A program made the translations under genes and the position numbers. Shown in pieces: positions 1-64,000 of a DNA stretch of 64,000 nucleotides (its first letter is position 1; every line of letters starts with the position of its first letter). The notes under the pieces were generated by a model, which did no database searches, was not told the DNA's origin, and worked only from the letters and a program-made list of their open reading frames with translations. The stretch covers positions 1 to 64,000 of the forward strand of contig CAJVGD010000036.1 of assembly GCA_910890315.1 (NCBI GenBank), given 5' to 3'. The DNA comes from Serendipita indica DSM 11827. Its lineage: Eukaryota > Basidiomycota > Agaricomycetes > Sebacinales > Serendipitaceae.

Positions 1-604
1 GCGTCGACCTTTACTTTTCCGATGGCCGTAAAAGCACCGTGGCTGGTGCGGGGTCGCGTATGCCTATCATTGACGATAGCGCAATGAATATCCTCGAGAA
101 CTCTGCGTCAATCAGTCGACTGCGCCAGAGTAGATGTGCCATTACTTACTCGACATAACGAACGAGTGGTTGGCTAAAAGCCTCGTCGACAACCCTATCC
201 TGTGGAGGATACTCGAGCGAGTCGATTTGGTTCTCACAGCCCACATGTATTCCTCCAGACGCGTACAAGGTCACTCCAGTCTCCTTGATTATCGTCGATG
301 GCCTATGATAACCGTCAGGCGACATTATGCGGGTTTGTGTGCTTACCTGCTTGACGTCGATGATTGACTTTGTTGCTCTGCAGGCTGCTTTGAGAGGAGC
401 GAGGATATCCGAGGCCTCTGCTATGTTTGCGACTACATCCAGTGCGATACTGGCCGTATTTTGGACTTGATCCTTCTTGCCTGGCGATCGTCCTGCAGCA
501 TTCGAGGGCCCCTGATTCAGTTTAGTCGACTTTTGAGATGACATTGCGGAGGTGGAATCCAAGTCAAGGACGGCGTCTACCACTCTCTGCCGCATATTCT
601 CCAC
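1..604 (-). CDS. STAND/NLR receptor, N-terminal exons only (runs off left edge)
   Basis: Minus-strand exons encode the helical N-terminal region that precedes NACHT or NB-ARC in many basidiomycete receptors. Seen: a block with VVANIAEASDILAPLKAAC ending in DVKQ at 347, a GTAAGC donor at 346, an acceptor near 300, then AIDDNQGDWSDLV, a stretch ending EAFSQPLVRYVE followed by GTAAGT near 148, and a last exon reading LEDIHCAIVNDRHTRP toward base 1. The second exon seems to need one frame change near 240, so the gene may already be damaged or an intron is misplaced. The nucleotide-binding and repeat domains would lie left of base 1. The start codon is uncertain: the Met at 604 is the first in frame but an internal Met is possible. 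Function (self/non-self or stress sensing) is inferred from the family only. Confidence 0.6.
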
Positions 605-727
605 GAGCCAGTCGAATCTAACTATTAGAGTAACAATACATCCAGTCTTAATGCACGATTCCGACAGTCCAGGGAGCAGTCAAAGGTCTCTAACCTTGGC
701 GAGTCGTCCAATGGCCCCTGCGTGTGT

Positions 728-925
728 AGACTGCACGATTCGCAATTGGAACGCGGCAATTGTAACAGCGACTCCGAGGATACGCTGACTAGATCACGGC
801 TATCGCGCTCTCACCAGACGACTCACAGATTGTCTCTGGGTAGTATAAGACAATTCGACATTGGGACGTAGACAGTGGGCGGCAATCAGGGCAACCACTT
901 TGAACTCACAGCCAATTGGTAGAGC
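728..925 (+). pseudogene. WD40-repeat relic of an NLR gene
   Basis: Two degraded WD40 blades are readable: a piece with CTIRNWN near 735, and SPDDSQIVSG near 810 followed by TIRHWDVDSGRQSGQP. Stops and missing residues interrupt both. They resemble the blades of the large NACHT-WD40 gene downstream but are far more diverged, and no other part of a receptor accompanies them. Probably a leftover of an older duplication. Confidence 0.6.
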
Positions 926-1884
926 AGAGGTCACCATATTCACGCGTATGACAGAGTTTAAGAAGACAGATGACGAAGTAAGGAGAGAGAAGGAAATGAC
1001 ATTCTCGACTATCCCATATCTGTCGTAATAATATACAGGTGAGCAAGGACGAGTATGCCTGCTCTACCAATCTTCCCAGAGTGCGCCGGTTCGTGCCAAT
1101 GGGTAAGAGACACTGGTTGCAAAAAAGGAAAATGGGGTTCAGAGGACCTGATACAGTTGGAGGGAAAGGATGGGGTCAAAGTAGTGAGGAACTCAAGGAC
1201 GAGAAACGTCATTTGCATTGACACCGTCGAGATTTCGAGGTGCAACAAAGAGAAAGAAAGAAAAACTGATAGGTGTGCTGGTGGTACGAGTTCAGAATAG
1301 TCTGGACGGTTGTGTCATGGAAAGCGACGCTGCTAGGCATGCTTTTTCACTCTTCATGCAATGCCATAAGCAATTGTTTTCCTGTTCGAGGATTTTACTG
1401 GCTGCGTTTCCAGGTAATTGGCTGTCTTAAACTGTCACGGAGAGTTCGGTGAGGTCGCTTTGGACCGACGTCGTCGACCACCAATCTGTCGCGTCTCTAG
1501 CTGTTGAATTGCCAACAGACGTTCCACATTCACAATTATTTCGAGATCCCAGTCCGTCTCCTCATTTCAGCTTTTGTGACCGCTGCCGCCTCAGTGGAAT
1601 TTAACAAGACAATGTTCCCAATACTATTCAAATAAATTACGTTCTCTGAGACATTGACTCGTGTTGCCAAACTCTTTTGCCAGCCTCCTGAATCCAGCAA
1701 AGAACGAGGCTTGACCTCTACCTCTACCAGGCGGCTGAATTTGCAGCGCCCTTGTTATACACGCGCTACTACTCAGGTTGTGCGATTCTTGCGAACCCGT
1801 GCTCCCACCAATCCGGACGTCCCACGAACGGTTAGCCAATATCCAACCCTGTAAAGCCAGATCCCAATATTTTACAGTTCTCCG
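926..1884. other. No gene supported
   Basis: Only short overlapping reading frames are present, without recognisable domains or convincing introns. The last part presumably holds the promoter of the receptor gene starting at 1885. Confidence 0.5.
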
Positions 1885-4800
1885 ATGTCGAAACCAGAGA
1901 TCAAACATTATGGATTCGGAGTTATTCCCCGAAAGGAGCCCGTCGTCGAGTAAGCCATCGACCCCGCCACCGCTGCCGCGATTGCTTATCGCTACCTTCG
2001 CTGCATCAGCGTTGTTGCTATCCATGGTTTAGACGGTCATAGAGAGAACACCTGGACGGACGGTGGAATCCTTTGGCTGAGCCATTTCTTGCCCCTCTCG
2101 TTGCCCCGCGCTAGAGTTCTCACGTACGGGTATGATGCCGATACTCAACACGAGACATGCGTATCGACACAGAATATACATCGGCATGCTCAGAAGCTAG
2201 CTCAGTCCCTTTCAATGAACCGTAAAGACGACCCTCGTGTGCGTGCAGGCTGTACTTATTTGGTGACTTCCTCTCATCCATCTTAGCGTCCCATCATCTT
2301 CATCGCACACGATCTTGGAGGTATCATTCTCAAAAAGGTTTATCAGATGAACTTTAATTCAACTAGATGCTGACAGTCTCCAGGCACTTGTCATCTGCCA
2401 CAATCAGACTCTAGATTCGGAAGGAGTCCTCCGAGATATTCTGGTATCCACACATGGCATCTTATTCTTTGGAACACCACACTCTGGTCTGGACGGCAAC
2501 TTTCTTGAAAGGCTCAAGCGCTCGGCACCCTGGCGCATGAAAACGACCGAGGTGATCACAAAAGATCTCGAGGCACACTCGTCCGAACTCGAAAATATAC
2601 AAAGTTTGTATGTCGAAGCGAGTAAGAAGATAACCAGCGTATTCTTCTGCGCGGATTACGCAAACGCCACGAATGAAAAGCGACCACGAATGGTTAGCAG
2701 AACTACCCACGGATGGAATCAGTACTGATTAGACCCTAGAATGTTCCATACCACTCGGCGACCATCCCGGGCGACCGTAATGCCACAACGATTGTCCTCT
2801 CGTGTGACCATCAGAATCTGGTCAGGTTTTCTGATCCAACGAGCGAAAGCTACCAGACGGTTCTGTATCATCTCGACGCGTGGTGCAAGTCGGCCCCCGA
2901 TTCGGTGAAGGGCAACTGGAATATAGAGGACAACTTACGCAGTTCGTCAAATTTTCATTCCAAATAATTGGCTCTCATTCGCATTCAGGTTCTGCCAAAG
3001 GAAATCATCATCCATCGGGTGAGTTGGACTGCTGTAGCCGAAAAACTTGCTAAGAAGTTCCAAGCCGACGCATCTCTGTTATTCCAGTTACCAGAGGTGG
3101 CATTTGTTGCATCCTCGGTTCATAACAAGTGTCTACAAGGAACTCGACAGGCTGTCCTCCAGACAATCCAGAATTGGGCTGTGGACGATACCTCGGATAA
3201 GCCAATATTCTGGCTCTGCGACATAGCCGGCTCTGGCAAGTCCACAGTTGCAATGTCAGCAGCCGCGTCATGGCATGTGGACGGAAAGCTCGGAGGGCAG
3301 TTCTTCTTCTCGATGGCCAATAGCGATACATCGACAATAGAAAAGTTCTGCTCGACCATGGCAAGAGATCTTGCCCAACACATTCCCGAACTCGCACCCC
3401 ACGTCGCAGATGCCGTCAAACGGAACCCATCCATCATGCGGAGTTCGTTGGAGGACCAATTCCACACACTCATCATCGATCCACTCCGTCATCGAGACGG
3501 ACGCGTCGTTCTTGTCGTCGACGCCCTAGACGAATGCAAATCTGGACCTCAGCGAAAGGAACTTGTCGACACGCTTGCTAAAGCCGTCCAACAAAGCAAG
3601 GAACTCAAGATATTCATCACGAGTCGGCCAGATGCCGTCATCGAATCGGTTCTTCAACCACTCTCGATCAAATGTAAATTGGAAGACCGGCTGCATGATG
3701 TCAAACATCGTGACAACGTAGATGACATCGCGACGTATGTCCATCAATCACTCTGCACTGTTCTACCCGAGGACAAGAGACGGCGGCTGATTGAGAAGGC
3801 GAGGGGATTGTTCATCTGGGCGAGCACCGCATGTCGAATGATCAACAACGAAACAACATGGGACACGCCTGAGAACATATACGACTCATTGGTCTTATTG
3901 GACCAAAGTGGAGACATCGACGACGTATACAAGCTCATCTTCGAGCGGATAGATCCCAAATTCCATACCATCATGTGGAGCATGCTTGCATTACTGCTTG
4001 CTGCATTCGAACCACTTACCTCCGAGGATCTAGACAATATTCTCAAGCATAGTAGACTACGGGGACATTCAGGGTGTTGATTCGAGAACTTGGAAGTGTT
4101 CTTATCGAAGATGAAGCAACAAAAGTCATTCAGTTTCGTCACCTACTCTTGTGGAATATCTGCGACGGCGCTGTCTAGGCCCAGACCTCAAAGACTCGAG
4201 TGGAATGTATATCGACATCGCCAATGCGCACGGTCAAATTGCATCGTGGGGTTTCAATAAACTTCAAGCACCGAAGGAAGGCCTCAAGTTCAATATATGT
4301 GAAATCGAGTCGTCCTTCTATCGAAACAGAGAGATGCCGGATCTAGAGGCAAGAATATCAAAGTTCATCAGAATGAACATTCGATATGCGAGTTTACACT
4401 GGCCGTTTCATATGGAGAAACGGATAGCAAATGGAGAAGCAAGCTCAAAATGAAGTTGAACATATTATTCGAGTCCCATATGTACTATATTGGATGGAGG
4501 TTCTGAGCCTGATTGGAGGACTGCCTCGAGCTATAGATGGGCTCCGAGCTGTGATGCGCAATACTGTGAGTGGCTCGCCTCGGTATATTCCGCAAATTTT
4601 TTAACAAAGGAAAGGTTGAAAAAGAGACTAAGGGTCGCATAAGTGAAGTGATGCGGTTTATGATGGCATTTTCAGTACCTATTCAAGAGAGTGCTCCACA
4701 TATCTACATTTCGGCGCTTCCGTTCACACCTATAGGATCGCATATGCATATGGAGGGGTTATCAATGTATAAGAACACTCTCAAAGTGACTAAAGGGCTG

Positions 4801-7116
4801 GAAAAGTCATACCAGGGACTTCCAGAAGCGCTTCGGGGACATACAAATGGAGTCACGGCAATCGCATTTTCACCAGACGGCTCACGCATTGTCTCTGGAT
4901 CGGATGATAAAACGATTCGACTATGGGATGCGGAGACGGGCCAGTCGTTGGGAGAACCACTCCGAGGCCACACAAACTGGGTCAGGGCCGTCGCATTCTC
5001 ACCAGACGGCTCGCGAATCGTCTCTGGCTCGCACGATCATACGATTCGACTATGGAATGCGGAGACGGGCCAGTCGTTGGGAGACCCACTCCGAGGCCAC
5101 ACAAACTCGGTCAGGGCCGTCGCATTCTCACCAGACGGCTCGCGAATCGTCTCTGGCTCGGATGATAACACGATTCGACTATGGAATGCGGAGACTGGCC
5201 AGTCATTGGGAGACCCACTCCGAGGCCACACAGACTGGGTCACCGCCGTCGGATTCTCACCAGACGGCTCGCAAATAGTCTCTGGCTCGGCTGATCATAC
5301 CGTTCGACTATGGAATGTGGAGACGGGCCAGTCGTTGGGAGACCCACTCCGAGGCCACACATCCTGGGTCAGGGCCGTCGCATTCTCACCAGACGGCTCG
5401 CGAATTGTCTCTAGCTCGGATGATAAGACGGTTCGACTATGGAATGCGGAGACGGGCCAGTCGTTGGGAGACCCATTCCGAGACCACACAGACCGCGTCA
5501 GCGCCGTCGGATTCTCACCAGATGGCTCGCGAATCGTGTCTAGCTCGGATGATACGACGATTCGACTATGGGATTCGGAGACGGGCCAGTTGCTGGGGGA
5601 CCCAGTCCGAGGCCACACAGACCCGGTCAGCGCCGTCGCATTCTCACCAGACGGCTCGCGAATCGTCTCTGGCTCGGATGATAACACGATTCGACTATGG
5701 AATGCGGAGACGGGCCAGTCGTTGGGAGACCCACTCCGAGGCCACACAAACTCGGTCACCGCCGTCGCATTCTCACCAGACGGCTCGCGAATCGTCTCTG
5801 GCTCGGACGATCATACGATTCGACTATGGAATGCGGAGACGGGCCAGTCGTTGGGAGACCCACTCCGAGGCCACACAAACTCGGTCAGCGCCGTCGCATT
5901 CTCACCAGACGGCTCGCGAATCGTCTCTGGCTCGTACGATCATACGATTCGACTATGGAATGCGGAGACGGGCCAGTCGTTGGGAGACCCACTCCGAGGC
6001 CACACAAACTGGGTCACTGCCGTCGCATTCTCACCAGACGGCTCGCGAATCGTCTCTGGCTCGTGGGATAACACGATTCGACTATGGAATGCGGAGACGG
6101 GCCAGTCGTTGGGAGACCCACTCCGAGGCCACACAAACTGGGTCAGGGCCGTCGCATTCTCACCTGACGGCTCGCGAATCGTCTCTGGCTCGGACGATCA
6201 TACGATTCGACTATGGAATGCGGAGACGGGCCAGTCGTTGGGAGACCCACTCCGAGGCCACACAAACTCGGTCAGGGCCGTCGCATTCTCACCAGACGGC
6301 TCGCGAATCGTCTCTGGCTCGGGACGATCATACGATTCGACTATGGAATGCGGAGACGGGCCAGTCGTTGGGAGACCCACTCCGAGGCCACACAAACTCG
6401 GTCACCGCCGTCGCATTCTCACCAGACGGCTCGCGAATCGTCTCTGGCTCGCACGATGATACGATTCGACTATGGAATGCGGAGACGGGCCAGTCGTTGG
6501 GAGACCCACTCCGAGGCCACACAAACTGGGTCACCGCCGTCGCATTCTCACCAGACGGCTCGCGAATCGTCTCTGGCTCGCACGATCATACGATTCGACT
6601 ATGGGATGCAGAGACGGGCCAGTCGTTGGGAGACCCAGTCCGAGGCCACACAGACTGGGGAGGCGCCGTTGCATTCTCACCAGACGGCTCGGAAATCACG
6701 TCGGTTCCAGCTGACAGCACAATTACACTATGGAAAACCGCATTTGGTTCGTTCCACTTCATTTCTTTTTCGCCCGTGATGCTGGAAGCTTACAGATTCC
6801 CGTAGCCGAGTTATCCAACCATAATGGTCAGCTGAGTCAGTCAATCCAGGATGGCCTTATCTCGCATCAAAATACCCTGGCTTTATTGAAAGTTATGCTT
6901 TCCCAGCTCCGAACATTTACTCTCTCTGATGACGGTTGGGTGTATCTCTCAGGGAAACTTCTATTTTGGGTTCCACCAGACAATCGGCTCTCATTGACGT
7001 CTCCACTCCTGCTCACCTTACCAACGTCCAGCCCTCCCTACCCAACCAAAATAGATTTCACACGGTTTGAATGTGGCTCCTCTTGGACAAAAGTCCGAGG
7101 CAGCGTCAATCAATGA
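1885..7116 (+). pseudogene. Alpha/beta-hydrolase - NACHT - WD40 STAND receptor, frame-broken
   Basis: Start ATG at 1885 (MSKPEIKHYGFG) splices (donor 1950, acceptor 2009) into VVAIHGLDGHRENTW, the start of a lipase-like alpha/beta-hydrolase domain. Introns follow at 2239-2286 and 2338-2383; HDLGGIILKK and FFGTPHSG are seen, then an exon ending near 2965. The NACHT module (about 3040-4060) has Walker A GSGKST at 3230 and Walker B VVLVVDALDEC near 3510. A winged-helix-like linker leads to 15 WD40 blades (4825-6757) and, after an intron near 6748-6804, a conserved tail with SGKLLFWVPPDNR ending at 7116. Frame changes are needed near 4065, 4138, 4413, 4449 and 6322, so this is a pseudogene or carries assembly errors. 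The hydrolase nucleophile elbow reads AHDLGG, not the expected AHSLGG. Members of the family are intracellular sensors that oligomerise on ligand binding. Confidence 0.85.
4825..6757 (+). repeat. 15 tandem 129-bp WD40 units
   Basis: Units begin at 4825 and recur every 129 bp (4954, 5083, ... 6244), then at 6374, 6503 and 6632 after one extra G near 6322. Each encodes 43 residues of the type PLRGHTNSVRAVAFSPDG plus the SGSDDHTIRLWNAETG half. Differences between units concentrate at a few codons (N/D-S/W after H, R/T/S before AV, and the two residues before HTIRLW), while the rest is almost invariant at DNA level. The first and last units are the most diverged. Confidence 0.95.
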
Positions 7117-7446
7117 ACCTTAGCGAGAGAGAAGAGAATCATTACCTTAACTTTGTACTTACGAGGCTCGGCTATCGGATCCTGCAAATAATCACCGTAG
7201 CTTTGCGATTCAAACGTGCATGGATGAACGATCTATACCATGGCCATCGTGTTCGAACCATACCCCTCCATATTCTAGATCAGCTACGTGTTATTCCAGA
7301 TCTATCAATCATGCGAGTCCGCGAGGTGGTCACCAAAGTTCCAGAGGCCAATTGGCACGACCCGATTCCAACCTACGCAACCGCCAGAATGAATAGCAGC
7401 CGGAATAAAAGACACACAACAGATTTCCCCCTTTCCCGATTCTTTC

Positions 7447-8640
7447 TCAGTCCTCGTCCCACCGCTCCCGTAATGTCTTTCTCCCTTTAAACCCAGGTGG
7501 AAGTCCCAGTTCTTTGACAACGCCACAGAGATTGTGCTTGCGTCCAAGAATTCCTCCATTCTCATGCAGTCCCATCCTAAGACATTGAAAGATGGGAATT
7601 GCCTGACTGAGTACGGCACGTTCCCCATGCCACTCGGCCGTGGTCGCGTTACGGCGGAGATCAGCATGGGTAAAAAGCATACCGGATGAAAAAAGTCCAG
7701 AGATGATGATAAGTGCCAGAAAGTTGCCGTCTATGCCAATGCTGGCGAATGTCGTCGGTGCATTTAAGCGGAATCGACGACCCCGCACTCCGAGCTCGTA
7801 TTCCTGTCGTTAGAGATGAACAATGAGCTGGCGGCCTTTTTTAGATTGAGTTGTGGTTGAAATTAGGGAGCAGACATGATCACCCAGAGGATAAAGATGC
7901 CCGCAAAGGCGAATGAGATAGGTCGGAGGTTCCATGCGATGAGATTCCATGTCCGGAAGAGGCAGATCGAGGCGTAATAGCATACTCCATCCCGAAACAG
8001 GATGATGAAAAGGTGAGATGAAAAGCAAGCTCCCGACGGTTCCCGAGTCTGGTAGATTCTGATCGTCGAAATGACGAAGACGGTTGTCTCGAAAAGCATG
8101 GAGTCAATCCATATGAGCTCCATTTCCTTTGGATGAATGGCTGCGGAGCATATGCGGATAGTTAGCGAAAAGAAAATCTTGTTGCGGTCATGAGGACGTA
8201 TTGGAGGATGAAAGGAAAAAGTATACGACGAGCACGGTGCCCAGAATACGTCGCTCACTCCCGACAATAGTGCGGGTACGTGCCAGAAGTATCGAGAGCA
8301 TTCCGACATGGCCTCTAGCGATCCGACTTACCAGGAAGTAGAACAGCTTGAGAATACTCCACCAGTTTGTCCATAAGAGCTCGACCTGGAGGATGAGGTC
8401 GACGATATATCCCTTTAATTGTGGATCCATACGAACCCCGTTACCGATAATGAGAAGTATGTCGTAGATCACAAGGGCGACTGAGGCAGCTACGAGTGCA
8501 TCCGCCTGTTAGCGGAGGCCGCAAACGAACGAATGTGTAATCGTTCATCTAGCACATGAGGTTGAGATTGTAGGCTATCTGACGAACGACGGGCTGTCGT
8601 TGACTATTGCCTCGAGCTCGATGAGACGAACCATGTGTCC
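7447..8640 (-). CDS. DUF6533-type fungal integral membrane protein
   Basis: Minus-strand exons give ADALVAASVALVIYDILLI (near 8500-8450), then LILQVELLWTNWWSILKLFY, then membrane segments including SMLFETTVFVISTIRIYQ and AFAGIFILWVIM, and a final exon from about 7795 (acceptor CGACAG) ending in GLHENGGILGRKHNL and a TGA at 7447. The EVELLW..W.ILKLFYFL stretch matches the DUF6533 signature at the start of seven-helix-like fungal proteins. The first exon is uncertain; an ATG near 8632 (MVRLIELEA) is possible but its splice to the second exon is not clear. Function of the family is unknown; a receptor-like membrane protein is a guess from topology. It lies between two NLR remnants. Confidence 0.65.
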
Positions 8641-10070
8641 AACCCGTGAGTAGCGAAGGAGTCGCTCCATTCGAGATACTTTGATCCTACCATTACCGAC
8701 TCGAAATGGCCCAGACTGCTCGCTCGTGGCTCCCATTTACCAAACAAGCGACGTGAGGAATCAGACTTGGTTTGAAGCAGAGGAGACCACGTCGGCGCCA
8801 GTTATCAAAGGGGGTCAGGCACGTTGGTTCGATTTGGGAAATGACAATTTCATCGCTTCGTATGCGTACTCTCGCGGAGAACAGTCCAAGGCAGTAAAGC
8901 TCACTCTATGGCCGATTCTCGCCCGGAAAAGCAGCGTTCCTCAGGATTGTAAAGAGCTACGCAACTCGACATACCATCGGGACGTCCGGCGCATCAGCTG
9001 GTCGGAGAGGCGCAGCTTCTCCTAGGACTGCGTAGGAGCGAGCTACGTGAGGTGGAGTCTACCAGTAATGGGGCGCATAAACCTTGCCCCCGTCCACTCC
9101 CGCCTCTTGCCTACTCGCTCTTTGCCACTTCTCGTAATTACCGTCCCACCCGCCCAGCTGTGGTCAAAGCAACCAGCGTTAGTAGACTGAAAAGCACATG
9201 TAACTCATAATACGCACCACCAATACCAGAAGAACGTTAACTAACCTAGTAGCAGTTGATCAAGTCCCGTCATGCGCGATTCCGTGCGGCAGCAAGAGGT
9301 CGGATGGTCGTTCAGGCCTATTTAGCCCACCACCCATCCCGTGCCCATCCCACCCTCTTGCCTGCCGCTCGCCTTCGCCTCCCCCGTGTAATGGATAGCG
9401 CATATCACGATCAAATACCAATATTATGTCAGTGTACACCAACCTACTATGCCAAGTAAGCCGTCCAATACCCTCGTCACGTATCATAGTCCCATATCCT
9501 AGCCCTCTCGAACGGAGCCTCACTTAACGAGCTACAACATCGCAGCTCTCGATAATTCGCATGGTGCAGATGGAGTTTGGAGTGTCGTAATCGAGAATTT
9601 AGTTCTTATCAAAGGAACTCTTGCGTTCCTGTAAAGAACTGTGATTTGCCGGGAACCAAGATTCTCGATTTTTACACCGAGTGTGGATTGACGTAGAGAC
9701 ACGGTTGCTTGCTGTCGGTTATATCAACATTTGATACGTGCTCCAGCCGTCGATGTTGTACTTTGGCGGATGTATTGCGCCCGAATAAAACAAGCACATC
9801 TGACGCGTCGGGAGTGGCAGGCACCAACCTCATCTGGAACCATCCACCTCTGCAATGGCGTCCCAATGGCCAACGACGCAAACTCCCATCTCCATAAATC
9901 TGATTCTGCACAGGAATCATCACAAAAGACGAGTCAACCGTGTAATTTGGCCAATCTTGGTCTGGAAGGAGGTCAAACGCTCGTCAGAGAATCTGAATTT
10001 GACATCACAGAGAGCATATATGATCATATGATTGCCCGTAGGGGAGCCACTGTAAGGAAGCACAAGTCCG
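8641..10070. other. No recognisable gene
   Basis: A 114-codon plus-strand frame at 8681-9025 has no recognised domain and no splice partners. Other frames are short. Some of this stretch may be upstream debris of the NLR relic beginning about 10075. Confidence 0.5.
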
Positions 10071-10074
10071 GTCA

Positions 10075-10662
10075 GCACCGTCGCTTTAGATGGTACCCGA
10101 ATCGCCTCTGGATCGTATGATAAGACGATTCGAAGATGGGATGCGGAGACTGGTCAACCGCTGGGCGAACCATTGCAAGAGTAGATAGACTCGGTCACCT
10201 TTTCACCAGACGACTGGCAGATCGTCTCCGGTTCATCTGGTGACCTGTCGATTATTCTACTGAATACAGAGTCTGGTGAGTGTAATTATGGCTTCTGATC
10301 GTGATCTGACGCATGGTATCAGATACAAACGCGGATAGCCCCCACCAAGATGATACAAGTCTACATTCTCGGGTCGGGAGCATTTACTGGATACTCCACT
10401 AAGAATCCATGCACCTGGATTCGAAGAATGCTCGTTTTTGCGTAATGACTGGGTACAACCCTCAGGTAAACTTCTTTTCTGGGTGCCACCAGAGCATCGA
10501 CATGGGCTGATGTATCCACAATCACTTCAGACTCTGCCTACAGCCAGCTTTTTCCGTGCGACCAAACTTGATTTCAGTGTGGGCTCTCTTGGACGAAGGT
10601 TCGAACAGATTGATATACCTTATGTACATGCCAATATGCAAACAATCTCGATGAAATATCTT
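10075..10662 (+). pseudogene. NLR relic: last WD40 blades plus conserved C-terminal tail
   Basis: Reading in changing frames gives a blade with TRIASGSYDKTIRRWDAETG near 10100, then DSVTFSPDDWQIVSGSS near 10190, and from about 10440 a tail with DWVQPSGKLLFWVPPEHR, TLPTASFFRATKLDF. This is the same tail found at the end of the large receptor (SGKLLFWVPPDNR near 6950). No NACHT or N-terminal part is present and stops intervene, so it is a truncated pseudogene from an independent receptor copy. Confidence 0.75.
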
Positions 10663-11147
10663 ATTAGTTCGTTCGTTGGTGTCTTCCTGGGCGTATATTC
10701 CATGAACACGGACTGCCCAGCGGTACCCCAGCTCCGGTATCGAATGGCTTTCCACCGATTTCCGGAATTCCTATACTCTTAACCCCAAGATTTTCTCGTC
10801 TTTTCCCCACAGACGGAGTCCCCTCGTCCCGCTCGACGGATTCACATGTGGCCAGCGGCGGGTTGACGGCAGCCGGGCCGTGTCGAAAGAGGGGGACGAG
10901 CGGGAGTATTTGTAGATATAAATTCGAGGGTAAACGTCCTGTGAATTTCTCTCGTGTTATTCCCAATTCCAATTGACGGGTGTTTGTTTGGTAGGCCGAG
11001 GGTGCTTCTGAGTCGGAACGTTGGACCACTCCCACTCCCTCCATCGCGCCGCACCAGGTTTCTACGTCGATATTTTCCTCTTCTCTCTTTCTCTTCTCCT
11101 AGACGTGTCTTATCGAGGCCTCCTGGAAAATTACAAACAACGAGACG
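10663..11147. other. Upstream region of the dicarboxylate carrier gene
   Basis: No supported gene. Pyrimidine-rich stretches (TCTCTCTTTCTCTTCTCC near 11080) lie shortly upstream of the carrier ATG, as is common in fungal core promoters; no defined factor site is claimed. Confidence 0.4.
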
Positions 11148-12558
11148 ATGAGCGACCAACGACCAACGGCCAACGCGCAGACCTTTAGCGCAACGGGGAC
11201 GACTGCGCCTGTGATCCCGCCGCCAAAGAAGAAGAAGCAACCGTATCCATTCTGGCTTGGAGGCGTCGCGGCGTCTATTGCAGCCAGTATCACCCAGTGC
11301 GTACCCACCACCAGCATGTTGATCGAACAACATTGGCTTTGGTTGCCTGTGCGATCAAGTTGGATGCTAACAACATTCCTTTCCTCGATTGCCACTGCGA
11401 TTAATGACAAAATAGTCCGCTCGACTTGACAAAAGTACGCCTCCAGGCGTCGGGAGACAAGTCGATGATCAAGTCACTCCAAAAGACGGTGCGCACTGCG
11501 GGTTCGTCCTTGCTTTTTGAGCGGATTCTCGTCGTGTTGACTGCTCCCGCAGGCGTTCGGGGCCTCTTTGATGGCATTTCGGGGACGTTGATGAGGTACT
11601 TCCACCAAACTGCCGAGACCCATTCAAGTTGTTGATTCCGGGCGATTGTATAGGCAAATGAGTTACTCGCTATGTCGTTTCTGGGCATACGACGAAAGCA
11701 AGAAGCTCGTGGTCAAGGGCTCGAACCCTCCGGCGTGGCAATTGGCCCTTGCGGGAAGTATGGGTACGTGGCGTTGTTGATAATCGATTGCAAAATGCTT
11801 ACAGGGTCGTTTTAGCCGGAGGTATTGCTGGTGTCGTGGGGAACCCTGCCGAGATTATCATGGTTCGCATGCAAGGCGACTTTGCAAAACCACCAGAAAA
11901 GCGGCTAAACTACAAGAATTGCTTTGACGGTCTCTTCAAGGTATGTCCATGTTTTCAAATCTAATGACAGTATCTCACGTACATATGTAGATGGTCAGGG
12001 ACGAGGGCGTTGGATCTATGGCCAGAGGCATGGGTCCCAATGTCGTCCGAGCCGTGCTCATGAACGCATCTCAACTTGCGTCTTATGACTGGTTCAAGGC
12101 GCAAATCCTACGAGGTGGATACATGGAGGACGGCTTTGGGTTGCACTTTACGGCCAGTTTTGCCGCGGTATGTTCTCTTGTTTGTATCTTATCACGGTCT
12201 AAACCTAGTATAGGGAACGGTCGCTACCAGTATGGACTAATGCTCTGAGACCCTGTGGCTTTTACTGACATCTGAATCCAGCGGTCTGCTCTCCAGCTGA
12301 CGTGCTCAAGGTTTGTGATAGCTCTTGAATCCGAACCGGTCTAATCTCTTTATTGCACAGTCGAGAATCATGAACGCCTCCGCTCCTGGGTCGACGTCGA
12401 CAATGCAAGCCATCCGGACGGCGATTGCCAACGAGGGACCCATGTTCATGTTCAAAGGCTGGGTACCCGCCTGGATGCGTCTTCAACCCACGACCATTCT
12501 TATCTTTGTGACGTTTGAGCAGCTGAAGCGAGGAGTCGATTGGTGGCGAGGAGACTAA
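11148..12558 (+). CDS. DIC1: Mitochondrial dicarboxylate carrier (SLC25A10/Dic1 type)
   Basis: Inner-membrane exchanger of malate or succinate against phosphate. Nine exons are readable: 11148-11296, 11416-11501, 11553-11595, 11654-11763, 11816-11940, 11991-12167, 12214-12229, 12282-12310 and 12361-12558, all with GT-AG introns and matching phases. The product starts MSDQRPTANAQ, has PFWLGGVAASIAASI as first helix, and shows the three carrier signatures PLDLTKVR, PAEIIMVR and PADVLKSR, one per tripartite repeat. Other anchors: RGLFDGISGTLMRQ, MARGMGPNVVRAVLMNASQ, FKGWVPAWMRLQPTTI. Length is about 310 residues, as expected. Exon 7 is only 16 bp. No damage seen. Assignment to dicarboxylate rather than oxoglutarate transport rests on the overall wording and is not certain. 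Confidence 0.92.
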
Positions 12559-13195
12559 GTCTAGTCGCTTTTTGCCGAACTCTTATTTTTTGCATTTGAT
12601 AATGCAAAGCTCAACGTACGCGTGTACATTAGCGTCATAAACGTCAAGTTTGATAGAAGCGCCCATGTGCCGTGAGTAAAGCTTCCCATGACTTGAGCCG
12701 CGGGTTCTCTTGTGAGTTGCCCGAGTTCCTGAATGAGGCTTAAGGGCGTCGCCGGTTACATTAGTCCGACGATCGAGTTGGCTTCGTATCCTTTGGACTC
12801 TACTTGATCCCAACAAACTCGACCTCTTCGTGTTTGGTTATAGGTGACGTTATTGAGAGCCACTTTGGCGTTGGGCAGCTCTGCTCTGCCGAACATTTTG
12901 TCCACGGCAGCTTCCTCTCGCTAAACCTTGGTCGTCGACCCCGAGATCGCGGGCTAACTGTGCAAATTCTCCGAGGCGGGCCGCGCCGATTCCATCTTGG
13001 ACCTTTCCTCGACATTCTCCTCTTCTACGTCGTTGGAATTTTCAAGTCTTATTCCGACATTGTCAGCGACGCTCTTTCCCTCTCCAGTTCTGCGTCTTGC
13101 CCTCCCTTGTCTCGCTCTCTGAGCCGATGGGAAGCACTAGTCCACAGCTCAACCAACGGCTTTGAAGAAGAGAATAGGAATTTCACATCAAATTT
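12559..13195. other. No recognisable gene
   Basis: Short frames on both strands, none with a recognised domain. A minus-strand stretch near 12780-12960 can be read as several exons but its product was not recognised; it is not called. Confidence 0.4.
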
Positions 13196-15627
13196 TTGGG
13201 GGATTTTGGGGATTTTGCTCATCCTTTCATGGGCCTGTCTCGCGCCTTACTAGCGCGACTCACATTCAATCCCCCACAATCTGTCATACAACACTTTTGC
13301 CGTCAAATATCCCGCTTAACGATCACAAATACGAGCTTTCGTCGGTCACATTCGCACTCGCTCGTCGCCCCCGACTTTGTGCTTACTGCTCGCGATGCGA
13401 CAAACTCGGGGCTACCCCCCGGGATCTCTACCGTCCGAGAACTCGAGTGGATGGTGTTTCGTCATAATGCATTTTACTATGTACGTCTCCTGGCGACTTC
13501 TCAACTCTATTTTGACGGTCCCTTTCTCGGTCTAGGCCGTAGCCGCCTTGTTCACTCTGCTCATCTACGAATACTGTATCACGTTGTATGTATTACTCAC
13601 ACCGGCTTACGTACACAACTCACTCATCGTTGCAGCCACAAAGAGGTTCAATTCATTTGGCGGGCCAAGTCCAAGTTTACGCTCACCAATTGCCTCTTCT
13701 TCCTCAACCGATACCTCCCCATCTTTCGTGCCGGCATCTTTCTCTTCTTCTCCTTTTTCCCTCCTAGCAACCCACGAACATGTACACGCTTTACGGACAT
13801 CAATTCTTGGTGCACGATGCTCTCCGTTGCCACGGTTGAAAGTACGCCGCCCTCTTCTTCTGTGATTTTTCACTCACCCGTCTTTCTAGTACTCATGTAG
13901 GTTGCCTGTACATCCCGCGAATGCGCTAATGATGCATAGGCTTGTTCGCACTTGGGCATTGTACTCAAAGTCGCGCAAGGTGGGAATCATACTTCTCGCT
14001 GTATGGCTGGTAGCGCTGGGAGGATGCGTCGTTGTCGTCAAATCCTCTATCAAAGTACGTTGTCAAAATCCTCTTCAAGCTCGCCCTAATTTCTCCTAGC
14101 CGATTCCTGGGGTCATTCCTCTCGACCCCATCTATATCAATCCTTGCGACAGACCGTCGCCCTATAAGTATTTTATCACTGTGAGTGGTTTTCTGTGACT
14201 AGATCTGGTGACCGACAGCCGTTAGTATGTCATCGTGCTCTGTTTCGAACTGTTTAGCTTTATCATCATGATGGTCCGCATCAACTCTCTTGCATCCAGA
14301 ACACCATCTACCAATGTCCGCGGCCGTGTACGGAGGAGTGCACGGCCTCTTATCCCGACCATCCAGAAGCATGGTCTCTACTACTTTACCTGCGTTGTTT
14401 GTGAGTGATCTTCATTGCTGGTGCGACTAGTGGCTCACATAACCTCAGGTGTGATGACTCTCAACGTCGTGGCGTCCTTTTCGAAATCCCTGTCGAGAGT
14501 AGTCATCAACGCGGGGTATGTCCCTATAGAATCTTTCTATCTAAACACTGACGTGGGATAGCATGGGCCCGATTATTGCCTCCATTGCGTGTAACCGAGT
14601 CATCTTCGCCTTGCATGGTCTATACACCGAGATAGACCATGGTCCACGCTCGGCAATATCTTCCTTCAAAACCGCCAAACCTCCGAGCGGAAATCAGAAC
14701 CATCTCCATGTCGCAGATAGCGGCCCCAGCGAGACGTCGATTAAATACGACGACGAAGACATTGCGCGAACTCGACAGGACCTCACAACGAGGGACCTCG
14801 GAGTCAACGAGTACCGTAGACCCAGCCTGCCAAACGACCTTCACGAGATGGAGGCTGAAGGGTATGCGGAGAAGGGAAATACATCGTCTGGTTCACCAAA
14901 AGATGGCGTCCTTTCGCCCAACTCAATCTCCAACTTTTCTGCTCGGCCGCAGTTACCTCTCCACGGCCACCATACAAGCTGGAGCACCACCCAAAGCTCC
15001 AAAGAGTTTACAAGTGACTCGAAGAGTACGAGCATTCTCCATCGTTCACGGTCAACTGCGCCAACGATCGATTCACAAACGCCGCTTCATCGCGCCACGA
15101 GTTCCGACGCGCATTTACCCAAGTTGAATTCTCCATTGCCCCCTTTGGAGACTGGGGGACGAGAGTCGTCGCGTGGTCATAGGAGCTCGTCATCGTTTGG
15201 GACTGTCGTACGGTCACTTTCTCGAGGCGGTGGCCCGCGGTCACCCATCATGCGCGTATTTACGCGCTCTACGCATGCGGGTGATGTTACAGTCCAGCTC
15301 CGAATCGGGATCCTGGAGCAATGGAAGCTGGACTTGGGACGGAGATGTCTTCTGGAGAATCGTCGACGGGCGGCAAGCGTCCTCCATGGTGGCAACGTAA
15401 TGTTACTCCCAAGCGAGATGAAGAGTTGGAGACAAAGGCAAAGGATAAAGGTGTCGTCAAGGGTCGACCAAGAGGTCGGGAGCGACACCCGCTGGATCAT
15501 CAGTATGAGATGGATACGATTCTTACCGGTGGTTCTGGAGATGTCTCGGGGTCTGGAGCCCTACGGAGACGCAGATTCGACCGTTGGAGATATCTCAGAT
15601 GATGGACGAAGAGAGCCAGGCACTTGA
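13196..15627 (+). CDS. DUF6533-domain membrane protein with long disordered tail
   Basis: Exons join to LEWMVFRHNAFYY, then AVAALFTLLIYEYCITF, HKEVQFIWRAKSKFTLTN and CLFFLNRYLPIF, the DUF6533 signature (EVxxIW...NRY). Further helices follow: SWCTMLSVATVE, then (after two short introns around 13850-13940) LVRTWALYSKS and LLAVWLVALGGCVVVV; PIPGVIPLDPIYINPC is an extracellular loop; YVIVLCFELFSFIIMMVR and YYFTCVVCVMTLNVVASF are later helices; MGPIIASIACNRVIFALHGL ends the membrane part near 14620. About 330 Ser/Pro-rich residues follow. Introns at about 14055-14100, 14181-14225, 14402-14448 and 14517-14562. Both ends are uncertain: translation may start at 13196 or at the Met near 13452, and the last 100 codons may lie in another frame after an unseen intron. 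Confidence 0.75.
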
Positions 15628-15904
15628 TGCGCCGCGGCGGCATTCACCCACAGGTTAACGATAATAATAATGTTCATATTGATGTAGGTTTATAATACAC
15701 AGGAAGCTACATTCATTATAATACCCAGATGAGCGCGTGTATCCCACGAGTAATGCTATCGCAAACCATTGCTGGGTGGAAATGTGATATTTAGCGGATA
15801 TTGAGTATGAGATACACACTCCAATCCATAGAAGCCATATAAGCTACTTTGCTATTGGTATCATGATTTTGGCGTGACTTCATCCAAGGACTTCCATGCG
15901 TGTA
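15628..15904. other. Convergent 3' intergenic region
   Basis: Lies between two genes that end toward each other; A/T-rich, no frame or repeat of note. Confidence 0.5.
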
Positions 15905-18900
15905 TCAAGCGCTTTCTCTCTCCAACGCGGCGGCCTCTTCTAATTTTCCACGAGCTCGTAGCGTAGATGCAAGGTTGCCCATTGCCGTAATGGTGTCTGG
16001 ATGGCGTCGTCCATGTAGCTCAATACGCATATCAAGCACCTCTCGTTCCAGCTTCTCAGCCTCGTCCAGCTGACCACGAGCCCACAGTATAGCTGCAAGT
16101 TCGCCCATTGCCCTGACGGTGTCTGGATGGCGTCGTCCATGTAGCTCAATACGCATATCAAGCACCTCTCGTTCCAGCTTCTCAGCCTCGTCCAGCTGAC
16201 CACGAGCATGTAGCGTAGCTGCAAGGTTGGCCATTGCCCTGACGGTGTCTGGATGGCGTCGTCCATGTAGCTCAATACGCATATCAAGCACCTCTCGTTC
16301 CAGCTTCTCAGCCTCGTCCAGCTGACCACGAGCATGTAGCGTAGCTGCAAGTTGCCCATTGCCCTGACGGTGTCTGGATGGCGTCGTCCATGTAGCTCAA
16401 TACGCATATCAAGCACCTCTCGTTCCAGCCTCTCAGCCTCGTCCAGCTGACCACGAGCTCGTAGCATAGCTGCAAGGTTGCCCATTGCCTTGACGGTGTC
16501 TGGATGCCGTCGTCCATGTAGCTCAATACGCATATCAAGCACCTCTCGTTTCAGCTTCTCAGCCTTGTCCAGCTGACCACGAGCATGTAGCGTAGCTGCA
16601 AGGTTGCCCATTGCCTTGACGGTGTCTGGATGGCGTCGTCCATGTAGCTCAATACGCATATCAAGCACCTCTCGTTCCAGCTTCTCAGCCTCGTCCAGCT
16701 GACCACGAGCATGTAGCGTAGCTGCAAGGTTGCCCATTGCCTTGACGGTGTCTGGATGGCGTCGTCCATGTAGCTCAATACGCATATCAAGCACCTCTCG
16801 TTCCAGCTTCTCAGCCTCGTCCAGCTGACCACAAGCCCGTAGCGTAGCTGCAAGGTTGCCCATTGCCCTGATGGTGTCTGGATGGCGTCGTCCATGTAGC
16901 TCAATACGCATATCAAGCACCTCTCGTTCCAGCTTCTCAGCCTCGTCCAGCTGACCACGAGCCCATAGCGTAGCTGCAAGGTTGCCCATTGCCTTGACGG
17001 TGTCTGGATGGCGTCGTCCATGTAGCTCAATACGCATATCAAGCACCTCTCGTTCCAGCTTCTCAGCCTTGTCCAGCTGACCACGAGCTCGTAGCGTAGC
17101 TGCAAGGTTGGCCATTGCCGTGACGGTGTCTGGATGGCGTTGTCCATGTAGCTCAATACGCATATCAAGCACCTCTCGTTCCAGCTTCTCAGCCTCGTCC
17201 AGCTGACCACGAGCCCATAGTGTAGCTGCAAGGTTGCCCATTGCCTTGACGGTGTCTGGATGCCGTCGTCCATGTAGCTCAATACGCATATCAAGCACCT
17301 CTCGTTCCAGCTTCTCAGCCTTGTCCAGCTGACCATGAGCTCGTAGCGTAGCTGCAAGGTTGGCCATTGCCGTGACGGTGTCTGGATGGCGTTGTCCATG
17401 TAGCTCAATACGCATATCAAGCACCTCTCGTTCCAGCTTCTCAGCCTCGTCCAGCTGACCACAAGCCCATAGTGTAGTTGCAAGTTCGCCCATTGCTGTG
17501 ACGGCGGCTGGATGGCGTCGTCCATGTAGCTCAATATACATATCAAGTACCTCTTGGCCCAGCTGTTCAGCTTCCTGCAGTCCACCATCTAGTCTTGCTA
17601 CCTTGGCAATTTCTAACATTATCCACAATGAATCAGACTGGTGACCATCCATCTCCTTGACTGTGGGAAGTGCAAACTGTAATAGTTTATGGCATGCCTT
17701 CCAGATCCCCAGTGAATCGTAGATCTCGTAGAATGCCAGGGCATGTGCGATACTTGCTGTCTTTAATGACCAAGGAAGGGCATCAATGTGTGATAGCAGT
17801 TGCCAATACTGGGCATTGCTCTCATTTGAGTGCCGTGTAGCTCCAAGCAAAAGCTGACTAGCCATGCTTATAAAGATTTTTGCAGTATCTCCAAGAGAAT
17901 CCGTGATGTATCTCTGAAGGAGTGGATGAATCGAGTAGAAGATACTTCCAGAGTCGTCGGTGAGTGTATTGATAAAAGAGGCTCGCTGTGCGGCATCAAT
18001 CAAGTCCTGGAACGAAATCTCATCCCAAGTCGATCCAAGAATCTCCTCGAGGTTGGAAATAATAGCCGTGTCACCCTCCGGCGGAGGATAATTCTCTAGA
18101 ATCGTGCGAGCAGTAAAGCCTGAGTTGGTCGAAACCTTGAAAAGAGCCTTTGGAATGCCCGTATGGTGGAAATATGCACAAATCTTCAGCAGGTCCTGTG
18201 TCTTGTTTGGCAGCTGATGGAACGAAAGATCGAACGCTGCATATGTTGAATACGCGTATTTAGCGCCCTTAACTGGACGTTCTCGCATAAGTCGATCTCG
18301 ATGATCTCGAAGAGTGGCGAGATAGCTGCTGAGTTGACGAGTTTTGAAGATATATGCGCCCGCTTGGGTTATTGCAAGTGCTAGCGCACCTAGCTCTCGC
18401 ACAATCTCCAGAGATGCTTCGTTGGACGTAGGCGTGATATTGGCAACCTTGTGAAGGAGGTCGACGGCCTCGCTTTCTGCTAGACCACCGATGTGAATCG
18501 CGCCATCTGGCGCGTACTCTGTGCACTCCTGGTTTCTTGTCGTGATCAAGGTTGCTCCATTGGGAGAATTAGGGATGTATGGGTCAAGGTCGAGCTTTGG
18601 TGAGTCCGCATTATCGAAGAATAGCAACCACCCTCTTGCCACGCCCTCGAGATAGGCAACAGTATCCTCCCATGTTGAATTGGCGTATTCAGGACCGATT
18701 GCACGGATTGCGCGTTGTAAGTCGGCCTCAAGCTGTTCCTTGCTGGTGGCGTCGACGATGATTATCCGATCAAAGCTTGGAAAATATGAGACAGGCTGCA
18801 AATTATAGCGTCTCTCATACCTTTTGCCGTGTTGTCTGATCCAATTTGCCGCAAGCTGAGTCTTGCCGGCTCCTCCTATTCCATGTAGAATACAGCGTGG

Positions 18901-20286
18901 CTGATGACGCTTCTCGCCACTAGGAAGAAGCAACTGGGTCATTCTCGACTGGATCTCTGGACGCTCGATATAGTTCCTCGAGACGGCGGGGGGAGGCTTT
19001 GGTAGGTTGGTTTTGGGTGACGAAGTCGGCACGCCTTGCTTAGTAGCTGGAAGGGTTTTAGCAACAGATTAGAATTGCGTGTCTCACAAACCTCGAACAG
19101 CATCCTCTAGAGACCATTTCTTTTCTATCGAGCTAGGTGCTTCTTTCATCCAGTCTTTGAGATACGTCAGAACACACCGATAGTCGCCCTGAGTCCTGTT
19201 GAGGAACTTGACCATCTGGCAATGGTCAGCGCGAAGTCCCTCTTGAGTCGCTTGCCGATCGCCGGCAAGAGTAGCTGCTTGCCGCGGTACAATCTACACA
19301 AAGGTCAGAGGTCGCAAGATCACATATTGAGACCTCTTGCCAATTCTTGTCGCCCTCCAAAGATAGGAGTCGCATACTCCTCGTAAAAGCAGACAGCATT
19401 GACCGTCTCACTAGCCAACAGATACTGTTTCTGTATATTCTCTAGCTCTGATGAGTTTTCCTGGAGATGCTGGAGGATGATATCTGTTGTCTTCATGTAG
19501 ACTGACAGAAGTTGGTTCACGATTTGCAAGAGTGCGACGCCGTTTGTGCCCGAGTGGGGAGTCCCAAAGAAGAGAATGCCATGAGTCGAGACGAGGATAT
19601 CATGGTAATGGCTTTTCGAGTTTGAGCCATGAGCATGGCAGATAATAAGTGCCTGAGAGGGACTTAGCGTAATCTCGTTATTTACGACGCCACCAACCTG
19701 CTTCAGAATGATACCACCAAGACTATGGGCTACGAAGAGAATCGGCCGCTGAAGGGGAATTGAGCCGCATACCCGATGAAGAAACCAAACTTACTCGAGG
19801 AGCACCATTGCGTTCTCTTGAGAGCTCCTGAATGAACTTTTCGGCATGTCCGTATATCGTATTCGTTGAGACGCATTCCCGGCTGCGAGTATCCGCATCA
19901 TATCCATATGTGAGCACTCGTGCCTTGGGTAAATCGAGTGGTAAGAGGTCACGAAGCCACAAAATCCTAGTACTATTCGTCCCTGCCGTCCATGTCTTTT
20001 CTCTGTGACCGTCCAAGCCATGGATGGCGACGATGCTGGTACCAATAGTCAGTGCGGCGAGCACGTGTGACACAAAGATGGCCTACTCGACGTCGGGATC
20101 AGACCCAGTTGCAAGTTCCAGGAATCCATGATCATCTGTTTTCGACTTTGGGTGCGGGCTCGAGCCCCGGCTGCGTTCTGCCATGCCGCTGGAACGACTC
20201 GAGTCGGGGGCGTCAATTTGGGACGCTTTGGAGGAGCGAAACCCGCTCTTGATGCGTGATAAGAAATCTGATTTGTGCTTGCTCAT
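15905..20286 (-). CDS. Alpha/beta-hydrolase - NB-ARC - TPR STAND receptor
   Basis: Exon 1 (20286-20087, MSKHKSDFLSRIKSGFRSS) splices to an exon at 20035 reading IVAIHGLDGHREKTW; the lipase-like domain continues with FVAHSLGG (intact GxSxG-type elbow near 19720) and FFGTPHSGTNG. After introns, one apparently of GC-AG type near 19330, comes AVSRNYIERPEIQSRM and the NB-ARC: P-loop GIGGAGKT near 18870, Walker B-like WLLFFDNAD, TTRN, and a helical region with HPLLQRYI. Thirteen 42-residue kinesin-light-chain-like TPR units fill the C-terminus (17547-15908), ending LEEAAALERESA at 15905. One base is missing in unit 10 near 16350, which shifts the frame; otherwise reading is open. The N-terminal hydrolase is the same type as in the NACHT-WD40 gene at 1885. 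Expected role: cytoplasmic sensor; TPRs as ligand-binding surface (family knowledge). Confidence 0.88.
15908..17547 (-). repeat. 13 tandem 126-bp TPR units
   Basis: Each unit encodes LDMRIELHGRRHPDTV, then AMGNLAATL with variable flanks, then ARGQLDEAEKLEREV. Units differ mainly at K/R/T before AM, G/A after it, and W/H/R before ARG. DNA identity between neighbours is very high apart from unit 1 (nearest the NB-ARC) and unit 13. Unit 10 lacks one G near 16350. Confidence 0.95.
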
Positions 20287-21502
20287 CGGTGGTTGGGAAT
20301 CAAGTACTTGGCCAAACAGCCTGGCGTCTATAGTCGACCCACAAGGCAGTGAATGGGCTTGATTTATCCTTGATAAGCACGCTCGTCGATTGACCATTGT
20401 GGAGGCTATCTAATGAAAGCAATCTCGTTCAAAAGTGTATGTCTAGTTTACAATTAGTCGAGACTCACGGGTCGCTGAGTCCAAGAAACCCACTTCGGAG
20501 CCGTTGCGAGTAAGAAGTCTATTGCATCATCGCGTCGTCATATCCGAGCAGACTCATGTTCTCGTATGCCATCGTCTCGTCCTTGGTAACAAGTTTGGCA
20601 TTGTAGTCTAGACGTCCTGAAAGTTGGTGTGGTCGAACACCAATGAGGTGCTCCTTTATGAAGGCAGGGAGTATGCTCTTGATATACATACCACCTTCCT
20701 GAACAGTAGGACTATTCAAAGGCTGCATGATATCATTCCACCGTAGTTATTTAGGTGTAGTTCCAAGTTTCGACCTGGACCACTGCCTGCCCTTGAGACA
20801 CTCTCATCTGAGAACGCGCCCAACCAGAGGATTGGATAATAGAGGCCATAATAATTGCTCAACAGGACCATCCTTTGTGTTCAATACGCGGCTGCGGCAC
20901 GTCTGACCTTGCCTTTGGCACTTGGGACGAATTATCGGAGATTCTATTCCGGTACAGTGTTGAAATAGCCTAGTGTGCTGCGTTATGCAAACTCTTCATC
21001 GTCTACATCATGAACGGCCGCATTTTGGACGCCCTTGAATTGCACCCAAGAAGCAAATGAGATCAGATTTGGAGTATGACCTTGTTCCTCTTTTTATATC
21101 TGCTTCTAATAGTCTGGCGAGCTCTTCGGCAGACTCAAGTGACCACCCGCCGGCCGTTTCGAAGCATCTACGCATCCGACGGCACCCTGATCCATGCGAA
21201 ACCTACGCAACTTACGAAATACTTCGAGAAGACGCATTGGAGGTACATCGCGAAACAATGTCTTTTGGCCATGTGTGCGGGGGTTCGACTTGGGACTCGA
21301 CGATTTAAAACCCCGGCAGGTGTGGCTGCCGATGGCTGAGGCCGGCTCGCGATACGGCAACTCTATTCAATTTGCCTGCTTTAAACGGACGCGGGCCATC
21401 GGGACAAATAAAAGGCACCGGCAGGCCAACACTCGACTGATCAGATGCTTTCCGTACGTCGTTTTTTCCACTGACCACGACACGCTGGACATTTCTCGAT
21501 AA
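20287..21502. other. Intergenic region with a small unassigned minus-strand frame
   Basis: Divergent promoter region between the NB-ARC-TPR receptor and the MFS transporter. A 69-codon minus frame at 20519-20728 (MQPLNSPTVQEGGMYIKS at its start) reads like the end of a protein but has no recognised domain or visible upstream exon. Nothing else is supported. Confidence 0.4.
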
Positions 21503-23796
21503 ATGGACGCCAATTCCCATGCGACCGGAGCGTCCAGCAGCTCACAAGAGACGCCCGAGACGATGCCTGTCCGCACTCATCATTCAGAGGAACTCGACGA
21601 AAAGCTGGCAATGTATCTCGAGGAAAAGAGACAGAACAGCACCTCGAGCCAACCGTCTGCGTCTGAGAAAGCGTCTCCACAGAGCGTCATCGCGCTGCCG
21701 GAACGCTCAAACTCTTGCGGCTCCAACAACGGCAGCGTTGCAAGCCCACCAGCACAACCTTACCGTGGTCAAGGGACAAAGGAAGATCCATATATAGTCG
21801 ACTGGGATGCAGACGATCCAGCCGATCCATACAATTGGTCGCGGAGCCGTCGGTGGCTTCTCACGGGCCAGGTAAAGTCCTACGTTCGGTGCCCTGTTCT
21901 ATGGTTGACGAGGCTCAGCTTGCGTTCGGGACTCTTTGCATAACCCTGGGTTCCTCGTCGTATTCCGGTGCCATCCCTCGCGCAAAGAAAGAGTTACACA
22001 TGACCAACGCCGTCGCAATTCTCCCCATTTCAGTTTACGTCTTCGGGTTTGCATTAGGGTGAGCTAGGCCCTCGCCTCGTGCGGGACCGTTGGACTGACG
22101 AGCCGGTCTAGGCCCCTCGTTTTTGCCCCCCTGAGTGAGGTGAGTATTCGTTACTGGCGACGTTCATTTTGGATTACCGACCTGCCCTTGTTCCTCGGTA
22201 GCTCTACGGCCGGGTACGTTTTCAGTGCTGTATATTCGGCATAGTTGACCCTGACGGTACTCTATCCTAATAGAGGCGCATCTTTCTGTGCTCGTTCCTT
22301 CCATTTTTCCTATTCCAAATACCTTGTGCGCTGGCGCCAAACCAGTATGTGCTCGTGGTGTTTCGGTTCCTCGCAGGTGTCTTTGGGTCGAGCCCCTTGA
22401 GCAACGGCGCTGGCGCTCTAGCGGATATCTGGCCAGCAAGCCAACGAGGAGTAGCTGCCAGCATCTACAGCAGTGGGCCGTGGTTTGGACCCAGTACGTA
22501 TTTTACCTAGAAGGATGCCCGCGACTCATTTTGCTTTCAGTCATGGGTCCTATGGTCGGAGTACGCATATCAAACGTTCATCGTCGCCCTGCTGACCATG
22601 TTACAGGGATTTCTGATCCGTACTCCTCCGGGCTGGCGTATGGTCTTCTGGATCATCTTCATGATCGCCGCAATCCCTTCGTTCCTGGGTATCTTCTACA
22701 TGCCCGAAACGGTGAGTGGCCTGCCAGTACGTCGCTATTTATCGTACTTACGTGTTGTCTAGTATGCTCCGGTTCTATTGCGTAGGCGTGCGCAAAAGCT
22801 TTATGAAGAGAGCGCCAGGACGGTTCACTATGTATCAAAGTACGATACTGGCCGCAGAGAGACGCCCATGCAAAAGATATCCAGCAACATGCGACGTCCA
22901 TTTGGTCAGTTTAGCCCACCTGGTTGACGTTGGCTGACCGTATCCGCTCTTTAGTCTTTCTCTTCACCGAGCCGATCGTTGCATTGTTCTCTCTGTGGGT
23001 CGGTGTACTCTATGGATCTCTCTACGCCACCTTTATCGCGTTTCCTTTCGTCTTCCAACGGGAGCGACACTGGTACGCATGGCAGACTGGTCTCACCTTC
23101 TTGGGCATGGGCGTCGGCGTCATTTTTGGCAATATTCTCGCACCCTTTAACAATAAGCTATACAATCGTATTGCAGCAAAGCAACCTAATGGCAAGGCTA
23201 GCCCGGAGGAACGCTTATTGCAGGGTATGCTTGGAGGTGTCCTCGTTCCCATTGGATTATTTTGGTTCGCATGGTATGTAAGATCACTTCCTCGGTGCGT
23301 GGTCTTCTAACGAGTTGCTAGGTCGACGCATCCTAATGTTCACTTCATGGTTCCAATTCTCTCTGGCATTCCCTTTGGGATGGGGACGCTCATGGTCTTT
23401 GCTGCCGTCGTTGCATATCTCATGGACACGTACCAGACATTTACCGCATCTGCCATTGCCGCGACTGTCGTCCTGCGTTCTATACTCGGGGCACTCTTCC
23501 CGCTGTTCACGTCTGGTCTGTTTGTGCGGATAGGAACCCAATGGGGAGCGAGTGTGTTTGCATTTCTTGCACTAGCGTGCATGCCTCTTCCGTTTATTTT
23601 CTATGTGCGTGGTGCTGTTTACTCTCTTGCTCGACAAGGCCTGACCTTTTTCTAGTTCTTTGGGCATAGGATACGTATGAATTCGCGCATCGCTCGTCAG
23701 TTTGCCATTGCGCAGCTGCAGCAACAACAGCGTGCGACTAATAGATCGAAACAGCCGTCTCGCAATCCCAGTCTCCGCAACCCGAGCCAAGTCTAG
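21503..23796 (+). CDS. MFS transporter, DHA1-like (12-helix drug/polyamine type)
   Basis: Proton-coupled plasma-membrane exporter of the major facilitator superfamily. The product has a ~110-residue cytoplasmic Ser-rich N-terminus ending in IVDWDADDPADPYNWS, a typical DHA1 lead-in, then helices split over about ten exons: LAFGTLCITLGSSSYSGAI, NAVAILPISVYVFGFALG, PLVFAPLSE plus LYGRR (the loop 2-3 motif A region), FLAGVFGSSPLSNGAGALAD, GFLIRTPPGWRMVFWIIFMI, then after the central loop EPIVALFSLWVGVLYGSLYA, GLTFLGMGVGVIFGNILAP, HFMVPILSGIPFGMGTLMVF and LRSILGALFPLFTSGLFVRI. It ends NPSLRNPSQV at 23796. Introns are 45-60 bp. No frame damage noted. Substrate cannot be told from sequence. Confidence 0.88.
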
Positions 23797-24168
23797 GCAC
23801 CCACTGTAGCATAGAGAATACATGACTTTCCAATAACTGCCGATGTCCATTTTTGTGAAGAATGGCATTACGCGCCAATCTCCGTGCCTGAGCGGAGACA
23901 AGGTTCGCCTCCTCCACGACTTTGGCTTTCTTTCCCCCGGGCGTCACGCTCGAGCAACGCGACTAGAGACGCTCCTTCTCTTCGTTTTCTTGCTCTCTTC
24001 GTTATCGTCGACGCTCCGCTCTTAGATTCTGGCACTTTAGCCATTACATTATTCTACTCTCCGGTCGTACGTTCGGGCACTAGACCACTATCTGAGAGGC
24101 TGATGCGACGTATACAAGTAGATATAGCACTATAAGATACTTATCGCTCAACAAAGTCGCTCGTTAAT
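23797..24168. other. Intergenic, no gene
   Basis: Between two co-directional genes; no convincing frame. Confidence 0.5.
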
Positions 24169-26004
24169 ATGCCACACATCCTCCTCCGCGCCCTTCGACA
24201 TCGGTCGACCCCGACTTTGCTGCCTTCGAGCCATCGACAGCATGCTGCAGCTCCTGTAGCGCGTCCTCCACCGTTAATACCGTCAATCGTCGTCACCATT
24301 CCCGAGGAAGAAGGCGGCTCCCACTACTGCGCTCTTCTCGGGTCTCCCTATCCAGCGACAGACTCTGGTATAATCGCTGCCACAAACGCTGCTGCTACAA
24401 TGCTCCATTCAAATCGCATGTACGCACCCTACGAAGCGACTTCTCCGAATGAAGAGGAGCTCCCGTTGGAGACTGTCGACGACTTTGGAGCTTCGTATTC
24501 CTCTTCTGGATTCGATGCGCCTTTGCCAGACTTTGAGGCGCTCGAGGAGACGATTTCTCAGCTCCGAAACGCAGAGCACGCGCCCGTATTTCGTCGTCCA
24601 TCCTCACGGTGCGAAGAGGACGGCATCGTGATGCCGAGACGAAAATCGGCGCACGCCGACGCCGACGTGCCGCAATACGTGCACGAAGCTGGAGCCGGTA
24701 GAGGCTTCTTGCCCTCGGGAGCCAAGAAGACGAGTCGTCCGCGTCCGCCTCGAAGAGTGCAGAGCTCGCCTGTCCCACACGACGTGGAGCAATTTACAGA
24801 TGCCCAAAACGATTCGCTGTTCTTTTCGTCCGAGCTCGCTGCTCGCGAACGTGTATCAAGTCCTCCGCCAAAGCCAAGCCTATTCCGGCGGTTCTCAAAG
24901 AAGCAGCGTCCAGCTCCACTCAGCTCCATTTCATCCGACTCCTTTGTGGCTCCTCGAAATGTCGTGTCACCTCCGCTCACTTCGCCAACGGATCCGTTTG
25001 CGTTTGACCAGACGTTGCCGACGTCTCCAACTCAGGAAGGATGGAACTCGGACGGAGAGCCCAAACGAAGAAAGAGGAGTAGTCTTAAAAGGCTCCTCTT
25101 GCTGGAAAAGCGCGAACGCGCAAGTGTTGTCTACGACACGATGCAGTCCATCCACGAGGTGTCCACCCAGGCCACAGTCGAATCTCCGGACAACGGATAC
25201 ACCATGCCAAACTGCTTCAACGACATTGACGAGCGGGAGACGCAAGAGTCTGACCGAGACAAACCTCTTCCGCCGCTTCCACTGCCACCCTCACAAAGCG
25301 CTGGCAGTTCTGACGAATACGTCGAAGTGCAAATATGTAATAGCCCAGTACTCTTTGACGTTGTCACTGCCATCCGGGATATCCCTCCGGAGCCAGCATA
25401 CGAAGAGGTTCAAGAGCCCGTCGTTTCCGCCACTCCAAAAGCAAAGGAAGCACCGTTAAAGTCAATCAAGCGCAAGTTGTCCTTGAAGCGGCTAAAGGAG
25501 CGCTTCTCCTCCACCCCTACTCCAGCTCCACCTGTCCCTCCGATGCCCGTCCAATTTCGGCCAGTAACACGACCGCCAATTCCATCCGTCGTCATTACTG
25601 CTCCTATGGACTGGCCCATGTCGCATGTCGAAACCTTTATGGACGAATCTACAGTCTCACCTCGTGTGACATCCGAGACCTTAGTGTCTGCTCCTATCCC
25701 CGACGAAGATTCGAACCTCTCGACGAGTAGTGAGGACTCTTCTGGCTCATCTGCCATCGACTCTTCTGCTCTCCCTTCCCCGGACAGCACGCCGCCAGCG
25801 ACGCCGGACCACATCGTCTCTGTGGGCTCTGTCTTTGAGTCACAACAGGAATCCATCAAGGATGGTCACACCAAGCAAGTCAACGTTGACGTGCAAATCG
25901 TCACCCCACTCTCTCATGTCGAGATTGATGCTGGCATTCCTCGGTCGCCGGGGCGCATCGATCTAGGCTCCCTGGATGCGCGAGTAGCCATCGTCACCGC
26001 GTGA
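24169..26004 (+). CDS. Hypothetical Ser/Pro-rich disordered protein, 611 residues
   Basis: Uninterrupted frame from MPHILLRALRHRS to SLDARVAIVTA. Low-complexity, rich in Ser, Pro and acidic residues. Visible elements: three basic patches (PSLFRRFSKKQRP, EPKRRKRSSLKRLLLLEKR, KSIKRKLSLKRLKERF) that could bind membrane or act as nuclear signals, a proline run DKPLPPLPLPPS that could bind SH3 domains, and many SP/TP sites. No enzyme domain or transmembrane helix. Codon-level coding character is strong over the whole length and the opposite-strand frames are shorter, which supports it as real. Function unknown. Confidence 0.75.
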   Translation: MPHILLRALRHRSTPTLLPSSHRQHAAAPVARPPPLIPSIVVTIPEEEGGSHYCALLGSPYPATDSGIIAATNAAATMLHSNRMYAPYEATSPNEEELPLETVDDFGASYSSSGFDAPLPDFEALEETISQLRNAEHAPVFRRPSSRCEEDGIVMPRRKSAHADADVPQYVHEAGAGRGFLPSGAKKTSRPRPPRRVQSSPVPHDVEQFTDAQNDSLFFSSELAARERVSSPPPKPSLFRRFSKKQRPAPLSSISSDSFVAPRNVVSPPLTSPTDPFAFDQTLPTSPTQEGWNSDGEPKRRKRSSLKRLLLLEKRERASVVYDTMQSIHEVSTQATVESPDNGYTMPNCFNDIDERETQESDRDKPLPPLPLPPSQSAGSSDEYVEVQICNSPVLFDVVTAIRDIPPEPAYEEVQEPVVSATPKAKEAPLKSIKRKLSLKRLKERFSSTPTPAPPVPPMPVQFRPVTRPPIPSVVITAPMDWPMSHVETFMDESTVSPRVTSETLVSAPIPDEDSNLSTSSEDSSGSSAIDSSALPSPDSTPPATPDHIVSVGSVFESQQESIKDGHTKQVNVDVQIVTPLSHVEIDAGIPRSPGRIDLGSLDARVAIVTA

Positions 26005-26410
26005 CGATCCTCCTCTCCTTCCCTCCCTCTCTCCTCCTCTACCCCTGCGTTCCCTCTGTACCATACAGTAATCGCCGTAGTTTCATTACCCCCCGCTCCT
26101 TGCGCACGCCACGCTCGTTGACTCTCCTCATGACCATTTTCTTTCGGATTTTAACCCTGTTTTACTCTACATCACTCGTTTTCTTCTTTTCGACAAGCTG
26201 GCCGCATCCGTCACCGACATTCAAAACATTGTACGTCGCACAATCTCTTGTCTGCATGCGCTTGCCGTTATGTGGCTGGCTTTTCTCTAGTTTTCTGTAC
26301 TTCATACTCTGATGTCGCTACTACGGAGATGAGACACGTAGGGGACGTGTGAGGTGGAATACACTGCTTGACTGGATTATATTCATCGGTATCGACGACT
26401 GTTTACCAGC
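26005..26410. other. Convergent 3' intergenic region
   Basis: Pyrimidine-rich start (26005-26060); no supported gene. Confidence 0.5.
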
Positions 26411-27962
26411 TCAATAGCCCATCGTAATCTTACCATCTAAAAGTCCCAAGAGTTCAGATATGTCATCATCTTCACTGATATGAATATTAGCATAAACAAC
26501 TGCTGGTTGCTTGCGGACGTACCTGGTAGGATGTGGGATCGCCGCGCGTAATAATTTGGCCCTTTCCAGTGCGCCTCGTAGTGCCCTCCTAGAACGACAG
26601 ATGTAACAGAAGCAGCAGTCAACATCGTGAGTCGTATCCGTATTCTCGTCTTCTTCATAACAATTGTGAATCAGGTCGGAGCGCTCCTTGTATGTAAAGC
26701 ACTATAGAATATGATGAACGGCATACAACAAGGGAAGAATACGAACAACTTACACCAGCATCCTTGGAAACCAGGCCAGGCCGAAGCTCCAGCCGAATCG
26801 ACCTGTCCTTCAGAATCTCCAAGATTCTCTCCGCTAAGGGCCTTAATTCCTCCATCAGGTATCCATCTACACCTAGAACGACGTCCCTGAGCTCGCGGCA
26901 TTGATCTGGATTCTCCGCCAGTTCAAGAAAGCTCGAACGTAGCATGTCGATGTCGCGGTGCAGGATTTCAATCTTTATGACAGATGGGATCTGGCGCCAT
27001 TGGACACTTCCTTTCCCCGCCCAGACTATGTGTGTAGCGGTGGAGAGGTCTCGATGGGCGAATTCCGTGTGAAAGGGTGACTCTTGATGATAGTAGTCGA
27101 GCTGTGGAGTAATCAAGTTTGGGAATACAAGAGATTCGGGATCGAATTCTGGACTAAGCGTGCAGATATAAGTCAACGAAGTGAGTTTTGCTAGTCGGAG
27201 ACTCGAAGAAATTTCGCGGTGGAAAGAACTTTCGGCGCAGTTGTGGCGAATCGTGAGTTTTCTTAAGCTATCCTTGCACAGTGTTGAAATAAGAAGCCAT
27301 ACATTAGTCTTGGAGTGGACGCATAGCTCCTGCAGAGGAGGGAACTGTGGGGTGTTGGCCAAAAACAGGAGAGTAGGCAGAGGAATTTGGTGGATGTGTA
27401 ACACTTTGAGAGCTGGAAAGCGTTCTCCTAAGTTGAGATATCCGGTTTGGCTTGGTGCTGGCAGCGAGCAGTGAAGATCTATCAGTTCGGTGACCTCGTC
27501 ATGATTTAGTCGACATATCGCCTCCCAGGACGACCTAAAGTGCCCCATCCGGAGCTCCACGAGATGCGGGAAGTTGCTAGCGAGGAGCACCATTGGACGG
27601 TCGAAGAAGGACAGAAAGCCGATGGATGCTGCCTCTGCAACGACGGCATCCACAGTCTCCTGTTTGACCCAAGGTGCAAGACTAACGGAAAGATTTCCTT
27701 TCCTGTCCTTGAGCCTTGATCGCCATAGTCGGAGGAGTTCTGGATGAGGAAAAACTGCACTTCTCGTGGGGCCTATATCGAGATTCGCCCAGATTGAAGG
27801 GGTTTGGAAAATAATATCTCGAAAGAGACGACAGACTGCGCTCAGTCTCCACGGGGACGAGAAGGCCAACTGGCTTGCTTGCAGGAAGATTTTTTGAAGT
27901 ATCTCAGGTGGAAGTCTGCAGATAGGCGTCCTCGAGATAGTAGATGAGCTTAAATCACTCAT
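26411..27962 (-). CDS. F-box protein with C-terminal Cys cluster
   Basis: Probable substrate adaptor of an SCF ubiquitin ligase. Three exons: 27962-26754, 26701-26523 and 26474-26411. The N-terminal F-box reads CRLPPEILQKIFLQASQ followed by WRLSAVCRLFRDIIFQTPSIW. The middle is leucine-rich without clear repeat phase (LVELRMGHF, LKVLHIHQIPLP, LRKLTIRHN). Exon 2 supplies a short acidic and cysteine-rich patch, THDVDCCFCYICRSRR, and exon 3 ends SELLGLLDGKITMGY. The splice phases keep the frame open, which supports this over reading through to the stop just after exon 1. Divergently transcribed from the Tag1-like gene. Confidence 0.85.
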
Positions 27963-28276
27963 CCTGACTGGCTAATGCTCTTCGTTTTCCACTAATAAAC
28001 CAAGTGTGTGATATGGTCGGGACCAAGTTTAGTGCATCCCACTCACTTCGAGATGGACTATAATAGAAGCAAAGTCCTCTGAATTCTACTATGCCATCAG
28101 GTCGTTACCAGGTATATGCTGCATTTCCTTCGTCACTAATAGTGATATAGAGTAAGAATCTTGATACTTCTCCCATAACTCAAACAGTAATTTTCAGCTT
28201 ATACATCTAATTGTAGCAACGCTTGACAAGATAAGTGGTGGGCACCGATCGCGAGTCACTTGGCCCACCCCGCGTC
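27963..28276. promoter_or_regulatory. Divergent promoter region
   Basis: About 310 bp shared by the minus-strand F-box gene and the plus-strand Tag1-like gene. No specific element is called. Confidence 0.4.
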
Positions 28277-30447
28277 ATGACGAGTCTACCGAAGGATGCC
28301 AAAGGCAAAGGACGCGCTACGGAAACGACTCCATTATTAGCGAATCAAGCAAATTTGACCTCCACGGGACAAGCCTCGGCCAGCAGAGACCTAGAACCAG
28401 CGCCGGAACATGGCGATGACCGTGCACAAGCACCGACGGGTCGACGCGCCTTTCAAAAGACGTTGTTGAACATATTCCTCGTCTCTTTAACGGTCGTCGT
28501 CATATTATTCGTCGCGAGCGTCCTTTTAGTATATTCATACGCGCAACGTGCGCGAGGGGTCAGCTCCGACGATTTGGAGCGGGCTATTATATGGAAAGGA
28601 CCGAGCTCTGTAGACGTAGTAGAGGTTTTGGATGACCAATATGTCGTCCTGAACGTCAGAGGTCTGCTAGGTGTCGACACAAATATTGTTCTGGGGTTCA
28701 ATTCAGACGACGAGCAGGAAAACATCTATGTCAGATGGTGGAGAGATATTGGGCGATGGGGTGTTGGCTTCCTCGGAGCTGTCACGGTCAGAGCGGGCCA
28801 GGTAGTCGCGTACGAGGCCAAGCACATCGAGCCACTGGCACGAGCGACTCTGAAAGAGTTTGTCGCACCTCTTACTGCCAATCCGGGGGAGCCTTGGGAC
28901 GATAGCTGGCTACGACCAGTCGACTTGACGATCATTGCCCAACCCTCTCAGGATGCAAGTCTCCTCCAACGATTTGCTGAAGAGTCGTGGGCCAAAGGGG
29001 CTCTAGATCTCAGAATGGAGGTCGACAAAGTCAACGTGCGAGGCGGTACTCCACACGGACGAGGCAGCTGGTGGCGCGGAATGGTTACAGCTCGCAAGAC
29101 CGACCTGGCGTCGCGTATTCGCTACAAGCGTGCGTCATTTCACTTGATAATGACGTCTTTACTAATTTTATCTCCAGTTCCTGCGCTTCCCGGCTTCCCG
29201 AACCCTCATCAACCGCTTGCCAAACTGCTTCAGTTGGTCTCATATTCTGTCATACAAGACGACGGACAACTATCACTCTACGCTTTAGCGACGATTCCTA
29301 ACCCACTCGATTCCATTAAACTATCATTCCCGGACATACCATACGAAGTTTCCCTTCTTTCTCCGCCACTCGACCCGCTACCTATCTCTTCCGGAACCGT
29401 ATCTCCAAAGCTAACTTCACCCAACATCTCGCTTCCTATCACTGGTCGTGTCATTCCACTCTCCTCTCCAGACTCCTCCTTTATACTATCAGAGTTTATT
29501 GGAGACTTCCTCTCGGGGATCCCTCCTCCTATCGCCATTCGGTGCCCGTTACTTCCCAACCTAACGATTGAGACTACATTCCCACCTCCAGATCCGCCGC
29601 CACGCGTCCTTCGCGACGTCACTATCAAGCAAATGTCCGTTTCGGTTGCACCAGGAGGCGGAATGCTTGCGAGTGGAACCATCTGGGCGAAAATGGTCCT
29701 CCCACCCGGGTTCCATCTCACTATCAATGTTACGCATGTATGGCCCGACGTCCTTGTCTTTGATGGGCCTATCGAACTTCCGCCCGAAGACGACGATGAA
29801 GATCACGGCGGATTTCCCGTTCATCTCCCACACTTGCCTTTACCCGACCTTCCGACTTTGCCAACACCAAAGGTACCAGAACTACCGTGGCATCATAGAC
29901 TCCCTACTTTTCCTGGCCATCCTAGCAATCCCAAAGATGATCCTCCACCGCTGCCGACGCCACTTCCCGCGAGGGCGTTTGCACGTATCCGCCCAACTGA
30001 TTGGATTACAGCGACGACATTGGAACCTTGTGAAGGCGACCTCACTGCTCGATCTCTTGAAGTGGACAACGAAGAGTGGATCGCGGTAGAACGGCCGACT
30101 CCGACACTTAAGGAATGTGATCCGGTCGACGAAAGCGGTGGATGGACGGCAACAGTGACCGCAACAGTTGAGAAGGTGCCTCTGCAGGTTCTTCCCGGTC
30201 GAGATAAAGAATTTAGGTCGTTTATCAACAAGGTATAGATCTTTTTCTTATTCTCAACACGAGTTTGACAAATTTCTAGGTCCTGTGGAGTCGGGATGGA
30301 GCCGTCGCCGGTCTACGAGGAGTGTCAGGAGTACGATCCAAAGTCGCGGGGTTGTTGAATGGGCGTCAGGGAGAAGAAGAACCGACACTTGAGCTCAATA
30401 ATCTACCTTTCGAAGGCAATGTGCTCGTTGGAAAGAGAGGTCTTTAG
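28277..30447 (+). CDS. Tag1/DUF3712-like single-pass membrane protein
   Basis: Start at ATG 28277 (MTSLPKDAKGKGRATETTPL); an in-frame non-ATG extension upstream is ignored. Cytoplasmic N-terminus with ETTPLL, one transmembrane helix at about residues 62-88 (LNIFLVSLTVVVILFVASVL), then a large lumenal beta-rich region with IYVRWWRDIGRWGVG, VPALPGFPN, QVVAYEAK and repeated ITGRVIPLSSPDS-type segments, and a Pro-rich stretch PHLPLPDLPTLPTPKVPELP. A 48-bp intron (29130-29177, with TACTAAT branch site) keeps the frame whether spliced or not; a second intron is at about 30234-30280, and the protein ends NVLVGKRGL at 30447. Layout resembles yeast vacuolar Tag1 (YLR173W), involved in ending autophagy; homology is judged from architecture only. 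Confidence 0.6.
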
Positions 30448-30590
30448 AGTTGAACCCGTTGATCATGTATCTTAGCACATCTTGTATATACGCCTCTGGT
30501 ACTTCAACCTCGAAACCCGTTTCCTTTGACAGCTCAAGAAGGTACGAAATTTGTTCCATGCGCCTCAATCACTGCACTGCTACCGCTCTT

Positions 30591-31870
30591 CTACGTGCTG
30601 CCTGGGTTGACCAACAAGAACCCTCCGTCGACGAGCATGATATGGCCATTAATATAACCACCCGCCACGGGTGAAGCGAGGAGCAACGCGGCTCCAGCAA
30701 TCTCTTCCTCACTAACTCAGAGAGTGAGTCATCACCGAGAGTGTTTGAGAATACTTACGTTCCACCGCGACGGGCAGGATGAGGGTGAATACCCTTGCCA
30801 ATCATATCTGCAACGTACGCTCCAAATGTCTGGCCCTGATGCTCGGTCATCTCTGTTGGGAAAGGTCCTGGAGCGATTGCGTTGACGCGCACTGGCTTCT
30901 TCTTTAGAGCGAGCTCAGTGCTAAGCAGACGCGTGAGGTGATTGGCAGCGGCCTTGGATACATTATAGGCAAACTAAGTTTGGAATGTGAATGGATGCGC
31001 GAATTCCAAAAGGATACTTACGTGCATCTGAGCTTGCCTCTGAATTCCACTGACACTGGTGATGTTGATCACAGACGTAGTGAGAGGGTGAGCAGGCGAA
31101 CGCGAGTCAAGGTCCTGAGCACCCAGCTCGAGCAGGGGCAGAAACGCAAAGGTCGTAAAGAAGATGGACGTAATGTTGATCTGTCATTTGTAAGTTTGTG
31201 TATACGACTCATAGGCATCCACTCACGTCAAATAGGGACGCCCAGTCAGCAAAGTGCTCGTTCTCGAAGACGGCGGTACCAATATCGGCATGTTCAGGAG
31301 CCGACTCGTCGTTGAAGAAGCCACTAAATGGTCCAACCTGACCAGCGCTAAAAAGGTTCAGTTGGCATCTAAGCAATGGAGGACGGCGCACTTGTTGACG
31401 AGGATATGAAGTTTCCCCTCCTTTTCCCTGATAATATTGACTGCGTTTCTGATACTTTCTTTCTTTGTCACATCGAGCCCAAGTCTGCGAGATGGGTTGG
31501 TTGATAAGCTAGCAATATCTTGGCACATACGGAACGAGACGTCCACTCTTTGAGATCAAATATTGGAGTGATCAGATTCATCAGTACCACGGGTTATCAT
31601 CTTGACTCACCGAGTTCCCGATTCTCTGGGCGACGTCAGATGCGGCTTTATCCAAGGTCTGCTCTCGTCGTCCACCGATGTAGACCGTTGCACCGTGGAC
31701 GGCATAAGCTTCTGCGATCATCAGACCGCTGATAAAATGGTCAGCCTCAGTTATGCTTCATCGCCGTCCACGTACATGCCAGATCCCCCGCCTGTGATCA
31801 GCGCGACGAGCCCAGTCATGTCGTAGAGAACATTTGAAGAGAGATGATGTGCTTTTGGTACGGTTGCCAT
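30591..31870 (-). CDS. Short-chain dehydrogenase/reductase (SDR)
   Basis: NAD(P)-dependent oxidoreductase with a Rossmann fold. Minus-strand exons give MATVPKAHHLSS, the cofactor motif TGGGSGIG (formed across an intron near 31786), ATVYIGGRREQTLDKA, then a very short exon SGRLVP, LDVTKKESIRNAV, HILVN at the NNAG position, INITSVSGIQ with the catalytic Ser, and YNVSKAA supplying Tyr and Lys. The end reads LASPVAGGYINGHIMLVDGG and stops at 30591. Exons are separated by 45-60 bp introns; one exon is only 17 bp. About 300 residues, classical SDR size. Substrate unknown. Confidence 0.88.
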
Positions 31871-32342
31871 TGTCGTGCCGAAAGTGGTAAGGTGCGAGGG
31901 AAAGGAGTCTGTCCGGATATTTTCGCGGGCCAATGATAAGCAGGTTATACAAGCTTCGAAATAGCCCCTATTACCAATGTAAGATCTCTTGCTGAAGACT
32001 GCTCTGGTTCGCGAATGCGAGGGGAGAGAAGTGGATGGGGGAGGGAGCATCAAACGACCTCCTTTTATGCGATTTCAGGAGGTCAGCTGAGACGCTTATC
32101 ATGATTCCATCAGATTTTACTCAGCAATCAATGTCGGAGGCTCCATAAATGGTGAGGAAACCCCTGTGAGGGGGCCGCAGGCCTCAGCTGGGGGCCTTTG
32201 TATTGAAAGCGCGGAGTTTGAATGTCATACAGCTCCTCGAAATACCTCCTCTTGGTTCAATAGGAGTAATCAGCGCCGCTGTCAAAACTATACCAGCGAG
32301 TCATCGAGCTGGACCTGTCCATATCCAGGAAATTGGCAGTGT
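31871..32342. promoter_or_regulatory. Divergent promoter region
   Basis: About 470 bp between the SDR and the F-box-like gene, which point away from each other. No motif is called. Confidence 0.4.
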
Positions 32343-33953
32343 ATGGTACACGCCTCTGCAGCGGAGCGAGTCTTTCGGCTAGTGGATCTTACTGACCTGA
32401 TATGCGAAAATGCAGCCGTCAGAAGTCCAGATGGGAGGCTCCTTGACGCATCGCTACTGGTAGCTCTCGCCAGGCTCAATAGCTCCATTTCAGTTGCTGC
32501 ACTCAGACAACTCTGGAGACACGTACATTCCTACCAGATCATTGTTGACCTTGTGCCGTCTCTAAACCCGTTCAACCGAGGCCACATTCGAGACAAGGTC
32601 AGTTGCCATTCCTTACTCTCGTTTATCTGCCCATTGCTTTTAAATTCATTATAGTTTCTGGAAAACTGTCAATATTGGCGTGCTCTATTCTATACGAACC
32701 TGATCTACTCTCTTCGCCCCCTCGATAGTGGCGACAATGTCTTCGGTCTGGATGCACTTTACTTCAATATCAAGCGTAGATGGCCGCAGGAACCAATCTA
32801 CAAAAACCTACGTGATCTTGAGCTTACTCGCGACTTTGGTCCCGGAAGCAGACTCTTGGAGACCATTGATCTCACTCAATTACGACATATCTCGCTACCC
32901 ATTACTGCCAAAATTGTTCCGCTTCTTTCGTCGATCTTTGATCGGGTGACGCGGCTCGAGTCTTTGGAGATCACCACCACCGCATGCGGGCCTTGGGTGA
33001 CGTGCGGTGTTACCCTGATTAAATCACTGATAACTGTCAAAAAGTTGAAGCTACGCATATGCTCAGATGTTCTGATCGACATGTTACACTACTTTCCCTA
33101 CTTTCCGGGTCTCACGTCCCTGGAACTAGTTTGCGATCTCCTGGAAGAGAATACCCTGGGAGCAAGGTATGCATTTCCCAAAGGCAACGTTCCAAAGTGG
33201 CCCACTGGCAGGTCGTGGCAACTCTCACTGAGAGCAACCGATGTCAATATGGCCCTCATTCCCACCATTCTAGAAAAAGGGACGCCCAAATATCTGCTTT
33301 ATACATCCCTCGAGCTGCACTTCACGACTACTGTGAACGATTCAGCTCGGACTCTTACCAAGGCCATCCGATCAATATCGCTGGAATGCCCAATGCTCAC
33401 CTCTTTGACTATTTTGCAACAACCCCCCACTTCCCACTCCGCCGATAAAGCACATCTAGCCAAGGGACTTCTGGAACCATTACTCGTACTTCGTCACCTA
33501 CGGGTGATCCATATCGTCCTAGAGAAAGGGTTACTCATCACTCAATCACTACTCAGTGACTTCTCCGTTCAGTTCTCGCAGCTGGAGCACTGTGTATTTG
33601 GTCCCTCCGACGTAGAAAATGAGAAGGATGGTTCTGGAATAGAGGGTGATACTCTCATTTCAATTATCGATATGGCGAGATTTGCGTCCCGCTGTCGGCA
33701 TCTCCGAACTTTGGGCATGACGGCGCACAGAGTGACGAAATGCTTCGACGGGGCGTGGACAATGGATCATGTCTCGAGGAGCCTGGTGTCGCTTGATGTG
33801 GGGTGCACACCTGTAGAAAATACGAGAGAGACTATTGGTTTTATCCGGCACGCATTTCCGTTTCTCGACCGCCTCACTTGGGAGGATCGAGGAGAAAATC
33901 GACGTGAGCATATATCGGCGTGGAGCGCTATCCATAGCATTCTATTTTCTTAG
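32343..33953 (+). CDS. F-box-like/LRR protein
   Basis: Start ATG 32343 gives HASAAERVFRLVDLTDLICE, an F-box-like opening, then DASLLVALARLNSSIS and ALRQLWRHVHS. A 70-bp intron after HIRDK (about 32597-32654) joins FLENCQYWRALFYTNLIYSL. The rest is leucine-rich with irregular LRR-type strands: RLESLEITTTACG, VKKLKLRICSD, GLTSLELVCDLL, MLTSLTILQQ, LRHLRVIHIVLEKG, HLRTLGMTAHRV. Ends SAWSAIHSILFS. About 510 residues. Such proteins are numerous in Agaricomycetes and thought to be SCF adaptors; the target is unknown. Confidence 0.8.
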
Positions 33954-34141
33954 AATCTAACGGTAAATGCTTGAACGACGAGAATATGTACACGAGATGT
34001 CGAGATCTTATAAAATGGTGAAATGGGTCGTGAATAAATGCATTTGACTCGCAACCATATTTTTGTGTACTTGTTTCGCTTTGCGCACCCTGATGTGGAG
34101 ACGACTTCTTGACAGCCCCGCATTGGAGTCCACTCTACAAA

Positions 34142-35111
34142 ATGGTCAAAATATTCTCTCAAACACATAAATATGAGTAAGTGATGCTTTAGAATTGATC
34201 CTCTGTTCGGCACGGATGCACACGATGACCTCGATGGCTGACCTCACCTCGTTTTAACAGTGACACCTGGGGAACAGTAGCTCTGGCGTTTTTCCTTCGT
34301 TACCCTAATCGATATTCGTCACATGTCGTCTCTGCCGACGTGTTGTCGCGAACGCTCACGCCAGCCGGCACGCTGCGCACGACCCGGCTTATTCTCAAGA
34401 GGGGCGCGTTGCCTGCTTGGTTCCCCAAGGGACTCATGCAACGCGCAGAAAGTTGGATTGTCGAGGAAAGCGAGGTCGACGTGGACGGCAAGGTCTTGAC
34501 TTGTCGAACACGAAATCTCGACCATGTAAAGGTCATGGAGGTCATTGAAACGACACATTTGCATGAAGCAGAAGACGGGTAGGTTTCTTTTCTGCGTGTT
34601 TAACCCTTTAAAGGCGTGGCTCACATTTTTGCCCAGGACAACCGTCCACAAGACGGAAGCGCGCTTTGTTTCTGGCGTCGGTTGGGGTCTAAAGAGGAGA
34701 ATTGAAGAGTATAGCGCAAGTAAATTCAAGACAAATATCGAAAAGGTGGGCGCGTTTGATAATTTTGCTGTCGTTGATTTTGACGATTGCAAGTCTCGAC
34801 TTGGTCTCGCTCTGGTCGTCCGACTCTTGCGTGAAGCCAGACTGCAGCTCGGAAACAGAATGACTCAAGATGGGAACCGCTGGAATTACAGTGATATACA
34901 TGCAGCCGCGTTGGAACCTTCCTCGACTACCCCCAGTTCATCCGCTTCGACGCTGTCTTCCTACCATTCCAATCCGATTAATGTTCCTAACGGCAGTCGA
35001 GAAGTCGAGCCATCCTCTTCCATGCAACGCGACCGCTCTCCTTCAAGTTCTCAATCGTCGGTGAATCGAGCTTCAAACGCCAGATGGTGGTGGTGGTCTT
35101 CACGAGATTGA
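34142..35111 (+). CDS. PRELI/Ups-family mitochondrial lipid-transfer protein
   Basis: Intermembrane-space phospholipid shuttle, which in yeast works with Mdm35. Four exons: 34142-34176, 34261-34578, 34637-34745 and 34794-35111. Product starts MVKIFSQTHKYDDTWGTVAL, then FFLRYPNRYSSHVVSADVLS, RLILKRGALPAWFPKG, AESWIVEESEVDVDGK, LTCRTRNLDHVKVME and SGVGWGLKRRIEEYSASKFK, all hallmarks of the PRELI/MSF1 fold. The last ~80 residues are Ser-rich and end in ARWWWWSSRD, which is not part of the domain. Closest to the Ups2/Ups3 branch by impression; Ups1 cannot be ruled out. Confidence 0.9.
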
Positions 35112-35908
35112 TGCATATAGACATTTCGCGTCGACTCGTCTGCTTTGCTGTAATTCTTTTCTGTTCCATTGGTTCACGTCGCGTTAGTAGGTAGCATCTG
35201 CTCATTTCTGTACACTGTAACAACATCCGAGGGAAAACACGACCAATTACCTTCTCAAATCAGGGATCTGTTCATTAAGTATATTTTCGCGAGGTACAAT
35301 CGACTAAAATAATCCAGTGGTATGTACGAGGAACAAATCCCGACTGTAAGTTATAGCAAGGTGCCTCTGACAGTGAGAGCGCTCATGAAATCCGATATTT
35401 TCGCTCCGAAGAAGAATGGCATCTGTTCGTCTTATTGAACTATGTTTATAATGTGTTCTGGGTGCTGGTGAGCCTCCATAGCGAGCAGAACTGCGCTGAC
35501 GGCAGGCCGCGGCGGAGACCACGGAACATCGAACCAGTGTGGTTCAAAAAAGACATGGATATAGTGCCCTTAGGAATGGCAACGTTGTTTGAAAGTCGCC
35601 TTACGTTGACTGTTCAAGCATCACCCATGGCACTTTCATCCAATATCGCATATATACAGGGCACCACTCTGTCCGGCGTAAATTGAGATGGGACTCGAGT
35701 CAGAGCTAGGCGTCGCGTACTTGAAGAGGAGCACAAACGCGTGTGCGCTGCGATTATCGGCTCTGGCTCTGGTCACAGTGCCGGCTGTGTAGCAAAGGGC
35801 CAATGAGTAACCAAACGATTCGACAGTTCTCACACGTATCAAGAGGAGAAGAGCGATGATCCGAGTCAAATTCGTCATTGCCTGGAACGCGTACGACGGG
35901 ACGAGTCT
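35112..35908. other. Unique intergenic sequence left of the duplicated block
   Basis: Short frames only. A minus-strand frame at 35636-35878 has a hydrophobic start but no recognised domain. Sequence up to 35908 is not shared with the right-hand duplicate. Confidence 0.4.
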
Positions 35909-37345
35909 ACAGTTACGCAGTCCCCAGCTCGCGAAATAGCCGATTCATAGAGGACAACAGCCAGACTGAACGTTGGGTATTGTCCAACTCTGGTCCAGAC
36001 TGACTGAGGTACCAGTAGCATATTCCTCGAGTGAGGGAGAGGGAGAGATTGGGATCCGGCCTGGTGGGGGTTTCTATTCACGGGCAACGTGTCGGAGTCT
36101 CCATTCCAGTGTAAGAAACAGAGCTTGGGAACCCTCCCGGATACGTTGTCAACTGGTTATGGCCGACATCTGACAGACGGCGGTTCTTGGTTGATGATCA
36201 AATTGTTTGGTCGTCTGTGGATTCTGTAGAATATAGCGAAATACGAATGCTATCTTGTAATGTGTGGCCTGCGAGTGGCGTGCGTGGTACCCCGAAATTT
36301 GGACTTCGCCAGAAGATCTAGACATCAACGCGTTCTGGGAGAGAGCTCGGTTGGTCTAGGGGACGCGATATCTTCAGATTCGTACTCTTCTCGTGCAAGA
36401 ACTCGTCCTCTTCGACTCGGCACGTCGCCAACATTGGGATTGGAAATAGCCACAGCGCAGTTTATCGGTACGTTGCGCACCCCCAGCTATCCAAATTATC
36501 TCCTGTTATGGACATGCTGACACTGTATCACGTGTGTAGAGCTACACTCGACGAGCGCAACATTCCTGGCCCCGCCTGCTGCTCAACGCCGATAACAGCA
36601 ACCGCCAGACGTCACCATTTTACATCGCTCTTGTTTATCCACGACTTAGAATCCATCTACACCTTTTCATAATTCACAGGTGAGCTCGTTGTCTCGCTCG
36701 CCGCAGCCTCTATGCACGTGTTCTCTCGCCATCAACATTGGCATTCGCTTAGTCTTATTACGCTCTCGTCGCCCCATTCAACGTTGGCCACTTTGCTGAC
36801 ATACCACAGATAACATGGCAAAGAAAAAGAAGGCAGCAGCAGCGAAGAAAGCTGAGGACGTCCCAACATCCACAGCCCCCACACCCGCCCTCGCATCACC
36901 AGCAGTCGAGAAGTCGCAGGAAGAGGCCTTGGGTGCCCTGATAAGCCAGGTTGACAATGCGGAGACACCAAATCCAGAACCCACTGAAACACCTGCGCCG
37001 GCTGAACCAGTCGTCGAAACTCCTGCTCCAGAGGGTGGAAATGAGGTGGAAGAAGGTGCAGCTGCAACCACAGAACCAGCACAGGAATCTGCAGCAGCAA
37101 AGAAGAAAAAGAAGAAGAAGAAAACGGGTGCTGGTGCTGGTGGAGGCGAGACCAAGGACGACGAGGCGCCTGTGGAGAATGCTGGACAGGAAGAGACAAA
37201 GGAGGAACCACCAGTTGCTCCTCAGCAAACTGAGGAAGAAACGGAAGCTGCGCGTCTCAAAGCTGAGGAGGAGGAGGCAGAGGCCGCTCGCAAAAAGGCT
37301 GAAGAGGAGCTTCTCGCATCTGTTGCTGAGCCGACTACAACCGCA
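35909..37345 (+). repeat. Direct repeat, left copy (promoter and 5' part of the coiled-coil gene)
   Basis: Matches 50993-52426 in the same orientation over about 1.43 kb with only scattered substitutions and one 3-bp in-frame difference (GAGGAGGAG against GAGGAG). It covers about 770 bp upstream, a 5'UTR intron (36680-36809) and the first ~175 codons. Homology starts at ACAG[T/C]TACGCAG on both sides and stops after ACCGCA. High identity indicates a recent event. Confidence 0.95.
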
Positions 37346-37480
37346 ATCACTCGTATGGACCATTGCCCGCGTAACGTACCTTGGTATGATCTCTGCCCCG
37401 ACTGCTTTCAAGCTCGGTATGTACATCGATCCACCCAGCCCGTCTGTCCCCAGCCATGTTCTAAATCCCTCGCAGTATGA
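36815..37480 (+). CDS. Truncated, chimeric copy of the coiled-coil gene
   Basis: Frame of 221 codons. The first ~177 residues (MAKKKKAAAAKKAEDVPTS onward, with a lysine run and Ala/Pro/Glu-rich stretches) equal the N-terminus of the 1627-residue protein at 51899. At 37346 the sequence switches to unrelated DNA that stays open for 44 residues, starting ITRMDHCPRNVPWYDLCPDC. Promoter and 5'UTR intron are complete, so transcription is plausible. It lacks all coiled-coil and C-terminal parts. Whether a stable protein is made is unknown; it may be a 5' gene fragment with an accidental frame. Confidence 0.55.
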   Translation: MAKKKKAAAAKKAEDVPTSTAPTPALASPAVEKSQEEALGALISQVDNAETPNPEPTETPAPAEPVVETPAPEGGNEVEEGAAATTEPAQESAAAKKKKKKKKTGAGAGGGETKDDEAPVENAGQEETKEEPPVAPQQTEEETEAARLKAEEEEAEAARKKAEEELLASVAEPTTTAITRMDHCPRNVPWYDLCPDCFQARYVHRSTQPVCPQPCSKSLAV

Positions 37481-37728
37481 CGAATTGTTTGCGAGTTTGA
37501 TTCTTCAATCGTCGCATAACATCGTCCCGCCCTCAAATTCACTATTTGATCGTGCCAATAGCAGTTCGGGTCGGGTTCCGGGCAGCTCAACCTCCCGGCC
37601 CATTCGCCGTCCACGCTCACGAAAAACATCGGGTTCCAGGCCGAGATCCACGGTGCCTACACCATCCGAACTCCTTGAAGATTGCTATCCTCTTCGCTTT
37701 GGGGACGGTGCACGTCGAGGCAGCAGGT
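37346..37728. other. Foreign segment between truncated gene and transposon end
   Basis: About 380 bp with no match elsewhere in the window. On the plus strand it can be read as two exons of an unidentified gene: one with MDHCPRNVPWYDLCPDCFQA (Cys spacing C-x9-C-x2-C) followed by a GTATGT donor near 37419, and one with YDELFASLILQ and a basic Ser/Arg stretch. It replaces what should be the left target flank of the transposon. Confidence 0.5.
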
Positions 37729-38862
37729 GCAGTCAGGCACGAGGCAAAACTGCGATCTTCCCCTAAGAAAAAGTACGCAGTTCTGCCTGTGATGACAGGG
37801 GCAAGACTGTAATGAGTTCAGGAGTGGCACCGTGTATATAGCTCGGTTATGTATGGCCTCGGCCTCCATTCTAATTTGATCTTGTGAGTTCAACAGCGCT
37901 AGTGAAAGGAGTTCACACCCACATCGGTAAGCAAGGGGCGGAACTCACGACCCAACCGGTGCTGCTCATCTGCTTTGAGTTCAGGTTTTCCCCATATGCA
38001 TTCACCAGCAACTGTACAAACCAGCTTGTGAATTCACGAGCAATTCCGGCAGGACTGTTGCTCCTTTGCTTGGCTCAGGGGCACTCGCGGAATTTGGCAA
38101 TTATTCACTCCCAAGTCGACCTGTGAGTCCACAGCAAGGTCAATATCTCCGAAGGAATTCACTAGCAGTTGTACAAGCGGTCAATGAATTCACACGCTAG
38201 TACGGCGAGGCCCATGGCCACAGGAACTCACTTGCCATTGTACAAACGACCATGAGTTCACGAAAGATATCGTGGACATGACATAGACAGATGCTTCTTT
38301 GGTAATTCAGGCAAGCCGGTGAAGTGTGCCGCTGATCACAGTCAGACAAACGGCCCATGAACTCACGGATAGCTGCGGCGGAGTTGACATACATGACCGC
38401 CAATCTTGTACTGAGAACAGCGGGCAAAGTGTAGCGCCAAAGAAATTCACTTGGAAGGGGACAAACGACCCGTGAATTCACATATAGGCACGGTGGAGTT
38501 GATATACATCACCGCTAATCTTGTATTGAGAACAGCGGGCAAAGTGTAGCGCCGAAGAAATTCACTTGGAAGTGGACAAACGACCCATGAATTCACGTAT
38601 AGGCACGGTGGGATTGGCATAAATGACTGCTATTCTGGGAATTCAGGGTGACCGGCAAACCATGCCACCGAAGAAATTCACTTTGGAAGTGGACAAACGA
38701 CCCATGAATTCCTGGATAGCCGTCTGGGGCTGACGTATGCACTACCTTCTTTGGTTAGCATTTTGAATGAACTCGCATGCGTCTTTGCAAACTGCTGATG
38801 AGTTCACGAATATTCCTGGCAGAATTTATGATTGCTACCGCAGTTCACTCAGGGTCATAGCA
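37729..38862 (+). repeat. Left terminal inverted repeat with subterminal motif array
   Basis: Inverted match to 49849-50984. Contains about eight copies of a ~40-bp composite motif, TTCAC, then a 19-22 bp spacer usually with ACAAACGACC, then TGAATTCACG, near 37999, 38154, 38223, 38343, 38442, 38557, 38673 and 38766. Spacing is mostly 75-155 bp; units 5-7 also share flanking sequence (AACAGCGGGCAAAGTGTAGCG). A probable set of transposase binding sites. The 80-codon frames inside are shadows. Confidence 0.9.
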
Positions 38863-38925
38863 GACATGTTCACCAGCCTGTCGGTAATATATTTCTTGAG
38901 TGCCGCGAAAAACTTCTCCCTGTCC

Positions 38926-39656
38926 ATGGATTTGACGCAATCCCTAGAGGAAGCTCGCACTGCGACTCAAGCAGGCCCGCCTCCTGGCGCTGAGCCATTT
39001 GACGATTCCAAGTTTTTTGATTATCAATTTCATGGACCTAGAGGTGTGGTGGTGCTGGAAAGACATGACACGCTTGCTAATAAATCCCCTTTTGTGCAGA
39101 TATCCATGATTACTGGAAACTCATTATCTCGGGTAAAAAATGGGAGCTTGTTTTTGCGCATTGTATTCATCGCTACACCGACATACCTGACGAGGCTTTG
39201 TCCCGCATCGAGAACTCGTTCAAAGAACTAGAACAACGACTCTGGAGCGATGCTATCCAGCTTGCACGCTGGTATTGTCAGTATTCGCGGCGAGATGAGA
39301 AAGAGAATTTCATTCGAACCATGGTCAATGGGTACCAAGAGATTGACCAAGCCCGCAGCTGGGTTAGGCGGCTTGACACCTGTTCCTTTGAGGAAAAGGT
39401 TCATTGTATGCTCGCAAGACATATTCATCACCCTGAGAAGGAGGTAGAGCAGATGATCAATCAGCTTCGCGAGGCCAGTTACCAACGAACCCAGTCGCTC
39501 TTTTCCGAGTTCCATATTGACGAAGACAATCATTGGGCTCTCAAAACCGATGAGGAGTTTTATGAAGATGGCTTAGATAGTGATGATATGCCCGTTTCGA
39601 ATGGGTTGAGCTCATGGGATGCTGACGAGCGCGCGTGTGTACCAAATGTTCTATAG
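38926..39656 (+). CDS. Transposon cargo gene 1, unknown helical protein
   Basis: Two exons, 38926-39043 and 39100-39656, joined by a 56-bp intron with a CTAAT branch site. Product of about 223 residues starts MDLTQSLEEARTATQAG, then FFDYQFHGPRDIHDYWKLI across the junction, ELVFAHCIHRYTDIPDEALS, LARWYCQYSRRDEKENFIRT, and a charged tail. No known domain recognised; predicted mostly helical by composition. It starts 64 bp inside the left inverted repeat, so the repeat likely supplies its promoter, and lies just upstream of and co-directional with the KDZ transposase. Frame is intact. Confidence 0.7.
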
Positions 39657-40564
39657 AGCATGAAATGCAACTGTTTGTCGTGTAAAAGTACCGAGGAAAT
39701 CTAAATACATTGGTTACTGCAAATACCGCACGCTTACTTGCACCTGCCCGTGCCGAGCTAAAAGAATGTCTTCTGTCGTTCAGCTTTGGTCAAGTCGTGC
39801 GACTACTTCTCTTAGCCATATAGACGTGAATAGGCGTCCCAATAGACGCAAGAAATCGCCCACAAAGGCAACACCAGACACTCTACCTGATTCCCTCCGG
39901 TTCGACCATGATGATGGACACCAGCAAATGGATCTCGACATCACAGAACAATCAATTCTTCCTAAGTGTCATACTGCCATGCCAAGAAAGAAGGTACGAG
40001 CTATGAAATTAGTTCTCAGATCATGCGTCGCTCAGTTGAGTAGAACCAACATACCTTTCTTCATGACTGGATCCCCCGTGCTGATGAATATCTGTCTGCA
40101 CTCCTGGATTACGAGTCATTGGCGAATACGAGTCATTGTCAGTGTGGTTCTGGAATCCCCGCTGCGTTTCTTTGCACGAGCTGTGTCGCACCATGCGTCT
40201 GCACTCAGTGTGTAGTGACCTCTCATGCAAAAACACCGTTTCATAGGATCAGAAAGTGGAATGGACTCTTTCTACAAGAGACTTCTCTTGCCGAATTGGG
40301 TCTGGTGGTTTACTGTGGACACGGCGGTCATCCATGTCCAAACTCGACTACTCCAACAAGGCTAATAGATCTTCATCTTGATGGATTTCACCCCTTACGA
40401 ATCTCCTTCTGTGGCTGTGATACGGCTCGAGCAGCTGATATCCAGTTATTTCAATCCCGAATGTTCCCAGCCTCGGTGGATAACCCGAGAACAGTATTCA
40501 CATTTGAAGTACTGGAACACTTCCGCATACTGAATCTCGAGGGAAAGGGGAGCATTCATGCATA

Positions 40565-42107
40565 CAGTTAGCCCAAAAACTGTTCACACCGCCACCTCGG
40601 CCGCCTTGCTACCCCTGTATCGCTCGTATTAGTTAGTCTAAATCTATGTAAAGGTCATTTGAGTATACTTCAGTATCTTTTTTATATCTGAAAGAGATGT
40701 CAAGAGTTTAGAAACTGTGTAGATCTAGAAATCGAGGTACAAAAAGGGAGACTCTCGTGAATAGTTTTTGTGCATTTTGTGACACACCCCTAGATCACGT
40801 GAATTAGAGTTCTAGCAGCCTTGTAAACAGTTACAAATAACGGAATGAGATATATAAGGGTCATTAGAGTCATTGGTATGTCGCTATCACATCATGTCAC
40901 CTCTCTCCAAGCAGAAACAGCTCGAACTTCGTCATCTGCTTTTGGCGGGCAAATCCTACTCGTCTATTAGCAAAAGTCTTGGTATTGCACCTCCAACTAT
41001 CTCAAAATATAAGAAGAAATGGGATTTGGAGCTTACCCATAAGCCTGGTGGCCGTCCTACCAAGGTTTCAGAGCGTACTCGGAGTGCAGCCGTGCGCCTG
41101 GCACTTGGCAGCAAGACCTATACTGCCAGGAGAGTAAAGCAAGCACTCGGAATCAACATCTGCACACAGACAGTCCGTAATGTGCTCAAAGAGGAGGGGC
41201 TTAAGGCCTATGTCAAGGTCAAGAAGCCCTTACTTACTCGGAGGCACATGAAGGCTCGTCTTGATTTTGCCTACAAGTACCGCCACTGGACTCCTGAAGA
41301 CTGGGATCGAGTTATATTCTCAGATGAGACCAAAATCAATCGATGTGGCTCTGATGGGAAGAAGTGGTGTTGGAGGGAGAAGGGATCCAAGCGACAGCAG
41401 CATCAGCAGACGAGCACAGTCAAGCATGGAGGAGGCCATGTGATGATATGGGGATGCTTCAGCACGTCTGGACGAGGAAAAATGTGCAACATTGATGGTA
41501 TTATGGATGCTGAGAAGTATGCTCGCATCCTTGACCAGAATCTCCTCGCTTCAGCCCGCAGCCTTCGACTCACACACGAGGAGGATTCATCTTCCAGCAG
41601 GACAACGACCCAAAGCACGCCTCAGCAACAGCTCGAGACTGGTTTGAAACTCATGAAATCAGACTTCTTGACTGGCCTTCTCAGTCCCCCGACCTCAATC
41701 CGATCGAAAACCTGTGGAGAGAGCTCAAAATGATTCTCAACGATTATCCCACCTGGCCGAGCAGTATAGACGAACTAGTGAGACGAATTGAAGTGGAATG
41801 GGGGCGTATATCAAAGGAGAAGTGTGAGAAGTACATTAGAACTATGCCCAATAGACTGGAGGCGGTAATTAGGGCGAAAGGGGGTAGCATTGACTATTGA
41901 ACAAAAACTATTCACGAGAGCCTCCGTTTTTGTACCTCGATTTCTAGATCTACAGCGTTTCTGAACTCTTAATATCACTCTCAGATATAGATAAGATACT
42001 AAAGTCTTATAAAAAGTCCTATACATAGATTTAGACTAACTATTACGAACAGTACAGGGGTAGCAAGGCGGCCGGGGTGGCGGTGTGAACAGTTTTTGGG
42101 CTAACTG
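40565..42107 (+). mobile_element. Tc1-like (DD34E) DNA transposon nested in the KDZ transposase
   Basis: Perfectly bounded 1543-bp element: inverted ends CAGTTAGCCCAAAAACTGTT at 40565 and their complement ending at 42107, matching over about 55 bp with one or two mismatches, flanked by TA on both sides (40563-40564 and 42108-42109), the Tc1/mariner target duplication. Carries one transposase frame on the plus strand. Confidence 0.95.
40894..41900 (+). pseudogene. Tc1-like transposase, one frameshift
   Basis: Starts MSPLSKQKQLELRHLLLAGK, a helix-turn-helix (SISKSLGIAPPTISKYKK), a second with TARRVKQALGI, then catalytic FSDETKINRC (first Asp) and VMIWGCFSTSGRGK. In the next frame come FIFQQDNDPKHASATA (second Asp) and SQSPDLNPIENLWRELKMI (Glu), ending KGGSIDY at 41900. 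The switch lies near 41580. Spacing fits DD34E. Given the intact ends it could still be moved by a related enzyme acting in trans. Confidence 0.88.
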
Positions 42108-44666
42108 TACACCGAAGCTTTATGTCGTCTCACTAGCAGTCGTGATGGAACAAGCAATATCCCGGTGGGTGTTTGGTGCTGTATGGAAGGGATTTCTCAC
42201 CGATTATTATAGGATCGTGTGAGAGAATTCAGACGTGTTGCTCGTCAATGGAGTTATTTAATAGCACGAAGGGACTCAGGCGTCTATGGAACCAGAACAA
42301 GCCACTCGTCCCAATTATGCTCAAAATGTCCCGCATGCCCACAGCCTGGAATAAACGTCGATGAGAATTGGCAGGAAACAACACCAGAAGATAAGTGGTA
42401 CGACGCCTTGCCATGCTCTAATATCTGACTAATTATTTTTGGATTAGGTGGCTATTGCGACGATATGTTCACTTTGGTGCAAACTTTCGCCTGGCCCTAT
42501 CAAAGCAAGAAAAACGATGCTCACTTGATACAGCATTGTGGATGGATGGTGGATTCTTTGCTGATCCACAACAGTATCGTGATTATTTGTCAACTGTGAG
42601 CACGGTTCAACAAGAGGTGAGTATATTCGGTCTTGCTATCCCGGTCTCACTTAGTGGCCAAGACTTCCGACTGCTCAAATTATCGTGCTGTTTCAAACAT
42701 ATCACGGAGCCGATTCAATAAACTTGAAGTTACTGGCATTGCGGGAGCCGTTTGTAGGCACGAGTGTGCAATTCCTCAAGGATTTGTTGACTTGTTCAAA
42801 GGCGAGCGGTAAGTGACCATCTCTCCAGTCATTATTAACTGTAATATATTTCCGAATCAGCTACGTCAACTCGGACTTTGCAATTTCACGTATTGTGACC
42901 CAAATGAATGGAATCCGGGATGTCGCCCTCACCTATGACATAGCCTGTCAATACAGCCGCAACTTCCAGAGACGATTTGATTCACTAGCCGCCTTTCTCC
43001 GGCTACCACCGCATTTGCGAATCATTTTTTTGGTTCCCAAATTCCATCTTCCAGCCCATAAAGAAGCATGTCGTTATCAGTACTCACTCAATTTCTGCAA
43101 GAATGTTGGACGCACAGATGGGGAAGCTATTGAGCGCTTCTGGAGTGCCCATAACTATCTCTCTGGCAGCACGATGCGCACGAGCCCATGTTCCCGACAA
43201 GATGCCCTCAATTTCCACTTCAACTACTGGAACTGGAGGAAAACACGCAAGATGGGTGGGTCGCTCTCTTCGGATTGATACTGGGAGCTAACTATGTGAA
43301 GGCAAAACGCTACTAAAGCGTCTTCAGAATGCACGAGAAATGCTTGTTCAGCATACAATCCTCCTTGCTGACCTACGAGATAGTGTGGGGGTTGAGAAAT
43401 CCACGGTATGAGCACGCTTCCCCACAGGCTTCTCACTGGAATGATCTTAGGTATGGTCACAACTAGAGGACAACTACATGATAAGGCAGGGTGAACACAC
43501 CATTTATCAAACACTCGCAGATCGAGGTGCGTTGCCTTCTCAACAAGAAATGCCACTAAGCTTCTGTAGCTCCAACGCGGTTACAAGTTTTGCAGAGATT
43601 AACCCAATTCAACAATGATCTCCAGCCGTTAGGAGCTGAAGATGACAATCGTCCAGCAATGGTGCTTTGGATCAACGACGGCCTTGAAATTGAAGAACAG
43701 CAGTCAGTCCTTACTTTATATTTCTAGAAGTAGTCTTATATTACCACCAGAGCACGACTAATTGTACTTATACAATCTACCATTGGTGGAACGGAGCGTC
43801 AGTTGGTGGAACTCAACCGGAAAAGAGCCAACCTCAGCGAGAGAATAAATGCATGGAAGGCAAGAGCTCCGGATAATGGGCAAGATGATGGTGACGATGA
43901 GCCTACACACAATCCGGAATTACAGAGGCTTATGTTGCCATCTCAGCTGCCATACCACGACCAGAATGAAGAACTTCGGCGGATTGAGAAAGAGCTTCGG
44001 GAAGCTCAGGCCTTCGACTACCTACGTGCTCTCAGAACCAGCCTTGCGGAGAAGATTGCACTGGTGCGTGACAAGGAAACAAACCAACGTGGAAATCAAG
44101 CGAATGCACGAGCACGTTCAGTAATTGATCGTGTTCAGATGCGTATCGACTTTGAGGCATCCAGATATCGCGTTTCATTCAGTGCTCTTCAGAGACTTGG
44201 TGGAGTGGATAATGTGGAGCTCATGCCACTTGCCCCTCAGGACGTTTCCATTGCTAATGTCTTCCGGTTTACATGCGACTTAGAACGTGGCTATAATACT
44301 TCAACATCCTGGATTTGGCGGCGACACGCTGTAGGAGAACAAGCAATGGACAATGACTGGTTAAATGAATGTGAGTTCTGGTCGCATCTGTTTCGAAATC
44401 TCATGTCATTTTTAGTCCTCCGAGTTCGCTTTCTAGAGGCAAAGGTCAACCATGATCGGTGGAAGGAGGAATGCGAGCTTGTGCGTGTGGAGCTTGGATA
44501 CACATATCGCTCATTTCGTCACTGGCAATGGGAATGGATCCAGAAGGCACAGCATAGTCAGGTGGCTGGCGAGGTTGCACATTCTCACCTCATGTCGCAT
44601 CTCTATGCGATGTTGGCCCATGAGGTGGGCGAGATCATTGTTCAAGTTGATCATGGTGGAGCATAG

Positions 44667-45609
44667 TAATACAAACTTGTGCACTTGAATCGTAACATCA
44701 TACTCTGGGTAATCCAAATAAGCTCTCCAGTTTGAAATCCAATGTCGAGATGCCTAGCCAACAGAGTGCTGACTATGGTCAATATGAATTCACAAATCAG
44801 TGAGCCTGAACAAATTTGAAATGAACTCATGTTGCAACATTTACAAGGCCAGGATGAGCGACGACCATGAGCTTCCAAACCATGAATTGAATACTTGAGT
44901 ACTTAGTGCTTCTCCCTATATCCACGAATACTCGAAACAAGCAACAAGTTAATTTGATGTGGAGATCGCATTTGATAGCACTTGTCACGCAGTGGCAGAG
45001 TGGCAATGCAAAGGAGCGGATATAAATTGTGGAGATTTGATCGTGTTTACCTCATTCTGTTTGCTTACTGCTCTGTCTGAGACTTTTTGTTCATTGTCTA
45101 GGTGCAATTATTACACAACTCCACGATATGTCGACAGAACTGAACTGCAAGATATGCATCAAGCTGAGATCGCTTGATTCAACACTTGGTTTCATATTCT
45201 TCCGCATACTATTTCCACCTTTTTTTTGCCTTATATCGGGCATGGGATGACTGTCGTTGCGAGTTGAGCATAAAAATGAACAGTTCAGTCAAATTGCATT
45301 AGAGCCTATAGGCCACGGGTGGTGTTAGAATTCAGATAATTATACACTAAGATCTATCTTATGTCATTTAGAGAGCCATTTATGTAGTCCATGGTCCTTG
45401 TAATGTCTAAAGCGGGATTTTCTGGAGCCAATATCACTATTTCTTTGGGGAAATCTGGATTGGCGAAAGAAAAGTGCAAAACAAGCATTTTAATTTCACT
45501 TTTACGTTGAATGACAGAGACGAAACTGCGAAATAGTATCTCCTTAGCGCTCCAGGAAGCCGCCAAACTTATTGGCCCACGCAACTCGTCTCTCTTACAG
45601 ATGGAGATA
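44667..45609. other. KDZ element interior, no gene
   Basis: A/T-rich sequence between the transposase 3' end and the HSP70 fragment; no supported frame. Confidence 0.5.
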
Positions 45610-46255
45610 TGTTAGGATAGACAAATCAGGTATTCCTGTGGCTTCCTCATTGCATACTTCCCATAGCAACCCTTGGGATAGGTGGAGAACATCTCAAGCT
45701 TCTCGGTTGGGACGGCGGTGTTGCATGTGATGAGAGTGGTCATGACACCACCAGGAGTCTCAATGTCAGTGGAGAGTGGGGCCATATTGTGAAAGAGAAT
45801 CTCCTGGGTCTTCTCCGAGGTGTCACCCGAGGGTATGATAGCATGGACAGTGGCACCATAGACGACGCGTGATGGCCTAGTCTGGGTTGATGCTCTTGTT
45901 GGCCTCCTTGCTGTTGAAGAAGTCAGAGACGATACATGAGATACGGGTCGAGCCACCAAAGAGGTCGATTTTATGGACGTTCGACTTGTCATTCCGCAAG
46001 TCTCTTAAGGCCTTCTTGACCAGGTCGTGGGTACCGCCATAGAAGAGGTCATAGGAAAGCCCTTTGAAATGAGCATGGATAATGGAGGTGTGGAAGTCGA
46101 TGCCCTCAAAGAGCGGGTCAATTTCGATGGTGGTCTGAATGGGCAGCCGAGGAGAGGGTGCGCTTCGCACACTCGCAAGCAGTATGAAGACGGCGGAGGG
46201 CACGAGCGTTCGAAGAGAGATCCTTCTTGTGCTTGCGCTTGAATTCTTGGACGAT
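45610..46255 (-). pseudogene. HSP70 fragment carried in the transposon
   Basis: Minus-strand pieces correspond to the second half of the HSP70 ATPase domain and start of the substrate-binding domain. Readable: [14 protein letters not shown] near 46240, [35 protein letters not shown] (cf. VLVGGSTRIPKIQ), NKSINPD, then in a shifted frame [20 protein letters not shown] and [20 protein letters not shown]. It corresponds to roughly residues 240-420 of a cytosolic HSP70, with at least two frame changes and many substitutions, and no introns. It sits directly behind the 3' end of cargo gene 2. Host-derived sequence captured by the element is the simplest reading. Confidence 0.85.
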
Positions 46256-46276
46256 CACAAGAAACAGGTAGTATGA

Positions 46277-49033
46277 TTATTTTATGATACGTACTACCCC
46301 ATCCGACACGCTTAGTCCCACTGGTTGCTTCTGGCGCTCCGAGCGACGCAGACTGTCAGGATCGGGAGGGTCAAGTTTCCGTTTCTTCCTCAGCGGTTTG
46401 CCAGAACTTGTGTCCGGGTTCTTTGCACGTCCGAGATGATATTTTGACTTGTTGAGAGCTTGTGGCCGATCTGTAGCTATTGTTCTGTCAGGCATGCCAC
46501 GAAAATATAAGGGACAAATACCTTGTTCAGTTGGAGGTGGAACCTTAGTCGACGGAGGTAACCCACGAAGTTCAGCAAGGGGGCCCTGAGAGACATTCCG
46601 AGGCTGCAAATCAGAGGACTGAGATGGCCCTGGGACTTGTAAGTATGGATGGATCGGCCCTGACTGCACAACTACGAGACAAGATGGTGAGATCATGCTA
46701 AAATGAGGCCACAACGCACCAAAATCATCAATCAAAGATGGTCGAGGGGTGTCTGCCAGTGGTAGCGGCGGCCAAGTGGGCGACTCTGTCAAGAAAAGAG
46801 GTGTTTTCAGAGAAGACGGCTCCTCTGAATTGAGATTTGGGCGCGTTTCATTGTCGCTGTTGTCCACTTCATGTGGTGTGAGATTGGCGAACACAATCCA
46901 GCAGTGACGCACCATTACCAAACTGCTTAATCGCGAGATTCTTGAGGGTTTGCTTGAAGATCATACCATGTTCCCATGTTTCATTGCCGCCATCCTGAAT
47001 GTCAGCAAACCAAGTGAGCCACGCGTCAACAACCTGCTTGCTAGGGCAACTCGTCTTATAAAAAGGAAGTTCGGGAGGTAAAATCTTTCCCGCTTCATCT
47101 TTTATCTTTGGAAAGTAGTCGGAGTATGCAATCTGCGTGAGATGGCGCGAAATTCTCTTCCATGGTATTGTCGGAGCCTCAAGCTTGCCATCCTTCATCA
47201 TTGGACGCATTGCGTCTCGGCGACTTGCTAGAATACAACATGAGGTACATTTCGACTATCCAACTGTTCACTCACCGTAACGATCTGAGATGAGAAAGCG
47301 CAGGATTGTGCGTCCCAGGTGAAGATTTGGATACCTGGGCATACCTGGACGTATGTTCTCGATGATTCTGACTCCCTCGCGCTCTCCAATCGAGGTGAAA
47401 TCCCCCTCCTTGCTTGTGAAGACCGTTGTGTGGGGAGCGTGACGATCCTCCTGTGGATTGACCTGAGTTTCAACTGCCTTCTTCGACGCCTTCTCCCGAG
47501 GCCTCTTTTTTTCTGCAATCAACTCGCGCTCAATCGCATCTACAAGCCATTAGAGCAATTATTGTCTCTCGCCAAACGTACTCATGTCCTCCTTTGCCTG
47601 GTCTTGATACAATTGGTTTGCATATCCTTGGAAGCTTGCGTTTACTAGACGCCAGACTCGCGGGTCAGCCTTGGATTGCCAGTCCACCCAAGACGGTGCA
47701 CCATCAGGCTGAATAGCAATCCTATGATATTAAATATCAGTAGATATTTATGGTTCGAAATGCAAGTCTTACATCTTTGCTTCAGGAGGCCCGCCGTTGG
47801 CATCCGGGATCCAAATGACAGCGAGAGATGGCCAGTTGAAAGCCGAGTATGTATCGCGAACAAGCGAATGCCATTCACTGTTGACGAGATCGCGCTTATG
47901 CCTTACAAAGTCAGAATGATCAATAACAAAACGAGTCACTTACTGAGGTGTCATTAGTACAAATGTCTTCTCAATTTGCGAGAAGAGGGTCGTAAAATTC
48001 TCCCATGCCTTGATTTGCGATCCGTCCAATGGAAATTGCTCCTTCTGCTTCATTCTGCGGGCAATAATAGAGCGGATCTCGTCCGTCACTTCATCTCTGT
48101 ACTTCTGCGCCACGTAGTTGATTTTCTGTGCGTTATTTCCTGCATGAAAATCTTTCCACAGCACCTGGGCACTTCGCTTTGGAGGGGCGAATGTATTTTG
48201 ACGTCGCGAGAAGTCCACACGATGACGACGGGTGATGATATGAATACCGGTTGGATTCTCAAACCCGCTGGGATCGCTTTTGTTGGTGTCGCTACCAGCA
48301 TTGCTGTCGGAGTCAGTCTGTGCATCCTGATCCTGCAAGTCTTCGGCGCTACGAGGGTCAAACCATTGCTCCTCATCCTCTGACGAATCCGTGTTGCGGT
48401 CACTGGCGGCGGCCCCGTATGATGTGGGAGGCGAATTGAGACGTTGCAAGTGCCCGCCAGGAGGATGAGCATCGCTAGACATTGGAAGGGGGTTATGTTC
48501 GCGTTCGTGAGGGTCGTGCGTTTGGGCGACTCTGGTCTCCTGACCGGGGTGGTGATGGGCAAGTGGTGAAGGGATACCCAAACTGGTGCTACCATGTCCC
48601 TCGTAGTATTCAACCTGGCGGTACCCAGCGGAGATACCTCCTACTGATTGGGGGAGTGTTGGGTAAGGATCTTCGTGATAATATCCAGCAGCGGTAGGAT
48701 CGGCGGGAGTGGGCTGGGTAGACAACGTGGTATGGAGATTGTGGTAATGGTGGCCCGAAGTACCGGTGCTCTGCAAATTATGTGCTTGAGCGGTGGAGTA
48801 CGGCGGATACGACACCTGGGCAGCTTGTGATCCATGCTGCAGGTAAGATTGATGACCATACTGCGTCTGATAGTGATTACTCCACGTTGTCTTGTTAGCA
48901 ATAGCAACCATCTTTTTCATGTTGGTCGTGAGCCATTCAGGAGGAAACCGTCGCAATTACATACCGGCTGGTGGAGTGCTCTATGGTCATTGTAGTACTG
49001 AGACGGGAGTTCTTCATGCACAGATTCGTCCAT
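46277..49033 (-). CDS. Transposon cargo gene 2, large unknown nuclear-type protein
   Basis: About eight exons can be joined without a frame break. Exon 1 starts at ATG 49033 (MDESVHEELPSQYYNDHRAL); exon 2 from 48890 gives a Tyr/His/Gln-rich region (SNHYQTQYGHQSYLQHG), an acidic stretch, then QVLWKDFHAGNNAQKINYVA and WENFTTLFSQIEKTFVLMTP. Later exons: LVNSEWHSLVRDTYSAFNW, PSWVDWQSKADPRVWRLVNA, KEGDFTSIGEREGVRIIEN, YSDYFPKIKDEAGKILPPEL, VDAWLTWFADIQDGG, and a Pro/Ser tail with KPLRKKRKLDPPDPDSLRRS, a likely nuclear signal, ending at 46277. Roughly 780 residues. No known domain recognised. Intact in an element whose transposase is broken; could be an accessory DNA-binding or regulatory protein, but that is inference from context. 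Confidence 0.7.
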
Positions 49034-49313
49034 AGGATTCGGAGGGTACAGTGATATCGTGAACACAGACCAAACTGGCATCGGTCTTAAATATGGGGCC
49101 TTGTATTGACATCGGATACACTAGAAATTATAATAGGAATTTTCCAGATCTGAAGGAGGCTAGTCCCAATTCTGGGTATGCAGAAGAAATGGTACTTGTC
49201 GTGGCATGTCCATGCGTTTGATGTCAAAGCGCCATAACTACATGACAGGTAAATATCTCATGTAGATTTATAGTCTGTCCCACATCATCCGACTTCTCCA
49301 ATCGCTGGGTAAT

Positions 49314-49511
49314 ATGACCAGCAAGCTTCGAGCGCTCTCAGACCCAGAACCAACGACATGCCCAATTTGCATTCGAGTGTTCAGTACAGTCTCAAGCATG
49401 AGAAGACATTTCAAGGCTATTAATCCCTGCTGGCTCAAGAAGGAGTCCAAGAGAGCTACGGCAAAGAAGCAACTGAGGAGTGCAATAAATCATCGATATT
49501 ACATCCGGTGA
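49314..49511 (+). CDS. Small C2HC zinc-finger ORF inside the transposon
   Basis: 65 codons: MTSKLRALSDPEPTTCPICI, then FSTVSSMRRHFKAINPCW and a basic end KKESKRATAKKQLRS. C-x2-C-x12-H-x6-C fits a C2H2-like finger with Cys as the fourth ligand. It may be one exon of a longer gene or an isolated DNA-binding peptide. Located between cargo gene 2 (divergent) and the right inverted repeat. Confidence 0.4.
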   Translation: MTSKLRALSDPEPTTCPICIRVFSTVSSMRRHFKAINPCWLKKESKRATAKKQLRSAINHRYYIR

Positions 49512-49848
49512 GGCTCCTTTGAAAGATTTCCAGCCATTTCTGATGAATAGAATCAGACATCAGGATGTAATTCTGGAGAATCGCTCAAGAAACCCACGTG
49601 CTTAATTCATAGTACGTGGATATAATTCCAACTAGGCTTAATCGCCTTAAAATATTCCATATATCTATAATCTATCGATTAAGCAAGTAATTCGTCTGTG
49701 TTCAATTTTTGTAAACCAACTGGTGGCAAATCTCTACCTGTATTCTTGAGCTCATGACAGGGACACAGTATCGGTTGTGAGTTCCGCCAAAGCAGTCCGT
49801 TAATTTATATATCAGTTGCCAAATGCAATAAATATTTGATTGCGAGGC
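49512..49848. other. KDZ element interior, no gene
   Basis: A/T-rich stretch up to the inner end of the right inverted repeat; nothing recognised. Confidence 0.5.
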
Positions 49849-50984
49849 CCGCTATGGCCCTGAGTGAACTGCGGTAGCAATCATAAATTCTGCCAGGAAT
49901 ATTCGTGAACTCATCAGCAGTTTGCAAAGACGCATGCGAGTTCATTCAAAATGCTAACCAAAGAAGGTAGTGCATACGTCAGCCCCAGACGGCTATCCAG
50001 GAATTCATGGGTCGTTTGTCCACTTCCAAAGTGAATTTCTTCGGTGGCATGGTTTGCCGGTCACCCTGAATTCCCAGAATAGCAGTCATTTATGCCAATC
50101 CCACCGTGCCTATACGTGAATTCATGGGTCGTTTGTCCACTTCCAAGTGAATTTCTTCGGCGCTACACTTTGCCCGCTGTTCTCAATACAAGATTAGCGG
50201 TGATGTATGTCAACTCCACCGTGCCTATATGTGAATTCACGGGTCGTTTGTCCCCTTCCAAGTGAATTTCTTTGGCGCTACACTTTGCCCGCTGTTCTCA
50301 GTACAAGATTGGCGGTCATGTATGTCAACTCCGCCGCAGCTATCCGTGAGTTCATGGGCCGTTTGTCTGACTGTGATCAGCGGCACACTTCACCGGCTTG
50401 CCCTGAATTACCAAAGAAGCATCTGTCTATGTCATGTCCACGATATCTTTCGTGAACTCATGGTCGTTTGTACAATGGCAAGTGAGTTCCTGTGGCCATG
50501 GGCCTCGCCGTACTAGCGTGTGAATTCATTGACCGCTTGTACAACTGCTAGTGAATTCCTTCGGAGATATTGACCTTGCTGTGGACTCACAGGTCGACTT
50601 GGGAGTGAATAATTGCCAAATTCCGCGAGTGCCCCTGAGCCAAGCAAAGGAGCAACAGTCCTGCCGGAATTGCTCGTGAATTCACAAGCTGGTTTGTACA
50701 GTTGCTGGTGAATGCATATGGGGAAAACCTGAACTCAAAGCAGATGAGCAGCACCGGTTGGGTCGTGAGTTCCGCCCCTTGCTTACCGATGTGGGTGTGA
50801 ACTCCTTTCACTAGCGCTGTTGAACTCACAAGATCAAATTAGAATGGAGGCCGAGGCCATACATAACCGAGCTATATACACGGTGCCACTCCTGAACTCA
50901 TTACAGTCTTGCCCCTGTCATCACAGGCAGAACTGCGTACTTTTTCTTAGGGGAAGATCGCAGTTTTGCCTCGTGCCGGACTGC
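49849..50984 (-). repeat. Right terminal inverted repeat
   Basis: Complement of 37729-38862. Differences include one extra G (about 50395) and a substitution four bases from the CAC of the outer end. The same subterminal motif series is present in mirror order, ending with the outermost GTGCCGGACTGC at 50984. Confidence 0.92.
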
Positions 50985-50992
50985 CATAGGTG

Positions 50993-52426
50993 ACAGCTAC
51001 GCAGTCCCCAGCTCGCGAAATAGCCGATTCATAGAGGACAACAGCCAGACTGAACGTTGGGCATTGTCCAACTCTGGTCCAGACTGACTGAGGTACCAGT
51101 AGCATATTCCTCGAGTGAGGGAGAGGGAGAGATTGGGATCCGGCCTGGTGGGGGTTTCTATTCACGGGCAACGTGTCGGAGTCTCCATTCCAGTGTAAGA
51201 AACAGAGCTTGGGAACTCTCCCGGATACGTTGTCAACTGGTTATGGCCGACATCTGACAGACGGCGGTTCTTGGTTGATGATCAAATTATTTGGTCGTCT
51301 GTGGATTCTGTAGAATATAGCGAAATACGAATGCTATCTTGTAATGTGTGGCCTGCGAGTGGCGTGCTTGGTACCCCGAAATTTGGACTTCGCCAGAAGA
51401 TCTAGACATCAACGCGTTCTGGGAGAGAGCTCGGTTGGTCTAGGGGACGCGATATCTTCAGATTCGTACTCTTCTCGTGCAAGAACTCGTCCTCTTCGAC
51501 TCGGCACGTCGCCAACATTGGGATTGGAAATAGCCACAGCGCAGTTTATCGGTACGTTGCGCACCCCCAGCTATCCAAATTATCTCCTGTTATGGACATG
51601 CTGACACTGTATCACGTGTGTAGAGCTACACTCGACGAGCGCAACATTCCTGGCCCCGCCCGTTGCTCAACGCCGATAACAGCAACCGCCAGACGTCACC
51701 ATTTTACATCGCTCTTGTTTATCCACGACTTAGAATCCATCTACACCTTTTCATAATTCACAGGTGAGCTCGTTGTCTCGCTCGCCGCAGCCTCTATGCA
51801 CGTGTTCTCTCGCCATCAACATTGGCATTCGCTTAGTCTTATTACGCTCTCGTCGCCCCATTCAACGTTGGCCACTTTGCTGACATACCACAGATAACAT
51901 GGCAAAGAAAAAGAAGGCAGCAGCAGCGAAGAAAGCTGAGGACGTCCCAACATCCACAGCCCCCACACCCGCCCTCGCATCACCGGCAGTCGAGAAGTCG
52001 CAGGAAGAGGCCTTGGGTGCCCTGATAAGCCAGGTTGACAATGCGGAGACACCAAATCCAGAACCCACTGAAACACCTGCGCCGGCTGAACCAGTCGTCG
52101 AAACTCCTGCTCCAGAGGGTGGAAATGAGGTGGAAGAAGGTGCAGCTGCAACCACAGAACCAGCACAGGAATCTGCAGCAGCAAAGAAGAAAAAGAAGAA
52201 GAAGAAAACGGGTGCTGGTGCTGGTGGAGGCGAGACCAAGGACGACGAGGCGCCTGTGGAGAATGCTGGACAGGAAGAGACAAAGGAGGAACCACCAGCT
52301 GCTCCTCAGCAAACTGAGGAAGAAACGGAAGCTGCGCGTCTCAAAGCTGAGGAGGAGGCAGAGGCCGCTCGCAAAAAGGTTGAAGAGGAGCTTCTCGCAT
52401 CTGCTGCTGAGCCGACTACAACCGCA
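50993..52426 (+). repeat. Direct repeat, right copy (intact gene 5' region)
   Basis: Right-hand partner of 35909-37345, continuous with the complete coiled-coil gene. Eight bases (CATAGGTG) separate it from the transposon end. Confidence 0.95.
51764..51893 (+). promoter_or_regulatory. 5'UTR intron of the coiled-coil gene
   Basis: GTGAGC donor after ATTCACAG and a CCACAG acceptor 5 bp upstream of ATAACATGGC, the start codon context. The same intron is at 36680-36809 in the truncated copy. Inferred from splice signals only. Confidence 0.6.
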
Positions 52427-55400
52427 GCCAAGAAGAAGAAGAAAAAGGGCAAAGCTGCTACGCCGGCCGTCGAGAGTCAAGTCCAGTCGGCCGTCATGTC
52501 ACCCACCGACGAGAACCCACCTGGAGTTGATGAAGGTCAAGGTTATTTCGCTGGTGGCACCACTCAACAAGAACCCGAATCTGCCCCTCAGCCGGAGCCA
52601 ACAGTCCAGCAAGACTCTGTCACCCACGATGCACCTCCAAAGTCTCCAGCTCGCTCGACTCGTGGCCTGGATCCGACTTCACCAACAAACGATACATTTC
52701 TCAACGCTGGGAATACTGCTGCACCTCGCTCTCCTCTGCGTTCCCCAATCAAGGACGCCTTTGCGGACTCGACAGACGCACCACCTATAGCTCCTCGCTC
52801 TCCGCTCCGCTCACCGGCACCATTAAATCCTGAGCACGCTCCTCCAAAATCTCCACTTCGATCGCCGCTCAAAGATACCTTTTTAAACTCTGGAGACGCT
52901 CCACCTCACTCACCTGCGCGTTCGCCACAAAGATCGCCTCGTCCACTTCCCCAAGCACCGCTCCCGCCCTCTAGTCCACGTATTCCGCCTCTTCAAACTT
53001 CAATGCAGTCCCCTGAGAGGGGTCCTGGACACCCAACCCAAGGGCCTCCTTCGCCCGTCAACCGGCGAGAGCCTCAGCCGTCTCATGGATTTGGCTCGCC
53101 AGCTACGCCGCGCGACAACAACCAATCACCCCGTGGATTCGACTCTAATCCTCGAGGGAACTCGCCAGTCAGACAACGTGGGCCTCCTCAACAAGGGCTC
53201 GGTGGGACGGGTGCTTGGGGAGCGTCGCCGGCCAGACAACGCGAACCTCCTCAGCAGAATCGTGGCTTTGGGTCGAGTGGGTTCGGAAACGATTCTCGTG
53301 GTGGAGGAGGTGGATTGGGCTGGGGATTTAGCTCTCAGCCAAAGCCGGCGCCGGCGCCTCCACAACAGACCAATTCTGGTGGGTTTGGCTTGGGTGGGTG
53401 GCTTGGAAGCGCGGCGACGTCTCTCTTTGGCGGATTTGGCGGCAATTCCCCTCCGCCCCCTGAGCCAAAGACTGGATTTGGCTTCGGTAGTTTGGGCGGT
53501 TCGCAACAGGGCGCACGAACACAGTCTAAACGTACATCGTTTGACAATTATGAAGACCCGTTCAGGACACCCAGTCGGTTTGAGGACCCATACAAACAAC
53601 CTCAGCAGTGGGAGGATCCATTCGCCAAACGAGGTGGACGTAATGCTCGGGAACAGCAGCACGTCTCTCCAACGTCTCCTACGGACCGGAGGACTGGATT
53701 CGGTAGTCTTGCCAACGCTCAACCCCTCTCAGCTGCAACGCCGACCCGTGTCGAACCAGAGCCAGAGCCAAAGCCAATCGTAGCACCTCAACCTGAACCT
53801 ATAACGGTTGCGCCGGTGGCTCCAGCTGAGCCTCCTGCGTTCACTGTTACAGAAGATCCGCACAAAGAGGGCGGACATGCCGCTACCGAGCAGCCCAAGT
53901 TTGACGCTTGGTTCGACCCTCCACCACCGGAAGATGAGGAAGAGGTCGCCGTTGCCGAAAAATTCTTGGGAGAGCAGCTCGACCCGAGTTTCCGTCGAGA
54001 CAATGTCGATTTCCAAGAGGTTGGCTTGGACGGTGGAGATGCTGCCATGGAACTTGGAAGAACGCCCATGAAAGCTGCGGCGGTCGAATTGCCCAAGTCG
54101 CCCTTCATCGGTGGTGGTGCCAAAATTGACGAAGTGGACCCTTGGGCGACACCAAAGAGTACAGCAGGTGTGGCGTTGCCAAAATCGCCGTACCTTGGTG
54201 CAGGAACGATTGACGGTGCACCACGATCGCCTGCCCATGTAGCAAACGATCTCGAAGGTCCACCAAAGTCTCCTCGTATTGCGCCGAGTCGGGCTCGTAC
54301 CCCACTTCCCGAGATTCCAATGACTGCGGAGATTGTAGACCGACCCAAGACGCCTGTCGTGGTTGATGATCCACCGCCACCGCCAGCAGCAGAACCCGTC
54401 GCTCCAGAGCCTCAAACGCCAGTCGAGCCTCTTGAAGAGGCGTCGAAGCCCGGTGCCAAAAAGAAGAAGAAGAAAAAGGGTGCCAAAGCCAAGGAGGAAA
54501 CATTTTTGTCTCCCGAGACCCCAGCTGGAGAGGATGAGGAGAAGACGCTCATGCAAGAGCGCGCCGAGCTCGAAAAGAAGAAAAAGGAGGAAGAGGAGCG
54601 TGCCGAGGCGGAACGTATCGCCGCTGAGGAGAAGGCTGCTGAGGAGCGTCGTCTTGAGGAAGAGCGTCTCGAACAGGAGAGAATTGCAGAGGAACTTGCT
54701 GCTGAAGAAGCACGGCTCAAGGCTGAAGAGGAGGAAAGAATCCGACTTGCTGAAGAAGAGGCTCGTCTCGAGGCGGAACGCGTAGCAGAAGAGGAAGCAC
54801 GTATCGCTCGCGAGAAACTTCAGGAGGAGCAAGCCCGTGCCGCTGCACGAGAAGCTGCCATGATCGCTGCCGTCGAGGCTCGTCGCGCCGCCGAAGCCGA
54901 AAAGGAAAGATTGGCCAAGGAGGCTGCTGAAGAGGCAGAACGGCTCGAAAAGGAGCGCATCGAAAAGGAGGAAGAAGCTCGACGTGCTGCAGAGGAGGCG
55001 GAACGGCTTCGGAGAGAAAAGGAGGAAGAGGAAGAGAGGAATAGGAAAGAAAAGGAAGAAGAGGAGAAACGTCGCGCGAAGCAAGAGGCTGCGATGATCG
55101 CAGCTATTGAAGCACGTAGAGAAGCCGAGGCTGCAAAGGCACGCGAGTTGGCAGAGGCCGCAGAAGAGGCGGAAAGGGCACGCATTGCAGAGGAAGAGGC
55201 TCGAGCGGCGAGAGAGGCCAAAGAAAAGGAGGAACAAGAGGAAAGAGAGCGTGAAGCTGCGATGAAGGCGCGACGGCAAGCGTTGGCAGCCGCTGCGTCG
55301 TTTGCGGCTATCGAGGCCAAACGCGCGGCAGATGAGAGAAAACGCCTCGAAGAGGAACGCAAACGGTTGGAAGAAGAAAGGATTCGTGCAGAAGAGGAGG

Positions 55401-56782
55401 AGAAACTCCGCGCAGCAGAGGAAGAACGTCGTTTGGCACACGAGCGCGAGGTTGAAGCAGAGTTGGCTCGCATCGAGGCGGAGCGTATCGCCGAGGAGGA
55501 GCGTATCGAAGCCGAACGTCTCGCTGAAGAAGAGAGATTGCGCATCGAACGCGAGGAGGCAGAGGCTAGACAGGCAGAAGAGGATCGACTGGCATTCGAG
55601 GCCGCAGAAGAGGAAGCACGCAGGCTTGTCGCCGAGGCCACTGCAAAGATTGAAGAGGAGAGAAGATTGCAAGAGGAAGCAGAGGCGGAGGAGAAGCGAC
55701 AGGAAGAGGCCAGACTCAAGGCCAATGCAGAGGCCGAAAAGCAGCGGAAGAGCGAAAAGAAGAAGAAACGCAAGCAGGGCAAGGACGATGCTGCTGCACG
55801 GCTGGAAAAGGAGCGCAAGGATCGCGAGGAAGCGGAGCAACGCGAGCGTGAAGAACGCGAGGAGCAGGAGAGACTCGCCCTCTTGGAGGCCCAGAGACTC
55901 GAGGCGGAGAACCAAGAGATGGAACGTATCGCTCGCGAGCTGGAAATTGCCCGATTGGAAAGAGAGCGTATCGCGCGCGAAGAGGAAATCCGCCGTCTCC
56001 AAGAAGCCGAGGCTGCACGTTTGGAGCAAGAGCGACTCGAGCAAGAGAGAATCCGGCTTGAGGAAGAAAAGGCCGAACGAGAGCGCCAGGAGGCTGAGCT
56101 CGAAGCCCAGCGCATCGAAAATGAGCGTCTGGAGCGTCTCCGCATCGAGGAAGAGCGGCGTCTAGAGTTGGCACGCTTGGAACAAGAGAGACTGGAGGAA
56201 GAAGCCAGAAGACACGCCGAGCGCGAGAAACAGCGATTGGCCGACGAGGCGCGCGAGTTGGCTGCCAAACTCGAAGCTGAACGAATCCGGCAGGAAGAGG
56301 AGAGACGCGAGGCCGAGAGACTGGCACAGCTGGAGAAGGAGCGCGCGGAGCAAGCGGCGGCACAGGCTTCCACCAACGAGCGCGAGATTACTTCCAAGGA
56401 TCTTGAAGACCGCTTCGCTACTCTGCGGTTATCACGTATTCGCAAGACGGACTTGTGGCTGAAGATGCCGGAACCGGATCAGGCGGAGAGTGATGCGCCC
56501 AGCGCGCCTTCAAGTCCTCGGTCTGGTGCGAGCATGAGTCCAGTTTCGAGTGATTTGGACGAGGCGAGCGACTTGGGCCAGCCGCCGGATAGCCCTCGCT
56601 TTGACCCAGACTCGCCACTTCCAACGCGCAAGATTGTGTATCCAGTTGGGGATCTGAGGCAGCTCAAGGACTTTGGCATGAATTCGACGCGGTCAATTGC
56701 GAGTAGCGTCGCTCCAGTCGCACCGTCAAGTCCGCCCCGTCAGGCAACACCCTTGTTGTTGATGAATGGGACGAAGCGATGA
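51899..56782 (+). CDS. 1627-residue disordered and coiled-coil protein
   Basis: Single uninterrupted frame. Order of regions: Lys run and Ala/Pro/Glu-rich N-terminus (1-180) with a second KKKKKKGK patch; repeated RSP/KSP units (about 240-350, e.g. APRSPLRSPIKDAF); Gly/Phe/Pro-rich segment (400-560, e.g. FGFGSLGGSQQGA); KSP repeats again (740-810, LPKSPYLGAGTID); then from about 880 to 1500 a nearly pure Glu/Arg/Ala/Lys coiled coil (trichohyalin-like); and a Ser/Pro-rich end with DLEDRFATLRLSRIRKTD. No enzyme domain. A structural or scaffolding role, possibly regulated by proline-directed kinases at the many SP sites, is inference. The long frames on the opposite strand here are mirror images of the biased codons. 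Confidence 0.85.
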   Translation: MAKKKKAAAAKKAEDVPTSTAPTPALASPAVEKSQEEALGALISQVDNAETPNPEPTETPAPAEPVVETPAPEGGNEVEEGAAATTEPAQESAAAKKKKKKKKTGAGAGGGETKDDEAPVENAGQEETKEEPPAAPQQTEEETEAARLKAEEEAEAARKKVEEELLASAAEPTTTAAKKKKKKGKAATPAVESQVQSAVMSPTDENPPGVDEGQGYFAGGTTQQEPESAPQPEPTVQQDSVTHDAPPKSPARSTRGLDPTSPTNDTFLNAGNTAAPRSPLRSPIKDAFADSTDAPPIAPRSPLRSPAPLNPEHAPPKSPLRSPLKDTFLNSGDAPPHSPARSPQRSPRPLPQAPLPPSSPRIPPLQTSMQSPERGPGHPTQGPPSPVNRREPQPSHGFGSPATPRDNNQSPRGFDSNPRGNSPVRQRGPPQQGLGGTGAWGASPARQREPPQQNRGFGSSGFGNDSRGGGGGLGWGFSSQPKPAPAPPQQTNSGGFGLGGWLGSAATSLFGGFGGNSPPPPEPKTGFGFGSLGGSQQGARTQSKRTSFDNYEDPFRTPSRFEDPYKQPQQWEDPFAKRGGRNAREQQHVSPTSPTDRRTGFGSLANAQPLSAATPTRVEPEPEPKPIVAPQPEPITVAPVAPAEPPAFTVTEDPHKEGGHAATEQPKFDAWFDPPPPEDEEEVAVAEKFLGEQLDPSFRRDNVDFQEVGLDGGDAAMELGRTPMKAAAVELPKSPFIGGGAKIDEVDPWATPKSTAGVALPKSPYLGAGTIDGAPRSPAHVANDLEGPPKSPRIAPSRARTPLPEIPMTAEIVDRPKTPVVVDDPPPPPAAEPVAPEPQTPVEPLEEASKPGAKKKKKKKGAKAKEETFLSPETPAGEDEEKTLMQERAELEKKKKEEEERAEAERIAAEEKAAEERRLEEERLEQERIAEELAAEEARLKAEEEERIRLAEEEARLEAERVAEEEARIAREKLQEEQARAAAREAAMIAAVEARRAAEAEKERLAKEAAEEAERLEKERIEKEEEARRAAEEAERLRREKEEEEERNRKEKEEEEKRRAKQEAAMIAAIEARREAEAAKARELAEAAEEAERARIAEEEARAAREAKEKEEQEEREREAAMKARRQALAAAASFAAIEAKRAADERKRLEEERKRLEEERIRAEEEEKLRAAEEERRLAHEREVEAELARIEAERIAEEERIEAERLAEEERLRIEREEAEARQAEEDRLAFEAAEEEARRLVAEATAKIEEERRLQEEAEAEEKRQEEARLKANAEAEKQRKSEKKKKRKQGKDDAAARLEKERKDREEAEQREREEREEQERLALLEAQRLEAENQEMERIARELEIARLERERIAREEEIRRLQEAEAARLEQERLEQERIRLEEEKAERERQEAELEAQRIENERLERLRIEEERRLELARLEQERLEEEARRHAEREKQRLADEARELAAKLEAERIRQEEERREAERLAQLEKERAEQAAAQASTNEREITSKDLEDRFATLRLSRIRKTDLWLKMPEPDQAESDAPSAPSSPRSGASMSPVSSDLDEASDLGQPPDSPRFDPDSPLPTRKIVYPVGDLRQLKDFGMNSTRSIASSVAPVAPSSPPRQATPLLLMNGTKR

Positions 56783-57108
56783 CTGAGGGTATGTGCCATT
56801 GATACAATGTCGATCATTGCTGACGAGTTGGGTAGACGACGGGATTTTGACGTGGACGCTCTGAGCTTGTGCATTGCTTTCATTTATTGAACTATGGCTG
56901 TGTATGATTACTTGCATTCTATGACTTGGTTCCCTGTTGAGCTCTTTGATGAACCTCGACCACTTGATCGTGTCGCGAATCTTGAGTTCAAACATGGGCC
57001 ATGAATAGCTCGTTTATCGCCATCACATCGATTCTGATCGTCTTTGTGTGCTGACATGGTCAGGCGGTGCCTCTGACTCTTGGCTCCCTACGCCTCCGAG
57101 AGGGACTG
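56783..57108. other. Intergenic; includes upstream part of the duplicated GTPase unit
   Basis: The segment from about 56870 (TCATTTATTGAACTATGGCTGTGTATGATTAC region) recurs in altered form near 60735 and, in part, near 62200, marking the start of the duplicated units. Confidence 0.6.
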
Positions 57109-58119
57109 ATGGCACAAGTTCGATATGACTATCTGCTACGAGTGTGTTGTCTCCTTATCACTAGTAACTGCTAAGAGGCATTTGCGTGGGTGTCAACTGG
57201 CCTACTATCCTCACAGGTCCTGCTTGTTGGGGATGCCGGAGTCGGCAAGAGTTGCTGTGAGTCCTTTGATATACATCTTCTGATGCGGATACTCCAACTC
57301 CTCCGAAACAGTGCTATCGCGGTTTATGCATGACCAATTTGAGCTCGCATACAACCTGAGAGTGGGATGTGACCTTGGGATAAAGACGATCGAAATTAGT
57401 GGACACGATGCGAGGATCATTATTTGGGATATTGGTCAGTTGCAGGAGCAGTTTCAAGGGGTGTCGCTGTTGACCGGTTTTCCTTTAATATACAGCCGGT
57501 CATGAACGTTTTCACACCATAACAGCAAGGTATATGACATTTAACCAATGAGTGATGCCTTCGGCTTACTTGTGGATAGGTATTATCGCGACGTGGAGGC
57601 CATTGCGCTCGTCTACGATATCACCTCACGCCAATCATATAGGAATCTTGCCTATAAAGTCAAAAATATCCACACTCTGGCACGACCGGTCCGTTTTCTT
57701 TCATTCCCATCTTCACAATGGCTCACCATCTCAGGACACGACGGTCGTGCTCATAGGAACCAAGGCGGACTGTGAACCCCTCCGACAAGTCTCGTCAGAT
57801 GAGGGACGAATGTTCGCTGCAGAACACGGCAAGACTTTTCTAGAGACTTCAGCGCTCGAGACCGAAAGCGATAGGGATAACGTACATACGGAGTTTATGA
57901 CCATCCTTACCGGTTAGCTCGTTTTTGATACGCTGATTATGACCTAATTCCCCAGTAGAAGTGTACTTGAACAAGAGGTATCGGGAATTGGACCAATCGA
58001 CACTCGATTCATTAGCTATGATCGAGAACAGAAAGAACATCTGGTTATCTTTCATGCCGTCGGCTGCGATTATGCCGAAAGCTGCTGGTAGGCGTGCACA
58101 TTTGATAAAATCCGGTTAG
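57109..58119 (+). CDS. Rab-like small GTPase, copy 1
   Basis: Molecular-switch GTPase. Exon 1 MAQVRYDYLLR (57109) splices to VLLVGDAGVGKS (P-loop), then VLSRFMHDQFELAYNLRVGC with the switch I region, ARIIIWDI plus AGHERFHTITARYYR (switch II), AIALVYDITSRQSYRNL, VVLIGTKADC (G4; TKxD in place of NKxD) and FLETSAL (G5). Ends EVYLNKRYRELDQST and a tail at 58119 that is longer than in the two sister copies because of a one-base difference near 58080. Switch II has His where Ras/Rab proteins have the catalytic Gln. No C-terminal Cys motif for prenylation, so membrane attachment is doubtful. Six or so introns, 50-75 bp. Confidence 0.8.
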
Positions 58120-58523
58120 TATAGGTTTGGCAAGTCCTTGTCTCATAGTGGAGCGGTGCAGGGGCTCATGAGGAGAGTGGTTGAGTGTGTACCTCATTTG
58201 GTTTGCCAACCATCTCCGTCTATGGCGGAGTAGACGCTGTCCTTCCTATTCAAATATCCAATCCTAACGCAGCCAATGCTTTTCGTCAAGCAACATCTAT
58301 TGATTCAACCATCTATTGCTCCATGTGAGCCGCTGCTTATGCTATAACTCGCTAGATGAACAGGGTTCGGCATTATATTTCCGATTTCGACGGCGTTGGT
58401 AATACCGCAAAGACGCCAGAAGCTTATTCAAGGCGCAGGCCAGTGGCGACCGGTGCCTCGCCCAATTCCCACCATTTCAGCCGACTATGATGGACTACTG
58501 GAACTTGAACTCCCCGTCTTCCC
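58120..58523. other. Intergenic / P450 promoter
   Basis: No gene seen. Part is shared with 63390-63620. Confidence 0.5.
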
Positions 58524-60566
58524 ATGTCTCTCCTATCCTCTTTACGCGAATTATCCTTCTCTAGCGGCTCCCTCTACGTAGTTGGTAAATATATCTTTGG
58601 CATCTTCGTTGTGGGCCAACTCGTCGTTATCCTGGCGTCATGGAGGATCATCAAGTCCACCCTACGGCCGTGGTACAATCCATCTCCTCTAAGGGTGCTC
58701 AAGGGTCCCGCCGGCGGCTCCGTCATGTTAGGCCAGATGCTGGCTTATAGCATGCCTTCACTAGAGCCTGATGCGTGGTTGCATCGGGTCACAAAGAAAT
58801 TTGGACCCGTCGCGGTTATCAGAGATACTTTCAACGTACGAGCTTACTAGGAAGCGCTGGTAATGGATTCTGACTAGTTTGGGTTTTGCAGGTCAGCACA
58901 CTCTGGACCACCGACCTCAAAGCCATCGCCTATGTCCTCAACAATCCACAAATCTACCATCGTCCCGAATCCTTGCGGTATTGGTTCAAAGAGTTTATTG
59001 GGGACGGTCTCGTCTACGCGGAGGGCGAAGCCCACCGCCGCCAGCGGCGCATCATGAATCCGGCCTTTGGAGCCACGCCAATACGAGAGATGACGAAGAT
59101 ATTTGTAGATGTGTCCAGTGAGCTCTGCAGCGAGATGCGCGCCCTATGCTCAGCACCAGCCAATTCAAAGAGCATGTTCGATGGCGCGGTGAAAGAACAG
59201 AAGTTCACGGAGGGATGGACAGAAATAGACATGGCAGAATGGACCTCTCGAGGCGCACTGGACATGCTCTCGCTGGCCGCATTCCAATACCCGCTTAACA
59301 CCCTTCACCGATCTCGCAGTTCGAATGACTATGGACTCTTTCACGCCCTCGAAGATGTCTATACATCTTCTGCTATTAATTTTCCGCTCATGCTGCTGCG
59401 AGGATGGATACCACTGCTCCGTTTGCGTATGTTCGAATGGGATGATACAAGCGCACGGATGAACCGCCTCCATGGCTCGGTGAAGAGGTTGGCAACAAGG
59501 TTGATCCAGGAGAGAACAGAAATGATTCGAGGGGGCCAGATCAGCGCGGGGGACAGGGATGTCCTAACACTCATAGTACGAGCCATGCTGGATGACCAGA
59601 AGAGTAGAAGTATGAGCGAAGAGGAAGTTATTGGACAAATTATGACCCTTATCATCTCCGGTAAGCTCATTCCTGCCGTTCTTTTAGTCGTTGATCCTCT
59701 GTTATAGGCCACGAGACGCCTGCCTCAGCAATGGTATGGGCGCTACATTCACTCAGCCATGCTCCAGAAGTCCAAAACAAACTGCGCCTCGAAGCGAAAT
59801 CGATCCTTCAAAACTCACCTAATCCAACGCTCGACGAGCTCAACTCACTCCCATACCTCGATAATGTCGTCCGTGAGGCGCTCCGCTTGCATTCGCCCGG
59901 CGCATGGATGGAACGTACTCCACAGACTGTGGATATTATTCCCGTTGGAACACCCTATGAGGACCGTTTTGGAAATATGCGGGATCATATCACGTGAGTC
60001 ACTTTTCCTTGCCCAGCTTATCCTGAGCGGTGGCTGTAGGATCTCTCCTGGAGACAAAGTCCGGATCAGCGTGCTAGGTATCAACCGCCGGGAGGATATT
60101 TGGGGACCGGACGCGCGTGAGTTCAAGTGCGTCCTCATTCCATTTCTCAAATACATTTGACCAACCTGGTGATCTAGTCCAGATAGATGGGACAACCTCC
60201 CACAAGAGGCTGAGAAAATACCTGGTATCATCGCAAACTCGATGGTCTTTTCAACTGGCCCACGGGGCTGTATTGGTTTTCGCTTCGCGATTGCGGAGTG
60301 AGTTTTGCTCACACATAGCTGACGTCTCGCTAACCAATACTTTGTGTAGGATGAAGGCTATGCTTTACATGCTCATCCGAGATTTCGAGTTCGAAGCGGC
60401 AGTTCCCAAGGAAAAGGTCATTCGTCGGCCTCAGTGAGTCGTTACATTCTCTGCTTATATATGCTGACAAATATGCAGAGTTGTTTCCCGTCCAACCCTC
60501 AGAGGCGAAGGCGTGAGTCGCTTGCCGATCCGTGTTCGGCCTATCAAGATTACATGCTTGACATAA
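58524..60566 (+). CDS. Cytochrome P450 monooxygenase
   Basis: ER-anchored heme monooxygenase. Seven exons: 58524-58835, 58892-59660, 59708-59993, 60040-60126, 60178-60297, 60350-60433 and 60479-60566. N-terminal anchor YIFGIFVVGQLVVILASW followed by the Pro-rich hinge RPWYNPSPLRVLKGPAGG. C-helix HRRQRRIMNPAF; I-helix motif GHETPA; K-helix EALRLH (ExxR); PERF-like NPDRWDN; heme loop FSTGPRGCIGFRFA with the Cys ligand. Ends RVRPIKITCLT. About 570 residues. Resembles fungal CYP families that hydroxylate hydrophobic compounds; substrate unknown. Flanked on both sides by Rab-like GTPases and duplicated at 63625. Confidence 0.92.
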
Positions 60567-60887
60567 CTGGATATGGCCATGATAACTTCGTTTCTCATCC
60601 GTGGGTAGTGCTGGTTTCTGTTGACCAACGTGACGAGGCGAGGATAGAGACATGTGCAATTGACACGTTGCCGACGATAACGAGCCAGTTGAAAAGTCGA
60701 GAGTTTTTGATGCCAACCCTCGAGGCTTGTGTATTGCCTTCATTTATTGGCAATGGCTGTGTATGATTACCGCACTTCTATAAACTGATTTCCTGTTCCC
60801 ATTGGTCAAACAGAAGTCACTGGATCAAGTTACGAATGATAGACACAGGATAAGTCGCCAATACCTCATTTTGGTCCATCGTGGCTG
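60567..60887. other. Intergenic, remnant of duplicated upstream unit
   Basis: Contains a diverged copy (about 60735-60790) of sequence upstream of GTPase copy 1. No gene. Confidence 0.55.
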
Positions 60888-61854
60888 ATGGGCATGCCGA
60901 CGTGGCTAGAGTGGGCGCCTATTTCCTCCCGAATATTAGAAATCCCTTGGAGATATCGGTATGTGCCTCAACTGATGCGATATCCTCAGCTCGCGCTCGT
61001 TGGTGATGTTGGTGTAGGCAAGAGCTCCTGTGAGTCCTTTCATACGTGCATTTCTGTGTGGATACGATTACTCTGGGGTAGTGCTATCGCGGTTTACGCA
61101 TGACCGTTTTGACCCTGTTTACAAGTCAACCGTAGGATGTGACTTTGGGCTGCGGACAATCAAAATCGATGACCACAATGCAAAGATTCAGATTTGGGAC
61201 ACTGGTGAGCGGGGAAATGCTCTGTATTAAACGTGGCTGTTGAACACTGTCAGCTGGCCAAGAGCGTTTTCATACAATTACGGCTGGGTGCGCAACATCA
61301 CAATTATGGAGATCATTTAATGAGTTGAATTTTGAACAGACATTACTACCGCATGGAGTGCATTGTGATTGTCTACGATGTTACCTCACGCGAGTCATAC
61401 ATAAACCTCTCCTATTGGATGAAGGTGGTTCGCGAGAAGGCCCAGCCCGTTCGTTCTCTGTCTGTCCCGCTGTGAAATTGGCTGACCAAGTCAGGACGCG
61501 GTGATGGCGCTCATAGGTACCAAGACAGATTGCGGACGTCTCCGACAGGTCTCTTCAGATGAGGGGCGGATGCTCGCTGCGGAGTATGGCATGACTTTTC
61601 GGGAAACTTCTGCACTGGAAAATGACGATGAAAAGGGTAAAGTGCATGCGGCATTTACGGCCATCCTTACCGGTCAGCCCTCTCTCATTATACGCCGACT
61701 ATGATCTGATGTTCAAGTAGAGGTGTACTTGAACAAGAGGTATCGGGAGCTGGACCAATGGACACTCGATTCATTAGCTGTGGCTGACACCGGAAAGAGT
61801 ATCTGGTTATCTCCCTCACCTCGTTCTGGAATTATGCCGACACGCTGCTGGTAG
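60888..61854 (+). CDS. Rab-like small GTPase, copy 2
   Basis: Readable blocks: LALVGDVGVGKSS, then LSRFTHDRFDPVYKSTVGC, AKIQIWDT plus AGQERFHTITA (switch II Gln kept), IVIVYDVTSRESYINLSYW, MALIGTKTDCGRLRQVSSDE, FRETSALEND, EVYLNKRYRELDQWTLD, ending GIMPTRCW at 61854. The N-terminus differs from copies 1 and 3: no MAQxxYDYLLR exon is found, and the P-loop exon reads open upstream to an ATG at 60888 (MGMPTWLEWAPISSR). So the start may be new or lost, and the copy may be a pseudogene. TKxD in place of NKxD, no prenylation motif. Confidence 0.7.
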
Positions 61855-62400
61855 ACGTGCATATAGCTTACGAGAGTACTGGGGAAAATAGCGAACCTGA
61901 ATATGAATCCATACGAACCTGAAACTGGACATCGGATATTGAGCTGATGAGCACATAATGAGTATACGGGTTGTCCATAATTATGCATGCACCGGATACG
62001 AGGTGTTATACAAATGAGAGTGAATGAAGGACTTGCTACTATATAAGATATATTGCAACGTCGCACCGAGATACAATAACCATAGTTAGTTTGCAGTAAC
62101 TCTCTTTCTCTCACCTGCTGTAACAATTCAACGTGGGACCTGAAATAACCACCTGATATCTTTGCATGAATGCTCGATACAACGGGATTTGCATGGTTAC
62201 AGGTATTCTGTGACCCGTTTCCTGTTGAGCTCATTGATGAAATTTGAACAACTCGGCCAATTAGCCGCGACCATTGAACGCCAATGCGAGGTATGAATAG
62301 ATTCCTTTGCCTCAGTTGGTCGTTTTGATTGTCTTCGTTTACTGACGTGGCCGGGCGGGCGTCTATCTTCCTTGGCCCTTGACGCATCTGAGAGGGATTG
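61855..62400. other. Intergenic, no gene
   Basis: The right half (from about 62200) is a diverged copy of sequence upstream of GTPase copy 1. Confidence 0.5.
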
Positions 62401-63388
62401 ATGGCACAAACTCCATACGATTATCTGTTACGAGTATGTCATCTCATTGGCACTAGTAGCTGTCTAGAGGCGTTTGTATGGGTGTCAACTGATGTGCTAC
62501 CCGACGTAGGTTGCGCTTGTTGGTGATGCTGGAGTAGGCAAGAGTTCCTGTGAGTCCCTTCATGCAAACATGTCAATGCGGATACAATCAATGCTTTGGT
62601 GTAGTGCTCTCGCGATTCATATATGACCGATTTGAGCCCGCGTACAAGTCAGGTATAGGAGTTGATTTTCTGACGCGAACGATAAAAATCAGTGGCCATA
62701 ACGCAAGGATTCAAGTTTGGGATACTGGTGAGCTACGGTAGTGGTTTGCCTGAAACATCGCTATTGACCAGCGGTACTATCATCCAGCTGGCCAGGAACG
62801 CTTTCGTTCGATTACGGCTTCGTACGTGACAACTAGAATGTTGGGTGAACTTTTGGGTTTACTCTTGGGTAGGTATTATCGCGGCGTGGAGAGCATCGCG
62901 CTTGTCTACGACGTCACCTTGCGCAAGTCGTACATGAACCTCTCCTATTGGATGAAAGAAGTCCGCGAAAAGGCTCGACCGGTCCGTCCTCACCAGTCGT
63001 GCTTCGATAATAAACGCTAACCAGATCAGGATGCAGTGGTGGTGCTGATAGGCACCAAGACGGATTGCGGACGTCTCCGACAGGTCTCTTCAGATGAAGG
63101 GCAGATATTCGCCGCAGAATATGGCATGACCTTTCTGGAGACGTCGGCGCTCGAAAACGACAACGGAAAGGGCAACGTGCACGAGGCGTTCATGACAATT
63201 CTTACTGGTCAGCTCTTATTAGATAGTGACTATGATTTGATATTCGTATAGAGGTTTACCTACACAAGAAGTATAGAGAGCTCGACCGATGGACCGTCGA
63301 TAAGACGGTAGCAACGACCGACACAAGAAAGAGCATTTGGTTACCTTTTTTACCATCCACTGCGATGATGCCAACGCGGTGCTGGTAG
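62401..63388 (+). CDS. Rab-like small GTPase, copy 3
   Basis: Exon 1 MAQTPYDYLLR (62401-62433), exon 2 from 62510 with VALVGDAGVGKSS, then LSRFIYDRFEPAYKSGIGVD, ARIQVWDT plus AGQERFRSITA, SIALVYDVTLRKSYMNLSYW, VVLIGTKTDCGRLRQVSSDE, FLETSALEND, EVYLHKKYRELDRWTVDK, ending AMMPTRCW at 63388. All splice phases agree, so this is the best-preserved of the three copies. Like them it has TKxD at G4 and ends without a Cys-Cys or CaaX motif. Confidence 0.85.
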
Positions 63389-63624
63389 CCCCGTGCATCC
63401 GCCAGGTGTCCGCTGGTGAAATGAACATGGATGAACGGACTGATTTGAAAATAGATTTGGGACGTTGGCGTTGATTGGATGTGGGCCTTGCAATGCCTGC
63501 CTGATCTGTCCGCAAAGAAGCTCGCGACTGGCCGAAGGAAGCTAGAAGCCTAACCGCTTCGCGCACCCCATCATTTCGGGGGTTGTGATGGACTGGTACA
63601 ACTTGAACCTCTCCCCGTCTTTCA

Positions 63625-64000
63625 ATGAATTTCCTATCCCCTCTGTCCTCATTATCCTTCTCTAGCGGCTCCCTCTACGTAGTTGGTAAATATATCTTCG
63701 GCATCTTCGTTGTGGGCCAACTCGTCGTTATCCTGGCGTCATGGAGAATCATAAAGTCCATCCTACGGCCGTGGTACAATCCATCTCCTCTAAGGGTGCT
63801 CAAGGGTCCCGCCGGCGGCTCCATCGCGTTGGGTCATATGATGGCGTTTAGTATGCCTTCACTAGAGCCTGATGCGTGGTTGCATCGTGTCACAGAGAAA
63901 TTGGGTCCCGTCGTGGTCATCAGAGATACCTTCAACGTACGAGCTTGCTAGCAAGCGCTTGTAATGGATTCTGATTAATTTGGGTTTTGCAGGTCAGCAC
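63625..64000 (+). CDS. Cytochrome P450, second copy, cut by right edge
   Basis: Exon 1 (63625-63936) begins MNFLSPLSSLSFSSGSLYVV and then repeats the anchor and hinge of the P450 at 58524 almost word for word, with changes such as GSIALGHMMAF for GSVMLGQMLAY. Donor GTACGAGC and the acceptor before exon 2 (63993) are conserved too. The rest lies outside the window. Confidence 0.85.

Follow-up and report, generated by a model that had tools for sequence, protein, structure and literature searches.

The window, by which the whole analysed stretch of 64,000 nucleotides is meant, harbours a DNA transposon of the KDZ superfamily, a kind of element whose structure has been described only in part and for which the 2014 paper by Iyer and colleagues is said to be the founding one. 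The element is 13,272 bp long and has tips in common with other copies; its true ends lie 8 bp further out on each side than positions 37729 and 50984, between which the original prediction had placed it, having delimited the arms correctly and the ends not. Its components are as follows.

37721 to 50992, no strand assigned: whole KDZ element, tips shared with other copies
37721 to 37728, plus strand: tip tag B (CAGCAGGT), left end, starting with CAGC like the B tips of the elements at C5 and C29
37729 to 38861, plus strand: left inverted arm, from self-alignment, with 3.2 copies of a 115-bp tandem repeat
39084 to 40565, plus strand: transposase N-terminal exon (39084-39656) and CxC2 exon (40044-40565), from domains and homologues, cut by Tc1
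40565 to 42107, plus strand: nested Tc1/mariner element, with inverted repeats of about 212 bp and TA on both sides
42213 to 44666, plus strand: remaining transposase (KDZ core and C-terminal part), from domains and homologues
45679 to 46254, minus strand: degenerate remnant of a host HSP70 gene, with 79% identity to C40:770017-770587
46280 to 48956, minus strand: second gene of the lineage, several exons, approximate model based on homologues
49266 to 49511, plus strand: small C2H2 zinc-finger-like ORF, from a domain scan, no match among the ORFs of C29
49851 to 50984, minus strand: right inverted arm, from self-alignment
50985 to 50992, minus strand: tip tag A (CACCTATG, read inward), right end, identical in 6/6 pattern hits including the elements at C5 and C29

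The long, nearly identical inverted repeats claimed for this locus are real: the arms (37729-38861 against 49851-50984) align over 1134 columns at 99.65% identity. The outermost 8 bp of the left and right ends are not inverted copies of one another. The motif TGA[AG]TTCA, counted on both strands so that its palindromic form scores twice, is found 14 times in the left end (1141 bp), as opposed to 3 times over 10,989 bp of the interior and a single time in positions 1-35000 of the window; TCTGTCAT occurs 21 times in the 2038-bp left arm of the element at C29, against twice in 9800 bp of the interior of that element, and 5 times in positions 1-35000 of the window. In Galileo, according to the available part of the source (PMC3688188), the transposase binds the arm repeats, and the analogy makes the present motifs candidate transposase sites; the KDZ transposase would bind them in both arms and would make cuts staggered by 7 bp at the CA/TG tips.

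Searches of the genome gave 6 matches at 5 places for KDZ and 3 matches at 3 places for CxC2. Complete elements number three, namely that of the window, C5:257841-270960 (13,120 bp) and C29:53502-66995 (13,494 bp), the last two being 96.7% identical over 11,972 columns. Partial copies are found at C11 (A end, second gene and HSP70 piece), at C19 (A end, 83% identical, with a small piece of transposase, 81% identical) and at C5:313327 (A end, with a relative of the second gene about 1.6 kb inside). The arms of the two complete relatives align over 1470 columns at 98.6% and over 1669 columns at 98.2%, and hold 184-bp tandem repeats where the window arm has 115-bp ones; a blastn comparison of the window arm with those at C5 and C29 gave no match at E up to 1. 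Perfect target duplications flank both relatives, CCTTCTT at C5 and AACGCTT at C29, 7 bp being the only fitting length among the 4-10 bp tested. The local inversion that had been conceded as a possible origin of the repeats fails on these duplications, which lie outside the same kind of arms, and the copies with a shared end type and gene order that the original prediction had asked for exist in the same genome, as the elements at C5 and C29. That the locus is a KDZ transposon with the arms as its ends is upheld by its domains and by the end type shared among the three elements. Judged from the sequences compared, long and internally repeated arms are a trait of the lineage, because the two related full elements combine CA..TG tips and target duplications of 7 bp with arms even longer than those of the window copy.

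The CxC2, KDZ and HSP70 blocks reported earlier all stand above their Pfam cut-offs: the CxC2 match has an E-value of 1.5e-26 (93.1 bits against a cut-off of 27), the KDZ transposase domain (PF18758) one of 1.5e-36 (126.6 bits against 26.6), and two HSP70 pieces have 1.6e-10 each. Identity of the window transposase with those at C5 and C29 ranges from 37% (N-terminal exon) to 76% (KDZ core exon, C5). The transposase gene of the window copy is no longer intact: insertion of the nested Tc1 splits the CxC2 domain at position 95 of the 107 in its profile, and the KDZ core loses its frame and acquires a stop between 42767 and 42862. Further movement of this copy would thus need a transposase from elsewhere. 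In viral contigs searched with the KDZ exon, 6 pattern stretches were found, with no relative among them.

Between the transposase gene and the right arm, and within the transposase gene itself, lie the units that had been taken for the element's own cargo. The additional coding units do exist; their identity is a Tc1 transposase, whose Tc1/mariner match is split across two frames, the second gene on the minus strand, and the small zinc-finger ORF, a weak case in which the GAGA model scores 20.4 bits against a cut-off of 20.2 and the C2H2 models stay under their cut-offs. The HSP70 piece is frame-broken, whereas the gene at C40 has an open frame of 590 aa; otherwise the piece is seen only in the C11 relic, which holds a partly different stretch of the C40 gene.

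The second gene, which runs towards the transposase gene, is present in 3/3 full elements, at a modest 27-39% identity between the window and C5 or C29 and at 99% identity between the corresponding regions of C29 and C5. A sensitive tblastn search found it with E-values of 1.6e-14 (C29) and 6.2e-8 (C5), both being missed by default tblastn; the gene was also found by blastp and by one further search, the latter with 2.7e-11 for C29. Relatives of its exons occur at C11, C29, C13:260k, C5:311k and C15:78k and in the C5 element. The window exons scanned hit no Pfam family, the C29 pieces of the gene matched Pfam below cut-offs only, and the first exon compared with solved structures gave no match up to E 1. 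On this distribution, the gene is best classed as a core gene of the lineage rather than as cargo, and it may assist transposition in an accessory role. A cargo-carrying transposon, with the extra genes as accessory genes spread by the element, is very unlikely: the second gene is shared by all three full elements, the HSP70 piece is eroded and Tc1 is a nested insertion, even if the C11 relic has both the second gene and an HSP70 piece. For most of the units, namely the nested Tc1, the decayed HSP70 and the second gene, which the related elements have as well, the cargo idea was rejected, and what had been regarded as the main cargo gene is the second core gene.

As regards classification, the element possesses the KDZ transposase domain and the CxC2 cysteine cluster of the superfamily; CA..TG tips are found in 3/3 complete elements and a 7-bp target duplication in 2/3 (C5 and C29). 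Two Laccaria families of Kyakuja are described with 7-bp duplications, CA..TG tips and no terminal inverted repeats in the available part of Kojima 2025, which gives 8-bp duplications for Zisupton and one Dileera family (PMC12730594); a duplication of 8 bp fits neither C5, C29 nor the window. The likeness to Kyakuja of Agaricomycetes thus lies in a KDZ-type transposase, the tips and the duplication length, and the unlikeness to the Laccaria families in their want of terminal inverted repeats and in their TET/JBP gene, as far as that text goes (PMC12730594), against arms of 1.1-1.7 kb here. The want of inverted repeats is described for those two families and is not stated there as a definition of Kyakuja. 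A search for TET/JBP gave no match here, and 14 control genomes were equally silent, so that absence is not shown. Because the arms exceed 1.1 kb in 3/3 complete elements, the lineage is not filed as a proven member of Kyakuja; it is a KDZ element with Kyakuja-like ends, set beside that group by its tips and duplication length.

Other known systems share part of these features. KDZ1, KDZ2 and KDZ3 of Cryptococcus are likewise large (9.2-11 kb) mobile basidiomycete KDZ elements with inverted arms, but these arms measure 139-241 bp, the cysteine cluster is CxC1 instead of CxC2, and the target duplications vary from 4 to 8 bp (PMC12810828, available part). The Foldback-like Galileo of Drosophila resembles the present elements in its long arms with internal tandem repeats, its 7-bp target duplications and its arm exchange, twelve chimeric copies without matching duplications being reported; its transposase, on the other hand, belongs to the P superfamily, carries a THAP domain and is an unrelated protein (PMC3688188 and PMC3573991, available parts). 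No THAP match was found among the ORFs scanned here, the transposase being KDZ. In the literature searched, with partial coverage, no title or abstract start reported a KDZ element with kilobase arms, and no paper on a KDZ transposase in Rhizoctonia was found.

The tips deserve separate treatment. Differing tags of 8-9 bp, one A and one B per element, are present in 3/3 full elements. In the window the two tips differ at 5/8 positions, whereas the remaining arm shows 3/1133 substitutions and a single gap; the elements at C5 and C29 each pair a CAGC end with a CACCTATGG end, and five columns of their outer arms are split by tag, all of them in the first 9 of 609. Searched across the genome, a 14-letter pattern of the A end gave 6 hits and its reversed control 2; of the 6, 3 lie in complete elements and 3 are single ends, and the 8 bp of tag A also stand at the tips of the C11 and C19 copies. 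The 18-bp B end of the window has no other exact copy in the genome; with up to 3 mismatches it occurs at 20 places, as does the reversed control (20), and it is exact at the window place only. A truncated left tip was considered and dropped, given that the corresponding end of the C5 and C29 elements normally begins with CAGC.

The interiors of the C5 and C29 elements are collinear. Tag A lies on the second-gene side in C29 and in the window and on the transposase side in C5; two elements that are 97% identical thus bear their tags the opposite way round with respect to the interior. Most simply, the interior would have been flipped by recombination between the arms, a reading that comes from one comparison within a set of three complete elements; paired conversion of both tips is a less simple account of the swap. 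A tentative rule of asymmetric ends may be proposed, according to which every element needs tag A (CACCTATG) at one tip and tag B (CAGC...) at the opposite one; the arms would recombine freely and flip the interior, while selection would maintain the A/B pair in each element. RAG, which needs one 12 and one 23 signal, offers a parallel. Neutrality of the tip differences is a serious possibility, if short of an even chance: arm conversion would fade near the outer edge and leave two functionless tags, and the complete elements number no more than three, of which two are 97% identical. Against neutrality, tag A is CACCTATGG in both families, the rest of whose arms shows no blastn similarity (E up to 1), tag B retains CAGC, and in C5 and C29 the arms stay similar as far as column 10. 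Were the rule of asymmetric ends true, an invertible interior with polarity-marked tips would be a new control of end pairing in a eukaryotic DNA transposon.

The flanks of the window copy are of another kind than those of its relatives. Neither the direct host duplication nor the 375 bp of foreign sequence adjoining the left tip, both listed below, had been mentioned in the original prediction.

35909 to 37345, plus strand: left host copy, comprising the promoter and the beginning of a large gene, continuous across the unoccupied insertion site 35909-35915
37346 to 37720, plus strand: 375 bp from a C5 locus, matching C5:1787034-1787511 and ending exactly at tip B
50993 to 50999, plus strand: ACAGCTA, the presumed 7-bp target next to the right tip, which reads ACAGTTA in the left host copy; no true flanking pair
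50993 to 52426, plus strand: right host copy, beginning at the element tip, the gene continuing as ORF 51884-56782

The window copy has no pair of target duplications. The insertion is abnormal and its flanks are rearranged. The direct host duplication (35909-37345 against 50993-52426) is 99.0% identical, with 11 substitutions and one 3-bp gap. These differences are such as two alleles might show, and an assembly that wrongly joined an empty and a filled allele has to be considered; between the divergence of the host copies and the divergence of the arms there is no significant difference (P 0.11), a result which decides nothing. An assembly error is nonetheless improbable, as mixing two alleles of one locus leaves unexplained the 375-bp piece between the host copies, a sequence found in the searched assembly only at C5 and here.

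The 375-bp piece is free of substitutions relative to C5 and differs from it by an insertion of 4 bp and a deletion of 105 bp, the latter between CCTC repeats; its junction with the host copy, the third of the locus, has a 2-bp CA overlap. Capture of the piece from a cDNA was rejected: the missing 105 bp are part of an open C5 ORF, in frame, bounded by CCTC and devoid of GT..AG ends, so that a genomic copy with a deletion fits better.

The layers stand in order: tip A is where the right host copy begins, and the C5 piece runs up to tip B. We consider the following course to be just on the probable side: a composite insertion by one-ended or re-replicative transposition. The A end would have entered the new target upstream of the large host gene, the B end would have kept 375 bp of old flank from C5:1.787 Mb, the target side would have been copied onward for 1.4 kb, and the broken ends would then have been joined. 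The maize Ac element provides a precedent, composite insertions of transposon, old flank and re-copied DNA being known from the available part of the report (PMC4270019). In the Ac/fAc system, as here, a transposon and old flanking DNA are joined to duplicated DNA after broken ends fuse; there, however, the reversed ends of two nearby elements take part, whereas the present locus shows a single element and its steps are conjectural (PMC4270019). The main rival to this course is a filler repair, possible although doubtful, in which a normal insertion was later cut by transposase at the B tip only and error-prone repair joined that tip to the empty chromosome of a sister or another nucleus with copied C5 filler, C5:1.787 Mb never having held the element. 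The C5 site is indeed empty now, with no filled donor seen, the 4-bp insertion and the deletion between CCTC repeats are what error-prone copying could give, and the 2-bp overlap at the host junction agrees with it; yet such a repair also needs a clean cut at the tip, and the exact end of the C5 piece at tip B is explained at once by a retained old flank.

To sum up, the locus is probably occupied by a cut-and-paste KDZ DNA transposon with Kyakuja-like ends (CA..TG, and a 7-bp duplication in the relatives) and with arms of more than 1.1 kb filled with tandem repeats, the window copy being, somewhat more likely than not, a composite insertion. If these features hold in other genomes, they would define a KDZ lineage with Foldback-like arms and conservedly differing tips, and a conserved difference of the tips would make end pairing directly testable. 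The window copy itself looks like the record of an abnormal transposition, in which the start of one gene was duplicated and a piece of another moved, and may serve as a concrete example of a large fungal transposon able to reshape host genes.

The decayed HSP70 fragment inside the KDZ element (45679-46254, minus strand) resembles the host HSP70 gene at C40:770017-770587 unevenly, at about 70-87% identity across most of its length, while its last two blocks (46150-46254) are identical to that gene at 55 of 60 and 45 of 45 positions. The partial element copy on C11 holds a 95% block from another part of HSP70. This uneven identity looks like the result of later conversion or of repeated capture.

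In each of the two related complete elements, on C5 and C29, the space between the element's two genes contains another inverted repeat, about 370 bp in length (77-78% identity) and spanning 1.7 kb:

C29:59242-60928 (L021), further inverted repeat
C5:263369-265051 (L019), further inverted repeat

The single ORF tested within this region had no match in Pfam. Inside the window element, about 155 bp at 44955-45113 also occur at C17, C1 and C14 with 82-86% identity, and are perhaps a small unrelated repeat.

Elsewhere in the window, two tandem arrays (4824-6697 and 15880-17580) repeat every 126-129 bp or so, at 88-93% identity; at 57032-64000, one stretch is found in at least three diverged tandem copies (68-88%), probably a local gene family.

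At the left junction, the C5-derived piece (37346-37720) carries a 4-bp insertion at 37417-37420 that turns TA into TAtgTA, which resembles a Tc1/mariner excision footprint. At 36800-37480 the left host copy (35909-37345) has an open frame in which the beginning of the large host gene reads on briefly, in frame, into the C5 ORF; a truncated fusion protein is thus possible.
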